Made by a program: the position numbers and the translations under genes. The notes under the pieces were generated by a model that was not told the origin of the DNA, made no database searches, and worked only from the letters and a program-made list of their open reading frames with translations. A DNA stretch of 64,000 nucleotides from Zelonia costaricensis (Eukaryota > Euglenozoa > Kinetoplastea > Trypanosomatida > Trypanosomatidae): positions 1-64,000 of the forward strand of contig JASAOO010003458.1 in the NCBI GenBank assembly GCA_030849075.1. The letters run 5' to 3'. Positions 1 through 64,000 of the stretch are shown one piece after another. The first letter of the stretch is position 1; each line of letters begins with the position of its first letter.

Positions 1-1
1 G

Positions 2-658
2 ATGGCGGAGCGGGTTGGGGTGATAACACCCTACACGGCACAGAAGGAGCTGCTGGAGTGGATGCTGTCGTCAGAGGAGAAGCAGGCCGGCATGATCATT
101 TCAACGGTGGACAGCTACCAGGGAAGAGAGAACCGGATCATCTTGCTGAGCCTCGTGCGGACGGTGAGTGCGGCGCAACTGCGACAGGCGGAGCAGCCCA
201 GGCGCGGCGAAGGCGCGGGCTCCGGCGACGACAGCAACGACCTTACCACGGCTGAGGAGTTGGACGCGACCGTTCCTGTGTCCACTTCGTATGGGCTCGG
301 CTTCCTGGCTGACTGGCGCCGCCTGAACGTGGCCCTGACCCGCGCGCAGGACCTGTGCATCTGCTTCGGCAGCACGCCCCTCATCGACATGGCCGGCGTT
401 AAGGCCCAGGCAGTGCTCGGCGGTGGCAGACGGCACCACCCCGCCTTGACGACGTTGAGCGACACACCGCACGAAGTCAGGCGCGTACTACGTGCAGACG
501 CTCAGGACCCGCTGACCCTGCCAAGCATGCTGAAGCACGCCAGGGCGGCCGCTGATCGCGAGATTCCCGCGAGCTCGAGCGCTGTGGCGACACCGGCGGC
601 GGCGGCGGCGGTCGTGCTGTATCGCCCTGGCATGTCGTTCATGGAGTCGCTCGAGTAG
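2..658 (+). CDS. SEN1/UPF1-like SF1 helicase, C-terminal fragment (5' end outside window)
   Basis: This is the C-terminal part of a superfamily 1 RNA/DNA helicase of the SEN1/UPF1 type, truncated by the window start. The visible part holds the last helicase motifs: VITPYTAQ near the start, motif V (TVDSYQGREN, about residues 36-45) and motif VI (RLNVALTRAQ, about 107-116). The ATG at position 2 is an internal methionine, because the same MAERVGVIT string lies deep inside the complete paralogue downstream (near 9332). DNA identity with that paralogue is patchy: 292-373 is almost identical to 9650-9728, whereas the last 90 or so residues are quite different. SEN1-type helicases act in RNA polymerase II termination and R-loop removal; that role is inferred from the family. 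The stop codon is TAG at 656-658. Confidence 0.88.
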   Translation: MAERVGVITPYTAQKELLEWMLSSEEKQAGMIISTVDSYQGRENRIILLSLVRTVSAAQLRQAEQPRRGEGAGSGDDSNDLTTAEELDATVPVSTSYGLGFLADWRRLNVALTRAQDLCICFGSTPLIDMAGVKAQAVLGGGRRHHPALTTLSDTPHEVRRVLRADAQDPLTLPSMLKHARAAADREIPASSSAVATPAAAAAVVLYRPGMSFMESLE

Positions 659-1223
659 TGCGCGGCTCGAGCGCTACCAAGCAATGGTGCCGCTTCCGCA
701 GCTTGAGATGTGCGACACGAGGGGGAGGCTCGTCAACTTCGCCGCGCCGCCCTGCACTACACACACACACGCGCCGGCGGCACTGCGCTGCACGATGGGT
801 ATCCACTGTATGCGATGCAGTACTTGTGCGGACTCAGTGCGTGGGACGGTGGGTACCACCGCGGCCGCATAGCCGTGACTACCGCTGGGGGACGCCACCT
901 AGTCCCCTCCACCTCAGCTGTCCGCCCCCGCCCCCCCCCCTCGTCTCCTTGTGGCTCCTCCACCTCCCACCCTCCAAGGCACTCCTTGCTTCCCATGCCC
1001 TGGCACAGTAGCCGAACTCGTGCCCCTGGCCGCTTGCCGACACACAGTCTGCCAGCCACGGACACGGAGTTCGCGAGTGCGCGGTGAGGCGAAGGGCGGC
1101 TAATCCACTTCGCCTGTGTGTGTGTGTGCGTGTGCATCCGCGTCGCCAAGCGACGCGCAGCCGCCCTGGTGCCGACGCACGAGGCACTGGTTGCAGCACT
1201 CGCATCTCCGCACATCCTCTCCT

Positions 1224-1705
1224 CGCCCGTTGTGTTTTTCTTTCCTGCGATGGTGTGCGCCTCTGTGCGCTTCGCTTGTCTGACGTGCGCGCTGCCCGCG
1301 CCCTCGCTGTCGGAGGACTCCGCAAAGCCCCAAGTGGTGAACGCAGGAGGTCGCCGGCAGTGAAGGCGTGGGCACCGCGAGGACCTTTCTCCAGCCCACA
1401 TGGGCACCAAGAGGCGCACACCATCACCGGCACCCAGTGTTTCCCTTCTTCTCTTTCTTTCGCTTCACTCCCCGACGCCTTTTTTCGTCTCTTCTCCCGT
1501 GCTGTACTGCCGCGGCGCGTGCCCGCATGCATGTCGATGCCCTCCAGCCTCCACACGCCGCGCGCCTGCGCGCCCCTCCCCCCCTCCCGCCCCGCTACGG
1601 TGTGTCTCCGAGGTGGGCGGCAGCAGCGAAGAGGCGGCGGCTGCACGCCTCGGGCACCACCGGCCGCCGTGCTGCGGGCAGGTGAGTCTCGGCTGGTGTG
1701 TGTGT
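1224..1705 (+). repeat. Direct repeat copy A
   Basis: First copy of an intergenic duplication. It begins with CGCCCGTTGTGTTTTTCT and runs through GGAGGACTCCGCAAAGCCCC and a pyrimidine-rich block to GCAGGTGAGTCTCGGCTGG, followed by a (TG)n run. Copy B (1899-2455) matches it with scattered substitutions, except for an extra 70-bp segment inserted in copy B. It may be a degenerate retroposon fragment of the SIDER kind known in Leishmania spacers, but I cannot confirm that by eye. Confidence 0.85.
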
Positions 1706-1722
1706 GTGTGTGTGTGTGTGTG
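1696..1722 (+). repeat. (TG)n microsatellite
   Basis: A perfect TG run at the right end of direct repeat copy A. In copy B the corresponding run is much shorter (2442-2453). Confidence 0.9.
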
Positions 1723-1898
1723 ACCTGTGGCTGTCGCGCTTCGCCTAGCATCCTGACGGGCCGTGTCCTGCCCCCACTATTTCTGGTGAAGCCCGTGAGC
1801 GTGTGCGCGTGTGTGCGTGGGTGTGTGTTGCAGCGCACCCCCACCCCCAAGTCGTGTTCGACGGTGCGCTGCAACACACCCGGGCGCAGACAGGAGAC

Positions 1899-2455
1899 CG
1901 CCCGTTGTGTTTTTCTCTCCTGCAATGGTGTGCGCCCCTGTGCATTTGACTCGTCTGATGTGCGCGCTGCCCGCGCCTTCGCTGTCGGAGGACTCCGCAA
2001 AGCCCCAAGTGGTGAACGCAGGAGGTCACCGGCAGTGAAGGCGTGGGCAGCGCGCAGATCAGACAAGCCAAACGCACAGAGGCGCACATGCAGCGCAGGA
2101 AAGAAAAACACAACGGGNGGCGTGGGCACCGCGAGGACCTTTCTCCAGCCCACATGGGCACCAAGAGGCGCACACCATCGCCGGCACCCAGTGTTTCCCT
2201 TCTTCTCCTTCTTTCGCTTCACTCCCTGACGCCTTTTTTCGTCTCTTCTCCCGTGCTGTACTGCCGCGGCGCGTGCCCGCATGCATGTCGATGCCCTCCA
2301 GCCTCCACACGCCGCGCGCCTGCACGCCCCCCTCCCGCCCCGCCACGGTGTTTCTCCGAGGTGGGCGGCAGCAGCGAAGAGGCGGCGGCTGCACGCCTCC
2401 GGCACCACCGGCCGCCGTGCTGCGGGCAGGTGAGTCTCGACTGGTGTGTGTGTGG
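1899..2455 (+). repeat. Direct repeat copy B, interrupted by an inverted segment
   Basis: Second copy of the unit at 1224-1705. The left part (1899-2048) aligns with 1224-1372 and the right part (2119-2455) with 1365-1705. The two parts overlap at the GGCGTGGGCA junction sequence, which is present on both sides of the inserted segment 2049-2117. The inserted segment ends at an N (2118), so either a real rearrangement or an assembly joint is possible. Confidence 0.85.
2049..2117 (-). repeat. Inverted copy of the left end of the direct repeat
   Basis: The reverse complement of this segment reads CCCGTTGTGTTTTTCTTTCC and continues to TGTCTGATCTGCGCGCT. It matches the left ends of copy A (from about 1226) and copy B (from about 1901). 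With copy B it forms an inverted repeat with arms of about 70 bp separated by about 80 bp. Confidence 0.85.
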
Positions 2456-2685
2456 CGTGGGAAGTGCGGCAACCCTTCACCCTCCCCCTGCCACCGGCAC
2501 CCTGCTATCACTGACGCCCGCCCCCCCCGCGTCTCTGGCGTTCGCCATCCCACTCTCGTCACCCTCGTCGTCCGTTCCCCCCCCCCCTCCGCCTTCTCCC
2601 GCTCCCGCCCCGCTCAACCCTCACCGCCGTCCCCCACTTTCATCGCACCCTGCACACACAACCACTTCCTCGTCTTGCCCACTTC

Positions 2686-2687
2686 AG
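2686..2687 (+). other. Candidate trans-splice acceptor of the SEN1-like gene
   Basis: The AG of ACTTCAG is the first good acceptor after the pyrimidine-rich block at about 2560-2680. No ATG lies between it and the chosen start codon at 2765, which supports that start. Confidence 0.55.
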
Positions 2688-2764
2688 CAGCCAACATTGC
2701 CCTGGAGGCGAGACCACAGCAGACCCTGTCCAGCTCCGGCGAAGCGCGCGGGGTCACACACAAC

Positions 2765-5700
2765 ATGGAGCCGGCAACCACGTTCATGTTTGGCTGGCGG
2801 GTGCGCCACAGCAGCGATCCGCGCAGCTGGCCGCAGCTCCCCCAGCCCGCGTCGGCCGCATCTCTCAACGCCGCAGAGCCCGCCGCGCAGGCCGCCACGG
2901 CAGCGCTGCTCGGCGAGTACGTCGCTCAGTGGACGGCGACGCTGCCGGAGGACGGCACAGACGCCGGCGAAGGCAGCGGCGCGGCGCTGCCGTCGGTCGC
3001 CCCGGCGGCAATGCTGAACGCTCTGCTGGTCAGCCTGCCGCCGGCCTCCGAGCCCCCGCCGCCCTCCACGCCCGCGGAGGCGACGAGTGGCTCGAGCTCG
3101 GCCGCTCCGCCCCCGCTGCGGCCCATCACCGCAGGCCTCTGCAGCGCCGACGTGCCTGCCGCGGAAGTGGCGTCCCAGCTGCTGCGGCACAGTCGCTGGC
3201 TTGCAACCGGCACGTCGCATGCCGCCGGCCCCGCTCCGCGCCTCGCCTCGGCGGCCCTCGTCTCTCATGCCTACACGCACGGCCTCGCGCCTGCGTGCGC
3301 AGCTCTCGGGCGGGACGCGGCGGGAGAGAGTCCGACGGGTGGCGCAGCCGTGGTGGCCGCGCTGACGGCGCAGCTGCCGTGGATGCTGCCGCTTGGGCCC
3401 GCGGCGGAGTACCGCGGCGCCCACCTTTTCCTCCTCTTCCACCCGATGCGGGTCGTGCGGGTGTGGGCGCGCGACTCGCTGCTGCGCCTCGTGGGCGCGG
3501 CTGCCACCGGCGCGGACGACAGCCGCGGCGGTGGCGACGTGGTGGTTGCGGCGCTGCTGCGGGTTGCGCTGCAGCTGCTGTGCACGCTGAAGCACCTCTC
3601 GACCCTTCCGGGCCTCGTGAGCTTCCTCGCGGCGCACCCGCGGCCCGCTGGCGATGCAGCGATGGATGCTCGGGGCAGTGGCAACAGTGGTGAGCGCTAC
3701 GTGGTCCAGGAGCGGGTGCACACCTTTGCCGACGGCGTGTTCCACGTCTTCACGATACTCACCGCGTGGGACGCGCAGGTGGCAACGGCCACCACCACAG
3801 CCCCCGAGTCGCTTGTCCCGCTCCTGGGCAGGTGTCGGGCGACGGTGCTGCTGCTGGGCGGTAGCATGGCACTGTACGGCCTGCAGGCGGCGCACAACGG
3901 CATCCGCCGCGCTGTGATGGACGCGTGGCAGGACCACCAGCTGCACCACCCGCTGCAGTCCGCCGCGGCCCGAGTCGACCCGGCCCGCGCCGCGCACGCC
4001 GCCCTGACGCAGCTGCTGATGCCGCTCAACGCGCTGCTCGCCGCGAACCCGCGCATGCCGCGTGCGGGTGCCGTCACTGCCGCCGCGGTGCGCAAGGCCG
4101 TGGCCAAGGCGCTCGTGCACTGCCTACTGGACAATGCGAGCGGCCTCGTCGCGAGTCGAGAGGAGGCGGCCTGGCGGCGGGGTCGGCTGGAGTGGCTGTG
4201 GTCGCTCGCCGCAGCACTGGAGCCGCCCACACCACGTGTCACCGCGCCGCTGCTAGCGGACCCCCTCGAAGGGGCCGCCACCGCCGCCCGCCCGACGTCC
4301 GCGCGTGGGGGCGACAGCGTCGGCGGCTCCAGCGAGGCGCTTGTGTGGGTGCCGGAGCGCAGCGCGGGGTGGGTGCTGCGGCCGCTGCTGAAGAACGCGG
4401 CGCAGCAGCTTCGCTGGACCGACGCGATGGCGACGGCGAAGATGCGACCCGGCTCGGGCCCCGTCAGCGACCCCGCTGACGACGCCGTGCGCCGCCTCGA
4501 TCGGGCCGTCCACGCGCTCTTCTTGTTGCTGGACACCGCCGCAGCAGCCGTGCCGCGGCTGTTGTGCACAACGTACTTCCACGACACCATTGCCGCACAC
4601 GAGTTGGCGCTGCTGACGCTCGCGATTGGTGGCATTATGCACACCCGCACCGCCCACGCGCTGGGCCTGCACCGTCTGCTCGTCATGGCCGACGTACGTG
4701 CCTTTGCGGCGGGTGCGGCGGCGCAGGCGCAGGGGGCCGCCTCAGCCACCGGCGCGCGTGGCGGTGCGGTGGGAGTGCCGACGGTGTGCCTCCAGCGAGT
4801 GTGGCTCACGCTACCCACCCTCCTCTCGCAGATGGCCAAGGCTGGCGCCAGCAGCAGCAACAGCACCAGCCCTCTCGCATCGTCCGAGGTCCTTGTGCAG
4901 CTCTGCGGTACGCTGACGGAGCTGGTCGATGCTGCGGCCGCGCCGTGTGCGCAGTGGCTGCTTGCCTCCGGCGCTGGCCCTGCCATGGCTATGGCCCCGG
5001 CGCCTTTGCAGGAAGTGGTTCAGTGCGCGCTGCGTGGCGTCGCGCAGGCACTGCTGGACCACCACGGGGCACTGCACCGGGTCTGGCTCGGGCTGCCGGC
5101 CACCGCAGCGGAGGCGGCGTGCGTGGCGGCCGCGTCGAGTGCCGCCTCACGCGCCGTGACGCACGAGCGCGCGTTCCTGCGGCTCCTGTTTGCCCTGCGC
5201 CTCTCCGCCAACGCAGAGCTGCGGCGGCTGGGCGAGCGCCTCGCCGCCGTCTTCTGCGTTGGTGTGACGGACACCGTCGGTCGCATGTTGACTGCCGAGG
5301 CGGCGGAGTGGCTCTGGCGAGAAGTTGTGCTTGCGCAGCCCGATGTGTGCCGCCACGCGCCGCTGCTCCCCGTCCACGACGGCGGCGCCGACGCGTCGGC
5401 GGCGGCGGCGCTGTTGGACATGAACGACGCAGGTCTTCTCAGCGCGGCCCGGGCACAGGCGCCGCTCTGGCTGGTGGTTCTCCGGGAGGGGAGCTGGGAT
5501 CAGCGGAGCGCGGAGGAGGTGCAGCGCGCGTGGTGGCTGGCGACGCTGCTCGTGGACGTGGCCGCACTCGACGTGGAAGGGCGCCGCGACCTGGCGGAGC
5601 GAGTTCTCCTCGCGCTACCCACCGCTCCCATGCTGGCTGCGGACGGCCCCGCAGCCGCAGCGCCGTGGGACCCAGACGGGGAAGGGGACGGGCACGGCGA

Positions 5701-8700
5701 GGCGGAGGGGGAGGGGGAGGGGGCCGCGGTGGCAGCGACACAGCGGGACGGGTTGGGTGGAGTGCCGTCTGCCGCCCAGCGGTGCCACGCCGTGGTGCGG
5801 CGCCTCTTCACGTTGATGCTGCACAAGGCGGAGCAGTACCCCCGCGCCAGCCTCGCACGTCTACTCCTGCACATCAGCCACGCCATTCCCCCTGCTGCCG
5901 CCGCACGTGACACGGTCTTCCTGCGCGACACGCAGCCGCTGCTCGTCCGGCTTGGCGCGCGCCAGTCGGAGGTGCAGCAGCGCCTCGCCGCGGATGGTCC
6001 GGCGTGGGTGCGGCGCGGGGTGGCGGCGGCGGGGCAGACGATGCAGGAGTGCCTTGCAGAGCAGGAGCGCCGCTTTCGCCAGTTCGAGGTGGAGGAGGCG
6101 ACGCAGCGGCACGAGGAGGCGACGGCGGCGCAGTCCGCCGCGGTGGCGGAGCGGCTGCGCCAGGGCAACGAGGCACGACGCGTAGCAGAGCTGGCACGGG
6201 AGCGCCACACATCGCAGTCCAGTGCCTCCGCAACCCTCAACCACAGCCGCAGCTCCACAAGCGCCAGCATCGGCGGGCGCACCGCGGACGGCCCACAGGC
6301 AGCCACGCGGCAGCCGCGTCAGCAGCAGCTCACGTTTCCGTGCCGGCCCCTGCACCAGTTCGAGTCCGCACAAGGGCCGTGGTCAGTGACAGCGAGTACA
6401 AGTGCTGAGGCGCACGCGGTGGTTGAGCTCGACGTCGACTCGGACGTGGGTGAGGCCGAGGCGGACGCATCGGTGGCACGGCTGCTGGACCGCATCGCGG
6501 GCTCTGTGGTCCTGCCCACGGCCCCCTCCGCCCCCTCTGCGTCGTCGTCCCGCTCGTCGTCGCCTGACAAGGTGCCGCCGGCCCTGGCGGCGCCCTCTCC
6601 AGCGCGCCCACCCACGCAGCCACGGGCAGCAGTGGCGCCCGCTGCCGCCTCCGCCCCTGCCCCGAGCATTCTTCAGCAGAAACTGCAGGCCATCAACGCG
6701 CGCAACACGCACCGCGTGCACCATGCAGAGCAGCTGCGACAGCTGCAGGACCGGCTGCGGCTGGTCGCGACCAGCACGAACCTCACGCACCTGCAGCCCC
6801 CGCTGATCCACGACATCGTCGGCGCCACCTCGCAGTGCATGGCGACGGAGGTGCCCGTGTTGCCGGAGGTATTCGTGCCCGCGGCTGAGGTGCTGCCGCT
6901 GCTCCACGGAGGCGGTGGTGGTGCCACGGCTGCGGCGACCGGTAACTCTGCCGCCCCGGTGCCGTTCGGTGATGCGGCCGGGGTGTACGCCGTCCGCTTC
7001 GCCCCGCACATCGCTCTTGAGCTGCGCTACGACGTTGTCCGCAGCTTCGAGGAGTTCATGGAGCGGTCCTGCAAGCCGGACACCGCCGGTGGACACGGCA
7101 GCTGCAACGGCTACACCGGCGCGCGGCGTCGCCTGGAGGGAGGGGCGGGACGCAGCGCCCCGGCAGCGGCGCTGGAGGCCCCCGCCACGGAGCTGAAGTG
7201 GACGGAGCTGCTCCCTCTCCACCCAAACGTCCCGTGCACGTGCGTGGCGGTGCAGACGGCAGCGGGTGCGGCGCCAGCCGCGTCGAGGCGGCACAACCTG
7301 CCCATCGCCCTCACCGCACCGGCTGCGCCGCCCCCGCTGGGTGGGGGCAGCAGCCTGCGGATCCGCGTTCAGGCGTGCGCGAACGCGGCAGTGCAGCGGC
7401 ATGAGCGGCAGCAACGGGAGCCCGGCGCGCGGCGCGGTGCAGCTGCGCAGGCGTCCGTTGCACCTTCGACGCAGCCGCCGAGACCGGTGGACACTCTCGT
7501 GCTCAACGCGGCGACGCAAGGTCTTCCGGCGGTGCTGGCCGAGGGGGACGTCGTCGCCGTGTTGCTGCCGCTCCACGCCGTGCTGGCACGCTGGCTGGAG
7601 CGGGAACTCGGCTGCCCGCTCGCCCACTGCACCACCGCGGAGGCGGCGCAGCGTGCGCGAGAACTGGTTCGAACGCTGCCGCGGAGCTGGCAGGTGACGG
7701 GCTGCGCGGTACAGGTGTGCTACGTGGAGTCGATGCTGCCCGGGGAACGGGCGGCGACACTGGTGGCGGCCCCTGCCGTGGTAGAACGCGCCACTCACGG
7801 CCGACACGCCGCGCACCCTCAGCCGCACGTGCCCACGCTGCGCTTCCTTCACGTATTCCGCATGGCCTTTGACACCACCGCGCCGTCCGCCACCTTCTAC
7901 CTCGCCAAGCTCACCTCCCTCAACGCTTCGTTGATGGAGCTGGAGGCGCTGCACTCCATCGACAGCACCCGCTTCGCCGCCACGCTGTACGACCCGCGGC
8001 ACACCGCGCCACAGAGCACCGCCTTCTACGACTGGGCCACGTCGCTGCTCTCCGCCGCAGGCCCGCTGCGTGCGACGCCGCTGCTGCCCGTGCTGCGCGC
8101 GCGGCTGCTGCTCCAGCAGCAGCTGAACGACTGGCAGATCCGCGCGGTCACGGCGGTGCTGTACGCGGTGTGCCCGCGCTGGGACGGCGGGGTGGCGGAG
8201 CAGGTCACGCAGGCCGTGATGCCGCGCGCGCCGGAGGTGCTGATGATCGAGGGCCCACCGGGAACCGGCAAGACCCAGACCATCGGGTCGCTGACGCTGA
8301 ACCTGGTGCACCACCTCAGCCGCGTGCGTGGCACGGCACCCCGCGTGCTGGTGTGCGCGCCGTCGAACTGCGCTGTGGACGAGGCGCTGCTGCGCGTTGT
8401 GCGGCTGCGCAAGCAGCTGAGCGAGGCCGCGGCTGCGGGCGGTGACGGTGCTGGCGTGGCGCAGCGCCCAGCGCAGGCGGTGCTGAGTGGCGGGCTGCTG
8501 CGCATCGGGGTGCGGGACAAGGTCGATGCGGAGGTGCTGGCCCAGCCCGAGGCGGTGTTCTTTGACGACGTTGTGGAAGAGATGCTCGAGAGTAGCAAGG
8601 CGGCCTCCGCCCGCGGTGGACGCGGGGGCGGCGGCGGTGCTGCTGCTGCTGCTGGACGTGGCGGTCGGAGCGGGGGCGGCAGTGACGTTCGCGGCGCGGA

Positions 8701-10099
8701 CAGCGGCAATGCGCGCGCGCGTCAAGTGGCTCGTGCGCAGGCGCTCTCGGGTGCTGTCATGATCTTCTCCACGCTCGGCTCCTTGCACCATGTTTCTCGC
8801 ACGGTGCAGGGCTTCGACTTCGACGTGGTGGTCGTGGATGAGGCCTCGCAGGGGACGGAGCCGGCGGTGTTGCAGGCGATCACGCTGGCCAAGCACAAGT
8901 GCGTGCTCGTGGGCGACTCCCGGCAGCTGCAGCCCACGATTCTGTCGCCGGAGGCGAGTCGCTGCGGTCTGCGCCGCAGCCTGCTGGTGCGGCTGCTCTC
9001 GTGCGGGCACCGCTCCTTCATGCTGCGCACGCAGTATCGCATGCACCCCGACATCGTCGCGTTCCCCAACGCGTACTTCTACAACTCGCAGCTGCTGACC
9101 GACCGAAGTGTGCGCGTGCGCTCTCGCGTCCCCGTCGGCACCGCAGCAGCGCCTCACGCCGCCACAATAGCGCAGCGGCTCGGGCTGAGTCCCCGGTTTG
9201 TCTTCGTGGACGTCGCCAACGCGCAGATGGAGCGGCGCGGTGGCCGCTCGCTGCAGAACCCCCGCGAGGCGGCCGCCGTGGTGGACGTCATGCGACAGCT
9301 GCGCACCTTCTTCGCGATGTCGCTGCCGGAGATGGCGGAGCGGGTTGGGGTGATCACCTTCTACGCGGCGCAGAAGAGCTTGATCATGTCGATGCTGTCG
9401 CGGCAGGAGCGGGAGAGCGGAGTGCAGGTGGCCACGGTGGACAGCTTCCAAGGCAAGGAGAAGCGGATCGTCTTGCTGAGCTGCGTGCGGACGGTGAGTG
9501 CGGCGCAACTGCGACAGGCGGAGCAGCGCACGCGGCGCCGGCCCCGGGACAGCGGCAGCGATGACGGCGGGGGGCCCGGTGAGGACGCAACGGACACCGA
9601 GCCGGTCGTGCTGGAAGAGCGACGAGCGAGCTGGCGTGCAGGCCGCTTCGGGCTCGGCTTCCTGGCTGACTGGCACCGCCTGAACGTGGCCCTGACCCGC
9701 GCGCAGGACCTGTGCATCTGCTTCGGCAGTGCCAGCACGCTGCGCGCGGTTGGCATGGCCGCCCTCACCGTCGCTGCCCCCACGCACTGCTGCACTACAG
9801 CGGACAGCAGTGTAGAGGAGGTGGCGAGGCAGCTGGACGCCGAGGACGAGGACCCGCTGGCGCTGTTCCGCATGCTCGAGCACGCTGAGGCCCGCGACGC
9901 GGCACTGCCGCAGAGCGTCGTCGCCGCAGCGCAAGTGTCATCGCCGCCACGGGCTGACTCCATTGAAGTTGTGGAGGAGCCGCTGCTTCCCACGTCCACC
10001 TCGCGCACTGCGTTTGTGACGTACAACCCCAGGTCGGCGCTCATTAAGGAGCTCACAGCGCGAGCGGTGGCGGCGCAGGCGCAGAGCCGGGCACCCTAA
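2765..10099 (+). CDS. Large SEN1-like superfamily 1 RNA/DNA helicase
   Basis: The product is 2,444 residues, of the size of yeast Sen1 and human senataxin. Residues 1 to about 1330 are an alanine/leucine-rich helical region. A charged Glu/Arg-rich segment and a Ser/Pro-rich linker follow at about 1090-1310. The C-terminal third is the helicase core: Walker A GPPGTGKT (1830-1837), DEAS box (2025-2028), QYRMHP (from 2090), DSFQGKEKR (from 2226) and RLNVALTRA (from 2305). All key catalytic motifs look intact. A Gly/Ala-rich insert (about 1945-1975) sits inside the first RecA-like domain. By family it should unwind RNA or RNA:DNA hybrids in the nucleus. The start at 2765 is the first ATG after the acceptor near 2686; the frame is open further upstream, but through repeat sequence. 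It is the complete tandem paralogue of the fragment at the window start. Confidence 0.9.
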   Translation: MEPATTFMFGWRVRHSSDPRSWPQLPQPASAASLNAAEPAAQAATAALLGEYVAQWTATLPEDGTDAGEGSGAALPSVAPAAMLNALLVSLPPASEPPPPSTPAEATSGSSSAAPPPLRPITAGLCSADVPAAEVASQLLRHSRWLATGTSHAAGPAPRLASAALVSHAYTHGLAPACAALGRDAAGESPTGGAAVVAALTAQLPWMLPLGPAAEYRGAHLFLLFHPMRVVRVWARDSLLRLVGAAATGADDSRGGGDVVVAALLRVALQLLCTLKHLSTLPGLVSFLAAHPRPAGDAAMDARGSGNSGERYVVQERVHTFADGVFHVFTILTAWDAQVATATTTAPESLVPLLGRCRATVLLLGGSMALYGLQAAHNGIRRAVMDAWQDHQLHHPLQSAAARVDPARAAHAALTQLLMPLNALLAANPRMPRAGAVTAAAVRKAVAKALVHCLLDNASGLVASREEAAWRRGRLEWLWSLAAALEPPTPRVTAPLLADPLEGAATAARPTSARGGDSVGGSSEALVWVPERSAGWVLRPLLKNAAQQLRWTDAMATAKMRPGSGPVSDPADDAVRRLDRAVHALFLLLDTAAAAVPRLLCTTYFHDTIAAHELALLTLAIGGIMHTRTAHALGLHRLLVMADVRAFAAGAAAQAQGAASATGARGGAVGVPTVCLQRVWLTLPTLLSQMAKAGASSSNSTSPLASSEVLVQLCGTLTELVDAAAAPCAQWLLASGAGPAMAMAPAPLQEVVQCALRGVAQALLDHHGALHRVWLGLPATAAEAACVAAASSAASRAVTHERAFLRLLFALRLSANAELRRLGERLAAVFCVGVTDTVGRMLTAEAAEWLWREVVLAQPDVCRHAPLLPVHDGGADASAAAALLDMNDAGLLSAARAQAPLWLVVLREGSWDQRSAEEVQRAWWLATLLVDVAALDVEGRRDLAERVLLALPTAPMLAADGPAAAAPWDPDGEGDGHGEAEGEGEGAAVAATQRDGLGGVPSAAQRCHAVVRRLFTLMLHKAEQYPRASLARLLLHISHAIPPAAAARDTVFLRDTQPLLVRLGARQSEVQQRLAADGPAWVRRGVAAAGQTMQECLAEQERRFRQFEVEEATQRHEEATAAQSAAVAERLRQGNEARRVAELARERHTSQSSASATLNHSRSSTSASIGGRTADGPQAATRQPRQQQLTFPCRPLHQFESAQGPWSVTASTSAEAHAVVELDVDSDVGEAEADASVARLLDRIAGSVVLPTAPSAPSASSSRSSSPDKVPPALAAPSPARPPTQPRAAVAPAAASAPAPSILQQKLQAINARNTHRVHHAEQLRQLQDRLRLVATSTNLTHLQPPLIHDIVGATSQCMATEVPVLPEVFVPAAEVLPLLHGGGGGATAAATGNSAAPVPFGDAAGVYAVRFAPHIALELRYDVVRSFEEFMERSCKPDTAGGHGSCNGYTGARRRLEGGAGRSAPAAALEAPATELKWTELLPLHPNVPCTCVAVQTAAGAAPAASRRHNLPIALTAPAAPPPLGGGSSLRIRVQACANAAVQRHERQQREPGARRGAAAQASVAPSTQPPRPVDTLVLNAATQGLPAVLAEGDVVAVLLPLHAVLARWLERELGCPLAHCTTAEAAQRARELVRTLPRSWQVTGCAVQVCYVESMLPGERAATLVAAPAVVERATHGRHAAHPQPHVPTLRFLHVFRMAFDTTAPSATFYLAKLTSLNASLMELEALHSIDSTRFAATLYDPRHTAPQSTAFYDWATSLLSAAGPLRATPLLPVLRARLLLQQQLNDWQIRAVTAVLYAVCPRWDGGVAEQVTQAVMPRAPEVLMIEGPPGTGKTQTIGSLTLNLVHHLSRVRGTAPRVLVCAPSNCAVDEALLRVVRLRKQLSEAAAAGGDGAGVAQRPAQAVLSGGLLRIGVRDKVDAEVLAQPEAVFFDDVVEEMLESSKAASARGGRGGGGGAAAAAGRGGRSGGGSDVRGADSGNARARQVARAQALSGAVMIFSTLGSLHHVSRTVQGFDFDVVVVDEASQGTEPAVLQAITLAKHKCVLVGDSRQLQPTILSPEASRCGLRRSLLVRLLSCGHRSFMLRTQYRMHPDIVAFPNAYFYNSQLLTDRSVRVRSRVPVGTAAAPHAATIAQRLGLSPRFVFVDVANAQMERRGGRSLQNPREAAAVVDVMRQLRTFFAMSLPEMAERVGVITFYAAQKSLIMSMLSRQERESGVQVATVDSFQGKEKRIVLLSCVRTVSAAQLRQAEQRTRRRPRDSGSDDGGGPGEDATDTEPVVLEERRASWRAGRFGLGFLADWHRLNVALTRAQDLCICFGSASTLRAVGMAALTVAAPTHCCTTADSSVEEVARQLDAEDEDPLALFRMLEHAEARDAALPQSVVAAAQVSSPPRADSIEVVEEPLLPTSTSRTAFVTYNPRSALIKELTARAVAAQAQSRAP

Positions 10100-10793
10100 C
10101 CCCCCACCCCACCCCTTCCCCCGCCACCACGCCAGCTTTTTGGGGGGAGCAACGACGCGGGCACATGCGCAGATGCACGCACTCGCCAAGCAGAAGAGTT
10201 CCCCCCCCCCCATCACAAGCCGGAGCGGCCGAGATGGTGATGAGGAGAGGCAGAGCTGCTTGCTGGCGCCGATGTGGCACGTGTCGTGATAAAGAGCTGC
10301 TAACAGCATCAGCACATCCACAACACCACTATTACGTGAGGGAGCGCTCAGCACGTCTTCCACAGCGCGGTGCGACTTGCATCGCTGCACGGGGCTCTTG
10401 TGCGCCGCGCGAAGCTCCACGCTGCACCCCGAAGTGAAGTGTGTCGAGACGGTGAGTCCCCGTGCAAGTGTTGCGCAGCTGCCGTTTGCTTTCGCCGAGG
10501 GCACCGGTGCTGTGTGGTTTGATGGCGCCGACATCGTGTTGCGCTCCAGCTCCACCACCCTTGTGCCCCTCCCTCTCTCTCCCTCCTTCGGCCGCTCTCT
10601 GCTGTGCCAACGTCCACACAGCCCTTTTGGTGCGACGCCGCTTCCCTGGCCGCCTGCACACGCCTCCACCGCACACAGCGCCCTTCACTCACTCGCAGAC
10701 ACGCAGAAGGGTTGCCGCACTTTTTCTTCTTGTCCCCCCCCCCTTGCCGCAGTGGCGCCAATACCCTCAACGTCGACTCCGGTAGTGCACCGC
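10100..10793 (+). other. Intergenic spacer
   Basis: The spacer begins with C-rich runs directly after the helicase stop and ends with a pyrimidine tract (10719-10749) followed by an AG. No other gene is apparent. Confidence 0.7.
10751..10752 (+). other. Candidate trans-splice acceptor of the zinc-knuckle gene
   Basis: The AG of GCCGCAG closes a tract of T- and C-runs at 10719-10749. The first in-frame ATG (10794) follows 41 bases later. Confidence 0.6.
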
Positions 10794-11912
10794 ATGCCCG
10801 CGCCTGCGGTCCCCACCACTGCCCCCACACCGGCACCGCCGAGCGTGCAGGATGTGCTGCCCCAGCTGATGCCCCTGCTTCCGCCAGGGCTGGCGCACAC
10901 TCCGCTGCCGCTGCCCGCGGCGGTGGCCTCGGCGCACCGCGTGCAGGTCGCCATCCGCGGGCGTCGCTACGAGACGGCCATGGACGTGGCGCTCACGTAC
11001 TGCCTGGCCCTCTTCGTCTTCTTCCGGTGGCCCTTTGCCCCCTCGATCGGCGCGGAGACACGAGAGACCGGCGACTGCACGGTGGGCGATGCCGTGCTGG
11101 CGGCGCCAGACACCGCCGCCGAAGCGGTGACAGAGGCGGCGCTGTTGGAGCACTACACGCGTGTCGTGGAGCCCGTGCTGCAGACCTTCGTGGAGCACTG
11201 CGCAGCGCCGTCAGCGGAGCGCCTGGAAGAGAAGAACGCTGCCGCGGCGGCCCTTGCCTTGCTGCCGGCGCTGCCCCGCCCGGTCCGCATCCGCCACGAC
11301 CACACGACGCACACGTGGAAGTTCGAGTACGCGGCCCGCCTTGGCCCTGCCGAAGAAGCCGCCGAGCGGGCACGCCGTGGTGCGGGGGCCACGACGGAGG
11401 AGCTGAACGGGAGCCCGTTCCTGCTGCTGCAGTGCGAGTACATGGGGGTGCTGCTCGTGTACCTGCGCCGCTGTGCGAAGGTGCGCGCGGAGCAGCACGC
11501 GACGGCGGCGCCGTACCCGGCCCTGCCGATCCGCTGGGCCGAGATGAGCTTTGATGAGCAGGCATCCTTCGTCATGCTGCTGCGGGCGTTGGGCGTGGTG
11601 TCCCTGGCCGGGGTGTACGCGTGTCCCACCGCGGCGCCCAGCACGTCACTTTACATAGGGGCGGGGTCGGCCGCGGCGGCCGCGGCGGCGAGGGCCGAGG
11701 GCGACGCCTGCTCCCTCCTGCGCCGCGCCGCGGAGTTCGCCCAGCTGCAGCCTCAGCCGCAGCAGCGGTGTGCACCCCCGCAGACGCCGCCCGCCCCTCC
11801 TCGCACGACGCGACAGGCGGAGGTGGACGACATGGATGGGCTCGAGCTGCCGGCGAAGGGCTGTGCACGGTGTGGGATGGCCGGCCACGCCACGGCGGAG
11901 TGCCGCTACTGA
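10794..11912 (+). CDS. Protein with C-terminal CCHC zinc knuckle
   Basis: The product is 372 residues and I do not recognise it as a named family. The N-terminus is Pro/Ala-rich (about 1-45). A globular region of about 230 residues follows, with hydrophobic stretches such as LALFVFFRWPF (about 70-80). A second low-complexity stretch rich in Ala, Pro and Gln comes next. The chain ends in a single CCHC zinc knuckle, C-x2-C-x4-H-x4-C (CARCGMAGHATAEC), two residues from the C-terminus. Zinc knuckles of this kind normally bind single-stranded RNA or DNA, so nucleic-acid binding is inferred. The start at 10794 was chosen because it is the first in-frame ATG after a strong polypyrimidine-AG signal. 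Open frame further upstream is non-ATG and passes through the pyrimidine tract. Confidence 0.75.
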   Translation: MPAPAVPTTAPTPAPPSVQDVLPQLMPLLPPGLAHTPLPLPAAVASAHRVQVAIRGRRYETAMDVALTYCLALFVFFRWPFAPSIGAETRETGDCTVGDAVLAAPDTAAEAVTEAALLEHYTRVVEPVLQTFVEHCAAPSAERLEEKNAAAAALALLPALPRPVRIRHDHTTHTWKFEYAARLGPAEEAAERARRGAGATTEELNGSPFLLLQCEYMGVLLVYLRRCAKVRAEQHATAAPYPALPIRWAEMSFDEQASFVMLLRALGVVSLAGVYACPTAAPSTSLYIGAGSAAAAAAARAEGDACSLLRRAAEFAQLQPQPQQRCAPPQTPPAPPRTTRQAEVDDMDGLELPAKGCARCGMAGHATAECRY

Positions 11913-12436
11913 CACGCGTCACCCCACCCCCAACAGGGGGGGGGGCGGGGCGGACCCGCACTCCAAGCCGCTTGTTCTACGCCACCACCGCACGTGGTGC
12001 GCGGGGCTCTTCCGGCCACGCCGGCATCGACGCGCACGAGGCCCGCCACGAGTGCGGCGGTCGCACGCTTGAACAACACGCCTGCCTTCGTATGGTGCAC
12101 GCTGGGGCGGAACTTGTCGTGAAACTCAACGGACCCTCTGCCCACACCGGCATCGCTCAGCGGTCTGCCGATGCGTACCCGCCAGGGGTGGTGAGCGGCA
12201 CGCCCCTCTCGACGCGTGCGTTGTGTTGTGGCCGACCCGTAAGGCGCACCATGAACAGGAACCCCACTTCTTTCCTTGCTTCGCCGATGAACGCCTCTGC
12301 ACCATCACGCTCTCACACCCCACGCTCTCCTCATCGCCGCGCCGGCGCTGCTTCTTACTTGACTGTGTCGCCTCAGCAGAGGGAGCGCCACCACGTCCTC
12401 GCACACACGCACCCGCCCACACACACACACACGCAG
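11913..12436 (+). other. Intergenic spacer
   Basis: The spacer contains a G-run right after the stop (about 11936-11944), a possible acceptor AG near 12376, and a (CA)n tract at 12411-12432 that abuts the next start codon. No gene is seen in it. Confidence 0.7.
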
Positions 12437-15400
12437 ATGCCCCCCAAGCACAAGCAGTCAACTGCCACCCGTGCCAAAGCGCCAATCACAACAACGTCAT
12501 CCCCTCGAGCCCCATCGCCCGCTCACGCAGCAGCGGTGCCCACCCCGGCAGAGCCAGTCCCTGCCCCGACACGCCCGCTGACCTCCTCGGAGTTGCCCGG
12601 TGCAGCAGCAGAAACGGAGAAGCTCCATGCAGTCGCCCACTCCGCGTTCGCAGCGGCAGAGACGCAGGACCTGCGTGCCTTCTACCGTACGGGCCACTGG
12701 GCGGCGCCGCCTGCCACGCTGATGGAACTCCTTCGCACGTACGTGAAGTTTTTCCTCCTCTGCGTCCGTCCCTGCGCGCCGCGACGCGCGCCATCGGGCC
12801 TAGCCCCGGGGCACGCGCCGGCTGTGCTGGAGCTGAGCGGCAGCGCCGGCAGCGGGTCCGCAGCCCCACCGCGCAACGGCGCCCCGGCAGCCCCGCCGGC
12901 CGGCCTCGCGACAGCCACCACCACCGCAGACTTGGCCACGCAGGTGGCGGCGCTGCTGTTCGTCAGCGTGCCGCACCGCGTGAGTGCGTATCTGGGTGGC
13001 ATTGAGCTCGTGCCCCAGGTGGGGCCCGAGGTGGCCGTGCCCGTACCGGGGCCGCGCAAGCGCCGGCGCACCAGCAGCGTCCACCGCGGCCGCCGAGGCG
13101 GCGGTGAGGAACGGAACGGGGCGCCGCGTGCAGCAGACGTCGCAGACACGTGCGAGCCCGCTCATGACCTACGCGACGAGCGCCGCGCCCTGCCAGCGTA
13201 CGACGCGGCTGTGATGCTGCGGCGGTTGGGCGAGTACGGCGCAGCGCACCTGCGCCCCTTCGACTCGGACTCGGCCTACCTGGCGGCCAAGGACGTGCTC
13301 ACGTACATGCGCTTCTACGCGTGCAGTGCCGCTGGCATGGCCCTCACCACCGCCGTGCTGCGCAGCGTCGAGCTGGCCGGCCTGGACTTCCGCCAGCAGT
13401 GCGTGCCGTGCATGGAGGCTGCCACGCAGCTCGTCGCGGCCATCACCGAGGCGCAGGTGCGGGCGATGGCGCGCCCGCCCCGCATTCTGCGACTCTGCGA
13501 GCGGCTGCGGCTGTCGCCCAAGGCGGCCCGCACGCTTGAGTTCCTTCTCATCTGCCACTGCGGCCGCTACACGCCGACGCAGTTCACCGAGCCTCTGCGG
13601 CCGGCCAACATTGCGTACCACAATGAGCTCACCCCGCAGGAGCTGCTGTCGATCTTGTCCGAGAGCGGCGTGCTGTGGAAGCAGGGGCTTGTGTTCTCGG
13701 ACATCAAGATGCGGGTCACCTTCATGGACTGCAAGTACACCCTGCCCTTCGAGGCCGTCGCGGCTCTCAGCGGGGACCAGCTGTCCGAGGAGCAGCTCAT
13801 CAAGCTGGAACACACGGCCCTGTCGGAGGTGCTGAGTGAGGAGCGGCAAGCCGCGTCCACCAGCCCGGCCACCGCCACGGCCGCCCGCGCGTCGGCCTCG
13901 CCGTCACCGCAGCGGCTGCACGGGAATGCGGGCGAGGAGCGGGACGAGGAGGGCAGCGGCAGCTACGGCACCGACGACGAGGAGGACAGCGACGCCGCCT
14001 CCACTGCAGGCAGCGTCGTGACACTCACGGAGGAGGTGCTGGAAGAGGCGCTCGACCACATGGACCCCGCGACGCTGGCCACCAAGGACGCTGCCGCCAT
14101 TCAGGAGGCCGTCATGCGCCACCTCCACAAGGCACCCAACACCACGAGCGGTGTGTCGTCGCAGGCAGAGCGCACGACCCTCACCACGGGCAGCACCGTA
14201 ACGCGAGGAGCACCCACACACTCCGACGCAACAGCAGCAGCAGCAGCAGTCGCAGCAGACACGAAGTCGGACCCCGCTTCCACGTGCGAGGGGGCGGAGG
14301 TGCCGCGGCCCCCATCGCAAGAGCCTCCGCCGCACTCGCAGCAGCAGCAGCAGCTCAGCGGGGTGGCGTCGCCCACGAGCGCAGACGCGGGGGCGCCGCC
14401 TCGGCAAGACACACGCCTCACGCTGGCGGACATCAACCCGCTGGCTCAGCGCCACCGCAGCGGCCCCCCGCACGGCGGGTCCGCATCGCTGGCAGCGGAG
14501 GGTGGTGGTAGCGGTGGCTGTGGTGGCAGTGCGCTCGGCACGGAGTCCTCCCTGCGCGGGGTGCCGTACGAGTCGGACATCGCCTCCATGGACGCGTCGT
14601 TCCGCATACTGGCCAACCTGATCCGCTGCCGCACCGCGGAGGGGGATATGAAGGATGAGGAGGACTCCTACACCCCCAAGTCCAAGGTCGAGGCCTCGAT
14701 TAGGGAGCTCAAGGGAAAGGTGCGCGTCGCCGCCGCCGTGCACGCGTCGCGCCTGCAAGCGACGCTGGCGGCCAACACCTTCACCCCGCGCATCGAGCAG
14801 CTGGCAAAGCGGCTGGGGCTGACGGAGATGGAGAAGCAGATCATGCTCTTGATGGTCGGCAACGTCGTCTCGCACGACGTACTGATCGCCGTGAACGGGC
14901 GCTACGTCATGCGAGACGGCCAGCGGCCCATCACCGTCGGCTACGCCCTCTTCGTCCTGTGCGAGTCGCTGGAAGAGCGCGTTGTGGCGCGGCGCGCCTT
15001 CTACCAGTCCGCGCCGCTCATCGCCAACGGCGTGCTGTCGCTGAACATGGACTGCGCCGGCCGCACGTGCTTCAACACGGACATGATGGAGTACCTCGTC
15101 GATATCGATCGCCAAATCGTCGACGACGTCATGGGCATCGCCGGCGAGACGGCGGAGATGGTGCCGGGTTCGCAGCTGTACCTTCCCTCCGTGGAGCTCG
15201 CGAACGTCATGCTGCCGAGCGCCACGATGGATCGCGTACTGTCCACCATTGCGCACTACGACCTCTTCGAGCAGTGCAAGAAGCGAAGCGGGTTCGGCGA
15301 CGGCCTGGGCACGAGCAAGGGCGGCCTCGTCATGCTCTTCCATGGCCCCAGCGGAACGGGCAAGACGATGCTCGCCAACGCCGTGGCGCACCACCTCGGC

Positions 15401-16759
15401 AAGAAGATCCTGCTCGTCAGCGTCGCGCAGTTCCGGTCGTCCACGAAGGCGGAGTCGGACGCGCTGCGCTTCCTCTTCCGCGAGGCGAAGCTGAACGACG
15501 CCATCGTCTTCTTCGACGAGTGCGAGTCCCTCTTCGAGGACCGGGCGAGCAACGCGACGGTGACAGCCCTCCTCGCAGAGTTCGAGCGCTACGACGGCCT
15601 CATCGTGCTCGCCACCAACCGCGCCCAGAACTTCGACGAGGCCATGAACCGCCGCATCTCGCTCATGATGGAGTTTCGCCCACCGGACCACCAGCTGCGG
15701 CTGCGCATCTGGCAGTCGCACATGCCAAAGCAGCTTGCACGCAGCGACGACGTGTGCCTGGAGAAGCTGGCGCTGAACTACGAGCTCTCCGGCGGGCTCA
15801 TCCGCAACGCGGTGCTGGCTGCCATCAGCCGCGCCGTGGCCCGCGAGAAGTCCGCGACGCCGACGCTGACGATGGGCGACCTCGACGAGGGCGCGCGGCT
15901 GCAGCTGCGCGGCTTCTTCCTGGCTGCCGAGCGGCCCGAGGGGATGAGCGAGTTCTACGTGACCCCGAAGCGAACGTTGGCCGAGCTGGTGCTGGAGCCG
16001 GGGCTTGCCAAGCGGCTGGAGGGCATCGCGAGCAGCGCCAAGAGCCGCAGCACGTTGTACACCGAGTGGGGCTTCAGCGAGGACTCCAACGACGACTGCG
16101 GGGCGCTCTTCCTCTTCCAGGGCGTCAGCGGCACTGGGAAGTCGCTCGCGGCGGAGGGCATCGCCTACGAGTGCGGCGCGACCATCCGGCTGTGCAACGT
16201 GGCGGAGCTCCTGTTGCGCGAGGAGATGCGGGTGCACGCCGTCTTCGAAGAGGGGCGCCGCCTCGGCGCCATGATCGTCTTCGACGAGGCCCAAGTCCTG
16301 TTCAACGAGTCGTCCAAGAGCCTGCAGCTGTCGCAGCTCATCCAGTACCACGCCCGCCGCTACCCGCGCCCCGTCATCGTCGTGGCCACCACCACCAGCC
16401 GCGACGGCGGCGGGGGGCGGCAGCTCTTCTCCACGACCAGCATCAACTCGCGCGCCTCCTGCATGCTCTTCCAGGCAGAGCTAACCTTTGCGCTGCCGAG
16501 CCGGCCGCTGCGGGAGCAGCTCTGGCGCAAGGCGTTCCCGGAGCGCGTGCCCGTCGCGGCCGACGTCGACTTTGCGGAGCTGAGCGCGACGAGCATCTCA
16601 CCCAAACTCATCCGCTCGATCGCCTTCAACGTGTGCTGCGCCGCGGCGCTGCTGCCGGTGGCGGCGCGGACCGTGACGATGGCGATGATCGCCGCCGAGG
16701 TGGAGCGGACCGCCGTGCGGGAGCGCAGCGCTGTCTCCGCAAGCGCCATGTTTGCCTAA
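12437..16759 (+). CDS. Large protein with two AAA+ ATPase domains
   Basis: The product is 1,440 residues. The N-terminal half is partly low-complexity and includes an acidic segment (about 500-525). It also contains a longer Ser/Ala/Gln-rich region (about 560-710). The C-terminal half has two AAA+ modules. The first has Walker A GPSGTGKT (from 970), Walker B VFFDE (about 1021-1025) and a sensor-like VLATNRA. The second has Walker A GVSGTGKS (about 1228-1235), Walker B MIVFDEA (about 1276) and VVATTTS. A Lys and a Walker B acid are present in both, so both could bind and hydrolyse ATP. The closest general match is the AAA ATPase core family that remodels proteins. I cannot assign it to a named subfamily. 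The start at 12437 follows a (CA)n tract and a probable acceptor near 12376; the frame is open upstream to 11621. Confidence 0.85.
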   Translation: MPPKHKQSTATRAKAPITTTSSPRAPSPAHAAAVPTPAEPVPAPTRPLTSSELPGAAAETEKLHAVAHSAFAAAETQDLRAFYRTGHWAAPPATLMELLRTYVKFFLLCVRPCAPRRAPSGLAPGHAPAVLELSGSAGSGSAAPPRNGAPAAPPAGLATATTTADLATQVAALLFVSVPHRVSAYLGGIELVPQVGPEVAVPVPGPRKRRRTSSVHRGRRGGGEERNGAPRAADVADTCEPAHDLRDERRALPAYDAAVMLRRLGEYGAAHLRPFDSDSAYLAAKDVLTYMRFYACSAAGMALTTAVLRSVELAGLDFRQQCVPCMEAATQLVAAITEAQVRAMARPPRILRLCERLRLSPKAARTLEFLLICHCGRYTPTQFTEPLRPANIAYHNELTPQELLSILSESGVLWKQGLVFSDIKMRVTFMDCKYTLPFEAVAALSGDQLSEEQLIKLEHTALSEVLSEERQAASTSPATATAARASASPSPQRLHGNAGEERDEEGSGSYGTDDEEDSDAASTAGSVVTLTEEVLEEALDHMDPATLATKDAAAIQEAVMRHLHKAPNTTSGVSSQAERTTLTTGSTVTRGAPTHSDATAAAAAVAADTKSDPASTCEGAEVPRPPSQEPPPHSQQQQQLSGVASPTSADAGAPPRQDTRLTLADINPLAQRHRSGPPHGGSASLAAEGGGSGGCGGSALGTESSLRGVPYESDIASMDASFRILANLIRCRTAEGDMKDEEDSYTPKSKVEASIRELKGKVRVAAAVHASRLQATLAANTFTPRIEQLAKRLGLTEMEKQIMLLMVGNVVSHDVLIAVNGRYVMRDGQRPITVGYALFVLCESLEERVVARRAFYQSAPLIANGVLSLNMDCAGRTCFNTDMMEYLVDIDRQIVDDVMGIAGETAEMVPGSQLYLPSVELANVMLPSATMDRVLSTIAHYDLFEQCKKRSGFGDGLGTSKGGLVMLFHGPSGTGKTMLANAVAHHLGKKILLVSVAQFRSSTKAESDALRFLFREAKLNDAIVFFDECESLFEDRASNATVTALLAEFERYDGLIVLATNRAQNFDEAMNRRISLMMEFRPPDHQLRLRIWQSHMPKQLARSDDVCLEKLALNYELSGGLIRNAVLAAISRAVAREKSATPTLTMGDLDEGARLQLRGFFLAAERPEGMSEFYVTPKRTLAELVLEPGLAKRLEGIASSAKSRSTLYTEWGFSEDSNDDCGALFLFQGVSGTGKSLAAEGIAYECGATIRLCNVAELLLREEMRVHAVFEEGRRLGAMIVFDEAQVLFNESSKSLQLSQLIQYHARRYPRPVIVVATTTSRDGGGGRQLFSTTSINSRASCMLFQAELTFALPSRPLREQLWRKAFPERVPVAADVDFAELSATSISPKLIRSIAFNVCCAAALLPVAARTVTMAMIAAEVERTAVRERSAVSASAMFA

Positions 16760-17928
16760 CGGAGTGCATAGACGCCTTTGTGCGTATGGGCGTGTGGATG
16801 TGTGTGGGTGCGTGTCCGTGTCGTGGCACACACACACACACGCACACACACGTGTCCACACAGGCCACTGGCATGCACGTCTCTCCGCACCACGCAGCGC
16901 CGCCACCCGCCGCTCCTCCACCTCCCGTCGGGGCCGTTCAGTGGAGAGGAACCGCTGGCGGTGGTGGAGCGAGGTGGGCTGCACCCGCTAAGCGACGCGA
17001 CGCGTCTAAACTTGAGACAGCAAAGAAGCGAAGTGACAGCACACCAAGGGCAGGGCATCGTGGCGCCTGGCGTCCCGCTCGCCCCCCCCCCTCACCCCAC
17101 CCCCACCCCCACCCGGTGCGCGCTGTGGCGTCCTCGTGGTGCGGCCACGAGAGCGGGGTGAGCGCACTGCAATGGCGCTCGGTTCTTCACTAACACGCCT
17201 TCAGTGAGCGTCGCACACACCTCGTCCACCAAACATGTGTGTGTGTGTGTGTGTGTGTGTGTTCAGGCTATCTCACGACATACGCAGATGAGCGGTGTGG
17301 CTCGCGTTCGCCGCCTGCAGGCTGACAAGCAGCCGAGCCGCCCACCGTGCCGTACCGCGCCATCGTCCAGCCACTTCACCTGCTCCCGTCTCTCCCCTCT
17401 TCTCTCTCGGGCCCCTGACGCCACCTCGTCCCCTCCACCTGCAGTTGTCCTCGCGACAACACGCCCTACCTTATTGCCGACCCTCGCGCCCCTCACCTCT
17501 CTCCTCCCCCACACACAACCACACAACTCTGCGGGTGACCTCTGTCCAGCCTAGCGCAAGCCCTCAGTCCCCCACTTCCCCCCCTCCCCTCCCCCTCCGC
17601 ATCACCGGCGCGTGTGTGTCGTCACGTAGGTGCGTTGAGCTTCCTTCTTTCCTTGCCTCTCTCTCCCCTGCAGTGACAGCACGCCAACTGCGTGGGCATT
17701 GTCACCTCTGCGCGCGCCCCCCCCCCCTCCTTCCAGCTCCTCCACCTGCCGCCTCCTCGCGCGCGTGGGACTGCCCCGAGGTCAGAGCAGACAAGCCCAC
17801 AGCGGCGAGCGTCTGTGTGTGTGTGTGTGTGTGTGTGTTGCTCCCCGCGTCTGCGGCGCCCTGGTGGACTTCCCTTGCTGCTCTTTTCTTTCTTTTTGGG
17901 TTCCCGTTGTTGTCGCGCAGGGGCCCCC
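16760..17928 (+). other. Intergenic spacer with (TG)n and (CA)n tracts
   Basis: TG-rich sequence follows the stop (16796-16830), then a (CA)n patch at 16829-16861. Two (TG)n runs lie at 17235-17262 and 17815-17838. Pyrimidine-rich blocks occupy 17380-17600 and 17870-17915. Several overlapping short frames exist, but none looks like a gene. Confidence 0.7.
17919..17920 (+). other. Candidate trans-splice acceptor of the RING gene
   Basis: The AG in TGTCGCGCAG follows a T-rich pyrimidine tract (17876-17912). It would leave an 8-nucleotide 5' leader before the ATG at 17929, in addition to the spliced leader. Confidence 0.6.
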
Positions 17929-19203
17929 ATGGCGGCCGTGACACCGCGTCACGGCGCCGCTGCCACCTCGGCAGCGGGTCGCGTTAAGGCGCTTGTGCTG
18001 GGCGTGGTGGTGGTGCTCCTCCTGTGCGGCGTCGTGCAGCAGGCGGAGGCGCGGCTGGAGCGGCAGACGTACGCCGCCTACCGCACCCCGCACCTCTGCT
18101 CGCTGCAGATGACGGAGTCCGTCGGGTGCGCTGATGACAAGCCCATGTGCTGCGTCGCGTCGTCGGCGATCCGCTGCTGCCCCGGCACCACCTCGTGTGG
18201 GAATTGCACGGAGGAGGTGGTCGGCTACGAGATGCCCAAGACGAGTGTCTTTCTCGGCTGCTTCAGCCTGAGTGTGCTGGTGCTGCTCGGGAGCATCATC
18301 ATGTCCGGGGTGGGGCGGCACCTCGCCTGGGTGCTGGAGCGCCGCCGCGTCATCGAGGCGTACCGCAAGCGGCTGCTCCTCCGTCGCGCAGAGGCCCGCG
18401 AGTTTAAGAAGGAGCTTGCCGCAACGGAGGAGAAGGACATCGAGGACAACGTGGCGTGCGTGATTTGCTGTGCACGCCACATCGACGTCGCGCTCACTCC
18501 GTGCGGGCACGTCTGTTGCTGCCGCTTCTGCGCGAAGCGGCTGCGGGAGTGCCCGGTGTGCCGCAGCGCGGCCTTGCGCTGCTTCGACCTGCCGCTGTAC
18601 TACGTCAAGCAGCTCGTCAGCGTGGCGGCCGCGGCGGAGGAGAAGGACGGCGCCGTCATCCCCACGACCGCCAGCACAGCAGCAGCCGCGGCATCACCAG
18701 CCCCGCCGCCGGCGAGGGAGACCGACGGCGTCAGTGGCGCACGTGAGGCACGCGAGGAGCTCCGCGACGAAGTAGAAGAGTCGGCGGGCACCGACGCCGC
18801 TGTGAGGGGCCTCGCCGATGCCGCGGAGACGAGTGCCGGTGCGGCCCCGGCGGTGGAGCGGCAGCGGGGCCGTAAGACGGCCGCACCGCCCGCGGCGCTC
18901 CCGCAGCCCTTTAGAGACCTGCACCACGCTCGCTTGCGCAGCTCCGGTGTGGAGGCGGAAGAGGAGGAAGAGGAGTTCCGCATGGCAGGCTGCGTGTCCT
19001 CCCCACTCCTGCGCCACGAGGCACGAGGAAGCGGCTCCAGCTGTGCCGCCAGTGCGCCGCGGGGACCTCCGCCGGCTGTTGCTGATGCTGCTGCTGCTTT
19101 GACGGACGCCTCCGCCGCCGACGAAACCGCCGCGGGAGGGGCGGCGGCGGAGGACGCGGTTGTAGTCTCCCACCCACATGGCTACATCTCCGTCGAGCGG
19201 TGA
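17929..19203 (+). CDS. Membrane-anchored C3HC4 RING-finger protein (probable E3 ubiquitin ligase)
   Basis: The product is 424 residues. A signal-anchor-like hydrophobic segment lies at about 19-41. A short cysteine-rich region (about 55-95, with CC pairs) follows, then a second hydrophobic segment at about 103-125. A basic/acidic stretch leads to a complete RING: C177-x2-C180, C192, H194, C198-x2-C201, C208-x2-C211. The rest is a low-complexity Ala/Glu-rich tail. Two membrane segments place the cysteine-rich loop in a lumen and the RING in the cytosol, as in organelle-membrane RING ligases such as MUL1. That topology is inferred. RING proteins of this kind recruit an E2 and ubiquitinate substrates. 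The start follows a strong T/C tract and AG with only 8 bases between. A longer non-ATG frame upstream runs through microsatellite sequence and was not used. Confidence 0.85.
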   Translation: MAAVTPRHGAAATSAAGRVKALVLGVVVVLLLCGVVQQAEARLERQTYAAYRTPHLCSLQMTESVGCADDKPMCCVASSAIRCCPGTTSCGNCTEEVVGYEMPKTSVFLGCFSLSVLVLLGSIIMSGVGRHLAWVLERRRVIEAYRKRLLLRRAEAREFKKELAATEEKDIEDNVACVICCARHIDVALTPCGHVCCCRFCAKRLRECPVCRSAALRCFDLPLYYVKQLVSVAAAAEEKDGAVIPTTASTAAAAASPAPPPARETDGVSGAREAREELRDEVEESAGTDAAVRGLADAAETSAGAAPAVERQRGRKTAAPPAALPQPFRDLHHARLRSSGVEAEEEEEEFRMAGCVSSPLLRHEARGSGSSCAASAPRGPPPAVADAAAALTDASAADETAAGGAAAEDAVVVSHPHGYISVER

Positions 19204-19371
19204 GGGCGCGCGTGCGGGTGCTTGCGTGCAACTCCCATCCGGCGCTTCCTCTGCCGCTCCCTTCCGCCCTTCCACATGGTGCCGCGGTGGTTGACGTTGG
19301 CGTCTCCACTACTCTGTTGGCGCTCTTCGCCCTCTTCGGCTATCGCTTTTCCAAACGTTTGGTCTTCTATA

Positions 19372-19412
<41 letters not shown>

Positions 19413-20738
19413 CTGCGCGTGCGACGGTGTGCCACGCGGTCTCTGCCACCCCCTAGGAGGTGAGGCGGGGGGGCGGAGAGCGTCGACCCTGGCCTCGGTG
19501 TGCCCTCTCTGCCCTCTCCCCACCCCCCTGTATCTGCGTTGCTGCGTGGCGTACGCCGGTGCCGATGGACGTCGTCCTGCCTTTTTTTCCTCTGCGTTCC
19601 CTCACGCGTGTGAAAGCGTCTGTGTGTCTGTGTGTGCGTTGCTTGACGTCCCCACCTACCGCTCATCCAACCCCCTCCCCCTCCCCCTCCCCCCCCCCCG
19701 CTCTGCGGCGGTGCCCCCCACCCCACTCCCCCTCAGAGCCTACGCCGCAGTAGCGCTTGCTCCCCATTTCCTTTTCGGGTGTGTTCCGCCTTTTCTCGGG
19801 CGCGCACCGACTTGCTCCCTCCTCCCCTATCCCGCCCGTGGCGGCATCGCGTTTGTTTCCGAATGCGTGTGTGTGTGTGTGTGTGTGTGTCTCCCACCTT
19901 GTGTATGTGTGTGTGCAACTGCGGTCACGCATGTTGCGTGTCGAACCCTGACGCACTCTCTCTGTCTCTCTCCCTTCCTTCCGCCCTCCCGCACCGAACT
20001 CCCTCCGTGTTCCCCTTCGCAGACACCCATTCCCGGCCCTCGCCGACGACGATCAACACTCCAAGCATGTGTGAGCGCAGCCGGCACATCAGCGAAGTGC
20101 AGACAGGACGCGCTGCGAGAAGACGCGCAGTGTGGAGGAAGCAGAGGGACCCCTCACTGCGCGTGGACGTGGCCCTCCGTAGAGGGGCGACTGGGAAGAG
20201 ACAAAGTGTGCGTATGTGCATCAACTCGGTGGCCGGCTATCGCAGTGGTGCATGAGCCGCTGCGATGAACAGGCGCCCTCCCCGCCCCCTCCCCGCCTTC
20301 AAAGCACTGCGCGACGACACGGACACCGACCGCCGGGGCAGGCGCACTCCGCAGAGGAGAGGTGAAGGGAGCGAGCTGCGCAAGCGTGCACAGACGCCTT
20401 CCCACGAGACCAGGAAGCGGCGCACGTCTCCCACTCCCACTCCCCCCCCCTCCCGTGTGTGCGGCACCCCCACCTCATGGATGCCTCTGTACTCCACTCC
20501 CACCCACCACCCCCTCTTACCTTCGTTCTACTAGCCAACTCACACAGGCCTCCGCGCCGCTGTTGCCGGTGGACGTGTCGACGTGCACATCTCGACGACG
20601 TCGCACGTCGACACTGGCGCAAGCGTGCATGCCGCCACCACTCACCCTTCCCAACGCCCACGCAGACACAACGCAAGAACGATAGACCGACCTCAACCTC
20701 GACGTCCAATACACACATACACATAGACACGCATACGG
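19204..20738 (+). other. Intergenic spacer with long (TG)n tracts
   Basis: The spacer is 1.5 kb. A (TG)n run of nearly 40 bases lies at 19374-19411 and another at 19867-19891. C-runs are seen near 19690 and 20446. A CA-rich patch at 20711-20730 sits just upstream of the next start. The open frame spanning 19222-20268 is built from the repeats and is not a credible gene. Confidence 0.7.
19374..19411 (+). repeat. (TG)n microsatellite
   Basis: A perfect TG run of nearly 40 bases about 170 bases after the RING gene stop, so probably in its 3' UTR. Confidence 0.95.
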
Positions 20739-23700
20739 ATGAGGCTACACACAAAACTCGAACGGGGCGGCAACGCCGACGACGAAGCTGCGACACGCCG
20801 GCGGACCGCGGCGCTCATCGACGCAGCGCGCAGGTGGCTGATCGGCACTCCGTGGGACTCGGAGACACCCACCGCATCGGCAGCCGCGGGAGAGACCCAT
20901 CGCGCCCCACCCGTGGTGCGTGTGCTCTGCCAGCTGATGGAGGTGAGCCGACTGCAGCGGCTTCTGGCCGACGCCGCGGCGCCGTCTCACGCAGACGCAG
21001 CACCACGGCACGTCGACGCGGGAGCGAGATCCGCGGCGCACGGCGCCCTCGCCGACGGCGGCCCCTTGAGCTGCCGCCTGCGCCACCAGCTGCGACACAG
21101 TCACCCCAGCGTGCAGGAGCTGCACCACGCCTGCGGAGACGCCGGCGCCACGGGTGCGGCGCTTGGCGAGGATGTCGCGGACGTCTTCTGGGCCCTCGTG
21201 TTGTACCTCTCTGCAGCTCTGACGTGGCGGCACCGCCGACATCGCGGCGCGCATGGACGCGCAGAAGCGTACGCCGCGGACATCGTCAGCAGCTCACGCG
21301 ACACGTCGCAGTCGCGCGTCAACGAGCGACGCGGTGCCGCGTCACGACACGAGAGTCCACGCGCCTCGCTGGACTCCGCCGCCACCACCGCTGCCGCGGC
21401 GCCGTCCCACGCCGACTCCTTCGTGGCAGCGCTCCGCTCGCACTACGCACCAGACGCGGCTGTGGACGCGCGGGTGCCGAGCCGTTGTCAGGCGGTGCTG
21501 CAGCGCGTGCTGCCCGTCCTGGAAGCGCGGCTAGCCGAGTCTCAGCTGTGGCGACAACCCTCACTGCTCGCCGCCCTCGATGTGCTGGCGCGGGCGGTGA
21601 CAGAGACGGAGGGCGCCGTGCACGCACCGCGGGGGCGCCATGCGCGTCGCAGCGGCGGTGCAGGCGGGGCGGGGGCGGGGCAGCGCTGCGTGACGTGCTA
21701 CGCCGCGGCGCTGGACGACGACCTTGCCGTGGAGGCACTGCGGCAGCTGCGGTGCTACGCGGCCGCGTACCACACCGGCAGCGACCCCGACGAGGCACTC
21801 GACGACGCTGACGTTCACGGCGACGACAGGCACGCGCGGAACGCGAGGTCTGCGCAGGAGACGAGGAGGAGGAGCGGCGTTGGGGCGGCCACGTCGCTCT
21901 CCGCGGCGGCGGTGGGTTGGGTGGCCGCCTGCCGCATCGCGCTGATGAACGGCTGCCGCAGTGCCCTCGCCCGCCTGTGCCGTCCCACGCCAGGGGCCGC
22001 GTGCGCGTGGCGCGAGGACGATGGCGATGGCCGCGATGCCGCTCGTGGGAGGGTGCGGGTGGCGACTTCGAGCGGCAGCAGCGGTGGCGGCACCTCACGG
22101 GCAGTGCTGGATGCTTTGTGGGGCAGCTGGTGGCAGGCGGAGCTGTGCCTCGCCTCTGTGCCCGCACTCGAAGGCAGTGCTGCCGTGCGCGGTGCGGCGG
22201 CGCGGTGGCGCAGTGTGGAGCTCTTCCTGTCGGTGGTGCTGCCGCGCATGGTGTCTGAGTGCGCCGCTCCCAGCAGTGCACGCGGCAGCGGTGGCGGTAA
22301 CGACGGCACAGCGACCCTCCGCGTCCGCCGCGCGCTCCTGGCGGAGCTCCTCCGTTTACCGCTCGTGACGCACCTCCCGACGCAGGAGCGGCACGGTCGG
22401 GGTGCGCGGGGCAGCGCGGTGGGCGGAGACGACACGGAGGCACACGTCGACTCGCCCAGCCCCGTCTACGGAACGGTGGGGCACTGGCTGGCAGCGCACG
22501 GTGACTCGCCGGTGCTGACGCTGCTGGGCGACGCCGTGTCCGGCTACGAAGAAAGCGCTGACGACTCTGCTGTTGCGAGTGCCACTGCTGCCGCGGTGGC
22601 GGCGGCACGACCCGCACACGCGCACGGTGCACTCGTCCTTGCCGCGCCGAGCAGCGCAGCCGGCACGAGGCGCGTAGAGGAAAGCACGGCTCACTCGGTC
22701 AGCCGGCCGGCGCGTCCGCATGTGGTGGACTTTGGCGCGGCTCACACGGCGAAGGGTGCGGAGGGCAGCGCGGCCAGTGCGGATGCAGGCGTGGCGTCGC
22801 GTGGCCACTCTTCTGCACCAGCAGCAGCCCCGCCGCGTGAGCCGCTGACGGCGGCGTGGCTCTGGGGCCGGCACCTCGTGGACACCATGGGCCGCACGGC
22901 GCTCAGCGTGGCCTGCCTCGGGCAGCACTTCTCCTGCGTCCGGCTGCTGCTGCAGGGCGGCGCCTCCCCCGATTCGCTTGCAGGGGACGTGGTGTCGGCC
23001 GCCTCTCTTGCCAGCCTGCCACTGCCCCTCCTCCGGCTGCTCTACGACCCATGCTTGCTGGAGGGCACCAGCGGTGCAGGCGCCGCGGCGGTGCCGCAGC
23101 CGGGGATGGCCGAGCGGCTGCGCCAGCCGACGTGTCCGCCAGCCGCAGCAGCCCGCACGCTGGCCCGCCTGGCACTGCGCCTCTGGACGGAGAAGGTGCA
23201 GCACGCACCGATGCCGCGCTGGCAAGCGGCAGAGTCGTCCATGACGGGATGGCACGAGGCATACGCGCCGTACCGCGCCGCACAAGATCGTGTGCTGCGC
23301 CCTGCCATGGCCGCGGTGGAGTTCGATCCCTTCGAGCCCATTGCACGCCTCGTGCTGCTGGCGGTCTTGACGCGGCGGCTCGCGGACTGGCTGACCTCTA
23401 CGCCCCTCTCCGCGCGCTGCGGGACTGCGGACGGCCTGTCGCGTGCATCCCCGCCGTCCCTAACCGCGGCGCACGTGTCGACGCGCCAGCCCCGGCTGCA
23501 GCACACCGTCGCCCTGCGGCTGTACACGCAGCTGACGTGCCCCCTCGCGCGGGCGCTGCTGTGTCGCGCTGTCGCGGCGCGGTGTGCGGTGTGTGCGGCG
23601 CTGGAGGCCCGCGAGGAGCGCGCGCTGTCGATGGCGCAGTCCGCGGCGACAGCAGCAGCCCGAGTGCACGACGCCGAGGCCGACGGTGGGGCCGGTGCGG

Positions 23701-25052
23701 TGGACCACGGAACGCTTCCTTCGTCGCCATCGCAGCCTCCGCTGACGCCCTCGGAGGCTACGAAGGCGCGTGTGGAGTTGCAGGAGCTGCACACTCGCGT
23801 GCTGGCCGGCGTGGCGGAGCTCGATGAGCAGCTCGCCGCTGAGCAGCACGCGCTGCTGCAGTGGCGAACAGCTGCTGTGGAGCGGGAGGTGGGTGCGGAC
23901 GGCGCGCCGCCACGTGGCGCAGATGCGCGGCAGTGCAACGCGGGTCGTCGGCGGTCGCCATCGCGTCTACGTGCCACCACGGCAGCTGCTGCCGCGGTGG
24001 ATGGAGTGGCCACGGTGCTGTGCGGCACGGGTGGCCCCGCACGCTACCTCCTCTGCGTGGTGCCAGACCCGGCGCCTCCGAGGTGGGAGGCGACAAGCGC
24101 GGGCGCCGGTAGCGCGGTGGTGGAGCCAACGTTGTGGGTCGACGCTGCGGCCGCAGAGTGCGCGACACCGCGGCAGGCGTGGCTGCGGCTGCCCGACGGC
24201 GTGGACGTGGACGGGCTCCTGCGAGAGGGCGGCGGCGGCGGTGCCTTCGCGGCGGTGGCGGAGGACATGCCGTTGACGGCGCCCCTGCAACGCGGCGACC
24301 TCGTTGTGGTGCGGCACCACGGCGCCGATGGCGACGACAGCGGCGTCGATGACGCGGCTGGTGCGGGGCGGCGCCGCCGTGCAGTGCCAAAGTTTGTCGT
24401 GGAGCGCGTCTTCTCCGACTGCCGCACGCGGCCGTACCTCCTCGCGCGACCGCCGCGCGCCGCACCGCCGCCGATGAGTGTCGCGCTCCCGTACGTGCCG
24501 CTGGACGCCTCGACGTGGCCGTCTCAACGCATGACGCTGCACGCGTGTTGCCTGCCCGCAGTGTACGCGGCGCGCCTTCCACCGCAGGAGGGATGCGGCA
24601 CAGGCCACCCGCTCGACTGGCTTGCACAGCCGCCGCCACACCCGACATCGAGGCTCTCATCGCCGCCTGTGGCAGACGACGTGCTGGCGCTGCTGCAGAC
24701 GAGCTCGGCGTGGGCGTCGCGGTGGGCACGGACGGTGTGGGCCGGGCAGCAGCCCTGTTGGCTTGCCGAGGCCGGCGGAGACGGCGCTGACGAAGCCGGT
24801 GCGGTGCACTTCACCGACCCCTTCCAGACGGGTGATGGTCACACGCCAGGCGGCGAGGGTGCGGCCCGCCACGTGCTCTTGCGCGTTCGGCGAGCCCCTG
24901 CGCCGGACGGCGTCGCGGCGCCAGGAGGCGGTGCATCGGGCCGCGGGAGCGGCGGCCGTGACACCGAGGCGACGCTGTGGGTGGGGGATGTCGTGGTGGG
25001 CAGCCGAACGCTGCTCGCTCCACTGTGTGCGAGCTCGTCATGTTGCCCCTAG
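20739..25052 (+). CDS. Large unrecognised protein with an ankyrin-like repeat
   Basis: The product is 1,437 residues, very rich in Ala, Arg and short-chain residues, with many low-complexity stretches. The one domain-like element is an ankyrin repeat at about 713-745. It contains the typical GRTALSVAC...VRLLLQGGASPD pattern. Two adjoining helices (SAASLASLPLPLLRLLYDP) may be a degenerate second repeat. A Glu-rich, possibly coiled-coil stretch (ATKARVELQELHTRVLAGVA and following) lies at about 1005-1050. A Gln/Leu-rich segment occurs before it. Ankyrin repeats mediate protein contacts, but no specific function can be assigned. The start is the ATG at 20739, just after a CA-rich tract. The uniform GC-rich third positions and the length support a real gene. 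Confidence 0.8.
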   Translation: MRLHTKLERGGNADDEAATRRRTAALIDAARRWLIGTPWDSETPTASAAAGETHRAPPVVRVLCQLMEVSRLQRLLADAAAPSHADAAPRHVDAGARSAAHGALADGGPLSCRLRHQLRHSHPSVQELHHACGDAGATGAALGEDVADVFWALVLYLSAALTWRHRRHRGAHGRAEAYAADIVSSSRDTSQSRVNERRGAASRHESPRASLDSAATTAAAAPSHADSFVAALRSHYAPDAAVDARVPSRCQAVLQRVLPVLEARLAESQLWRQPSLLAALDVLARAVTETEGAVHAPRGRHARRSGGAGGAGAGQRCVTCYAAALDDDLAVEALRQLRCYAAAYHTGSDPDEALDDADVHGDDRHARNARSAQETRRRSGVGAATSLSAAAVGWVAACRIALMNGCRSALARLCRPTPGAACAWREDDGDGRDAARGRVRVATSSGSSGGGTSRAVLDALWGSWWQAELCLASVPALEGSAAVRGAAARWRSVELFLSVVLPRMVSECAAPSSARGSGGGNDGTATLRVRRALLAELLRLPLVTHLPTQERHGRGARGSAVGGDDTEAHVDSPSPVYGTVGHWLAAHGDSPVLTLLGDAVSGYEESADDSAVASATAAAVAAARPAHAHGALVLAAPSSAAGTRRVEESTAHSVSRPARPHVVDFGAAHTAKGAEGSAASADAGVASRGHSSAPAAAPPREPLTAAWLWGRHLVDTMGRTALSVACLGQHFSCVRLLLQGGASPDSLAGDVVSAASLASLPLPLLRLLYDPCLLEGTSGAGAAAVPQPGMAERLRQPTCPPAAAARTLARLALRLWTEKVQHAPMPRWQAAESSMTGWHEAYAPYRAAQDRVLRPAMAAVEFDPFEPIARLVLLAVLTRRLADWLTSTPLSARCGTADGLSRASPPSLTAAHVSTRQPRLQHTVALRLYTQLTCPLARALLCRAVAARCAVCAALEAREERALSMAQSAATAAARVHDAEADGGAGAVDHGTLPSSPSQPPLTPSEATKARVELQELHTRVLAGVAELDEQLAAEQHALLQWRTAAVEREVGADGAPPRGADARQCNAGRRRSPSRLRATTAAAAAVDGVATVLCGTGGPARYLLCVVPDPAPPRWEATSAGAGSAVVEPTLWVDAAAAECATPRQAWLRLPDGVDVDGLLREGGGGGAFAAVAEDMPLTAPLQRGDLVVVRHHGADGDDSGVDDAAGAGRRRRAVPKFVVERVFSDCRTRPYLLARPPRAAPPPMSVALPYVPLDASTWPSQRMTLHACCLPAVYAARLPPQEGCGTGHPLDWLAQPPPHPTSRLSSPPVADDVLALLQTSSAWASRWARTVWAGQQPCWLAEAGGDGADEAGAVHFTDPFQTGDGHTPGGEGAARHVLLRVRRAPAPDGVAAPGGGASGRGSGGRDTEATLWVGDVVVGSRTLLAPLCASSSCCP

Positions 25053-25438
25053 CCTATATCTCTCTTTGCGGAGGTGCGTATGTGTATGTGTGAGTTCGCA
25101 TCCACGTGCGCGCACTGCGCTACAACGGTGCCGCTGTGTTTCCTCGCCGCACTCCACAGGCTGACGTTCGCGCTCGCCCGAGTCAAGAGGGAGCCCCGAC
25201 ATGTCTGTGTGTGTGTGTGTGTGTGTGACGTCGACAAGGCAGGGTACGACAACCCATGGGCGAAGCGCGCCCCGGCATCATCAACGCGGGGGTGTGCCCG
25301 CCTCGCACGCTGACCGCAGCTGGCCGACCGCATCCCCAGTCGCCCCAACCCTCGGCCCCCCCCCCCCCCTCGCTGCCTGCCTCCCCCTCCTCGCCCACCC
25401 CTCCTGCCTCCCCCTCCCCCTCCCCTTTGCAGCTCTTC
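25053..25438 (+). other. Intergenic spacer
   Basis: A TG-rich patch follows the stop (25077-25092), with a (TG)n run at 25204-25227. A long polypyrimidine block (25353-25430) ends in TTTGCAG. No gene is seen. Confidence 0.7.
25431..25432 (+). other. Candidate trans-splice acceptor
   Basis: The AG of CCCTTTGCAG ends almost 80 bases of C/T-rich sequence and lies 6 bases before the chosen ATG at 25439. This is one of the clearest acceptor signals in the window. Confidence 0.7.
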
Positions 25439-27166
25439 ATGGACAGCGCGGCCCCGGCGGAGCTGACGGAGTCGGCACCGGCGGCCCCCGCTCCGCCGCC
25501 GGCCCACATCACCATGCCACGCACCATGATGCGCTTCTACAGCCACTTCACGGCTCGCCTGGCGCAGCCGCCACAGAGCCCCGTGACAGGCGACGCGGAC
25601 AACACGCTAGCGGCTCTCTCCGCCGCGCAGCGCGAGGCACTCGGGCCGGTGCTGTGGCAGTGGCTCGCGCTCGTGGCCGCCTCGGCGCAGCCGCCGCCAC
25701 GCCCGTCGCCGCACACCGCGGCCCCCGCCCCGCTGTCCCCGCCAGCGGTGGAGCGGCTCCTCCAGCTGGGCTGCACGGCCCTCTTCGTCCCGTCCGGTGG
25801 CGAGGCGGCAGGGCACGCGGCACCCCGGCTGTGCCCACCCGACCCACCGGCGCCGTGGGGCCGCGACGAGCGATGGCGCCGACGGGACCCAGCGGCGGAC
25901 CTCCTCGCCGCCAGCCTGCAGGAGCTCAGCCAGCACGGTCCGCTCTTCAGCGCGTGGTGTGCGCTGGCCTACATGTGCTTGCGGCCCGCCTCTCTCTCGT
26001 GGAAGGGCACGGAGCCGGACGCAGAGTGCGGAGGCGCGGATGCGGCTGCCGATGCTGTTGCGGCTGTGCAACGCCTCCGCGTGGCTTGGAAAGCTAGCCT
26101 GGCTCGTGTGCGTGGCGCGGCCGCACTACACGCAAGTGTCGATGCGGGTGCCGGCATTGACGCAGACGCCGCAGCGCAGCTCTGGGCAGCGATGTGCGAG
26201 ACGCGCAGCGCTCGTGCAGTGGATGCCGAGGACGACGTGCGGGGCCCCAGCGACGGCGACACCGCCGTGGACATGCACCTCTGGAGTGCGCAGTGGTATG
26301 GCGAGTGCAGCCGCGTGGCTGCCAAGGGGCGCGACGACGGATTCCGCGAGGAGCGTGCGGGGCTGCCAGCAACACTGCTGACGCGCGTGATGCAGTACAT
26401 GTGCGGGCGGCTCGAGGCGGAGTTGCAGCACCAGGCACGGCGACGGCGGCGGCGAAGCGAGGCGGAGCTGGCGGACGCCGAAGGCCCCAGCAGCAGCACC
26501 ACCACCGCCAACGCGGAGTCGCCGAGTGCTACGGCGAACGCCGTCGGCACTGTTACGGCCACAACCGCGGCAACAACGACAGTGTCGGCGACCTCGGCCG
26601 TGGTGCCTATGCTACGTGTCGAGCAGCGGCAGCGACCGCTGCGCATCGGCTCGCTGGCAGCCCTTGCCTTGCAGCCGGCCATGAACACGGCGGCGGCGGC
26701 AGCGGCGGCAGCGGCGGCTGGGCCCACGTCCCGCGCGCCAGGGCGGCGGCGGCGGCGTGGCTGGGGTTTGCGACCCGACGACAGCGATGACAGCGACGAG
26801 GAAGAAGACGCCGACAGCGACGGGAGCGGCACCACGGCGCGGAGCAGTGGTAGCGGCGTGGCGCGGCTCCTCCGCGCGGGCCCGCACCAGCGCTTCGAGG
26901 TCGGCATCGCCTCTGGTGTGCTCACCACCTTCGACATGACACTGCTGGACGGCCCTGGCGGTGGTGGGCTGCTGGCGGGAAGCTCGGGTGCGAGAGCCGC
27001 CGCCGATGCTGCCTGCATGCCGCGGCTCACGGGGGAGTCGCACCTTCGCGCCGGCACGGTGCACTGGTGGACGCTCAGCAACCAGCAGCAGCAGATGCAG
27101 TCAACGCGTCGCGCGGCGCCAGCAGCAGCAGCAACGGCCGCCACGGGTGGTAAGCGTCGGCTGTGA
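25439..27166 (+). CDS. Unrecognised protein, Ala/Ser-rich
   Basis: The product is 575 residues; I recognise no family. The first 240 or so residues form the best candidate folded region (for example LARLAQ-type helices and the cysteine-containing stretch WCALAYMCLRPASLSW at about 175-190). A basic cluster (RRRRRSEAEL, about 335-345) is followed by a Ser/Thr/Ala-rich tract. A run of eleven or so alanines and an acidic DDSDDSDEEEDADS segment follow. The C-terminal 130 residues look ordered again (VGIASGVLTTFDMTLLDG). The chosen start lies 6 bases after a textbook polypyrimidine-AG. The frame extends upstream to 25256, but only through the pyrimidine tract, so the longer form would be removed by trans-splicing. 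Confidence 0.72.
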   Translation: MDSAAPAELTESAPAAPAPPPAHITMPRTMMRFYSHFTARLAQPPQSPVTGDADNTLAALSAAQREALGPVLWQWLALVAASAQPPPRPSPHTAAPAPLSPPAVERLLQLGCTALFVPSGGEAAGHAAPRLCPPDPPAPWGRDERWRRRDPAADLLAASLQELSQHGPLFSAWCALAYMCLRPASLSWKGTEPDAECGGADAAADAVAAVQRLRVAWKASLARVRGAAALHASVDAGAGIDADAAAQLWAAMCETRSARAVDAEDDVRGPSDGDTAVDMHLWSAQWYGECSRVAAKGRDDGFREERAGLPATLLTRVMQYMCGRLEAELQHQARRRRRRSEAELADAEGPSSSTTTANAESPSATANAVGTVTATTAATTTVSATSAVVPMLRVEQRQRPLRIGSLAALALQPAMNTAAAAAAAAAAGPTSRAPGRRRRRGWGLRPDDSDDSDEEEDADSDGSGTTARSSGSGVARLLRAGPHQRFEVGIASGVLTTFDMTLLDGPGGGGLLAGSSGARAAADAACMPRLTGESHLRAGTVHWWTLSNQQQQMQSTRRAAPAAAATAATGGKRRL

Positions 27167-28989
27167 GTACGGCGCGCACCGGTCCTGTCGAGTTCCTGAC
27201 GTGGTTCCTGATGAGCTCATGCAACACAGCGCGCGGTGCCCCCGCTGTGCTGAGACACACGTCAGCAGGATACGGGAGGGTTTCTCCACTCCTTGTTCCC
27301 GCTCCTCCTCGCTTCACTGCTAAATGACGGAGAAGCCCTTCAAAGCACGCAAGTGCCTTGCATGATCGCCGCTCCTGGGCAACAGGAACGCCGCTCAGAC
27401 TAACACGAACGCCATGCTCGCCTCTCGTGCGGCGCACACGTGTGTGTGTGTGTGTGTGTGTGTGCTGACAGAGAACAGCGGAGGTGCCAACGCCTCCTAT
27501 CACGGTTTCAGGATGGGGCCCGCATCTCGCCTCCCTCCCTTCATGACCGCCACTGCGCAACCAATGTGACCCCAAAACCTACCCGCCTCCCGCCTCACTC
27601 GCTCTCCTCTACGCGTCTGGCTGACACACCACTACCGCCCCTCCCCCCACCCCATACGCACACACGCACGCACGTTCTTCGTCCCCGCTATACCCGCGCC
27701 TCCCCCATCCCCCCCCCCGCCCCTCTACTCGGCCACGCAGTTTAGAAACCTGCCGCGGGTGCTGCGCCGGTAGCACGCCTTTGTTGTCACCTCACCTCGC
27801 CCTGCTTCTCGTTTGTCTGGTTTGCTGTTGCTCCTCAATTCCGCTCTCCACTCTGTTCTTCACCCCCCCCCATCACCACCTTCGGGCGGGCTCGGTCTGT
27901 TGGATTGTGTGCGTGCGTGTCTCCCCGGTGCCTGTGTGAGCGTGTGCAGGCAATCTGGCCTTTCACCCCTCTCCCCCCACACACACACACACACACGTAC
28001 CTGTCGTCTGCATCGTACCTGCCGTGTGCGTGTGCGTGTGTGTGTTGGTGTTCGCCCCATCGCCTCCGCAGCACACACACACACACACCTACACACAAAC
28101 GCGTACCCGAGCAGCCATATCAACTGTGGACTCCCTCGTCCTTCTTGGCCCCCTACCCCCCCTCCCACCTCACATCAACCTCCTCCAGCGACGCTCTCAA
28201 GAACTGTCTTGCCTTGAGGCGGAGAGTCCACCGTCTCCGCGCACTTGCAGCGGTCGCCGGTCTGTGCGTGCGTGTTGACGAGTTTTGTTTTTTCTTATTG
28301 CCGGCAGTGGTGGTGGTGGTGGTGGTCTGACCGTGTCGCTGTCTTTATCGCTGGTCCCTCTGCGGCTGTGTTCGCGCCTGTTTTCGCTGCGCTTGCTTCG
28401 GTGCCCCCGTACGCGCACCCTCGCCCAGTCGCGTGCTGTCTTTCTCTCTCTCCCCTCAACGCCGTTCTTTTTCGCTGCGTCTGCTCTGTGTGCAGTGTGA
28501 CTGACATTGTGTGTGTGTGTGACGGGGTGGTTGCGTGTGTTTCACGATCGGTTTCGTTATCATTGCTTATCTGAGGCCGACTCGACGCGCCGCCTCTCTG
28601 AATCATTCGTTCCACGCTCCCTTTCCTCCCCCCCCCCTCCCACGCCCTTCGCACCAGCTTGTGCGGCGCCGCTTTGATCGACCTCTGCGCGTGAGGGGAA
28701 GCGTGTCTGTGTGTCTGGGTGTGTGCGAGCTGCCACGTATCTTGTCAGCTCCCACACACACACACACACACACTACCCCACCCCACCACACCACACCCCG
28801 CTCTCTGCGTGCACTCTCCTGCTTCCGCGCACTTCCTGATCTCTCCTCCTCCTCCTGTTGCACCGCAGCACCGCTGCATCCGAGGTTGCGTGTGTGTGCG
28901 GCGTGACTTGGATTTGGGGCTGCCTACGTTTGCCCGTGCTGTTGTTGACTAGACCATCTTATCCCCGCGGGGTGTCACCGTGCGCGCGA
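27167..28989 (+). other. Intergenic spacer
   Basis: The spacer is 1.8 kb. A (TG)n run lies at 27439-27464, with CA-rich patches at 27979-27995 and 28070-28090. Alternating TG-rich and pyrimidine-rich sequence fills the rest. A G/T patch (GTG)n lies at 28306-28326 and a (CA)n tract at 28754-28771. A likely acceptor AG is at 28867-28868. No gene or RNA gene was recognised. Confidence 0.7.
28867..28868 (+). other. Candidate trans-splice acceptor of the giant SKP1-like gene
   Basis: The AG of CACCGCAG follows CTCTCCTCCTCCTCCTGTTG. The first in-frame ATG is 122 bases downstream at 28990. Confidence 0.5.
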
Positions 28990-31900
28990 ATGGAGAGTCC
29001 CGGCGCGGAGCGGGGCCCGGCGCCGGTGCCGACCGAGCCGACCATCACCATCATCTCCAGCGACGGCGAAGCCTTCTCACTCAGCCCGAGTGCCATCGCC
29101 CACTCCCACCTGCTGGAAGGCGCGGTACGGCGCTGGGCTGAGGTGTACCAGGCCGCGCTCAAGGGTCGACCTGGCGCCCCCGCCCTGGGGCCGCAGAGCA
29201 GCCTCGCCGACGCTGACGACGACGACGCCACGGCAGACGACCTGGAGGAGACCCCGGATGAGAACTACATCGCCCGCTTCTACGACGAGACCGCCAGCGA
29301 CGTGACGGCGGCCAGCGCCGCGCTGGACGAGGGGAACGGCGCGGGACCGGCAACGTCCAGCGCCGCCGCCGCAGCAGCAGCCGCGCGGGGTGGTGCCGGC
29401 GACGGGGACGACGAGGTGCGGCACGTGACACGTATGGTGAGCGTGCCGGCTGCAGGGGAGGAGACGGGGCCTCTAAACGAAGCGTTAGACGGCGAGGCAG
29501 GCACGTCAGGCAGCGGTGGTAAGGCCCACGAAGCGGCCGAGGGCAGTCGCGGATGGCTGAGCAGTGGCGACGGCAACGACTCGGACCGCACCGCCAGCGT
29601 GCTGCCCTCCTCCGCGGAGGGCTCGCTGTCCTCCATCACAAGCCCCTTCAAGTCGCAGAGCAACGGTGGCACCCCCACCCGTGCGGGGGAGGCGGGGCGC
29701 GTCGTGGAGCTCGCGGCGGCACCACAGCTCATCCCGGCCTTCGCGCCACCACCGCAGCCGCAGCAGCCGGCGTCGGCAGCACCGCTCTCGCCGTCAGCCA
29801 GCGCTGGCCGCATCGCCAGCGCTGGGGCGTCACGCAGCAGCAGCGCCGCCGCGGCCGCCGCCGCCGCACTCGGCGAGGGTGGCAGTGCCAGTGGACGGGC
29901 CCAGCGCTCCCCCGCGGCCGCGCTCGTGTCGCCCGCCAGCCGCGGCTCATACCCATCGCCGTTCACCCTCATGGACGCAGACCAGTCGACCCCCAGCGTG
30001 CTAAGTGACGAGGAAGCGGAGGAGACCGTGGACGACGAGGACGGGGCAGGGGCGGGCGGTGGCGCAGCCGCAAAGCCAGGTGTGCCGCCACGCGACCCCC
30101 GCAACCTCGGGGACGAGGGGCTGGACGACGGGGAGGGCGAGGGCGTCAGTGGCACAGGCCCACGGCCGGCCTCGTCCCCGGAGCCGGAACCGGCGACCGC
30201 CACGGCCGCAGCATCCGCAGCCGACCGGGCGGCGCCGCTGACGAACGGCCGCGCAGCCGCGGCCCGTCACTCCGACCCCACCGCGCACGGCTCTACTGCA
30301 GCTGCGGCGGCCGGCAGCGCCGATGCCGCGGGCCCTCTGCCCTCCCCGTCGTCCCCCAACTCCGCAGGTGCTGCGCAGAGGCCGCCCACCCCCTCCAGCA
30401 GCGCCAGCGAGCGGCGGCGCAGCAGCACCGTCGTGCAGGCCGCTGCCGACGCCGATGCTGACGGCGACGACGACGGCTTCCCGATCTCGAACGGCCTCGC
30501 GGCGGGGGAGGGCATCCACGCAGCTGGTGCCCCCGCGCTGTCCATCGTCGCGTCGGCGGAGGCGCCGCTGGGCGCGGCGGGCCGGCACAGCACATCGCCG
30601 GTGCCGCCCGACTGGCGCTCCCCCAGCAGCTGCCACCAGCGCACGCCGTGCATGGGCGACGAGGACGACGTTGGCGCCCTCCTCAGCGATGACGCGGTCA
30701 GCCCGCCGCGGACGGACGACGCCGGCCGCCCCAGCCACAGCACCGCCGGCGGCGGCTCGTCCCCGGCTAGCCGACCACCCGCCCCCGGCCCGACTGCGCT
30801 GCCGGGCCGCACGTCCCCTGCCACCGCCACGGACCCGGTCAGCGGCGCCGCCGTAGCCGGGCAAGCGGCGGACGGCAGTGGCGGAGGCGCGGCCGGTGCG
30901 CCTGCCAGCGACGCAGACGATCCGGAGGAGCTGCGCAGCAGCATCGTCTACGCCGACGGCATCCGCATCACCTCGAGCGCGATCGTCTTCGACCTGCTGC
31001 GGCCCCCCACCCCCGCCTCCGCCTGCGCCTCCCCGCACTTGCCCCGCGACGACGGTGCGGCGGCGCGGCGCACGGGCGGCGGCAGCGTGACGTCGGCAGA
31101 GGCTACGCCGCTCGCCTCCCCCAGCGCGGATGAGACGAGCGCGTCGGCGCTGCGCAGCGCCGCCTCCGGCGTCATGACGGCCTCGCCGCCGTCTGTGCCC
31201 ACGAGCACCACCGCGACGGCACCGCTGCACATCGGGTCGGCCACCCTCGTGTTGTGCATCAAGTACATGACGCACTTCGCGGAGGCAGAGGCGCAGGCGG
31301 CAGCAGCGGCGGCGGCGGCAGCAGCAAAGGGCCGGCGGCACAAGCACCGGCGGCACCACGCCAGGCGGCAAGACAGTGACAGCGCGGCAACGGCCACGAG
31401 CGACGAGGACGCGGAGGGCGGCAGCCGCGCAGCCGGGCGCTCCTCCACGTCTGGCACCGCCTCGCGGTCCTCGTCCACCTCGGCCGGCACGACGGCGGAC
31501 GCCAGCGACTCCGGCGACGAGGGCGGCTCGACCGTCAGCGACGCCTCCTTCAACCCCACCGTCGTGAATGTGCCGGGCGGCGCCGCGGGACCGGCGCAGA
31601 CCACCGCCAACACGACTCACACCAGCGCCGCTGCCGGCGCTGGGGCGGGAACGGTGGGGGCCGGTGGGCCGGCCATCATCGCCGCCCCGCTGTCGGCGCC
31701 GCTCGTCGCGGTCTTGTCCCCGTGGGAGCGCACGTTCCTCTACGCGGACGTGCTGGGCGCCCCGGAGGCGGTGCTGACGGCGTCGCTGGCGATTCTGGAG
31801 GTCTGCCCGGGGCTCGACTACGGCTCGCCCAGTATCTTCCTCGGCGATGCCAAGGTGAAGGCAGCGCTGATGGCGCCGCCGCCCCCACCAGAGGGGGTGC

Positions 31901-32136
31901 ACGCGCTGATGGAGGTGATGGCGGCCGCGAAGCAGCTGCAGATCGAACCGCTGCACGCCTTGTGCGCTGGCTGGGTGGCGGACTTCATGATTCGTGTCTC
32001 GTACGGGGCCACCGATAACTTCGAGGCGGCGCACCTCATCCGGCAGTGCCTGCGTGTGCCGAGTGACTGGAGCCGCCGCGAAACGGACTGCCTCAAGATG
32101 GAGAACGAGTGGCCCGCCAACGAGGACGCGGAGTGA
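28990..32136 (+). CDS. Giant SKP1-like protein with a very long low-complexity insertion
   Basis: The product is 1,048 residues, against about 160 for an ordinary SKP1. The first 60 residues resemble the start of the SKP1 BTB/POZ fold (ITIISSDGEAFSLSPSAIA). A second stretch of similar character lies near 650-770 (SSIVYADGIRITSSAIVFDLL and LHIGSATLVLCIKYMTHFAE). The last 150 residues resemble the SKP1 C-terminus, ending in IRQCLRVPSDWS...MENEWPAN, like the F-box-binding tail. Between them are hundreds of residues of Ser/Ala/Gly/Asp-rich sequence. SKP1 bridges cullin-1 to F-box proteins in SCF ubiquitin ligases. Whether this form still does so is unknown. It lies directly upstream of an orthodox SKP1 (33545), so it is probably a remodelled tandem copy. 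The track start at 28858 is TTG; 28990 is the first ATG. Confidence 0.78.
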   Translation: MESPGAERGPAPVPTEPTITIISSDGEAFSLSPSAIAHSHLLEGAVRRWAEVYQAALKGRPGAPALGPQSSLADADDDDATADDLEETPDENYIARFYDETASDVTAASAALDEGNGAGPATSSAAAAAAAARGGAGDGDDEVRHVTRMVSVPAAGEETGPLNEALDGEAGTSGSGGKAHEAAEGSRGWLSSGDGNDSDRTASVLPSSAEGSLSSITSPFKSQSNGGTPTRAGEAGRVVELAAAPQLIPAFAPPPQPQQPASAAPLSPSASAGRIASAGASRSSSAAAAAAAALGEGGSASGRAQRSPAAALVSPASRGSYPSPFTLMDADQSTPSVLSDEEAEETVDDEDGAGAGGGAAAKPGVPPRDPRNLGDEGLDDGEGEGVSGTGPRPASSPEPEPATATAAASAADRAAPLTNGRAAAARHSDPTAHGSTAAAAAGSADAAGPLPSPSSPNSAGAAQRPPTPSSSASERRRSSTVVQAAADADADGDDDGFPISNGLAAGEGIHAAGAPALSIVASAEAPLGAAGRHSTSPVPPDWRSPSSCHQRTPCMGDEDDVGALLSDDAVSPPRTDDAGRPSHSTAGGGSSPASRPPAPGPTALPGRTSPATATDPVSGAAVAGQAADGSGGGAAGAPASDADDPEELRSSIVYADGIRITSSAIVFDLLRPPTPASACASPHLPRDDGAAARRTGGGSVTSAEATPLASPSADETSASALRSAASGVMTASPPSVPTSTTATAPLHIGSATLVLCIKYMTHFAEAEAQAAAAAAAAAAKGRRHKHRRHHARRQDSDSAATATSDEDAEGGSRAAGRSSTSGTASRSSSTSAGTTADASDSGDEGGSTVSDASFNPTVVNVPGGAAGPAQTTANTTHTSAAAGAGAGTVGAGGPAIIAAPLSAPLVAVLSPWERTFLYADVLGAPEAVLTASLAILEVCPGLDYGSPSIFLGDAKVKAALMAPPPPPEGVHALMEVMAAAKQLQIEPLHALCAGWVADFMIRVSYGATDNFEAAHLIRQCLRVPSDWSRRETDCLKMENEWPANEDAE

Positions 32137-33544
32137 GGCGGCCCATCACAGACGCTGCAGCTGCCGAGCTGATGCCTGTCTGCGTGATGGGCGAGCAGAA
32201 GCTACTCGTCTGTGGTGTGGTGCTCAGGCAGCCCACGTAGTGCGAACGGTGATGCCGCCCCCGTCCCCCACCCGCCACCGGCTTTTCCTCGTCCCCTGAT
32301 CCCCCCCCCCCCCACCGCCGAATGCATCGCGGGTGCCGCCTTCAGCCTTTCTATTCTTGTTTGCCGCGATGCTCGACTTGCGTGCGATGGCGCTGCAGCG
32401 GGGCGGACGGCGCGAGGCGGTGCGTGCGCGCCGTCCGTCGCGACACGCTCGTCTTGTTTGTCCCACGATTAGCTACGGCGCATTCGATTCACTCACGGCA
32501 AGCAGTGACACGGAAGGGGGCGACCACAACGAAGGAGTTGACGCGGTGGCGGGCGGTGTGTGTGTGTGGGGGGGGGCGTAGCGCTGTGTGTGGGCGCCGG
32601 TGTTTGCTTCTGTATGTGTGTGTGTGTTTCGCGCACGTGCTGCGCCCGACTCACGGCGACACTCGAGTCGGTGCCCTCCTCCGCTGTTGTTGATGTTGTT
32701 TGTGTTCGCTTCTGGTCACTCCGGCTCTTCTCTTCCGTCCATCATCGCCCCTCCCCCCACTCTCTCACCCTCTTCCCCATCAGTGCTGGTGTTTGCCACC
32801 ATGACCCTCTAGAACTCTCACAAGTGGGTGGGTGGGTGGGTGCTTCTCCTTCCTGTCCACTTGGAGCTGGAGTCGGGGATGCGCCCAAACTCCTCCACCT
32901 GCAACGACGCACATGACTCTCCAGCTACCCCTCCCTCGCTCTCGCGCAAGCGTCTGTGCTATGGGCTCAGGCGCAAGAGGTGAGCAAAGACGCCGTGATG
33001 CGCGGCAGCTCGACGCAGCTCCGAATAGGATTGCAGCGAACCGCGGGAGATGAGAGCGGGTGCGGCGTCTTGCCCGCGGTGTGGCCGGCCCGCGTGCGGC
33101 GTTCTTGGGTGAGATGGAGCGGAGCGGGCGCGGAAGGGGACGACACCGCCCCTGTCCCACGTCACGGCCCCTACTCCGCCCAGCAGCGCCCGCCCGCCCC
33201 CCCCCTGCCCTCACTTCATCCCCACTAGGCGTGTACACTCGCAGCTCCCCTGCACCCCCCACCCCTCCTTCCCCTTGTCCTCCGAGCATCGTGACGCCTC
33301 GTGTGCCACTCCTGCCTGCCTCCCTCCCTCCCCGCTGTTCTCTCTGGACCGCGGCATGCAGTGAACCGCAGCCGCACAACCCCCCCCCCCTTCCCCCGCC
33401 TCCCCTCACCTCGCCGACCTGGACACTCCTGCATTCGCGCGCACCACTACCTCAGCTACACGCGCACCTGCTTCGCCTACAATCCACACGTTACACGAAA
33501 CACCCCTCACCACCACCACAACTTGCACGTCGCCGCCAGCAAAC
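32137..33544 (+). other. Intergenic spacer
   Basis: A C-run lies at 32301-32312, with TG-rich sequence at 32556-32632 and a (GGGT)n patch at 32825-32843. Pyrimidine-rich blocks with long C-runs occupy 33195-33410. No convincing gene is present. Confidence 0.7.
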
Positions 33545-34147
33545 ATGTCGACCGACGAGAATTTCCACATCAGCAACTCCAGCGGCTACCGCGTCGAGAT
33601 CCCGCTGGTGCGGGCGAAGGAGCTGCTCGGCATCCTTGATATGCGCCAACTTTTCAACGCCGCGGAGGCCGGCGCGGACGACGCGGACGAGCCGGTGCCG
33701 CCGGTCGACGTCGATGATGCCGAATCGGAGCCGGTCAGGGCGGAGGGGCTCGACTACGGCAAGGAGGTGCTCGATGTGGTGCGCGAGTACGCGATGCGGG
33801 CGGCCAGCGATCGCACCGCGAAGATCCCGCGCCCCCTCACACAGGAGCTTGGGAGTGTCATCAACGCGGAGGAGATGGATCTGGTAAAGAAGGCGGAGGC
33901 CGGCAACTACCTGGTGGACCTCCTGAACTGTGCCCTCTTCCTGCAGTTCTCGCAGCTGTCCGCGCTGTGCGCCGCGTATATGGCGGTGCGCATCGAGGAG
34001 ATCGCCAAGGCGGCGCCCGACATCATGGAAGGGGCGGAGCGCATCCGCCAGTTCATGCACATGGAGAACGAGTGGACGGAGGAGGAGATGGGGCACCTGC
34101 GGCGGGAGATGGAGTACGCCAAGTCGGTGGACTCCAACGTGTACTAG
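33545..34147 (+). CDS. SKP1: SKP1, SCF ubiquitin ligase core subunit
   Basis: The product is 200 residues. The N-terminal BTB/POZ half has the SKP1 signature ISNSSGYRVEIPLVRAKELL. An acidic loop lies at about 40-65. NYLVDLLNCALFLQFSQLSALCAAYMA matches the helix that in other species reads as LLDLILAANYL...L..CK. The C-terminal end, with IRQFMHMENEWTEEE, matches the F-box-binding helices (IRKTFNIKNDFT...ENEW in other species). Its partners should be a cullin-1 type scaffold and F-box proteins in the cytosol and nucleus. It is about 40 residues longer than usual because of the acidic loop and C-terminal extension. It is the orthodox member of a tandem pair with the giant gene at 28990. Confidence 0.9.
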   Translation: MSTDENFHISNSSGYRVEIPLVRAKELLGILDMRQLFNAAEAGADDADEPVPPVDVDDAESEPVRAEGLDYGKEVLDVVREYAMRAASDRTAKIPRPLTQELGSVINAEEMDLVKKAEAGNYLVDLLNCALFLQFSQLSALCAAYMAVRIEEIAKAAPDIMEGAERIRQFMHMENEWTEEEMGHLRREMEYAKSVDSNVY

Positions 34148-34260
34148 GCGGGACAGGACGAGTGCGCCTAGCCCCACGGCGTGCGGTTTACGCGAGGACA
34201 CACACACACACGTACGCGCGGGGATTATGGTGATGCTGATGTGTGCGTCTGTGTGTGTGT

Positions 34261-34313
<53 letters not shown>

Positions 34314-35238
34314 CGTGTTTCGTGTCTGTGACCCTGGCGCCCCATCCGATCTCCTCTACAGTGTGTGTGTGTGTGCATGTGTCCGCACTTTAAATGGACG
34401 TGTTTGTTTGTGCGCGCGCAAGTGTGTTTGTGCTCTCTTCTCTTGCGTCTCTTTCTCTTCCGCTGCGCACATTCAGCCTTGCGTCAGCTTTCCTATTTGC
34501 CTCTGTATGTGTCTGTGTGTGTGTGTGTGCGCGCCTACGTGGCTGTCCGGCTTCCCACCTCCCCTTCTCCCCTCCTCCGCTCCCACGCCCCCCCCCCCTT
34601 CTCCTGTCGCCGTCACCCACCCCACGCGCTTGACGTCGGCTGTGTCCCGTGCAGGCGCGACTGAGTGGCGACGGCAGAGGGGTCACAGAGGAGCGGAAGG
34701 AAAAGGGGAGAGAGGACAGCAGGGGCGCCGGTCATGACACTGAAGTCCTCGAATGACTCACGCAGACACATGAGCCCGCACGTCAGAGAGAAACCTAGCA
34801 TCGGCCAACGCACCCGAGGCCCCGACCTCCTCCCGCTGCCGCACCGCCGCGCTGACGGGTAGACAGCGGAGGGAGAGGGAGGTTGCATGCATGCGGCTTG
34901 CCCTACGTGTGCGTGCACATGTGCGTCTGTGTGTGTGGGGGGTACGTGGGAGGGGGAGTGTGTGTGCGTAATCATCACAAAGGAGCCGATCCTCGCGCCG
35001 GCGAAGGAACGCACGGAAATCGAGCAATGGAGTGCGCTCCTTTCACACACCCACTCACCCACACACATACAGTGTGTCTGCCTGTCTACCAAGCTTGTTG
35101 CCCCCTTTCTTGGCACAGACGCCGACCCCATCCTCTCTTGTCCACGTTCACACACACGCACACACGTCGTCCTACATTTGTCTTCTTCTTTCTCGTTGCG
35201 CATTCGATCAGGAGAAAGCGGTCTGACCCGGCGGCGCC
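34148..35238 (+). other. Intergenic spacer with the longest (TG)n region
   Basis: Close behind the SKP1 stop are a (CA)n patch (34197-34212) and then an almost uninterrupted (TG)n run at 34249-34311. More TG-rich sequence is at 34361-34379 and 34511-34530. A (CA)n patch at 35150-35165 lies ahead of the next start. No gene is seen. Confidence 0.75.
34249..34311 (+). repeat. (TG)n microsatellite, about 60 bp
   Basis: The dinucleotide run is broken only by single C substitutions. It begins about 100 bases after the SKP1 stop, so it would be part of that 3' UTR. Confidence 0.95.
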
Positions 35239-36363
35239 ATGCTCCCATTCCCCCGCGCAGCGTACTACGCCCGAATCGGCGCCACGGCGTCGTTGCTGCC
35301 GCAGCTCACGCCCACCCTCGCCACCCGACCCCCGCGCGAGCGCCTGCGGTTCCTGCGCGATCTCATGCTCGCCCACACCACCGCCATCCCGTTCGAGTCG
35401 ATCGACGCGCTGCTGGGCCGGCCCGTGTCGCTCGCACCCGCCGACATCTTCGACAAACTCATCCACGCCCGCCGCGGCGGCTATTGCTTCGAGCAGAACG
35501 CCCTCTTCCACCATGCCATGCTAGACGCCGGCTTCGACGACGTGCGGCGGCTCGCGGCGCGGGTGACGTGGGGCAGCGTGCACACCCCGATGGGCCGCTC
35601 GCACATGCTCAACCTCGTCACCCTGCCGAGTGACGGCGGTGACGCCGCAGCCCCGCCGCAGCAGTGGCTGGTCGACGTCGGCTTCGGCGTCGGCGTGCCG
35701 CGGGCGCCGCTGCTGCTCAGCACGGACGCCCCGCAGCGCACCCTGGCGGGCACCCTGCGCGTGGTGCCGCGCAACGCAGCGGGCGCCGGCCTCTCCGGGG
35801 TGTGGACGGAGTACGCGATGGAGCTGCAGGTGGCCGCGGCGCCGGGGTGGCGCGAGGTGTACCACTTCGACCTCCAGCCGCAGCTGCCGCGCGACTTCCA
35901 CATGATGAACTACGTCATCCAGCGGCAGTCCATCTTCTGCAACAACCTGCAGGGCTCGCGGGCGGAGGGGGTGTGGGTGCCGACCCCTCGCCCCGCTGCA
36001 CCGAGCGGGGCCCCCGAGACGGCGAGCACGTACGTGGCCCGTGGCATGTACACGCTCGTGGCGGGCCGTGACTGCAGCGCCGTGGTGAAGGCGCCGTACC
36101 TGTCTCAGGACGCCGACCTCGTGGCGCTGCCGGCTGTCGGCGGCCTGCTGCAGTCCAGTGTGGCCCACCCGAGCACCCCGGGCGAGCTGTACGACTGGAT
36201 GGTGACGCACCTGCAGCTGGACCTGGCGCAGACGGCCTACCCGCAACACCGCGTCACCCGGGAGGAGTTCGAGGCCGCGGCCCGCGCCAGCCTCGCCGTG
36301 TACGGTGGCAGCACCTACACGCCGCCCGCGTACCTCTGCGACGCGGCCCAGTCAGCGCTGTGA
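35239..36363 (+). CDS. Arylamine N-acetyltransferase, copy 1
   Basis: The product is 374 residues, longer than the usual 270-300 of the NAT family. The N-terminus carries the typical YYARIG motif and PFESIDALLGRP. The signature RRGGYCFEQNALF contains the catalytic Cys83. His122 sits in GRSHMLNLV and Asp146 in WLVDVGFG, so the Cys-His-Asp triad is complete. These enzymes transfer acetyl from acetyl-CoA to aromatic amines, hydrazines or related amine acceptors by a ping-pong mechanism in the cytosol. The physiological substrate here is unknown. The C-terminal 45 or so residues (PGELYDWMVTHLQ and onward) are nearly identical to copy 2 downstream. The start is the first ATG, 70 bases after a (CA)n patch. 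NATs are patchily distributed in protists, so horizontal acquisition is possible but not shown. Confidence 0.9.
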   Translation: MLPFPRAAYYARIGATASLLPQLTPTLATRPPRERLRFLRDLMLAHTTAIPFESIDALLGRPVSLAPADIFDKLIHARRGGYCFEQNALFHHAMLDAGFDDVRRLAARVTWGSVHTPMGRSHMLNLVTLPSDGGDAAAPPQQWLVDVGFGVGVPRAPLLLSTDAPQRTLAGTLRVVPRNAAGAGLSGVWTEYAMELQVAAAPGWREVYHFDLQPQLPRDFHMMNYVIQRQSIFCNNLQGSRAEGVWVPTPRPAAPSGAPETASTYVARGMYTLVAGRDCSAVVKAPYLSQDADLVALPAVGGLLQSSVAHPSTPGELYDWMVTHLQLDLAQTAYPQHRVTREEFEAAARASLAVYGGSTYTPPAYLCDAAQSAL

Positions 36364-37078
36364 GCCGCACCTCGTGCGTACTCTGCGTTTGCTGTTCTTA
36401 TTCTGGGAGAGCAGGGAGGGAGGGAGGGGGGGAGGGCGCTATACCGCTTCATGACGCGTATGCACTCGCCCCACCCTCCCCTCCCCTCACCCCACCCCAC
36501 CACACCACACCACACTTCACCTCACCGTCCTTTGTTTCTCTTCAGTTTGCCCGTTCTTCTCCGCCGTCAGCGAGCGCGCTTGATGCATGCAGCCACACGT
36601 ACACGTACACACAAACGCACCCGGAGTGGGGGGGTGGTGGAGGGGTGCGGTCGTACGCTGAAACACCCGTCAGGCACACGGCGGCGCGTTGGGTGGTTCC
36701 TCAACACGAACGCGTGATGCAGCGGCAGGCGACGCTGCCGTGCAGCTCCACCATCGCTTTGGTTTTAAGGGAATACACACCGGCGAACCATCGAGCAGGC
36801 GAACGCGCCATGACCCACATCTTCTCCCTCCACACACACACACACATGCACATGCACACCGACGGACATCCTCCTCCTCATGCTCCCCTCCCCCCTCCCT
36901 CCCTCCTCCCCTTCCTTGGAAAGGCCCAGTATCTCTACCACTTCTGCGCAGATCTCTCCCGCAACTGGATCGCCTCGCACGCGGACGCAGCGCGGGCACT
37001 CCATCGACTATCGACTACAACCACCACACGCACACGCACGTATTCACCGAGGCGCGTCAGAAGAAATCGCACGGCGAC
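36364..37078 (+). other. Intergenic spacer between the NAT genes
   Basis: It holds a purine-rich G-run (36410-36436), an ACC/CAC-rich patch (36480-36525) and a (CA)n tract (36831-36858). A pyrimidine block (36880-36945) precedes the next start. No gene is seen. Confidence 0.7.
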
Positions 37079-38218
37079 ATGACGCACTGCCCGTTCCCAC
37101 GCGCGGCCTACTACGCCCGCATCGGCGCGACCGACACGCTGCTGCCCATCGTCCTCGTCCATGAGGCGTCACCGGCGAGCGCGGTGCCCGGTGCCCTCGG
37201 CGTGGAGTTCCTGCGCAATCTTATGCTGGCGCACCTCAGCACGATACCCTTCGAGAACGTCGATGCGCTCCTCGGCCGCCCCATCCTCACGCGGCGCGCC
37301 GACGTCTTCGACAAGCTGATCCACGCCCGTCGCGGCGGCTACTGCCACGAGCAGAACGCGCTGTTGCGGGCGGCCATGATCGATGCCGGCTTCACCCGCA
37401 TCCGCACGCTGGGGGCGCGGGCCGCCATCTCGAGCGAGCCCTCGGAAGTGGGCCGCGTGCACACGATGAACCTCGTCACGGTGCCGTCCCTCACGACGCA
37501 CGGCGAGACGGAGCGGTGGCTGGTAGACGTGGGCACGTCGGCCGGCGTCCCCATGGCGCCGTTGCGGCTGGACTGCACCGCCTCGCAGTTCACCCCCGCT
37601 GGGGAGTTCCGCGTCATCTCGTACGACCTGTGCACGCACGCCGGCATGATGGCGGCCGCGACCCCGGCCGGTGGGCACGACGAGGGCTGGCTCGAGTACG
37701 CGCTGGAGATGTTCACGCGCAGCGGGGTGTGGCGGGCTATTCACCGCTTCGACCTCCAGCCGCAGTACCCGCGCGACGTCTTCGCCATCAACTACATCAC
37801 CCATCAGCTCTCCCCCATTGCCTACTCGCTGCGCGGCTCGCGGACGGTCGTGCAGTGGGCCGCAGCAGGGACACAGGGCGTGCCGCACGGGGTCGGTAGT
37901 GTTGCCTGCGTGCCGCGCGGCGTGTACAGCCTCCTCGCCGCTGACACGACGCGGGTGGCGACGCGCACGCTCAACGCGTACCCCGGCACACGCGACCCTG
38001 TCCCGCCCACCGGGGACCTCGCGCCGGTGCAGCCCAGCGAGGCTCACCCGAGCACCCCGGGCGAGCTGTACGACTGGATGGTGACGCACCTGCAGGTGGA
38101 CCTGGCGCAGACAGCCTACCCGCAACACCGCGTCACCCGGGAGGAGTTCGAGGCCGCGGCCCGCGCGCGCCTCGTCGTGTTCGGGGGGGCGTCGTGGCAG
38201 GGCCCGAGCCACCTGTGA
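37079..38218 (+). CDS. Arylamine N-acetyltransferase, copy 2
   Basis: The product is 379 residues and is a tandem paralogue of the gene at 35239. YYARIGATDTLLP and IPFENVDALLGRP match the family N-terminus. Catalytic residues are Cys89 in RRGGYCHEQN, His128 in GRVHTMNLV and Asp150 in WLVDVGTS. The triad is intact, but residues around it differ: CHEQN replaces CFEQN, and the loop after Asp reads TSAGVPM rather than FGVGVPR. That loop lines the acceptor pocket in known NATs, so altered substrate preference is a reasonable inference. The 3' end (38044-38160) is almost identical in DNA to copy 1. The start is the ATG at 37079; upstream open frame runs through the spacer and lacks family similarity. 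Confidence 0.9.
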   Translation: MTHCPFPRAAYYARIGATDTLLPIVLVHEASPASAVPGALGVEFLRNLMLAHLSTIPFENVDALLGRPILTRRADVFDKLIHARRGGYCHEQNALLRAAMIDAGFTRIRTLGARAAISSEPSEVGRVHTMNLVTVPSLTTHGETERWLVDVGTSAGVPMAPLRLDCTASQFTPAGEFRVISYDLCTHAGMMAAATPAGGHDEGWLEYALEMFTRSGVWRAIHRFDLQPQYPRDVFAINYITHQLSPIAYSLRGSRTVVQWAAAGTQGVPHGVGSVACVPRGVYSLLAADTTRVATRTLNAYPGTRDPVPPTGDLAPVQPSEAHPSTPGELYDWMVTHLQVDLAQTAYPQHRVTREEFEAAARARLVVFGGASWQGPSHL

Positions 38219-39778
38219 GGGCGGGGGTGCAGCAAGAGGAGGACGTGCCCTGGAGAGGGACGCGGGGCGGCGCAGCAGAGCGGACCGTGGCGCACCTCTT
38301 CGTTTTTCTTGATGGTGCCCTCCTGCGGCGAACTCCGTCGTCTATTTCCTACGTGTGCCTTGCGTCGAGTTAAGTGCGTATGTGTCTCGGAGTGTGAGGG
38401 AGAGGGGGAGGGGTACGCAGGGGTACGCTGTTGGAGCGGGGGGGGGTACTGGGCACACAGGCTGCAGGCCATTCGGTGGCAGAGGCTCGCCTTCTCGCAG
38501 TGCGCCTGTCGCCATTCCAAACTCCCCTCCCCTCCCCTCCATCCTCCCTGTGCATCATCGGCTTCACACACGCCACGATGTCTGCGCCGGCTCCCCTTCA
38601 TCCAATTCGCGGCCTCGTTGCTAAGCATGCGACTTGTCGCCGATGTTGACTCTCTCTGCCTTCCAAGTCTCTCCGTCTTCTGCTTCCTCGCTAGTCTTCG
38701 CTCCGTTTCGGTAGCGCTCACCCTTCCTCCTGGCTCCGCCGGTTCATTTACCAGCTCCCTCCACCCTCCTCCTCCTCCCTCTTTCCGCACCCTCCTCACT
38801 CCCCACACCAGGGCAGAGGAGCATCGAGGGGGGGAGGTGGGGGCTGGGACGTCAACTCCCTTGTCGAAGCCCAACAAGAAACAGCGAACACGCCTGCCCT
38901 GTTGTTGCGCGCACCTCTGCGGTATCCGGGGCTGCGGCTGTTTGGTGGAGCGAGCTGTGATGGGCTCGTGGTCACCGTGACGACCCACGATGGATGAGGC
39001 GTGCTGCGATCCGTGCATGCATGCGGTAACCTCTCCACTCCGTCGTACGCGCTTTCTCACCTTAACCACTTCCATTCGATACGGACTGATAAGGCGCCTG
39101 AAGGCACGGTGTTCTTGTTCCATTGCCCACCAGGTGTCTCGTGTTCACCGCCTCCCCCCTCCTTCATCGGCTTCTTGCCCCCTTCCGTGGTGCTGCTAAC
39201 GTAGCCCTCATAAGAGCGGTGGTGTGCGTGACGGGCCGTGCCGAGCACCCACCCGCCAACAGCTGGGGCGCTGCGAGCTCGATGGCCTCTTGCGTGTCCG
39301 TGCCTGAGGTGCGAAGGGGTGTGCGTCTCCGCCCCCCTCACCATCGTCACCCGAGCCGTGCCCGGCCCATGTCACGCATCCTGTCGCCGTTGTCTCTGAC
39401 CTCCCCTCCCCCCCGTGGCGAGTTTCTGAACCCACTGCACACGTGCACGCCGCACCAGCGCGTCTGCACGTTTTCCCCGTCGTGCCGCCCGCCCCCCTCC
39501 CCACCCTCGCACGACGCATGGAAGAGGCTGTGTCCCTCCCGAGGTGCCCCACGCACGCGGGTCGCCTCAGCGCCGTACGCGAGCCCCTCCCGCTTCACCC
39601 ATGCCCGCATCCCTCGTCTCGCGCTCTCTGTCCGTCTCTCCCTGCCCAACGGCCGAGGAGGTCCACAGCCCGTCACCCCCACACTCAACACTCAACACAC
39701 ACCTACACACGCGCGTGCGGTTCAGCTCTCAGGGCGCAGCTCGCCCGCTCGCACGCTTTCCGTCCACGGGCCTGACTC
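38219..39778 (+). other. Intergenic spacer
   Basis: The spacer is 1.6 kb, with a G-rich patch (38400-38450) and several pyrimidine-rich blocks (38520-38560, 38720-38790, 39390-39510). A CA-rich stretch lies at 39680-39715. No gene or structured RNA was recognised. Confidence 0.65.
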
Positions 39779-41974
39779 ATGTCCTCACCCTCGTCCTCCA
39801 CGGCGGCCTCGGCGCGGCACAGGGCCACCGCGGGCGGCAACAGTGCCAGCGGCAGTGGCGCATCGCGGGCCCGTCCCGTGCAGCGCGGCGGGGCGCGGAC
39901 GCTAACGGTGTGCAAGGAGCTCTTCTTCGCTGGCTTCGCATACACCGCACCCCACCCGCGCGACGCGCCGCGCGGTGCGGGCCGCACGCCGGCGTCCCCG
40001 ACGTACCCGCGCAAGCTCGTCCACGGCTTCTTCCAGCGGTACGGCGCCGTCGAGGCACTCTACTACGACGAGGCACGCGGCATGGGCAGCGTCGTGTTCG
40101 CCGACGGCGCCGACGCAGAGAACTGCTACCTTGCCGTGCATCTTTCCTTTGTGGCCGCCCCCGACGCGTCGGGCGAGATTGGGCAGCCGACGTGGGAGCT
40201 CGATGTGCAGGGGGAGTCGATGGAGGAGCGGCAGGCGCGACCGGCCGACCTGCTGCTCTGCCTCGAGTTCGCGCACTGCTGCCCGTTTGTGCATCCGGTG
40301 CTGCTCACCCGCGACGTCTTCATCGACGGCCCGCCGGAGCGCTGGGAGGTGCCGGGCGGGGAGCTCAGCCGCGCGACCCTGCTGCACCGCTTCTCGCTGC
40401 TCCTGGCCGACCCCGAGGCCCGCGCGGCTGCCGAGCCGGCTGGGCCAGTGGCGCCGCACGTCGTCGTGCGGTGGGTGGCGGAGCCGGACGCGTCCGCGGC
40501 GTCGGCGGCGCGCGTGGAGGTGCTGGATGACGACAACGTGAATGGCAAGGGCGGTGAGGGCGCTGCGGCTGGCGGGGCCCAGGCAGGCGCGGCCGCGCCC
40601 CCCTCGCGACTGCGGCGCGTCGGCCCAACCTTCCCGGGCCGCGGCATCGAGCCGCCCGCCGTCGTGGACGCGCTGTGGCACATGCTGCAGCCCAGCCACG
40701 TGGCCCCTGCCGACGGCGCGGCCGTGACGGTGATGGACATGTGGTGGGAGTATTACCAGTTGTACATGCTGCACAAGACGCAGCCCTCGGCCGACCGCAT
40801 CGCCGACGCCGCCTTCACCTACGCAGCGCGGCCGTCGCTGGTGCAGGAGGTGCGGGAGGTGCAGCGGCAGAGTCGCGAGTACGCGCACGGCGACGACGCC
40901 GCAGCTCAGCAGGTGATGCAGCGCCTCGTGCACGACAACGTCTTCCACAGCGCCCTCAACTACGTGCACGTCAAGCAGAAGCTCCGCTGCGACCCCATCT
41001 GGGCGAGCGTGATGCGGGACGTGTACTCTGCCAAAGTCATCCTGCACGTGCAGGCGTGGCGGGCACTCGTGGAGGAGTCGACCGCACGGGCCGCCGCCGC
41101 CGACGCGGAGGCTGGCAAGAGACGTGGCGCCTCGCAGGCGGGACCCGGGTCGCCCGCCTCGGTGGAGCAGCGCCGCCGTCGCACGGTGCGCCAGGCACTG
41201 GCGGAGCTGCCGGAGCCGCAGCCGACGAAGGCGCAGGACATCGCGCATGTCGCGGAGGTGGAGAAGCTGTGGCTGAGCCTGCCTCGCACAACGGCAGCCG
41301 CCAACCTCGTCACCAACGTGCGGCACCTCGAGAAGATCAAGCGCGGCGAGATCGACCGCAGCGGGCACGACAAGGCAGTCGCGAAGCCGCCGCTGCCGGC
41401 GCTGAACGGCAGCGGCGTCGACGCAGAGGCGGCGCCGGGCGACGGGGCTGCTGCGCTCGAGAACCTCTACCCCTCCATGAGCACCGCCCAGCGGGACGAG
41501 CAGCTGTACGCGGCGGTGACGCAGAACGTCGACGGCTACGTGGCGACCGGATCGGCGGAGGAGCTGCTGGCGCTCTGCGAGGACCCGCAGCTGTTCCGCT
41601 ACGGCAAGGGGCACATTGGGTACGAGGAAGCGCACCGGCTGCCCTCCTACTGGCGCGCGTACATCAACGCGCTGTGGGTGCCGCTCATCGCCTTTCTCCT
41701 TCTCGGCATCGGCAGCTACAAAGTGGTCGACCGGCTGGGGCTCGACGAGGCGTACAAGGAGAAGCTTGCCGCCCAGCGCAGCCGCCGCGAGTTCCACGAT
41801 CACCTGCGCGAGCTCGTGGAGCAGCAGAAGACGCTGTTGAACAAGACGACGACCGGTGATGCAGCGCAGTTCCGGCGAGCGATGGAGACCATGAATGCGA
41901 CGATGCGCCGTGCCTCCGAGGCCGCCGCGAAGGCCGGTGGGAAGTTCCGCGTAGAGCTCCGCCAGGACCTGTGA
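39779..41974 (+). CDS. Unrecognised protein with RRM-like N-terminus and a C-terminal membrane segment
   Basis: The product is 731 residues. After a Ser/Ala-rich N-terminus, residues about 43-125 read like an RNA-recognition motif. The strand LFFAGFAY and the stretch YGAVEALYYDEARGMGSVVF fit the RNP2 and RNP1 positions, though the match is loose. The middle part is rich in charged helices (VREVQRQSREYA; YVHVKQKLR). A single hydrophobic segment, WVPLIAFLLLGIGSYKVV (about 632-649), is followed by a basic coiled-coil-like tail (KEKLAAQRSRREFHDHLREL). It may be a membrane-tethered RNA-binding protein, but this is inference. I do not recognise a family. The start is the ATG at 39779, just after CA-rich sequence; its length and composition support a real gene. 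Confidence 0.72.
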   Translation: MSSPSSSTAASARHRATAGGNSASGSGASRARPVQRGGARTLTVCKELFFAGFAYTAPHPRDAPRGAGRTPASPTYPRKLVHGFFQRYGAVEALYYDEARGMGSVVFADGADAENCYLAVHLSFVAAPDASGEIGQPTWELDVQGESMEERQARPADLLLCLEFAHCCPFVHPVLLTRDVFIDGPPERWEVPGGELSRATLLHRFSLLLADPEARAAAEPAGPVAPHVVVRWVAEPDASAASAARVEVLDDDNVNGKGGEGAAAGGAQAGAAAPPSRLRRVGPTFPGRGIEPPAVVDALWHMLQPSHVAPADGAAVTVMDMWWEYYQLYMLHKTQPSADRIADAAFTYAARPSLVQEVREVQRQSREYAHGDDAAAQQVMQRLVHDNVFHSALNYVHVKQKLRCDPIWASVMRDVYSAKVILHVQAWRALVEESTARAAAADAEAGKRRGASQAGPGSPASVEQRRRRTVRQALAELPEPQPTKAQDIAHVAEVEKLWLSLPRTTAAANLVTNVRHLEKIKRGEIDRSGHDKAVAKPPLPALNGSGVDAEAAPGDGAAALENLYPSMSTAQRDEQLYAAVTQNVDGYVATGSAEELLALCEDPQLFRYGKGHIGYEEAHRLPSYWRAYINALWVPLIAFLLLGIGSYKVVDRLGLDEAYKEKLAAQRSRREFHDHLRELVEQQKTLLNKTTTGDAAQFRRAMETMNATMRRASEAAAKAGGKFRVELRQDL

Positions 41975-42755
41975 GGCCGCAAGGGCTTGTGTTGTTGCGT
42001 TGGAGGGCGGTCTCCCGTCTTAGNGTACATGTGTCACACCCGCGTTCCCCCCCCCTGCCCTTCTCACCGGCCCCCCCCCCTTACTGCACTCGCCGCACAG
42101 GAGGGCTGCCGCGTGTGGTGCGTTGGGCGGGGAAGAGTGCGAGACGGCGAGCGAGAAGGGAGGTGAAGGTGCGGACAAATAGGCGCCGTCCTCTGACCTC
42201 GTCTCGCCTTCGCGTTCTGGACGCGCCCTCCACCAACACCACCAACACCACTGCCACCCCTCTCCCGTCTTCTTGTGCGGTGCTCTCCTCCCTTTCCACG
42301 GCTGTCTCGAGCTCTGCAACACACACACGCACGCACACACGCGCGCGCTGCCGTTCGTCGGCTCGTGTGTCGTGACGCCCTCGGCAGACCCGCCGCCTGT
42401 CGTGCAATCGCCTGACGCCGCCACCCAACGCGCGCCGGGGTTCGTGTGACGAGCTCCGTGCAGCTCGTGAGCCCCCGCGTCGCGGCAGCCTCCTGCCGCC
42501 AGCGCCACCCACTTTGCCCTTCTCCATCATGAACTCCTCCCTCCCTCCCCCATCCACTCTACGACACAAACACAAACACACACCCACACACGCTCCCAAA
42601 CGACAGTAGCCGTGCCAGGGGTCGACGCACTCGCTCGCCTACATTGTTGCGTCTGCGCGGGACTTCACCGCAGTCACGTCCCCCCCCTCCCCATCTTTGC
42701 GTCTTTCACGCTTCTCCAACCGCCTCCCCGCCTCTCTCCAGCGAACTCGTGCGCC
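41975..42755 (+). other. Intergenic spacer
   Basis: It contains one ambiguous base (N) at 42024, C-runs at 42050-42080, and a (CA)n patch at 42319-42341. A CA-rich patch at 42563-42592 and a polypyrimidine block (42677-42739) lead to the next acceptor. No gene is seen. Confidence 0.7.
42740..42741 (+). other. Candidate trans-splice acceptor
   Basis: The AG of CCTCTCTCCAG follows about 60 bases of C/T-rich sequence and lies 14 bases before the ATG at 42756. Confidence 0.65.
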
Positions 42756-43598
42756 ATGCCGCCACTGCACAGCCGCGTCACGCGGCAGATGGTGAAGGAG
42801 CGCAACAAGATTGACGGCCCCCGCTCCCTGCACCGCGGCATCCACTACGAGGAGAACGCCGCACACGCCAGCAGCTTCATGCAGAACGCGAAGAAGAAGC
42901 GTGCCGATCACCGCGACCTGCTCGTGCACCACCAGCGTATTAACGAAGACTTGCAGGACGTGTACACCCGCACCGCCGCCTTGCACTCTGACAACATGAC
43001 GATGGAGGAGCGCATCGAGGAGAACTGGCGCCAGTTCGAGCGCATCGGCGGGAAACGGCCCACGAACGTGCGCACGCAGGGGCAGGACGCGGTGCTGTGC
43101 GCAAACAAGACCGCTGTGCCGTACGCGGAGCGTCTCGCGCAGGTGGCGCAGCAGAAGAGGGAGCTGCGGGAGCGGGGCGCATGGGAGCGGCTCACGCATG
43201 GCGAGGCAGTCGACTACAGCCAAGGCAGCGCCCTGCACGCGGCGAAGGACAAGCGCGTGCAGATGTTCCAGCGCCGGCAGCTGCGCCGCGCCCACACGCT
43301 GCGCCGCGTCGGTGACCCAACCCCGCTGAAGCAGTCGGGCACGTACGACATGAACAGCGGCACGCTGCAGGTCTTCAACAAGACCATCCGCAACGTGCAG
43401 CGCGAGGTGGCACACGACGCCCGCGTCTCGGAGGTGCGGGAGCGGCGGAAGGGCAGCCGCAGTCAGTGGGACGTCAACGAGAGCGGCAACGTGAACCGAC
43501 CTGACCAGGATGTGCTGCGCTACTCGCGCGACTGGGAGTTGGGTCCGCGTCGCAATGCCGGTGGTGCTGGACGCAAGCGCGGTCGTGACGAGCGCTGA
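42756..43598 (+). CDS. Basic, highly charged protein of unknown function
   Basis: The product is 280 residues, unusually free of low-complexity sequence for this window, which suggests strong conservation. It is very rich in Arg, Lys, Glu and Gln. It has helical stretches (MQNAKKKRADHRDLLVHHQR; RLAQVAQQKRELRERGAWERL) and ends in a basic cluster RKRGRDER that could serve nuclear localisation. No catalytic motif or known domain is evident to me. A nuclear RNA-processing role would fit the composition, but it is only a guess. The start at 42756 follows a clear polypyrimidine-AG by 14 bases. The open frame further upstream begins in pyrimidine-rich sequence and was not used. Confidence 0.78.
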   Translation: MPPLHSRVTRQMVKERNKIDGPRSLHRGIHYEENAAHASSFMQNAKKKRADHRDLLVHHQRINEDLQDVYTRTAALHSDNMTMEERIEENWRQFERIGGKRPTNVRTQGQDAVLCANKTAVPYAERLAQVAQQKRELRERGAWERLTHGEAVDYSQGSALHAAKDKRVQMFQRRQLRRAHTLRRVGDPTPLKQSGTYDMNSGTLQVFNKTIRNVQREVAHDARVSEVRERRKGSRSQWDVNESGNVNRPDQDVLRYSRDWELGPRRNAGGAGRKRGRDER

Positions 43599-44275
43599 GA
43601 GGGCTTGCCACCGCACGCTCCTGCCCTCCTGACCGCGCTCTATGAGTGTGTGTGTGTGTGTGTGTGAGAGAGAGCTCGGCGCTGTTTATGTGCGTTGATG
43701 TTGTGTGACAGCGCGTTTGTGTGTTTGTGTGTGCCGGCACACCGCCTCTTGCTTTCGATAACTCTGGCTACGCCGCCTACGATTAAGGTGCACCTCCAAA
43801 ACGCACACACACACACACACTCACATGCGCACACACGTCGATGTTGGCGGCAGCGCGCCTGTGCAGTCTGCGTACGATCCCAATGTGTACCTCTGTGTTT
43901 GTGTGTGTGTGTGTGCTGGTGCGCTCCTGTTCTTGCTACCACGAAGCAACCCTACTCCACTGGTCCCGTCACTGCGCCCTTCCATCCACGCACGCCCCCC
44001 CCCCCCCTCACCTCCGCAGGTGCATCAGCCGGTGTAGCACGCGCGAACGGACGCCGTTCCCGTCAGCACGGCACGCCGGCAACACGGTGGAGTGTACGCG
44101 TGTGTCCTCCTCTTCTCAGACTCTTTCTCTTGAGAATCTAGCTGCTGCTGACCCCCTTCTCCCTCCTCCCCTCCCCCTGCTGCTCCGTCCACACGCAACT
44201 GCACTCCACTCGATCATCGCTCCGTCTCTCCCCCGCTGGCCGAGGAGCGCAGCGCCGCCCGAGACCCCGACCCTC

Positions 44276-44308
<33 letters not shown>

Positions 44309-44451
44309 CCCCCGACCCCTCTACGCCTCCTCTCTGCTACCCCCAACCTCCTACGCCCCTCGCCGCGCAGACGTACCCATTCACTTTCGAGGTCGCACCA
44401 TCACCGCGTGTCCCAGTCGCACCGGGAGCAGCAACACCAGCGGTAGCAGCC
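43599..44451 (+). other. Intergenic spacer
   Basis: A (TG)n run (43647-43666) comes right after the stop. A (CA)n patch (43803-43820), TG-rich sequence (43891-43918), a C-run (43986-44005) and a long (CA)n tract (44277-44307) follow before the IFT25 start. No gene is seen. Confidence 0.75.
44277..44307 (+). repeat. (CA)n microsatellite upstream of IFT25
   Basis: A perfect CA run of about 30 bases, 145 bases before the IFT25 start. Confidence 0.92.
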
Positions 44452-44994
44452 ATGGCCGCCGTCAACACGCGCGTCTACCTAGACGTGAACTTCATCTCCT
44501 TTCACGACGACAACCTCCCCGGCAGCGCCATCACGGACCCGAAGAGCCCGTCCTCCTTCGTACTGACCACCGGCGGCTTCCCGCAGGAGGTGATTGTGCA
44601 GACGCGTGCCTCGTCTGCGAAGATCTCGAAGCTGTCGCTGACGCTGAACGACGCCAAGGATATTCTGTTGGAGAAGTGCTGCGCCGAGGCGCCGACGACG
44701 TTCGAGGTGATGGCAGAGCGCACGCTGGCACGCGGCGCCGCCGGCGGCACGAGCGGCAATGGTGACCGGGGCAGCAGGAGTGCCACAGCTGGCAGCGGCG
44801 GGGCGGGGAGCGGCACGCAGACCGAGGCCTTCGATCTCGACCCCGAGGCGGCGGGCCGTGACATTCGCTTCATTCGACTGACGATCCTCTCCGGGTACAG
44901 CGAGTTTGTGGCGGTGTACAGCGTGGACGCGTGGGGGGAGGAGTCGCAGCAGCGCATTGCCGTGCTGCAGAGCAAGCCCGAAATCGTGATGTGA
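44452..44994 (+). CDS. IFT25: Intraflagellar transport protein 25 (IFT25/HSPB11)
   Basis: The product is 180 residues and matches the IFT25 beta-sandwich. FVLTTGGFPQEVIVQ corresponds to the family segment that reads TTTGMFPQEFII in the human protein. RFIRLTILSGYSEFVAVYSV corresponds to its LRFIIVSAFDHFASVHSV strand. IFT25 pairs with the small GTPase IFT27 in the IFT-B complex, which carries cargo along the flagellum. A Gly/Ser/Ala-rich insertion of about 45 residues (about 95-138) makes it longer than the 144-residue human protein. The ATG at 44452 has a good context and follows a (CA)n tract by about 150 bases. The identification rests on these two matching blocks. Confidence 0.85.
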   Translation: MAAVNTRVYLDVNFISFHDDNLPGSAITDPKSPSSFVLTTGGFPQEVIVQTRASSAKISKLSLTLNDAKDILLEKCCAEAPTTFEVMAERTLARGAAGGTSGNGDRGSRSATAGSGGAGSGTQTEAFDLDPEAAGRDIRFIRLTILSGYSEFVAVYSVDAWGEESQQRIAVLQSKPEIVM

Positions 44995-45825
44995 TGCCGC
45001 ACCTCCGCCCGACTCTCGCCCTCAAGACGGTGGGAATCGGGGAGGGCGTGCGGCTGTGTGCGCGTTTGTGTGCGCATTCGTAGACGGATCGTGTGCTTGA
45101 CGGGTGGTTGCGCGTGTGACTTTGGCGTTTTTCGTGACGAGTGACGTGTGGTGGACGGAAAGCCGCATGCAGAGTTGTGCTTGCATCGTTGTGTGTGTGT
45201 GTGTGTGTGTGTATGTGTGTACGCCGCCCTCTTTCCGACTTCTCCCTTCGCGGCACGCACACCACCACTCACCCACACAGGGGCAGGCACGGCGTATGTA
45301 CATAGAGTGCTTCAGCCCTCCTCCCCTCACTCCACCAAACCCCTTCTCCACCCTCACCCTCCACAGCACGTGTGTGGACTCCCTCCCTCCACGAACGGGA
45401 GGGCGGGAGCCACGCCCACTTGTGTGTGTGTGTGTGTGTGTACAACGTGAAACGAGTCACTAGAAAAGCTGAAAGCGATTCCGTGCCTGCTGCGTCGCGC
45501 TCGGTGCGCAGTGCGCGCCAGCTGTGCGTGTGCCCTCACCTCCTGGCTGCCATGAAGCTTGCCGCGGTGGAGCGCGGGCAGGGCTGCTGCTGCGCCGTCC
45601 CCCGCATCCCCCTCTTCGAGCACCTCCGCAAACACACGAAGTCCGACCCAGCGGGAGTGGCACGCGCACTCTCCTCCCTCGCAACCACGGCACGCTGATG
45701 CGGCTGCCATCTCAACCCTCTGCCGCTTGCGAGTCAGCTCAACTCCACGCACTCCCCTCCCTCCCTCCCCCTCCCCCCCCAAACACCCTCTCTACCCTAC
45801 TTGCACCGCACTTACCCCGTGCTGT

Positions 45826-45859
<34 letters not shown>

Positions 45860-45960
45860 AACGCGAGCGGCTCCTGCACGCCTGCCTGCTCCCGCCCAGC
45901 TGCCCCTCACCTCCCCCTCCTTCACTTCTTTTCCACCCTCCCCCTCCGCTGCCATCACCG
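44995..45960 (+). other. Intergenic spacer
   Basis: TG-rich sequence occurs at 45055-45075, 45188-45217 and 45421-45440. A C-run (45759-45781), a (CA)n tract (45827-45851) and a pyrimidine block (45900-45957) precede the next start. A 48-codon ATG frame at 45552-45698 is unsupported. Confidence 0.7.
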
Positions 45961-46419
45961 ATGACGTCGATCCTCGATGTGCAGCAGCCCACCGACCCCA
46001 TGCAGAAGGCTATGATGGCGGTGAAGGACTCCACTGTGGCCTCCGCAGCCGGCGGTGCCGGGGGCGGCTACGTGATCGGCATGGCCTTCTCCCTCTTCGG
46101 GTCTATGATCTCGGCCGAGACGAGCACGCAGAGCATGGGCACGGCGGACTTCTTCCGCTACAGCGTGCGCAACGCCCACCGCATGGCCGTCAGCTTCGCC
46201 GCCTTCGGCTTCGTGTTCGGCGGGCTGGAGGTGGCGCTGGAGAAGCGGCGCGGGCGCAAGGACCAGTGGAACCCCACGATGGTGGGTGGACTGCTCGGTG
46301 GGGCGTACGGGTGGCGGTCGTACAAGAGCCCAGGCCTCGTCGCCGGCCTCACCGCGGGCGCCGTGCTGTCACTGGCGTTCGAGAAGGCGCTTGACAAGAT
46401 GGGCATGTCCAGCCACTGA
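45961..46419 (+). CDS. Tim17/Tim22/Tim23-family mitochondrial inner-membrane import protein
   Basis: The product is 152 residues, a typical size for the family. Four hydrophobic Gly-rich segments are visible: AGGAGGGYVIGMAFSLFG (about 28-46), MAVSFAAFGFVFGGLEVALE (about 75-94), MVGGLLGGAYGW (about 107-118) and GLVAGLTAGAVLSLAF (about 125-140). The GxxxG-like spacing and the Arg-rich loop after segment two (EKRRGRKDQ) are characteristic. Kinetoplastids are known to rely on a single main Tim17-type channel protein for protein import, and this is the best candidate in the window. The short N-terminus in front of the first segment agrees with the family. The start follows a pyrimidine-rich block; upstream frame is low-complexity. 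Confidence 0.9.
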   Translation: MTSILDVQQPTDPMQKAMMAVKDSTVASAAGGAGGGYVIGMAFSLFGSMISAETSTQSMGTADFFRYSVRNAHRMAVSFAAFGFVFGGLEVALEKRRGRKDQWNPTMVGGLLGGAYGWRSYKSPGLVAGLTAGAVLSLAFEKALDKMGMSSH

Positions 46420-47588
46420 TGCACCCGCCCGTGGCTCTTCGCCACCCCCCCCCCTACTCCTTTCCACCTCGCCCACCTCTCGTATTCAGCGGAGGTGTGT
46501 CGAAGGACGGCCGCAGCGGCGCCGCTGCGGGGATGGTGGCGACGCGGATGCGGGTAGGTCCGCTCCGCGCTGTGTCGCGCGCAAGGAGGGGGCCATCCCG
46601 GGACGAGAGGAGCGCCTGGATGCACCTCAAGGGGCACCAGCGGAGGTAGGAGACGAGGAAGACAAAGACGACGAGCCCACTGACGTGGAGGTGGAGGCAG
46701 AGAGGGGGGGAGGGGGGGGGGCGAAGAGGACGCAGAGGAGGCGGCTCACTACGTCAAGCGTGCACGCTGCCACCACCACCGCCGCCCCCTCCCTTCCCCT
46801 CTCCCTCCTGCTGCCTGTGCGCGCACCCGGCCTCGGTCACACCTCCCCTTCTCCGCCCTACCCCATCCCCGTCCCAGCGCCCCCCGCACGACATCCCGTT
46901 GTGCTGTGTGTGCGTGTCTGCTTGTGTGTGTGTGTGTGTTGATGTGTGTGTGTGTGTGTGTGTGGTGGATCCTCTTTACAGTAACGCCTATGTGATTACG
47001 GCATCAAACACAGTCAAGTCGGAGAGGAGGGGGGAAGGGGGAGGCGAGCGGAACGCTGCGGTGCGCGCACGACATCCAAACACGCCACACTGGAGGAGCC
47101 GCAAGGCCCTCGCCTCCCTTCCTTGCCCACCCGCCCACCCATTTGCATCTTCCTTTCCCTCTCACGAGCCTGCTTCCGGGAGCAGCAGGAAGGTCGTACG
47201 GCGCAGCGCACCCGTCGGCGACAGCGCAGCCGTGCTGAGCGGGACGCGATCCGCGGCTGCGCATGTTCACGATGAGCGCGCGCTGCAGAAGTATAGCGCG
47301 CGTGTGCGCCGCTCCCTCCGTTGTCCCCCTGCCGCCACGACCGCCCTCGCCGTTCTTCTTCTCCCCGCTCCCCTTGACGTCCCTCGTAGCTTCTCCTGTC
47401 GTACGAACACACACACACACACACACAAGCACACACGTGCACGTCAGCCCCGTAGTCCGCCACCTGTGAAGTCATCCCCACTCTCACCTCCCACTCCCCC
47501 CTCCGCTTCGGGGCGTACACGAACACACACGCGTAACTTCAGCGTTCTTGCTTTCTTCGTAGTAACGACTCCGTGGGTCTCTGTGCTG
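46420..47588 (+). other. Intergenic spacer
   Basis: C-runs and a G-rich patch (46700-46720) are followed by TG-rich sequence (46902-46963). A (CA)n tract lies at 47408-47427 and a second CA patch at 47518-47532, before the MRP start. No gene is seen. Confidence 0.7.
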
Positions 47589-48287
47589 ATGCTGCGCCGT
47601 GCCGCTACTGTGTGCGCGCAGCGCGTGCGCTTCCCCCTCGCCACCACCCCGGTCTCCTCGCTGGGTCAGCTGCGGTGGGCCACGACGCCGGCGTCCTCGG
47701 GGGCTGCGCCGGCCAACACCGCAGCGAGCGGTACCAACCCCCGCAACCGCGCGAACAACGCGCAGCGGCGGCGGGGGCGTCGCGACTCGCTCTGGCCCGC
47801 CTTCGACCTTGTGCACTGGAACGATGAGAACACCGCCGCCGGATACCTGCTGCGCGTTGCCCACCGCGACGGCTTCATCTCCCTCGACTACCACCGCCAG
47901 AGCGGCCCCAGCATTCTGGTGGACGAGGACGGCTCCCGCCGCAGCAACTTGAACCGCGCGGAGCGGGTGGTTACAGTGACGCTGCCGCCCGTGTACGTGG
48001 CGCGCTTCCTCAGCGTGCTGGAGGGGCGCGCTGACAAGGTCGTGGTGCAGTCGCGCTTCACCAACGCGAACTTCGCGCCGAACCCGGCCAAGGGCCCGCA
48101 CTGCTACTCGCTGCAGTGCACGTCCATGAAGCCGACATCGGGCCAGATCCAGACGGCCGACGGCGCCGATGTGGAGGAGGAGACGATCGAGTGGTCGGCG
48201 GAGCTGGACGCGGCGGAGTCCCTCATGCTGCACCGCTTCTTGTCGCAGTCGCTGCACTACAACACCGGCTTCTGCCGTACGGTGTAG
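47589..48287 (+). CDS. Mitochondrial guide-RNA-binding protein, MRP1/MRP2 (gBP21/gBP25) family
   Basis: The product is 232 residues, close to the 206-224 of the known proteins. The first 33 residues are Arg/Ser/Ala-rich without acidic residues, as expected for a mitochondrial presequence. The core from about 75 on is the Whirly-like fold that anneals guide RNA to pre-edited mRNA. Recognisable segments are FDLVHWNDEN, LPPVYVARFLSVLEGRADKV and SLMLHRFLSQSLHYNTGF near the C-terminus. MRP1 and MRP2 form a heterotetramer that matches guide and message RNAs during kinetoplast U-insertion/deletion editing. I cannot decide between the two subunits by eye. The start is the first in-frame ATG after a (CA)n tract; an ATG-less frame extends upstream. 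Confidence 0.83.
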   Translation: MLRRAATVCAQRVRFPLATTPVSSLGQLRWATTPASSGAAPANTAASGTNPRNRANNAQRRRGRRDSLWPAFDLVHWNDENTAAGYLLRVAHRDGFISLDYHRQSGPSILVDEDGSRRSNLNRAERVVTVTLPPVYVARFLSVLEGRADKVVVQSRFTNANFAPNPAKGPHCYSLQCTSMKPTSGQIQTADGADVEEETIEWSAELDAAESLMLHRFLSQSLHYNTGFCRTV

Positions 48288-49511
48288 GCGAGGGGGGGGG
48301 GACAGCGGGCGGTGGCCGGCGGGGAGTCAGCGCGTCGAGAGGGAAGAGACCACGGGGGCACGCACAAGACACGCACACGTACTCGGACATGAAGACGGCG
48401 GCACAGACTTGACGCGGTGCTGCTCGCTGTAGCAGCGTCTGCACGCGTCTACGTGCGTGTGTGTGTGTGTCCAGGCTGAGGGCACCTCCCGCTCCCCCCT
48501 ACCCCTTCGCCACCCCTCTCCTGCGCGTGTTTCGTGCATCCAGACCCCGCCACGTGAGGTGACTCGCGCTCTCTCAGCAGTGATGACGTGTGCAGCTCCA
48601 CGCTCCCCTTCCGGGATGGCGTGCGCTGAAGATGTGCATCTGTTGCGTCCCGGTGTTGGTGCTGGTGGTGAAGGGAGTTCGATCGATGAAGTGTTCACGT
48701 GTTTGGTGAGACGGGTGGACTGCGTGTCTGTGTTTGTGTGTGTGTGTGTGTGTGTTTGGCTGCGTGCGCTCCTCCGCCCCCCTCCCCTCTTCTCTTCTAT
48801 TTTTCCCACGTGTTCGATCGAGCTGGAGTCGACGACGAGGTGGCCCGCATCTGCGGGCGTAGGACGAGCACACGCACGGTGGCTTGGCTAACAGACCCCC
48901 ACAGACACACACCCTAAACTACGTGCTCAAGAAGATCGCGGTGCGTGAAGCACTCGTACCGGGGGCACAGGTTAATAGTGCGCACACTCAGTCAGGTGTG
49001 GGCGCCGTGTACCCGTTTGTGTGTGTACGTGTGTGTTCGCTTTGCTCCAGGTGCTCCACCGTTGATCGTCTTGTGCCAGCCTCAGGCTTGTGGGCGACTT
49101 GGCCAGGCGCCCTGCATTCCACGTGCAGCGGGGGCGGTGTGGCGCAACGGGAGGGCTCGCACTCCCAAGTCTTGACGAGGCGTTGTGAGAAGTCATTCTC
49201 TAAGCGCGACGCGCATGAGGCACCCTCCCCCCCCCCCCCCAAGACGCAGAGATGCAGCACAAGGCAGCGCCTTGAGCTGCCCTTCACGCAGTCCCCCATC
49301 TCGTCACCCCATCCCCGCTTTCCTCCCCCCCCTCTTGCACAACGCCACTACCACAAACACAATCCTGCAACGCCCACCCCTGCAGATCCGCAAGCGACGC
49401 CGCAAGTAGCCTTTCCCCCCCACCCACTCACCCACTCCCCCCAATAGAAGCTCCACCCCGCGCTCTCCCGCAGCGACACACTCCACAACACCTCATACGA
49501 CTGCCACCGCC
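48288..49511 (+). other. Intergenic spacer
   Basis: TG-rich runs lie at 48453-48472 and 48730-48759. A C-run is at 49229-49240, and pyrimidine-rich blocks at 49290-49340 and 49412-49445 precede the next gene. No gene is seen. Confidence 0.7.
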
Positions 49512-50873
49512 ATGTTCCTCTTCCGTGGCAGCGCCGACACCCACGACGACTCCGAGGAGCGCCACAAGCCCGTCAACGGCACCATGCACCACAAGCCGCA
49601 CGACGACGCGTACTCAGAAGACGAGGAGGAGGCGGCGTACCAGGACGACGAGGCGTACGACGCGCCGCGGGAGGCATCGGGCTCCGCGGAGGCCGGCAGC
49701 GCCGGGGCACGCGAGGGCACCGTGCCGCCGCTGGACGAGCAGAACGTGCTGGCCTACGGGGCGGCGCACGCAGAAGAGGACATGATCGAGGACGCCGCCG
49801 CCGCCGCGCCCCCGGCGGCCCCCGCCGCCGCGCACGCCAACGGGGTCCCCGCCCTGCCCATCACCCCGCGCGCGTACCACCCGAACGGCTACGGCGCCGG
49901 CGTGCCGCAGCGCCACTCGTACTCGGCTGCCGCCGCGTCAGCCTTCACTCCGCGTGGCACGGCGCTCTCGCCGCGCTCCGCCAGCGGCATCAACCGCGGT
50001 TACTCGTACTCGGTCGGCGCCCACAGCGCTGGGGCCGACGCCGCCGAGGTGTTCGAGCAGCACTACCGCCGCTGCACGTCGGTTGTGAAGTCGGCCCGCT
50101 CCCACTCCGCCCGCCGAGCCAGCTCCGTCAACGGCGTGGTGGGCTACATCGAGGACGAGTACGCGCCGACGAACCGCCGCACGAGCGCCATGACCGAGGG
50201 CGAGCGCATGGCTGTCGAGCGCATGATGGAGAACGAGCTCCGCCGGCAGGAGGCCCTCGAGCGGGCCACGCAGTTCGCGCTGGTGCGCGAGTCCGCGATT
50301 GTGGAGACGGAGCTGGCGCGCGAGAAGGTGAACTACGCACGCCGCGTCCGGCGGGACGAGGAGCTGCACCACCGCCTTGAGCAGAGCAGCCGCAGCCGCG
50401 AGGAGCGCACCACCGCGGCGGCGCAGCGGCGCGAGGTGCTGGAGCAGGAGCGGGTGCGCGCCGTCTTCGGCTCCGTGGCCGAGAAGGAGAGTCGCTACCA
50501 CGCGCACGACCCCTACGCCCTCATAGCGGCCAACCACCGTTACAGCGCAGCGCTGCGTGCCGCGGCCGCCATCGCACCGCAGCGGCGCACCACGTCGCCG
50601 TCGCAGTTGCAAGCGAACCGCCGCCCCAGCGCCCCGGCGCCGGTGGAGGCCCCAGCGGCACCGGGCGGCCCGCGGCGCAGCAGCACCCCACGCATCGACA
50701 TGTCGCGGCCGCGCCAGTGCCTCACGATCAACGACTGGAAGTCGCCGGAGCAGCTGCGGCGCGAGGCGGAGGAGAAGGACCGCGCCAACCGCGGCCCCGC
50801 GCCGGTGCGCTGCCTCTCGCCCAAGGCGTGGCGCGCCCCCACCGTCGTGGATCACCCGCGTCAGTGGCATTGA
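49512..50873 (+). CDS. Coiled-coil protein of unknown function
   Basis: The product is 453 residues. It opens with an acidic Ser/Glu/Asp-rich region (about 20-75), then an Ala/Pro stretch (about 95-120). A Ser/Arg/Tyr-rich stretch follows, with repeats such as YSYS and RRTS, suggesting phosphorylation. Residues about 230-330 form a long charged helix likely to be a coiled coil (MMENELRRQEALERATQFAL; RREVLEQERVR). The tail holds ITINDWKSPEQLRREAEEKD and LSPKAWRAPTVVDHPRQW, two matched short elements with tryptophan that look like conserved peptide motifs. This is the pattern seen in kinetoplastid cytoskeletal or flagellar proteins, but I cannot assign it. The ATG at 49512 fits a start in an accessible context. 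Confidence 0.8.
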   Translation: MFLFRGSADTHDDSEERHKPVNGTMHHKPHDDAYSEDEEEAAYQDDEAYDAPREASGSAEAGSAGAREGTVPPLDEQNVLAYGAAHAEEDMIEDAAAAAPPAAPAAAHANGVPALPITPRAYHPNGYGAGVPQRHSYSAAAASAFTPRGTALSPRSASGINRGYSYSVGAHSAGADAAEVFEQHYRRCTSVVKSARSHSARRASSVNGVVGYIEDEYAPTNRRTSAMTEGERMAVERMMENELRRQEALERATQFALVRESAIVETELAREKVNYARRVRRDEELHHRLEQSSRSREERTTAAAQRREVLEQERVRAVFGSVAEKESRYHAHDPYALIAANHRYSAALRAAAAIAPQRRTTSPSQLQANRRPSAPAPVEAPAAPGGPRRSSTPRIDMSRPRQCLTINDWKSPEQLRREAEEKDRANRGPAPVRCLSPKAWRAPTVVDHPRQWH

Positions 50874-51490
50874 GCCGCCTTGAACGGCGGACTGGACGCT
50901 CAGTGAGCCAGGCCCCTCCACCCCCACCCTGCCTCCCCCCTTCCTATCGGTACGCAGACACTTATGCGCATCTGTTGGCATGTGTCTGCGTGTGTGTGTG
51001 TGTGTGTGTATGTGCGAGTGGTTAGAGGTGAAGCAGCGAGGGAGCGGGGGGTGGCTCTTGTAAAAACATGGCGAGTAGGGGAGGAGGGGGGGTCTGCGGT
51101 GCGCGGTGTTGGCGAGCAGCGTGCAGCAGCCGGCACCCACACCACCGCCCCAGTTGCCCTCCCCCTCGCCGTGCGCACCCTCGCTCCACCGATCGACTCC
51201 ATGTCACGTGGTCGGGCACATGAACACACACACACATACACAAACACGAAATCGCACGCACCCCATTTTCCTTTGTTCGACCTTTTAGAAGATGCAACGC
51301 CTCGGCGTCGGCTTGTCCTCCTCCTCCGTGCATGTGCGCCCACCCGCGTTGTGGCCGCTACGCCCGCCCCCCCCTCCCCGCCTCCGCCTGGGCACCCCTC
51401 GCCCTCTCCCCCCACGTAGATCTACGTCTCTTCACTAGTTGAAGGAAGCAGGCGTGGGGGGGGGCCTCTCTCCACGTGTGTCTGATCGTC

Positions 51491-51491
<1 letters not shown>

Positions 51492-51535
<44 letters not shown>
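51492..51535 (+). repeat. (TG)n microsatellite
   Basis: An uninterrupted TG run of more than 40 bases, one of the longest perfect dinucleotide runs in the window. Confidence 0.95.
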
Positions 51536-51539
<4 letters not shown>

Positions 51540-51540
51540 T

Positions 51541-51603
51541 ACCCCTTTTCTCTTTCCACTCTCCATCCTTCATGACTTCTCGCTCCCTCTCTGTCTCGCA
51601 CAC

Positions 51604-51610
<7 letters not shown>
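51541..51610 (+). repeat. Duplicated spacer block, copy 1
   Basis: It begins ACCCCTTTTCTCTTTCC and ends TCTCGCACACCCGTGTG. The same block recurs at 52051-52120 with about six substitutions and no indels. Each copy is preceded by a (TG)n run ending in GCGAT and followed by another (TG)n run. Confidence 0.9.
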
Positions 51611-51644
<34 letters not shown>

Positions 51645-52050
51645 AGCTGAATTCGAGGTGCGTGACGCGGTGGGAGGTGGAGGGGTCGGTAGAGGCGCTG
51701 GGTGTGTTGAGTGCCGCGCCGCCGTCAGCATCACCCTCTCCCCTCCCCCCGTCTCCACTCTCCTGCTCGCCCTCCTCCGTCCAACTGCGTGTCCTGCGTT
51801 GCGGGGCCCCTCCCTCCGCTGAGCACCGCCACCACCACCTGACGCCCCCTTCACCGCTCGTGTGTGTGTGTGTGTGTGTGTGTGTGCATCGCTCCGCTGC
51901 GCCGCTTGTGCCGTCTTGGTCATTGTATTTCTCTAGCTCTCACTCCCCCACCCTCCCACACGCTTCCACGATTTGCCCTACCTGCCTGTCTACCTACCTG
52001 AGCGTGTGTGTACGTGTGTGCGTGTGTGTGTGTGTGTGTGTGTGCGCGAT

Positions 52051-52120
52051 ACCCCTTTTCTCTTTCCATTCTCCATTCTCCATGAGTTCTCTCTCCCTCT
52101 CTGTCTCGCACACCCGTGTG
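52051..52120 (+). repeat. Duplicated spacer block, copy 2
   Basis: It matches 51541-51610 across its whole length with only scattered substitutions, and has the same flanking (TG)n arrangement. This suggests a tandem duplication of a (TG)n-bounded unit. Confidence 0.9.
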
Positions 52121-52838
52121 TGTGTGTGTGTGTGTGTGATTGCTCCACCTCACGCCTCCCGCCCCCTTCCCCTCACCAAGCCACGCCATCAAACGAGAAG
52201 GGGGCGGCGGTGTGCGCCCTTGACACACACACACAGCCCCCCCTCCTCGGGCGAGGCCCCCATCAGCACGGGGCCGCAAAAACCGAACGCAACAGCAACG
52301 CCCCGAGACGCGCGTGAACTCTGACGTCGTGGCGAGCCTCTCCACTTCTCCTTCTCCTCCCCCTTCCCAGCGGGCTGCTCGCAGGGAGTTGTGGTGGGCG
52401 GAGGGAGGGGGGTGCAGGCAGGGCACTCACTGCCTGTGCTGCCCCGTGCGCCGCGCCTGCACCGATGCGCGCCACGCGGGCCGCGAGGGAGGTCGTCCCG
52501 CAACTGCCACCTCATCCCGCATGCGGCACACCCCGCACCCCAGGCCCAGAACTTAAGCGAAGAGACGACGGCAACGCCACTGCCGCGTCGCGTGCGCCTG
52601 CGTTCACCGCAGCGGCACAACAGAGGCCGCCACAACAACTCCCCTCCCCTCACACGCAACCACCCCCCTCTCCCTCACATCCCCAGCACCGCCACCGCCA
52701 CCACCACCAGCACCGACAACCTCCGGCCCCCCCCCTTCCTCAGACTCAGAGACAAGAGAACCTCGGGCCTGCACGTACAGACACAGGCGCCGACTCAGCC
52801 CTCCTCCATCCCGTTCCTCTTCCCTCGTCACCAGCGCC

Positions 52839-53711
52839 ATGCGCACGAGCACCATCAAGCGGCCGGCCTCGGGATCCGCCACGAACACCGCCGGCAGCCC
52901 CACAGCAGCAGCCGCTTCTGTGGGCAAGACGCGCCGCGAGGCATCGCCAATGGCCGCTATGCCCACCAACACAACGATGGGGGGCGGCAGCAGCAGTGGC
53001 GGCGGCCGTCCCGCGTCCGATGTGGCCGGCCCGCGCAGCCCCTCGGGCAGCCCCCTGCCCGCCGTGTCGCTCGATGCGACCACGATTGCACTCATCCGCG
53101 AGAACGAGGAGATGCTGCGCGTGATCGCGGCGCTGCAGAAGGAGGTGGTGAAGCAGCAGGTGCGTCTGGACAGCGTGGAGGAGGCGCGGGTTTGCCTCGC
53201 CGACGAGGTGGCGGAGCTGCGCAATCAGCTCGGCCTCGCCGCGACCGAGGCGAGCACGTCGACCGGCAAGGTGCTCAACTACAAGACGGCGTACACGGAG
53301 CTGCAGTGCAAGTTCGACCTGCTCATGGCCGACGCAACGGCGACAAAGAAGAAGCTTGAAGAGGCGACGGAGCGGGAGCGGCTCGTGATGCAGAGCGTGC
53401 CAGCCACAGCGCGCCAGGAGGGGGAGCTGAGCAAGTCGCTGGAGAAGGTGCTGCAGTCGCTCAAGGCCCCCAAGTCCTTCCAGGCTCAGATCCAGCGCAT
53501 CATGGATAAGCTCAAGGACCCCGCGCTGCGCCCCGCCGATCGCCCGAGCAAGCTGAAGGGCGACTTGGAGCGGCTGGAGGCGAACTTCCGCGCTTACAAG
53601 CCCGCGGCCGAGCACAGCATGGCGCGGGACGTCGACATCCCGATTCGACAGTGCGTGTACGACTTCCTCATGGTCATCTTCGTGCTCCTGCAGGATCAAG
53701 TCGGCAAGTAG
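52839..53711 (+). CDS. Coiled-coil protein of unknown function
   Basis: The product is 290 residues. The first 75 or so residues are Ser/Ala/Gly-rich and probably disordered. Residues about 80-190 are a heptad-rich region (IALIRENEEMLRVIAALQKE; VADEVAELRNQLGLA), predicted to be a coiled coil. The C-terminal 100 residues read as a compact folded domain. It has LQSLKAPKSFQAQIQRIMDK and ends in the hydrophobic helix CVYDFLMVIFVLL followed by QDQVGK. The tail may bind a membrane or a partner. I do not recognise the family. The start at 52839 follows pyrimidine-rich sequence and CTCGTCACCAGCGCC; no longer form is supported. Confidence 0.77.
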   Translation: MRTSTIKRPASGSATNTAGSPTAAAASVGKTRREASPMAAMPTNTTMGGGSSSGGGRPASDVAGPRSPSGSPLPAVSLDATTIALIRENEEMLRVIAALQKEVVKQQVRLDSVEEARVCLADEVAELRNQLGLAATEASTSTGKVLNYKTAYTELQCKFDLLMADATATKKKLEEATERERLVMQSVPATARQEGELSKSLEKVLQSLKAPKSFQAQIQRIMDKLKDPALRPADRPSKLKGDLERLEANFRAYKPAAEHSMARDVDIPIRQCVYDFLMVIFVLLQDQVGK

Positions 53712-55195
53712 ACCGTGTCTCGTGGGTGCGACGTGCAGGTGCCAGATGACGGCGGCATCGGGCTTACACACGCACCCACACACACAGAGTAGAGTGCCGC
53801 TCCTCATCCCTTGTGCCGCCGTGTCACGGCCCTTCTTCTCTTTCTTCTCTGTGTTCTCATTGTTCTTCTCGTCCTGCTGCCCGCAGCGTGGCCACGCACT
53901 GCAGCTGGTTGACCCAACAGCGTCTGTACTTGTTCGTTCGACTCCGTCTTCCCCCCTGACACACACACACACACTCTTCTCCCTTCAGCGACCCCCTCAC
54001 TCACACATCTTCCATTCAGATGGCGTGCCCGTGGATGGTGCAAACGCCTGCTTCCCTCACCCCCCACCCCCTAGATCGACTCTGCCCTTCCCACTGCCCC
54101 GCTCCTCTTCACGTTTCAGTCTCGTGCACGCTGCTGACCTCGTTGCATGCCAGCATGCTGCGTGCTTGTCGGTACATGGGCTCTGTCCTACTTGTGATCC
54201 GCTCTGTAAGCCTTTCCCTAGACGCTCCCACCCCCTCATCACACACACACAGCCACGGCCACAGCCACAGACCGAGACACACGCACTCTGCACGTGCCGT
54301 GCTCCTCCTTCGTGGCCCTCTGTGTGACAGCCCTACCCCCCTCCCCCCCTTCTCTCGTATTGGCCCATCAGGTGTGTACCACTGCCGCACTTTGTGTAGC
54401 CTCCCTCTCCTCCTCGTGTTCCACTGTCAGCTCCCACCCCGCCCAACCACCACCCCTCCCCCTTTGTGGAGTAGGGATACGCGCTCAACGCTGGCAGAAC
54501 CCGAATCACTCGCGCGGCCGATGTCAAGCACATCCCGCACACGCTGAGCGCTCGCCCGTTTTGGTGTCTCGGCGCAGCTCGCTCGTGCCCGCACCCTGCG
54601 ATGGAGCATGTCGTGCCCTCCTCTCCCCTCCTCCCTCCCCCATCTTGCTGAACTCCTCCACGCGCTCCACCTTCTCGGGTCCCCTTCATCGCACACGCAA
54701 CGGTGCCGCAGCTGCGGCGACAACGCCAACCTCCCACCACCCAACACGTGCTTCAATCAAGCCAAAGCCTCTTCCACACGGCGCCCATACACACACACAC
54801 CCACGCGCGCGTACCCGCCAGCACTCCTCGCCGCATCACCTTCCTCTTCCGGCAACATCGTTCGCCTCTCCCTTTTCTACGCACTTCCTCACACACACAT
54901 ACACACACACGCACACGCACACGCACACGCACACACGCGCGGTGTTTCTCGTCGTGCTTCGCCCCCCCCCCGGACCACTTGGACCTGCCGCCCGCGGCTC
55001 GTGGACACCGCCGCCTCTCTTCTCCTCCGCCTACCCGGGGGGACCCCCTTCACCTCCCTCTCTCTCTCCTCCTTCTGTGGAACTTCGACCAGTACTCGCA
55101 CCACCGCGACCGCGCGCACGCGTGCCATCGATGAACAGCGCATCGCAGGGAGCTGCTCGCGTGTCCTGAGCGGCCGTCACCACAGCTCTCACGTC

Positions 55196-55226
<31 letters not shown>

Positions 55227-55411
55227 GCAGACACACGCGTCCCTCCTGTATATTCCAGAGTCTCTCTCCCTTCTGTCGAGCACGAGACCCACGAGAGCCG
55301 CGGGAATACGCACACTTCGAGTGGCCTGCAGTCGCCGCGGACGGTGAGGGTTGGAAGGGGGAAAGTTCGAAAACGAAGTCGCCAGCGCTGCACGCGTCTT
55401 GGCCCGCGCAC
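53712..55411 (+). other. Intergenic spacer
   Basis: CA-rich patches lie at 53961-53973 and 54241-54252. The largest stretch (54894-54936) is CA-rich, and a perfect (CA)n run lies at 55198-55225. Pyrimidine-rich blocks occupy 54340-54475 and 54615-54670. No gene is recognised before the eIF2-gamma copy. Confidence 0.7.
55198..55225 (+). repeat. (CA)n microsatellite upstream of diverged eIF2-gamma
   Basis: A perfect CA run just under 30 bases, about 190 bases before the ATG at 55412. Confidence 0.92.
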
Positions 55412-57208
55412 ATGGCGACGGCAGGCGAGGAGGACATCGCCGACTTCACCCTCGATGACGAGAACGTCATCGACACGGACATGGGGCTGGCCAAGCAGGA
55501 CCTCAGCAAGATCAACCTGGACGAGCTCAACGTCGACACCTTCGAGGTCATGTCGCGCCAGGCCACGATCAACGTGGGCACCATCGGCCACGTCGCGCAC
55601 GGCAAGTCCACCGTCGTCAAGGCGCTCAGCGGCGTCAAGACGCAGAAGTTCCACCGCGAGGCGGTCATGAACATCACCATCCACCTCGGCTACGCCAACG
55701 CGAAGGTGTACCAGTGCGGGTCCTGCCCGCGCCCCGTGTGCTACCAGACCTACCCCTCCTCGCAGCCCGACAGCACGCCGTGCCCGAACTGCGGCGAGAC
55801 CATGACGCTGAAGCGCCACTTCTCCTTCGTCGACTGCCCGGGCCACGACGTGCTCATGGCCACCATGCTCAACGGCGCCGCCATCATGGACGCGGCACTG
55901 CTGCTCATCGCCGCCAACGAGGTGTTCCCGCAGCCGCAGACACTCGAGCACCTCGCCGCGGCGGAGATGATCGGGGTCACGTCGCTGCTCGTGCTGCAGA
56001 ACAAGGTGGACCTCGTCAGCAAGGTGCACGCAGCGGCACAGCACAGCATCATCCACCACTACCTCGCCTCCAAGACGGGCTACCCAAACGCGCCGGTCAT
56101 CCCGATCTGCGCCCAGCAGCACCTCAACCTGCAGTACCTGCTCGACTACCTCGTCCGCACGCCACTCCCGCGGCGCCAGCTGCGCGCCACGCCGCACCTG
56201 AACGTCCTCCGGTCCTTTGACGTGTCGCTGCCGGGTCCGGCCGGCGACGGGGCCGCGGCGCTGAAGGGCGGCGTCGTCGGCGGCACGGTGGCGGCGGGCG
56301 TGCTGTGCGTCGGGGACGAGATCGAGATTGTTCCTGGTCTGCTCGTGCTGCGCCGCCGGGACGGCGTGCTGCCGCGCCGCGCGGATGTGCTGTCGGGGCA
56401 GGAGGTGGCCTACATCGCGGCCCCGCCGCCGGGGGAGCTCTACGCCGTCCCCCTGCGCACCACCGTCACACGTCTGCAGGCCGAGAACAACGTGCTGCAG
56501 TACGCCGTTCCGGGCGGCCTCATCGCGATTGGCACGACGCTGGACCCGTCGCTGACGCGGCAGAACAAGCTGCGTGGGCAGGTGGTGCGTGTCGTGCGGC
56601 GCGGGCCGCTGTGGGGGCGTATGGGCGCGAGCGAGGACGCACACGCCGATGACGTCGCGAGCGGCGCGTCGTCCCTGCCGCCCGTGGAGGGGGCACCGCT
56701 GGACGACGACGGCGCGGTGCAGGAGCGCGAGGCTTGTCTGACGGGCATGCAGGTGTACCAGGAGGTCGTCATCCAGTTCTTCTTGCTGCGCGAGATCATC
56801 GGACTGTCGGCGCCACCACAGCAGTCGACGCGGCACGGCCAGCGCGGCCTCGCAGATGGCGCTGGAGGTGGCGGGGCGTACCGCGTGCACCCCGACCACG
56901 CCACCGCCGCGGTGCACCGGCGGGTGGCGCCGCTGCGAGAAGAGGATAGCATCATCCTCAGCGTCGGCACGCTCACGACGGCAGCGACGGTGCTGCGTAC
57001 GTCGCGGCGCGCGGGCCGCGCGATATGCCGACTTGAGAGCCCGCTGTCCGCCAACCCGCCGAACCAGCGCATCGTGCTGGCCCGCTACGTGGACCGCAAG
57101 GTGCGCGTGATTGGGTGGGGCACGATCCGCAAAGGTATTCCCGTGAAGCTCCTGCCGGAGGAGGGAGGCGTCGGAGGTGGTGGCGGCGGCGCGCCACGGC
57201 AGTTGTGA
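55412..57208 (+). CDS. Diverged eIF2-gamma paralogue (translational GTPase)
   Basis: The product is 598 residues, about 120 longer than the orthodox copy at 58402. Residues 1-183 are nearly identical to that copy: P-loop GHVAHGKST (59-67), the C-x2-C zinc knuckle (CGSC...CPNC) and DCPGHD. Beyond that it diverges, with NKVD still present (about 197-200) but G5 reading CAQ instead of SAQ. Domains II and III, which in eIF2 bind tRNA and partner subunits, carry long low-complexity insertions (about 405-440 and 472-505). Recognisable blocks remain, such as AENNVLQYAVPGG. GTP binding is therefore probably retained. Whether it delivers initiator tRNA is doubtful. DNA at 55427-55954 is identical to the copy downstream. 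The ATG lies downstream of an AG-rich acceptor region. Confidence 0.85.
   Translation: MATAGEEDIADFTLDDENVIDTDMGLAKQDLSKINLDELNVDTFEVMSRQATINVGTIGHVAHGKSTVVKALSGVKTQKFHREAVMNITIHLGYANAKVYQCGSCPRPVCYQTYPSSQPDSTPCPNCGETMTLKRHFSFVDCPGHDVLMATMLNGAAIMDAALLLIAANEVFPQPQTLEHLAAAEMIGVTSLLVLQNKVDLVSKVHAAAQHSIIHHYLASKTGYPNAPVIPICAQQHLNLQYLLDYLVRTPLPRRQLRATPHLNVLRSFDVSLPGPAGDGAAALKGGVVGGTVAAGVLCVGDEIEIVPGLLVLRRRDGVLPRRADVLSGQEVAYIAAPPPGELYAVPLRTTVTRLQAENNVLQYAVPGGLIAIGTTLDPSLTRQNKLRGQVVRVVRRGPLWGRMGASEDAHADDVASGASSLPPVEGAPLDDDGAVQEREACLTGMQVYQEVVIQFFLLREIIGLSAPPQQSTRHGQRGLADGAGGGGAYRVHPDHATAAVHRRVAPLREEDSIILSVGTLTTAATVLRTSRRAGRAICRLESPLSANPPNQRIVLARYVDRKVRVIGWGTIRKGIPVKLLPEEGGVGGGGGGAPRQL
55427..55954 (+). 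repeat. 528-bp tract with no mismatch to 58408-58935
   Basis: I compared the two stretches line by line and found no difference over 528 bases. Identity starts in the codons after the start and ends abruptly after CTCGAGCACCTC. Beyond that, codons and amino acids diverge at once. Confidence 0.92.
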
Positions 57209-58401
57209 GCTCGGCCATGCTGCCAGGGTGCGAGACGAGAGCGGAGGGGGAAAGGAGGCAGAGGCGGAGGCGCCGCTGTCTCCCGATACTGCTAATGTTG
57301 CCCGTGTGTGTGTGTTGCGTACGTCAGTGCATGTGTGTGCGTGTGTGCTTGTGTATGTGCCGACTTCACCGCGTTCGAGAGTACGCAGCTGGTGGGGGGG
57401 TGGCGGCGAGTCATGCGGAGGGAGGAGGGGGGGAGGAGGCAGACGGGCATGGATGCAGCAGCAGTGCGAGTGTGTTCGCGACAGTCCCCTGGCACCACGG
57501 CTCAACGGGGTGCCGGCAAGCCTCACGCACACGACCGCGCACGCTGCGCTATCGTGTACGCCGATCACCTAGTCCCCCGCTTCGACCTCTTCTCGCTCGC
57601 CCTTGTGCGGTCACGCGTTCGCATCGTGGCGCGAGGCGGGCACGTCGACGTCGGTGTGACTCCGTGGCCCCCTTGTGCCCCTCTACGCTCCCTTTGCCCC
57701 CCCCCACCACCACCACTGTTGCTGCTGCTGCTGCATCGGCGTCATCACAGCCACCGTCATCGCCACGTCCCCACTTCGCGAAGCGGAAAAGTGAAGTGCA
57801 CGTGGCCCAGTCTCGCTGCCGTAGGGACACGCCAAGTGTGACCTCCCCGCGCTGCGGGCGTGCGGCAGGCGTCGCACGGCTTCGGCGCCTGCCCGACCAC
57901 TGCGTGTGTGCAGCGCCGCGTGGGCGAGAGGCGCCATCAGGTGCGAGCTTGTGCGACGGTCGAAGCGGGGTGGGCCTTGTCCTTCCAGTGTGTGGAGGGG
58001 GAGGGGGACGCCGCCCCACCCCACTCCCCTCCGCGTGTGTGCGACGCCACTCTGTATTCCGTCAGGAGGTATCTGAGGCTCCCCACCCCCTCCATCCCTT
58101 TGCCTTGTGTCATCTCAGCCTTTGAGTTCTGCGGGTTGTGCCTCCGACAGCCACCGACAGCCACCGCACCCCCCTCCCTCTTTCCAGCTGATGCGCCACT
58201 CCCTCTCCTCCTTCACGTACTCACGCACACTCGCGAACGCTGTCTTGGTCCTGTCCTCTGCGCAGTCTCCTGTTGGTAGCCAAGTGTCACTCGCACACAC
58301 ACGCCCTCCCCTCTTCACCCCTCGTCTCACCACTCCTTCACGGGACACCTCCATCCTCTAACTCTCCCCCTCCCCCCACTCCTCTTCGACGTTCAGCAAC
58401 C
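57209..58401 (+). other. Intergenic spacer between the eIF2-gamma genes
   Basis: TG-rich sequence (57304-57360) follows the stop. A short CA run (58296-58305) and a C-rich block (58362-58380) come before the acceptor at 58395-58396. The spacer does not share the identity seen in the coding tract. No gene is seen. Confidence 0.7.
58395..58396 (+). other. Candidate trans-splice acceptor of eIF2-gamma
   Basis: The AG of GACGTTCAG ends a C/T-rich stretch (58362-58394) and leaves 5 bases before the ATG at 58402. Confidence 0.65.
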
Positions 58402-59841
58402 ATGGCGGAGGAGGACATCGCCGACTTCACCCTCGATGACGAGAACGTCATCGACACGGACATGGGGCTGGCCAAGCAGGACCTCAGCAAGATCAACCTG
58501 GACGAGCTCAACGTCGACACCTTCGAGGTCATGTCGCGCCAGGCCACGATCAACGTGGGCACCATCGGCCACGTCGCGCACGGCAAGTCCACCGTCGTCA
58601 AGGCGCTCAGCGGCGTCAAGACGCAGAAGTTCCACCGCGAGGCGGTCATGAACATCACCATCCACCTCGGCTACGCCAACGCGAAGGTGTACCAGTGCGG
58701 GTCCTGCCCGCGCCCCGTGTGCTACCAGACCTACCCCTCCTCGCAGCCCGACAGCACGCCGTGCCCGAACTGCGGCGAGACCATGACGCTGAAGCGCCAC
58801 TTCTCCTTCGTCGACTGCCCGGGCCACGACGTGCTCATGGCCACCATGCTCAACGGCGCCGCCATCATGGACGCGGCACTGCTGCTCATCGCCGCCAACG
58901 AGGTGTTCCCGCAGCCGCAGACACTCGAGCACCTCAAGGCGGTGGAGATCATGAAACTGCGCCACCTCATCGTGCTGCAGAACAAGATCGACCTCGTCGG
59001 CGAGGTGAAGGCGCACGACCAGTACCGACGCATCCGCGACTACATCGACAGCATCGCCCTGAGCGCCCCCATCGTGCCCATCTCCGCCCAGCTCAAGCGC
59101 AACGTCGACTACCTGCTCGAGTACCTGCTGCACATCCCGCTGCCGGTGCGCCACCTCAAGGCGCCGGCCCGCATGACGGTGGTGCGCTCCTTCGACATCA
59201 ACAAGCCGGGTGAGGGCGACATCGAGAACCTGAAGGGCGGCGTGGCGGGTGGCACGGTGACGCAGGGTGTGATCAAGGTCGGCCAGGTGGTGGAGATCCG
59301 ACCCGGCCTCGTCCGCTCGCGCAGCACCAACGAGCAGGGCGGCCGCTTCACGTACAGCCCGCTCAAGACCCGCACCGTGTCCCTCAAGGCCGAGAACAAC
59401 GTGCTGCAGTACGCCATCCCCGGCGGCCTCATCGCCGTCGGCACGACGCTCGACCCCACCCTGACGCGCCAGGACAAGATGGTGGGCCACATGCTGGGCG
59501 AGGAGGGCACGATGCCGGAGGTGTACTGCGAGATCGAGGTGCAGTACAACCTCTTCTCCGAGATGGTCGGCGCCAAGTCGAAGGACGGCAAGTCCACCGC
59601 CAAGCGCGTGCAGAAGCTCAACGTGCTGGAGTCGCTGCAGATCAACGTTGGCACGCTGACGGCGGGTGCGACGGTGCTCAGCATCACGCAGGACCCCGAG
59701 ATCGCGAAGCTCGAGCTCGTCACGCCGGTGTGCTGCTCCACGGGGGAGCAGGTCGCCATCTCGCGTATGGTGGACAAGACGTTCCGCCTCATCGGCTGGG
59801 GCACGATCCGCCGTGGCGTCGCCATGAAGCAGAGCAGCTAA
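58402..59841 (+). CDS. Translation initiation factor eIF2 gamma subunit
   Basis: The product is 479 residues, matching the usual 470 or so. eIF2-gamma is the GTPase of the ternary complex that brings initiator Met-tRNA to the 40S subunit, together with eIF2-alpha and -beta. Visible elements are P-loop GHVAHGKST (56-64), zinc knuckle C99-x2-C102 and C121-x2-C124, and G3 DCPGHD (138-143). G4 NKID is at 194-197 and G5 SAQ at 228-230. Domains II and III follow with AENNVLQYAIPGGL and the C-terminal FRLIGWGTIRRGV. All motifs are intact. The start is five bases after a strong acceptor. The first half is identical in DNA to the diverged copy at 55412. Confidence 0.96.
   Translation: MAEEDIADFTLDDENVIDTDMGLAKQDLSKINLDELNVDTFEVMSRQATINVGTIGHVAHGKSTVVKALSGVKTQKFHREAVMNITIHLGYANAKVYQCGSCPRPVCYQTYPSSQPDSTPCPNCGETMTLKRHFSFVDCPGHDVLMATMLNGAAIMDAALLLIAANEVFPQPQTLEHLKAVEIMKLRHLIVLQNKIDLVGEVKAHDQYRRIRDYIDSIALSAPIVPISAQLKRNVDYLLEYLLHIPLPVRHLKAPARMTVVRSFDINKPGEGDIENLKGGVAGGTVTQGVIKVGQVVEIRPGLVRSRSTNEQGGRFTYSPLKTRTVSLKAENNVLQYAIPGGLIAVGTTLDPTLTRQDKMVGHMLGEEGTMPEVYCEIEVQYNLFSEMVGAKSKDGKSTAKRVQKLNVLESLQINVGTLTAGATVLSITQDPEIAKLELVTPVCCSTGEQVAISRMVDKTFRLIGWGTIRRGVAMKQSS
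58408..58935 (+). repeat. 528-bp tract with no mismatch to 55427-55954
   Basis: Partner of the identical tract in the upstream paralogue; it covers codons 3-178, including G1, the zinc knuckle and G3. Confidence 0.92.
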
Positions 59842-61626
59842 AGACGTGGAGATGGCGATGCAGAACTGGGCGAAGCTCTGCCGTTCCCCTCCCTCCCCCC
59901 CTCCCCCCCCGCTCCACCCCCTCACCTACGTGCGGTGCGGTGTGGGGAGGGGATGTGCGGGAACGGTGCACGAGTCGGGGAGGGGGTAGAGGCATAATGC
60001 TGGCTGTTTAGTTTGTGTGAGAGGGGCGTACATATATGTACGTGTCTCTGTGTGTGTGTGTCTACGTGTGTGTGTGTGCGAGCCAGTGAACTTGGAGGGG
60101 GGTGGGACGTACTGGGGGCGGGGGAGGGAGGCGCAGTGCGGGGATGGGGTGTGCCCTGGCTGTAGCCGCCCACCGGCTTCCCGAAGACCTGCCCACCCCT
60201 TCTTCTGTGGCCGCGTCAGAGCCTCGCTCGGCGGACTGACGTGCGCTGCCGTCTCGAGCCCCGCGGCGCCACGTGGAGCGCGGTGTGCGTAGGGAGGTGT
60301 GGTGGAACTCCTCAAGACGTGGGCCGGCAGTCGGACGTGGCGCGGACGTCGTCTGCTGCCCGTTTTGGGGTTGACTGGTTTGTTGCTGTTCTTCTTGTTT
60401 GGCTTTCTATTCCTCTCTTGTGTTGAGGTGGGGCACGCACACATGTACGTCCATCGGCGTGCGTCGGGGTGCGCGTGTGTGTGCGCGTGTGCGTTTGTGA
60501 TTATAAAGAAGAACGAGGTCATGCTGGGCGTGCGTGCGTCGTGTGGGGAGGGGAGCAGTGAAGTGCGGGAGGTGGTAGCGCTGGCACTCCCAAACACACA
60601 CACACACGCACGCGTCCGCAGCTGTCCCGTCTTGACGTCACTTCTCTGTCTGTATCCCGGGTGTGTGTTGAGGTCATGTGTGTGTATCTGTGTGTGTGTG
60701 TGTGTGGTTGGTGGTAGCTGGGCTTTTGCTCTGTAAGAACGCGCGGTGTGCAGCCACTCGTGAGGTGAGCTGCGGTGGTGTGGCCCCTGTCTCTCTCTAA
60801 CTTGTCTTCTAAGATTGATGATCAACCGAGTTCACCTACACAAGCGCCAAAAAGGCAAAGCGCACGCGCGCGCGGTTGTTGCGCGTGTGTGGTCGGGTCG
60901 ATGCGGCCCAGCAACGTGCACGAAGCCAGGGCATTGCGCTCTGTGTGCGGAGGGTGGGAGGAACGGGGGAAGGGCGAGCCTCGCGAAGGGATGGGGCCGT
61001 CTCACGGGTCGGGAAGTCTCGCACCGGTCTGCCCGCCCCTTCGGCGGAAGGTTGCTCCCCCCCCCCCCTCCCTTCCCTCCTTCAGCCCTTCTGCCGGCTT
61101 CTCCACGAGAGCATCATGTGTGCTGTGGTGATGTGCGTCGTGTCGCTCTCCCCTCCCCCCCCTCCCCGCCCCCCACCCATCTCACACATTTGGCGGCGTC
61201 TGGGCCAATCGTGAACACGGACGCGTGCTGCACTGCGGCAGCGCTTCACGTCAGCCGCAGTCCCGCGACGCGCTTGATGCGGCAAACAGCGAAGGAGAGG
61301 GGAGGGGCGTGTGTCTGACAGGTCGAGCGGACCCACCGCTGACCTCTTCTGTACACCGTGCCATCGTGCATGGGCGGCCCCGCATCCTGCAAGCTCCATC
61401 GATCGTCTTGTCTTTCCCCACCCGTCCCCCGTCCCTCGTCCCGTGTCCCTCCCTGCCTTTGCCCTCTCCCTCCCTGTCCTACACACACACACACAAACAC
61501 ACGCATGTGAAGGAGCGCGATAAAAGCGTAGCGCGCCGCTCAGTGGCTCCCTCCGCACACACACACACACTCGCAAGCATCCCCTCCCCCGCTCCCTCCC
61601 ATCCTTCCCGCTCTCCCTCCTCAGCA
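59842..61626 (+). other. Intergenic spacer
   Basis: The spacer is 1.8 kb. TG-rich sequence lies at 60046-60085, 60470-60500 and 60661-60712, with (CA)n patches at 60594-60610, 61483-61504 and 61557-61571. A C-run lies at 61058-61068. A pyrimidine block (61575-61622) ends in TCAG just before the RPC8 start. No tRNA, snRNA or protein gene was recognised. Confidence 0.7.
61623..61624 (+). other. Candidate trans-splice acceptor with a 2-base leader
   Basis: The AG of CTCCTCAG ends about 48 bases of C/T-rich sequence. Only CA separates it from the ATG at 61627, so the mature message would be nearly leaderless apart from the spliced leader. Confidence 0.55.
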
Positions 61627-62508
61627 ATGTTCTCTTCGTACATCCTGTACGACACGGTCGCCATCGAGGCAGTCTACTTCCCACGCGACTTCCCCAGCGC
61701 GTTCACGACCGCCAGCAACAGCTCCGCCACCGCCAACACCGGCAGCAGCAACAGCAATGCAGCACCCGATGACGCCTCGGCGGCCTACGCGCTGACGATG
61801 CGCGACATCCTCTTGCACCGCCTGACAGAGAGGTACGTGGGCCGCGTCATCCCCTCGCGCGGCCTGTGCGTGGCCATCACAGAGGTGCTCGAGTACTCCG
61901 CCAGCTCCGTGCGCGGGGCGGCGGCGTCGGCGTGGCTGACGGCGACCTTCGGCGTCTGCGTCTTCGCCCCCCGCCCCGGCACGCGGCTCAAGGCCCGCAT
62001 CGCCCACCAGTCCGCGGCGGGTGTGCACCTCACGATGGACCTTCTCGTGGGCATCCCCTTCCTTGTGCCGGCGGAGCTGCTTGTGCCCGGCTCCCTCTAC
62101 AGCGCGGCGCAGGGAGTGTGGCATCTCCCGGTCGACGCGGAGGGCGACGCCGACGAGGGCGCCGACGGGGCGCAGGGCGGCAGAAGCGCGAAGGCGGGGG
62201 AGGGTGCGCCGGCGTCGCCCGCTCCGCTGACGGGGAGCGCGGCGGGGGCGGCGTGCTACAACACGTATGTGGCTGGGGCGGAGGTGCTGGTGAAGGTCCA
62301 GTCCTGCACCGTGCAGTCGGAGGAGGCCGTGGCGGCGTCGCAGGAGGCCGGCGGGGACGGGCTGGACGGCGGCAGTGTCGGCGCTGGGGTGGCGGCCTTC
62401 CCCGGAGGGGGTGCCGGGCTCGAGGCGGGACTGCCCATCATGGAGCTGCAAGGCAGCTTCCTCGGCGATGCACTGGGGCCCGTCTCGTGGTTCGAGGACG
62501 AGGCGTAG
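61627..62508 (+). CDS. RNA polymerase III subunit RPC8 (Rpc25)
   Basis: The product is 293 residues, against about 204-212 in human and yeast. Features are the N-terminal MFSSYILYDTVAIEAVYFPRDF (family: MF...DTVRIPPWQF). Next is RGLCVAITEVLEYSASSVRG, matching GLCICLFDI. AHQSAAGVHLTMDLLVGIPFLVPAELL resembles the OB/S1-like half. The terminus LQGSFLGDALGPVSWFEDEA matches the family's VGSISEPGLGLLSWW. RPC8 pairs with RPC9 to form the stalk that takes part in Pol III initiation. Two low-complexity inserts (Ser/Asn-rich at about 28-50; Gly/Ala-rich at about 180-265) explain the added length. The start is two bases after a strong acceptor. Confidence 0.84.
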   Translation: MFSSYILYDTVAIEAVYFPRDFPSAFTTASNSSATANTGSSNSNAAPDDASAAYALTMRDILLHRLTERYVGRVIPSRGLCVAITEVLEYSASSVRGAAASAWLTATFGVCVFAPRPGTRLKARIAHQSAAGVHLTMDLLVGIPFLVPAELLVPGSLYSAAQGVWHLPVDAEGDADEGADGAQGGRSAKAGEGAPASPAPLTGSAAGAACYNTYVAGAEVLVKVQSCTVQSEEAVAASQEAGGDGLDGGSVGAGVAAFPGGGAGLEAGLPIMELQGSFLGDALGPVSWFEDEA

Positions 62509-63450
62509 CGAAGCGCAGGGGGGGATGTGTGGAGGAGTTGTCCACCGCCATCGCCGCCCGCGAACCCGCCCTGTTGCTCCCCCTCCCCCTAACTTCTTCC
62601 TTTGCGTGCGCATGCCGGCGCACGAACACCACAGACAGCACGCATCAGCGGCAGCCGCAGCCGCTCGCCACCGACGACGTTTAACACTTGAAGCAGACGT
62701 GTAACATCAAGCTGCACCACACGCGGTCGAAGCTGCAGTACGCGTGGTCGCGCTCAGAAGCAAGTCTTCGACTGGATTAAGAAGTGAGCGAAGGCACAGA
62801 GTCTGCGCCGAGCGGTACGCGCAGGTGCGCTTGTGTATGCGTCTCTCTCGCTGGCTTGGGGGGAGACAGAACTTCACTCCGTGCGAGGTGGGCCTCAAGT
62901 GCAGGCGCACGCGCCGTAGCCCGCTGCCCCCCCCCCCGTTCTCGATGCCTTTGCCCGTACTGGAGGCTGTCGAGTGGAGCGGGGCGGTGGCAGTGGTGGC
63001 GGACTCGCCACTTCAGCTGTCACAACCCGATGGAAGCGAGTCCGCAGGCCTTCACTCCCTCCCTGTCTTCGTCCTTTCCCTCTTTCATCCTTCTCCTGTC
63101 GCTATCGGTTCATACACGACTGCACACCTCAGCCCTCCCCACCTTCGTGTGTGTGTGTGTGTGCACTTCGCGCTGCCCGCACGCCTCCACAGCTTCGTCT
63201 CCCCTCCCCCTCATACACACGCACACACAATCACGCACTCGCACACACAAACACAGCACTCGAGCTTATCTCCTCCCCCCCCCCTCGCCTCGCTCCACCC
63301 CTGCAAACCTCACTCCCCTCCTTCCTTTCGTCGTCTTCTCTGTTCCCTTAAACCTGGCCTCGAGACTGGAGGACGTGGGGTTGGGTAGGAGAGAGGAAGT
63401 GGAAGGGAGCAGTCTGTTGGGCTGACTGCCGACCTTGCCCATGCAAGTCG
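62509..63450 (+). other. Intergenic spacer
   Basis: C-runs (62926-62938), a (TG)n patch (63148-63164) and CA-rich sequence (63214-63256) are followed by a long pyrimidine block (63263-63350). A possible acceptor lies near 63363. No gene is recognised before the zinc-finger frame. Confidence 0.65.
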
Positions 63451-64000
63451 ATGCAGTGCCTCACATATTCGATCGCCGTACGTCGCTTCAGCCCCCCCCC
63501 CTCCCGTTCGCTTTCACTTCTTTACTTCCTATCACACTATGGCTACCATCGGTCCCCACCGAACGCCTCTGTCTTCTGCTCTCATTGTTTTCGAGTTCTT
63601 GCGAACCGCTGCTCCCTTCGGGGTCACCTCCAGGCCATCCATGGCGTGGCGAAGTGCCAATCACTTCACGACAGCCGGCGTAGTCTCGCTGCACCCCCCG
63701 ATGGGTCCTCGCTTGACTGCCCGTTCTGCTCGCATGTGACCTGCGATCGGGAGGTGTTCAAGGAGCACATGACCACGCACCATCTCCGTCAGCCCCTTCC
63801 GTCCCCCTCTACCGTGATGACTGCGTTGGCCCCGGTTGTGAACGTACCACCCGCTGCTGCCCCCCCCTCCCCCTTCTCGTCCCGCGCCTGTCCCGCTGCA
63901 AGCCCGTCGCCTCGAGTTGAGGTGCGAGCGCTGCGGCACGCAGTACCACCAGCGTCACTGGTTCGACAAACACCGGTGCCCCATGGCTCCTCCACTGGTC
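63451..64000 (+). CDS. C2H2 zinc-finger protein, 3' end outside window, possible frameshift
   Basis: An ATG-started frame from 63451 is open to the window end. It encodes two textbook C2H2 fingers with C-x2-C-x12-H spacing: FCSHCFRVLANRC...H-x4-H (63577-63642) and CPFCSHVTCDREVFKEHMTTH (63718-63780). A third finger-like element, LRCERCGTQYHQRHWFDKHRC (63917-63979), is in the next frame. It keeps C-x2-C-x12-H but ends H-R-C. The frame change falls between the second and third fingers. A homopolymer of C residues (63860-63873) lies there, so a sequencing indel is a likely cause. C2H2 fingers bind nucleic acid or protein; a function cannot be assigned. The start is uncertain, since another ATG at 63441 is in a different frame. 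Confidence 0.62.
   Translation, partial: MQCLTYSIAVRRFSPPPSRSLSLLYFLSHYGYHRSPPNASVFCSHCFRVLANRCSLRGHLQAIHGVAKCQSLHDSRRSLAAPPDGSSLDCPFCSHVTCDREVFKEHMTTHHLRQPLPSPSTVMTALAPVVNVPPAAAPPSPFSSRACPAASPSPRVEVRALRHAVPPASLVRQTPVPHGSSTG

What the first reader, a model, noticed from the sequence alone, without database searches (positions are those of the whole stretch)
55412..59841. eIF2-gamma pair with 528-bp identical tract and an abrupt end
The two tandem genes share 528 bases with no mismatch (55427-55954 and 58408-58935), then diverge at once, including synonymous sites. The shared part covers P-loop, zinc knuckle and DCPGHD, and stops before NKxD. A plain recent duplication would not give perfect identity next to heavily diverged sequence, so gene conversion of the 5' half is the natural explanation.
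Basis: partly seen in the sequence, partly recalled or inferred. Interest (0 to 1): 0.8.

Follow-up and report, generated by a model that had tools for sequence, protein, structure and literature searches.

The report
Twin translation genes sharing recopied front
In a trypanosomatid genome, two neighbouring genes for the translation-start GTPase eIF2-gamma share an identical 528-base front while the rest of their protein sequences match at under half of the positions; proteins of related parasites show the same split, most likely because gene conversion keeps recopying the front part in each lineage.

Summary
Downstream 137 of 301 aligned residues and 54 of 95 fourfold sites match. Gene 2 (58402-59841) is canonical eIF2-gamma. 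Gene 1 (55412-57208, 598 aa) is an old, diverged paralogue: orthologues occur in Leishmania, Leptomonas, Novymonas, Phytomonas and Trypanosoma, relatives in Bodo saltans and unnamed bodonid-like sources, often named "EIF-2B gamma". Trees conflict. Back parts separate paralogues from canonical genes (96/97; 64/93 with two rows out), while in the front a paralogue clade is rejected (p-AU 8e-39). The front is identical between the two genes in T. theileri (155/155), between L. infantum and L. donovani (174/174) and in an unnamed bodonid-like pair (166/166), but not in a fifth pair (130/173); between distant lineages it is 70-79% identical. Purifying selection or recent duplication cannot explain that. 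Recurrent gene conversion with a near-constant right edge (about codons 168-179) can. Direction (canonical to paralogue) and function (variant eIF2-gamma) are inferred. Long reads and DNA of other species could not be examined.

The parts
55412..57208 (+). Gene 1: diverged eIF2-gamma paralogue (598 aa), relatives often named 'EIF-2B gamma'
   Evidence: Pfam GTP_EFTU and eIF2_C; orthologues; predicted eIF2-gamma fold
58402..59841 (+). Gene 2: canonical eIF2-gamma (479 aa)
   Evidence: 94% identical to the Leishmania major eIF2 subunit; best match 7ase_5 among solved structures
55427..55954 (+). Identical tract, copy in gene 1 (codons 6-181)
   Evidence: 528/528 bases
58408..58935 (+). Identical tract, copy in gene 2 (codons 3-178)
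   Evidence: 528/528 bases; two matches in the assembly
55418..55426 (+). Nine bases in gene 1 only, between the shared ATGGCG and the tract
   Evidence: sequence shown
55955..57205 (+). Diverged part of gene 1: late G domain with NKVD, domains II and III, low-complexity insert
58936..59838 (+). Diverged part of gene 2 (canonical)
56478..56506 (+). 29-base identical patch in gene 1, possible second small conversion tract (codes AENNVLQYA, as in the canonical genes of the window and L. major, in none of 17 other paralogue rows)
   Evidence: longest identical run after the tract, reached in 10 of 5000 codon permutations
59387..59415 (+). Matching 29-base patch in gene 2
57209..58401 (+). Intergenic stretch; its end is not alike to the 5' flank of gene 1 at the tract's offset
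   Evidence: ungapped offset scan; the 302-aa ORF at 57217-58125 has no Pfam match

Best explanation
Gene 1 is an old, diverged paralogue of the neighbouring canonical eIF2-gamma gene 2, and its first part (codons 6-181) was most likely overwritten recently by gene conversion, the latest round of a process that seems to have recurred in several kinetoplastid lineages. Shown here: base-perfect identity over 528 bases with abrupt edges; the paralogue's presence across trypanosomatids; conflicting trees for the front and back parts; protein identity of the front in three other pairs (one of them cross-species, L. infantum against L. donovani; one from an unnamed source). Inferred: conversion as the molecular event; the donor (canonical gene); and the reason for the near-constant right edge, namely that the back part has diverged too far to pair for recombination, and/or that conversions reaching further are removed by selection because the paralogue's back part has its own job. 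Functional reading, inferred: both proteins keep the same nucleotide-switch front (P-loop, switch I, zinc knuckle, switch II), so they would answer to the same GTPase-activating and exchange machinery, while the paralogue's altered late G domain, domain II (with an extra loop) and domain III would give a variant eIF2-gamma with different partner or tRNA handling.
Against: DNA of the other species was not available, so recurrence rests on protein sequences. One of the five pairs examined, the JGI pair, does not show a homogenised front (130/173; longest run codons 124-178). A single duplication before bodonids and trypanosomatids split is favoured but not secured: separate duplications are not rejected (p-AU 0.14), and support drops to 64/93 when two rows are left out. 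The two ENA genes lie on different contigs, so their coming from one organism is itself inferred. The Leishmania comparison crosses species and shares no private residue. The Porcisia 3' end may be a deletion fusion. No expression or functional data for the paralogue were found.
Confidence: 0.86

Rival explanations
1. Assembly artefact: two similar but not identical 5' parts were collapsed by the assembler and one consensus was written into both genes.
For: The genome is held as 755 contigs; the tract may exceed read length (not known). Some gene models elsewhere begin inside or shortly after this block on short contigs (Leptomonas seymouri P0009, contig 2477; P0004, contig 2050), as expected where assemblers stumble over the repeat.
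Against: Both copies have their own flanks in one contig. The same front identity is seen between separate Leishmania assemblies, and in T. theileri with both genes on contigs of the same listed length. A collapse needs near-identity to begin with, which would still be concerted evolution; only the exactness of 528/528 is at risk.
Confidence: 0.07
2. Strong purifying selection on the GTPase front, without recombination.
For: 81 of 81 front columns near-invariant in 18 canonical rows are kept in at least 10 of 11 trypanosomatid paralogues.
Against: Selection on the protein does not hold 87 of 87 fourfold sites identical. The front is only 70-79% identical between distant lineages but 99-100% within four of five pairs. 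Lineage-specific residues are shared by both genes in three of five pairs.
Confidence: 0.01
3. Recent partial duplication: the front of gene 2 was copied and fused to another gene's back part to make gene 1.
For: Identical front with unlike 5' flanks.
Against: Gene 1's back part is itself eIF2-gamma and has orthologues with the same architecture in several genera. Repeated independent capture at the same codon range in each lineage would be needed.
Confidence: 0.02
4. Reciprocal or unequal crossing-over between misaligned copies (cycles of fusion and re-duplication) rather than non-reciprocal conversion homogenised the front.
For: The Porcisia gene has a paralogue body and a canonical 3' end (79 of 84 residues as in L. 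major canonical, 33 of 84 as in the L. infantum paralogue), which a deletion between the tandem genes would also make.
Against: A single crossover exchanges everything on one side, so the 5' flanks would travel with the front. The window's 5' flanks are not alike, so two exchanges close together are needed, which is what conversion means in practice.
Confidence: 0.04

Closest known systems
mtrA-1/mtrA-2 of methanogens (Wang et al. 2015, PMC4632066; abstract and outline seen)
   Same: Ancient duplicates in two lineages in which one domain is homogenised by long-lasting gene conversion while another part stays distinct.
   Different: Archaeal operon genes, where the distinct part is an acquired transmembrane domain. 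Here both parts are homologous eIF2-gamma and the boundary lies inside one fold (within a helix of the G domain in the model). Tandem genes of a eukaryote.
Concerted evolution of tandem gene arrays in T. brucei, including the chimaeric phosphoglycerate kinase array (Jackson 2007, PMC1855330; abstract, sections 11 and 13 and search passages seen)
   Same: Trypanosomatid tandem duplicates, gene conversion, parts of a gene escaping homogenisation.
   Different: A survey of T. brucei arrays; a word-start search of its text gave 0 for 'initiation factor' and 'eIF2'. Here one copy is an old diverged paralogue and the homogenised part has about the same edge in distant genera.
Canonical eIF2-gamma / aIF2-gamma
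   Same: Three-domain fold, GTPase motifs, C-terminal domain, zinc-knuckle cysteines.
   Different: Trypanosomatid paralogues do not keep 6 of 23 late-G, 9 of 45 domain II and 11 of 26 domain III residues near-invariant in canonical rows (domain borders approximate, set by me) and have an extra domain II loop and a low-complexity insert.
Prokaryotic long-lasting recurrent concerted evolution (Wang and Chen 2018, PMC6053082; abstract and outline seen)
   Same: Recurrent homogenisation kept up over very long times in key pathway genes.
   Different: Survey of prokaryotes; the abstract does not speak of homogenisation limited to part of a gene.

Membership tests
eIF2-gamma family (gene 1) | EF-Tu-type GTPase domain plus eIF2-gamma C-terminal domain | tested here: met
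   PF00009 86.4 bits (cut-off 26.5) and PF09173 43 bits (cut-off 22)
eIF2-gamma family (gene 1) | Overall eIF2-gamma fold | tested here: met
eIF2-gamma family (gene 1) | G1, G3 and G4 motifs intact | tested here: met
   GHVAHGKST, DCPGH and NKVD present in the translation; motif names recalled
eIF2-gamma family (gene 1) | Binds initiator tRNA and eIF2-alpha/eIF2-beta | not testable with these tools
   Needs biochemistry. One PF07541 (eIF2-alpha) and two PF01873 matches in the assembly; that the two are eIF2-beta and eIF5 is my reading
eIF2B-gamma (the name given in several trypanosomatid records) | Nucleotidyltransferase-like and hexapeptide-repeat domains (recalled) | tested here: not met
   Only GTP_EFTU, eIF2_C and a GTPase family below its cut-off (PF01926) match gene 1 at E up to 0.001
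Gene-conversion (concerted) pair | Paralogues within a genome more alike than orthologues between species in the affected part | tested here: met
   Four of five pairs; the JGI pair is the exception and the Leishmania pair crosses species
Gene-conversion (concerted) pair | Sharp boundary with conflicting phylogenies on either side | tested here: met
Gene-conversion (concerted) pair | Synonymous sites homogenised too | tested here: met
   87/87 fourfold sites in the window; DNA of other species not available
Gene-conversion (concerted) pair | Identity holds in single long reads | not testable with these tools
   no reads held
Long-lasting, domain-limited concerted evolution (mtrA type) | Homogenisation repeated independently in lineages that diverged after the duplication | tested here: met
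   At protein level in the window, Leishmania and T. theileri; the ENA pair agrees, but the shared age of bodonid and trypanosomatid paralogues is not secured

The most novel reading that the evidence does not exclude
Kinetoplastids run two eIF2-gamma GTPases with one shared, continually recopied switch half and two different output halves: a 'same switch, different cargo' pair in which gene conversion itself keeps the paralogue interchangeable with canonical eIF2-gamma towards its regulators, while the back half directs a second, so far undescribed initiation route.
Probability: 0.22. Interest if true: 0.87.

Novelty: new variant of a known kind. Interest (0 to 1): 0.62.

Why it matters
It points to a second eIF2-gamma-type protein, found in several trypanosomatid genera and often labelled as an eIF2B subunit, in a group that depends on translational control. 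It also offers a eukaryotic case of long-lasting gene conversion confined to part of a gene, with an edge inside one protein fold, so the question of what stops homogenisation (lack of homology or selection) becomes testable by comparing many species. In practice, where the fronts are identical, peptides or probes from the first 178 residues cannot tell the two proteins apart, so existing data on Leishmania eIF2-gamma may mix them.

Tried and rejected
Purifying selection alone, a recent plain or partial duplication, and a pure assembly artefact were each held against the data and set aside (see rivals). A claim that the paralogue protein was already detected was considered and dropped. PMC7365475 (passages seen) lists LINJ_09_1130 as 'EIF-2B gamma' in vesicle proteomes, but PMC5895769 (abstract, outline and passages seen) uses LinJ.09.1130 for eIF2-gamma and pairs it with LmjF.09.1070, which PMC4513851 (passages seen) gives as 52.5 kDa, the canonical size; shared front peptides would be ambiguous anyway. 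A search for related DNA in viral contigs found no relative. Paper searches for a description of the paralogue (listings; passages of five of the papers) showed none in what I saw; one search listed 15 of 23 papers, and only open-licence PMC papers are held. I could not name the organism: the back-part tree places gene 1 with Novymonas esmeraldas (95/95). No row named T. brucei, T. equiperdum, T. congolense or T. conorhini was a paralogue among the 120 rows listed (of 227) or (of 6556, from 7994 scored candidates), which suggests loss but does not show it. Most canonical sequences of Leishmaniinae are probably hidden in one 90% cluster (P0121, 25 members), so few within-species pairs could be formed.

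Rows dropped before counts: the trees drew on 36 rows (18 paralogue, 18 canonical) that I picked from the listings. P0004, P0009, P0013, P0147, P0232 and P0233 (partial) were left out; T. grayi P0012/P0147 overlap too little in the block to count as a pair. P0040 and P0231 were left out of the front tree (34 rows), P0143 out of the back tree (35 rows). The last part of the Porcisia row was masked in the back trees because it is a mosaic. P0127 comes from a transcriptome record of another organism (name cut in the listing) and was used as a canonical row all the same.
Full report
What is in the window. The window lies in a 28.67-Mb, 755-contig assembly. Gene 1 spans 55412-57208 and codes for 598 residues (its open frame starts further upstream, at 54608); gene 2 spans 58402-59841 and codes for 479 residues. 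The stretches 55427-55954 and 58408-58935 agree at 528 of 528 bases, with a mismatch directly outside on both sides, and a search of the assembly with the tract found these two places only. Both genes start ATGGCG; gene 1 then has nine bases of its own, so the block reaches almost to the start codon. The 5' flanks are not alike in the ungapped offset scan.

Is it more than chance or constraint? Inside the tract all 176 codons and 87 of 87 fourfold sites are the same. After it 137 of 301 aligned residues and 54 of 95 fourfold sites match, with NG86 dN 0.53 and dS 0.61. Fisher's test on fourfold sites gives p = 2e-14, and placing about 352 downstream differences outside the tract by chance has a probability of about 1e-70. 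The tract has 119 synonymous sites without a change, so by the rule of three dS is under about 0.025. GC3 is 0.98 in the tract, 0.97 in the rest of gene 2 and 0.90 in the rest of gene 1, a weak hint that the tract came from gene 2.

How old is gene 1? Searching with its diverged part found relatives in Leishmania, Novymonas, Leptomonas, Porcisia, Phytomonas, Trypanosoma grayi and T. theileri, in Bodo saltans and in unnamed sources (227 proteins at E up to 0.001, 120 listed). A profile search added Strigomonas and more unnamed rows (6556 proteins, 120 listed). In a tree of the back part (35 rows), the 13 trypanosomatid paralogues group at 100/100, and all 18 paralogues lie on one side of a branch at 96/97. 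I call the unnamed rows bodonid-like because P0015 pairs with Bodo saltans at 100/100 and the others join them at 91/84. The deeper point is less safe: with P0015 and P0040 left out the support for the paralogue side falls to 64/93, and separate duplications in trypanosomatids and bodonids are not rejected (p-AU 0.14). Gene 1 is therefore at least as old as the sampled trypanosomatids, and perhaps older.

Front and back tell different histories. In the front tree (34 rows, codons 1-174) the window pair (100/98) and the T. theileri pair (100/97) group by species and the Leishmania and ENA pairs are identical sets, while the JGI pair is unresolved; holding the paralogues together is rejected with p-AU 8e-39, two sets of identical rows left free. 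In the back tree, pairing is rejected for the window (p-AU 2e-58), T. theileri (2e-5) and the ENA pair (4e-4). Front identities are 172/174 in the window, 155/155 in T. theileri, 166/166 in the ENA pair, and 174/174 for the L. infantum paralogue against the L. donovani canonical protein (and against L. major). In the fifth pair examined, from a JGI source, identity is only 130/173, with its longest run at codons 124-178. The front is not simply frozen by selection: between distant lineages it is 70-79% identical. Three of the five pairs share residues seen in no other row (M21, V106 and V168 in the window; V101 and R168 in T. theileri; 14 in the ENA pair); the Leishmania and JGI sets share none.

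The boundary. The identical run ends at codon 178 in the window, Leishmania and T. theileri pairs, and at 174 in the ENA pair, whose codons 175-195 still agree at 19 of 21. Position 168 varies and is shared within pairs, while 169-178 are nearly invariant in both genes, so protein data place the edge only between about codons 168 and 179 outside the window; the window's DNA puts it at 55954. In the model of gene 1 the edge (codon 181) lies inside a helix, 175-187, so it is not a domain border. It separates P-loop, switch I, zinc knuckle and DCPGH from NKxD and domains II and III. Jackson's survey of T. brucei arrays argues that less conserved regions may escape conversion after duplication (PMC1855330, section 11). 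That accounts for the edge without special machinery. Selection for a distinct back part is the alternative, and the two can reinforce each other.

Other signs of exchange. A 29-base identical patch at 56478-56506 / 59387-59415 codes AENNVLQYA in gene 1, as in the canonical genes of the window and L. major and in none of the 17 other paralogue rows; 10 of 5000 codon permutations reach such a run. In Porcisia the paralogue's last 84 aligned residues are canonical (79 of 84 as in L. major canonical, 33 of 84 as in the L. infantum paralogue), either a 3' conversion or a fusion by deletion. Both suggest flow from the canonical gene into the paralogue. In T. theileri, Phytomonas EM1 and the JGI source the two genes are listed with contigs of the same length, which fits linkage of the pair. 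Several gene models in other species start inside or shortly after the block (P0004, P0009, P0013, P0147, P0232), as expected where a near-identical repeat breaks assemblies; this is a hint, not proof, of DNA identity there.

How it most likely works. Shown: homogenised front, diverged back, old paralogue. Inferred: repeated non-reciprocal copying of the front from gene 2 into gene 1, limited on the left by unlike flanks and on the right by diverged coding sequence. Inferred function: in at least 10 of 11 trypanosomatid paralogues all 81 front columns near-invariant in 18 canonical rows are kept, against 17 of 23 in the late G domain, 36 of 45 in domain II and 15 of 26 in domain III; the four bodonid-like paralogues keep 77 of 81, 19 of 23, 34 of 45 and 20 of 26 (borders approximate). 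The paralogue would therefore bind GTP and answer to the same regulators but differ in its output half, where an extra domain II loop is shared by the trypanosomatid rows aligned and absent from P0015. One eIF2-alpha match and two PF01873 matches (read here as eIF2-beta and eIF5) were found, so any variant complex would have to share those subunits.

What is known. No description of this paralogue turned up in what I saw of the searches made, which cover open-licence PMC papers only. A 2012 review of trypanosomatid initiation (PMC3399392, passages seen) has the word 'gamma' once, in a reference on another factor. The closest precedent is mtrA-1/mtrA-2 of methanogens, where gene conversion homogenised one domain over a very long time (PMC4632066, abstract and outline). 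The nearest within trypanosomatids is the phosphoglycerate kinase chimaera cited by Jackson. The mechanism is thus known; the case, its breadth, and an edge inside one fold appear new.

Verdict. Main gaps: no reads, no DNA of other species, direction and function inferred.

Noticed in passing
35239-36363 and 37079-38218: Tandem N-acetyltransferase (PF00797) genes, much diverged, share a 157-base block at 94% identity (36149-36305 / 38028-38184) with abrupt edges: a second conversion-like tract in this window.
   Followed up: partly
1365-1706 / 2119-2454, 1224-1379 / 1899-2054, 293-372 / 9650-9729, 1-209 / 9331-9537: Repeated blocks (81-99% identical) around and within a large AAA_11/AAA_12-domain gene at 2285-10099; one block edge is beside an N at 2118.
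   Followed up: no
51494-51628 and 52004-52138: 135-base repeat at 93% identity rich in TG runs, in a TG-repeat-rich stretch from about 50960 to 52050.
   Followed up: no
57217-58125: 302-aa ORF between the two eIF2-gamma genes without a Pfam match and of odd composition; probably not a gene.
   Followed up: partly
Porcisia hertigi protein P0010, C-terminal 84 residues: Paralogue body with a canonical eIF2-gamma 3' end: a 3' conversion or a fusion by deletion.
   Followed up: partly
Database names of P0001, P0003, P0005, P0007, P0009, P0012, P0014: The paralogue is named EIF-2B gamma subunit in public records although gene 1 of the window, its relative, matches eIF2-gamma families.
   Followed up: yes
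PMC13067578, section 17 (passage): In Leishmania eIF4G pull-downs EIF2-gamma showed much greater intensity than EIF2-alpha and -beta; peptides of a paralogue with an identical front could contribute, which I could not test.
   Followed up: no
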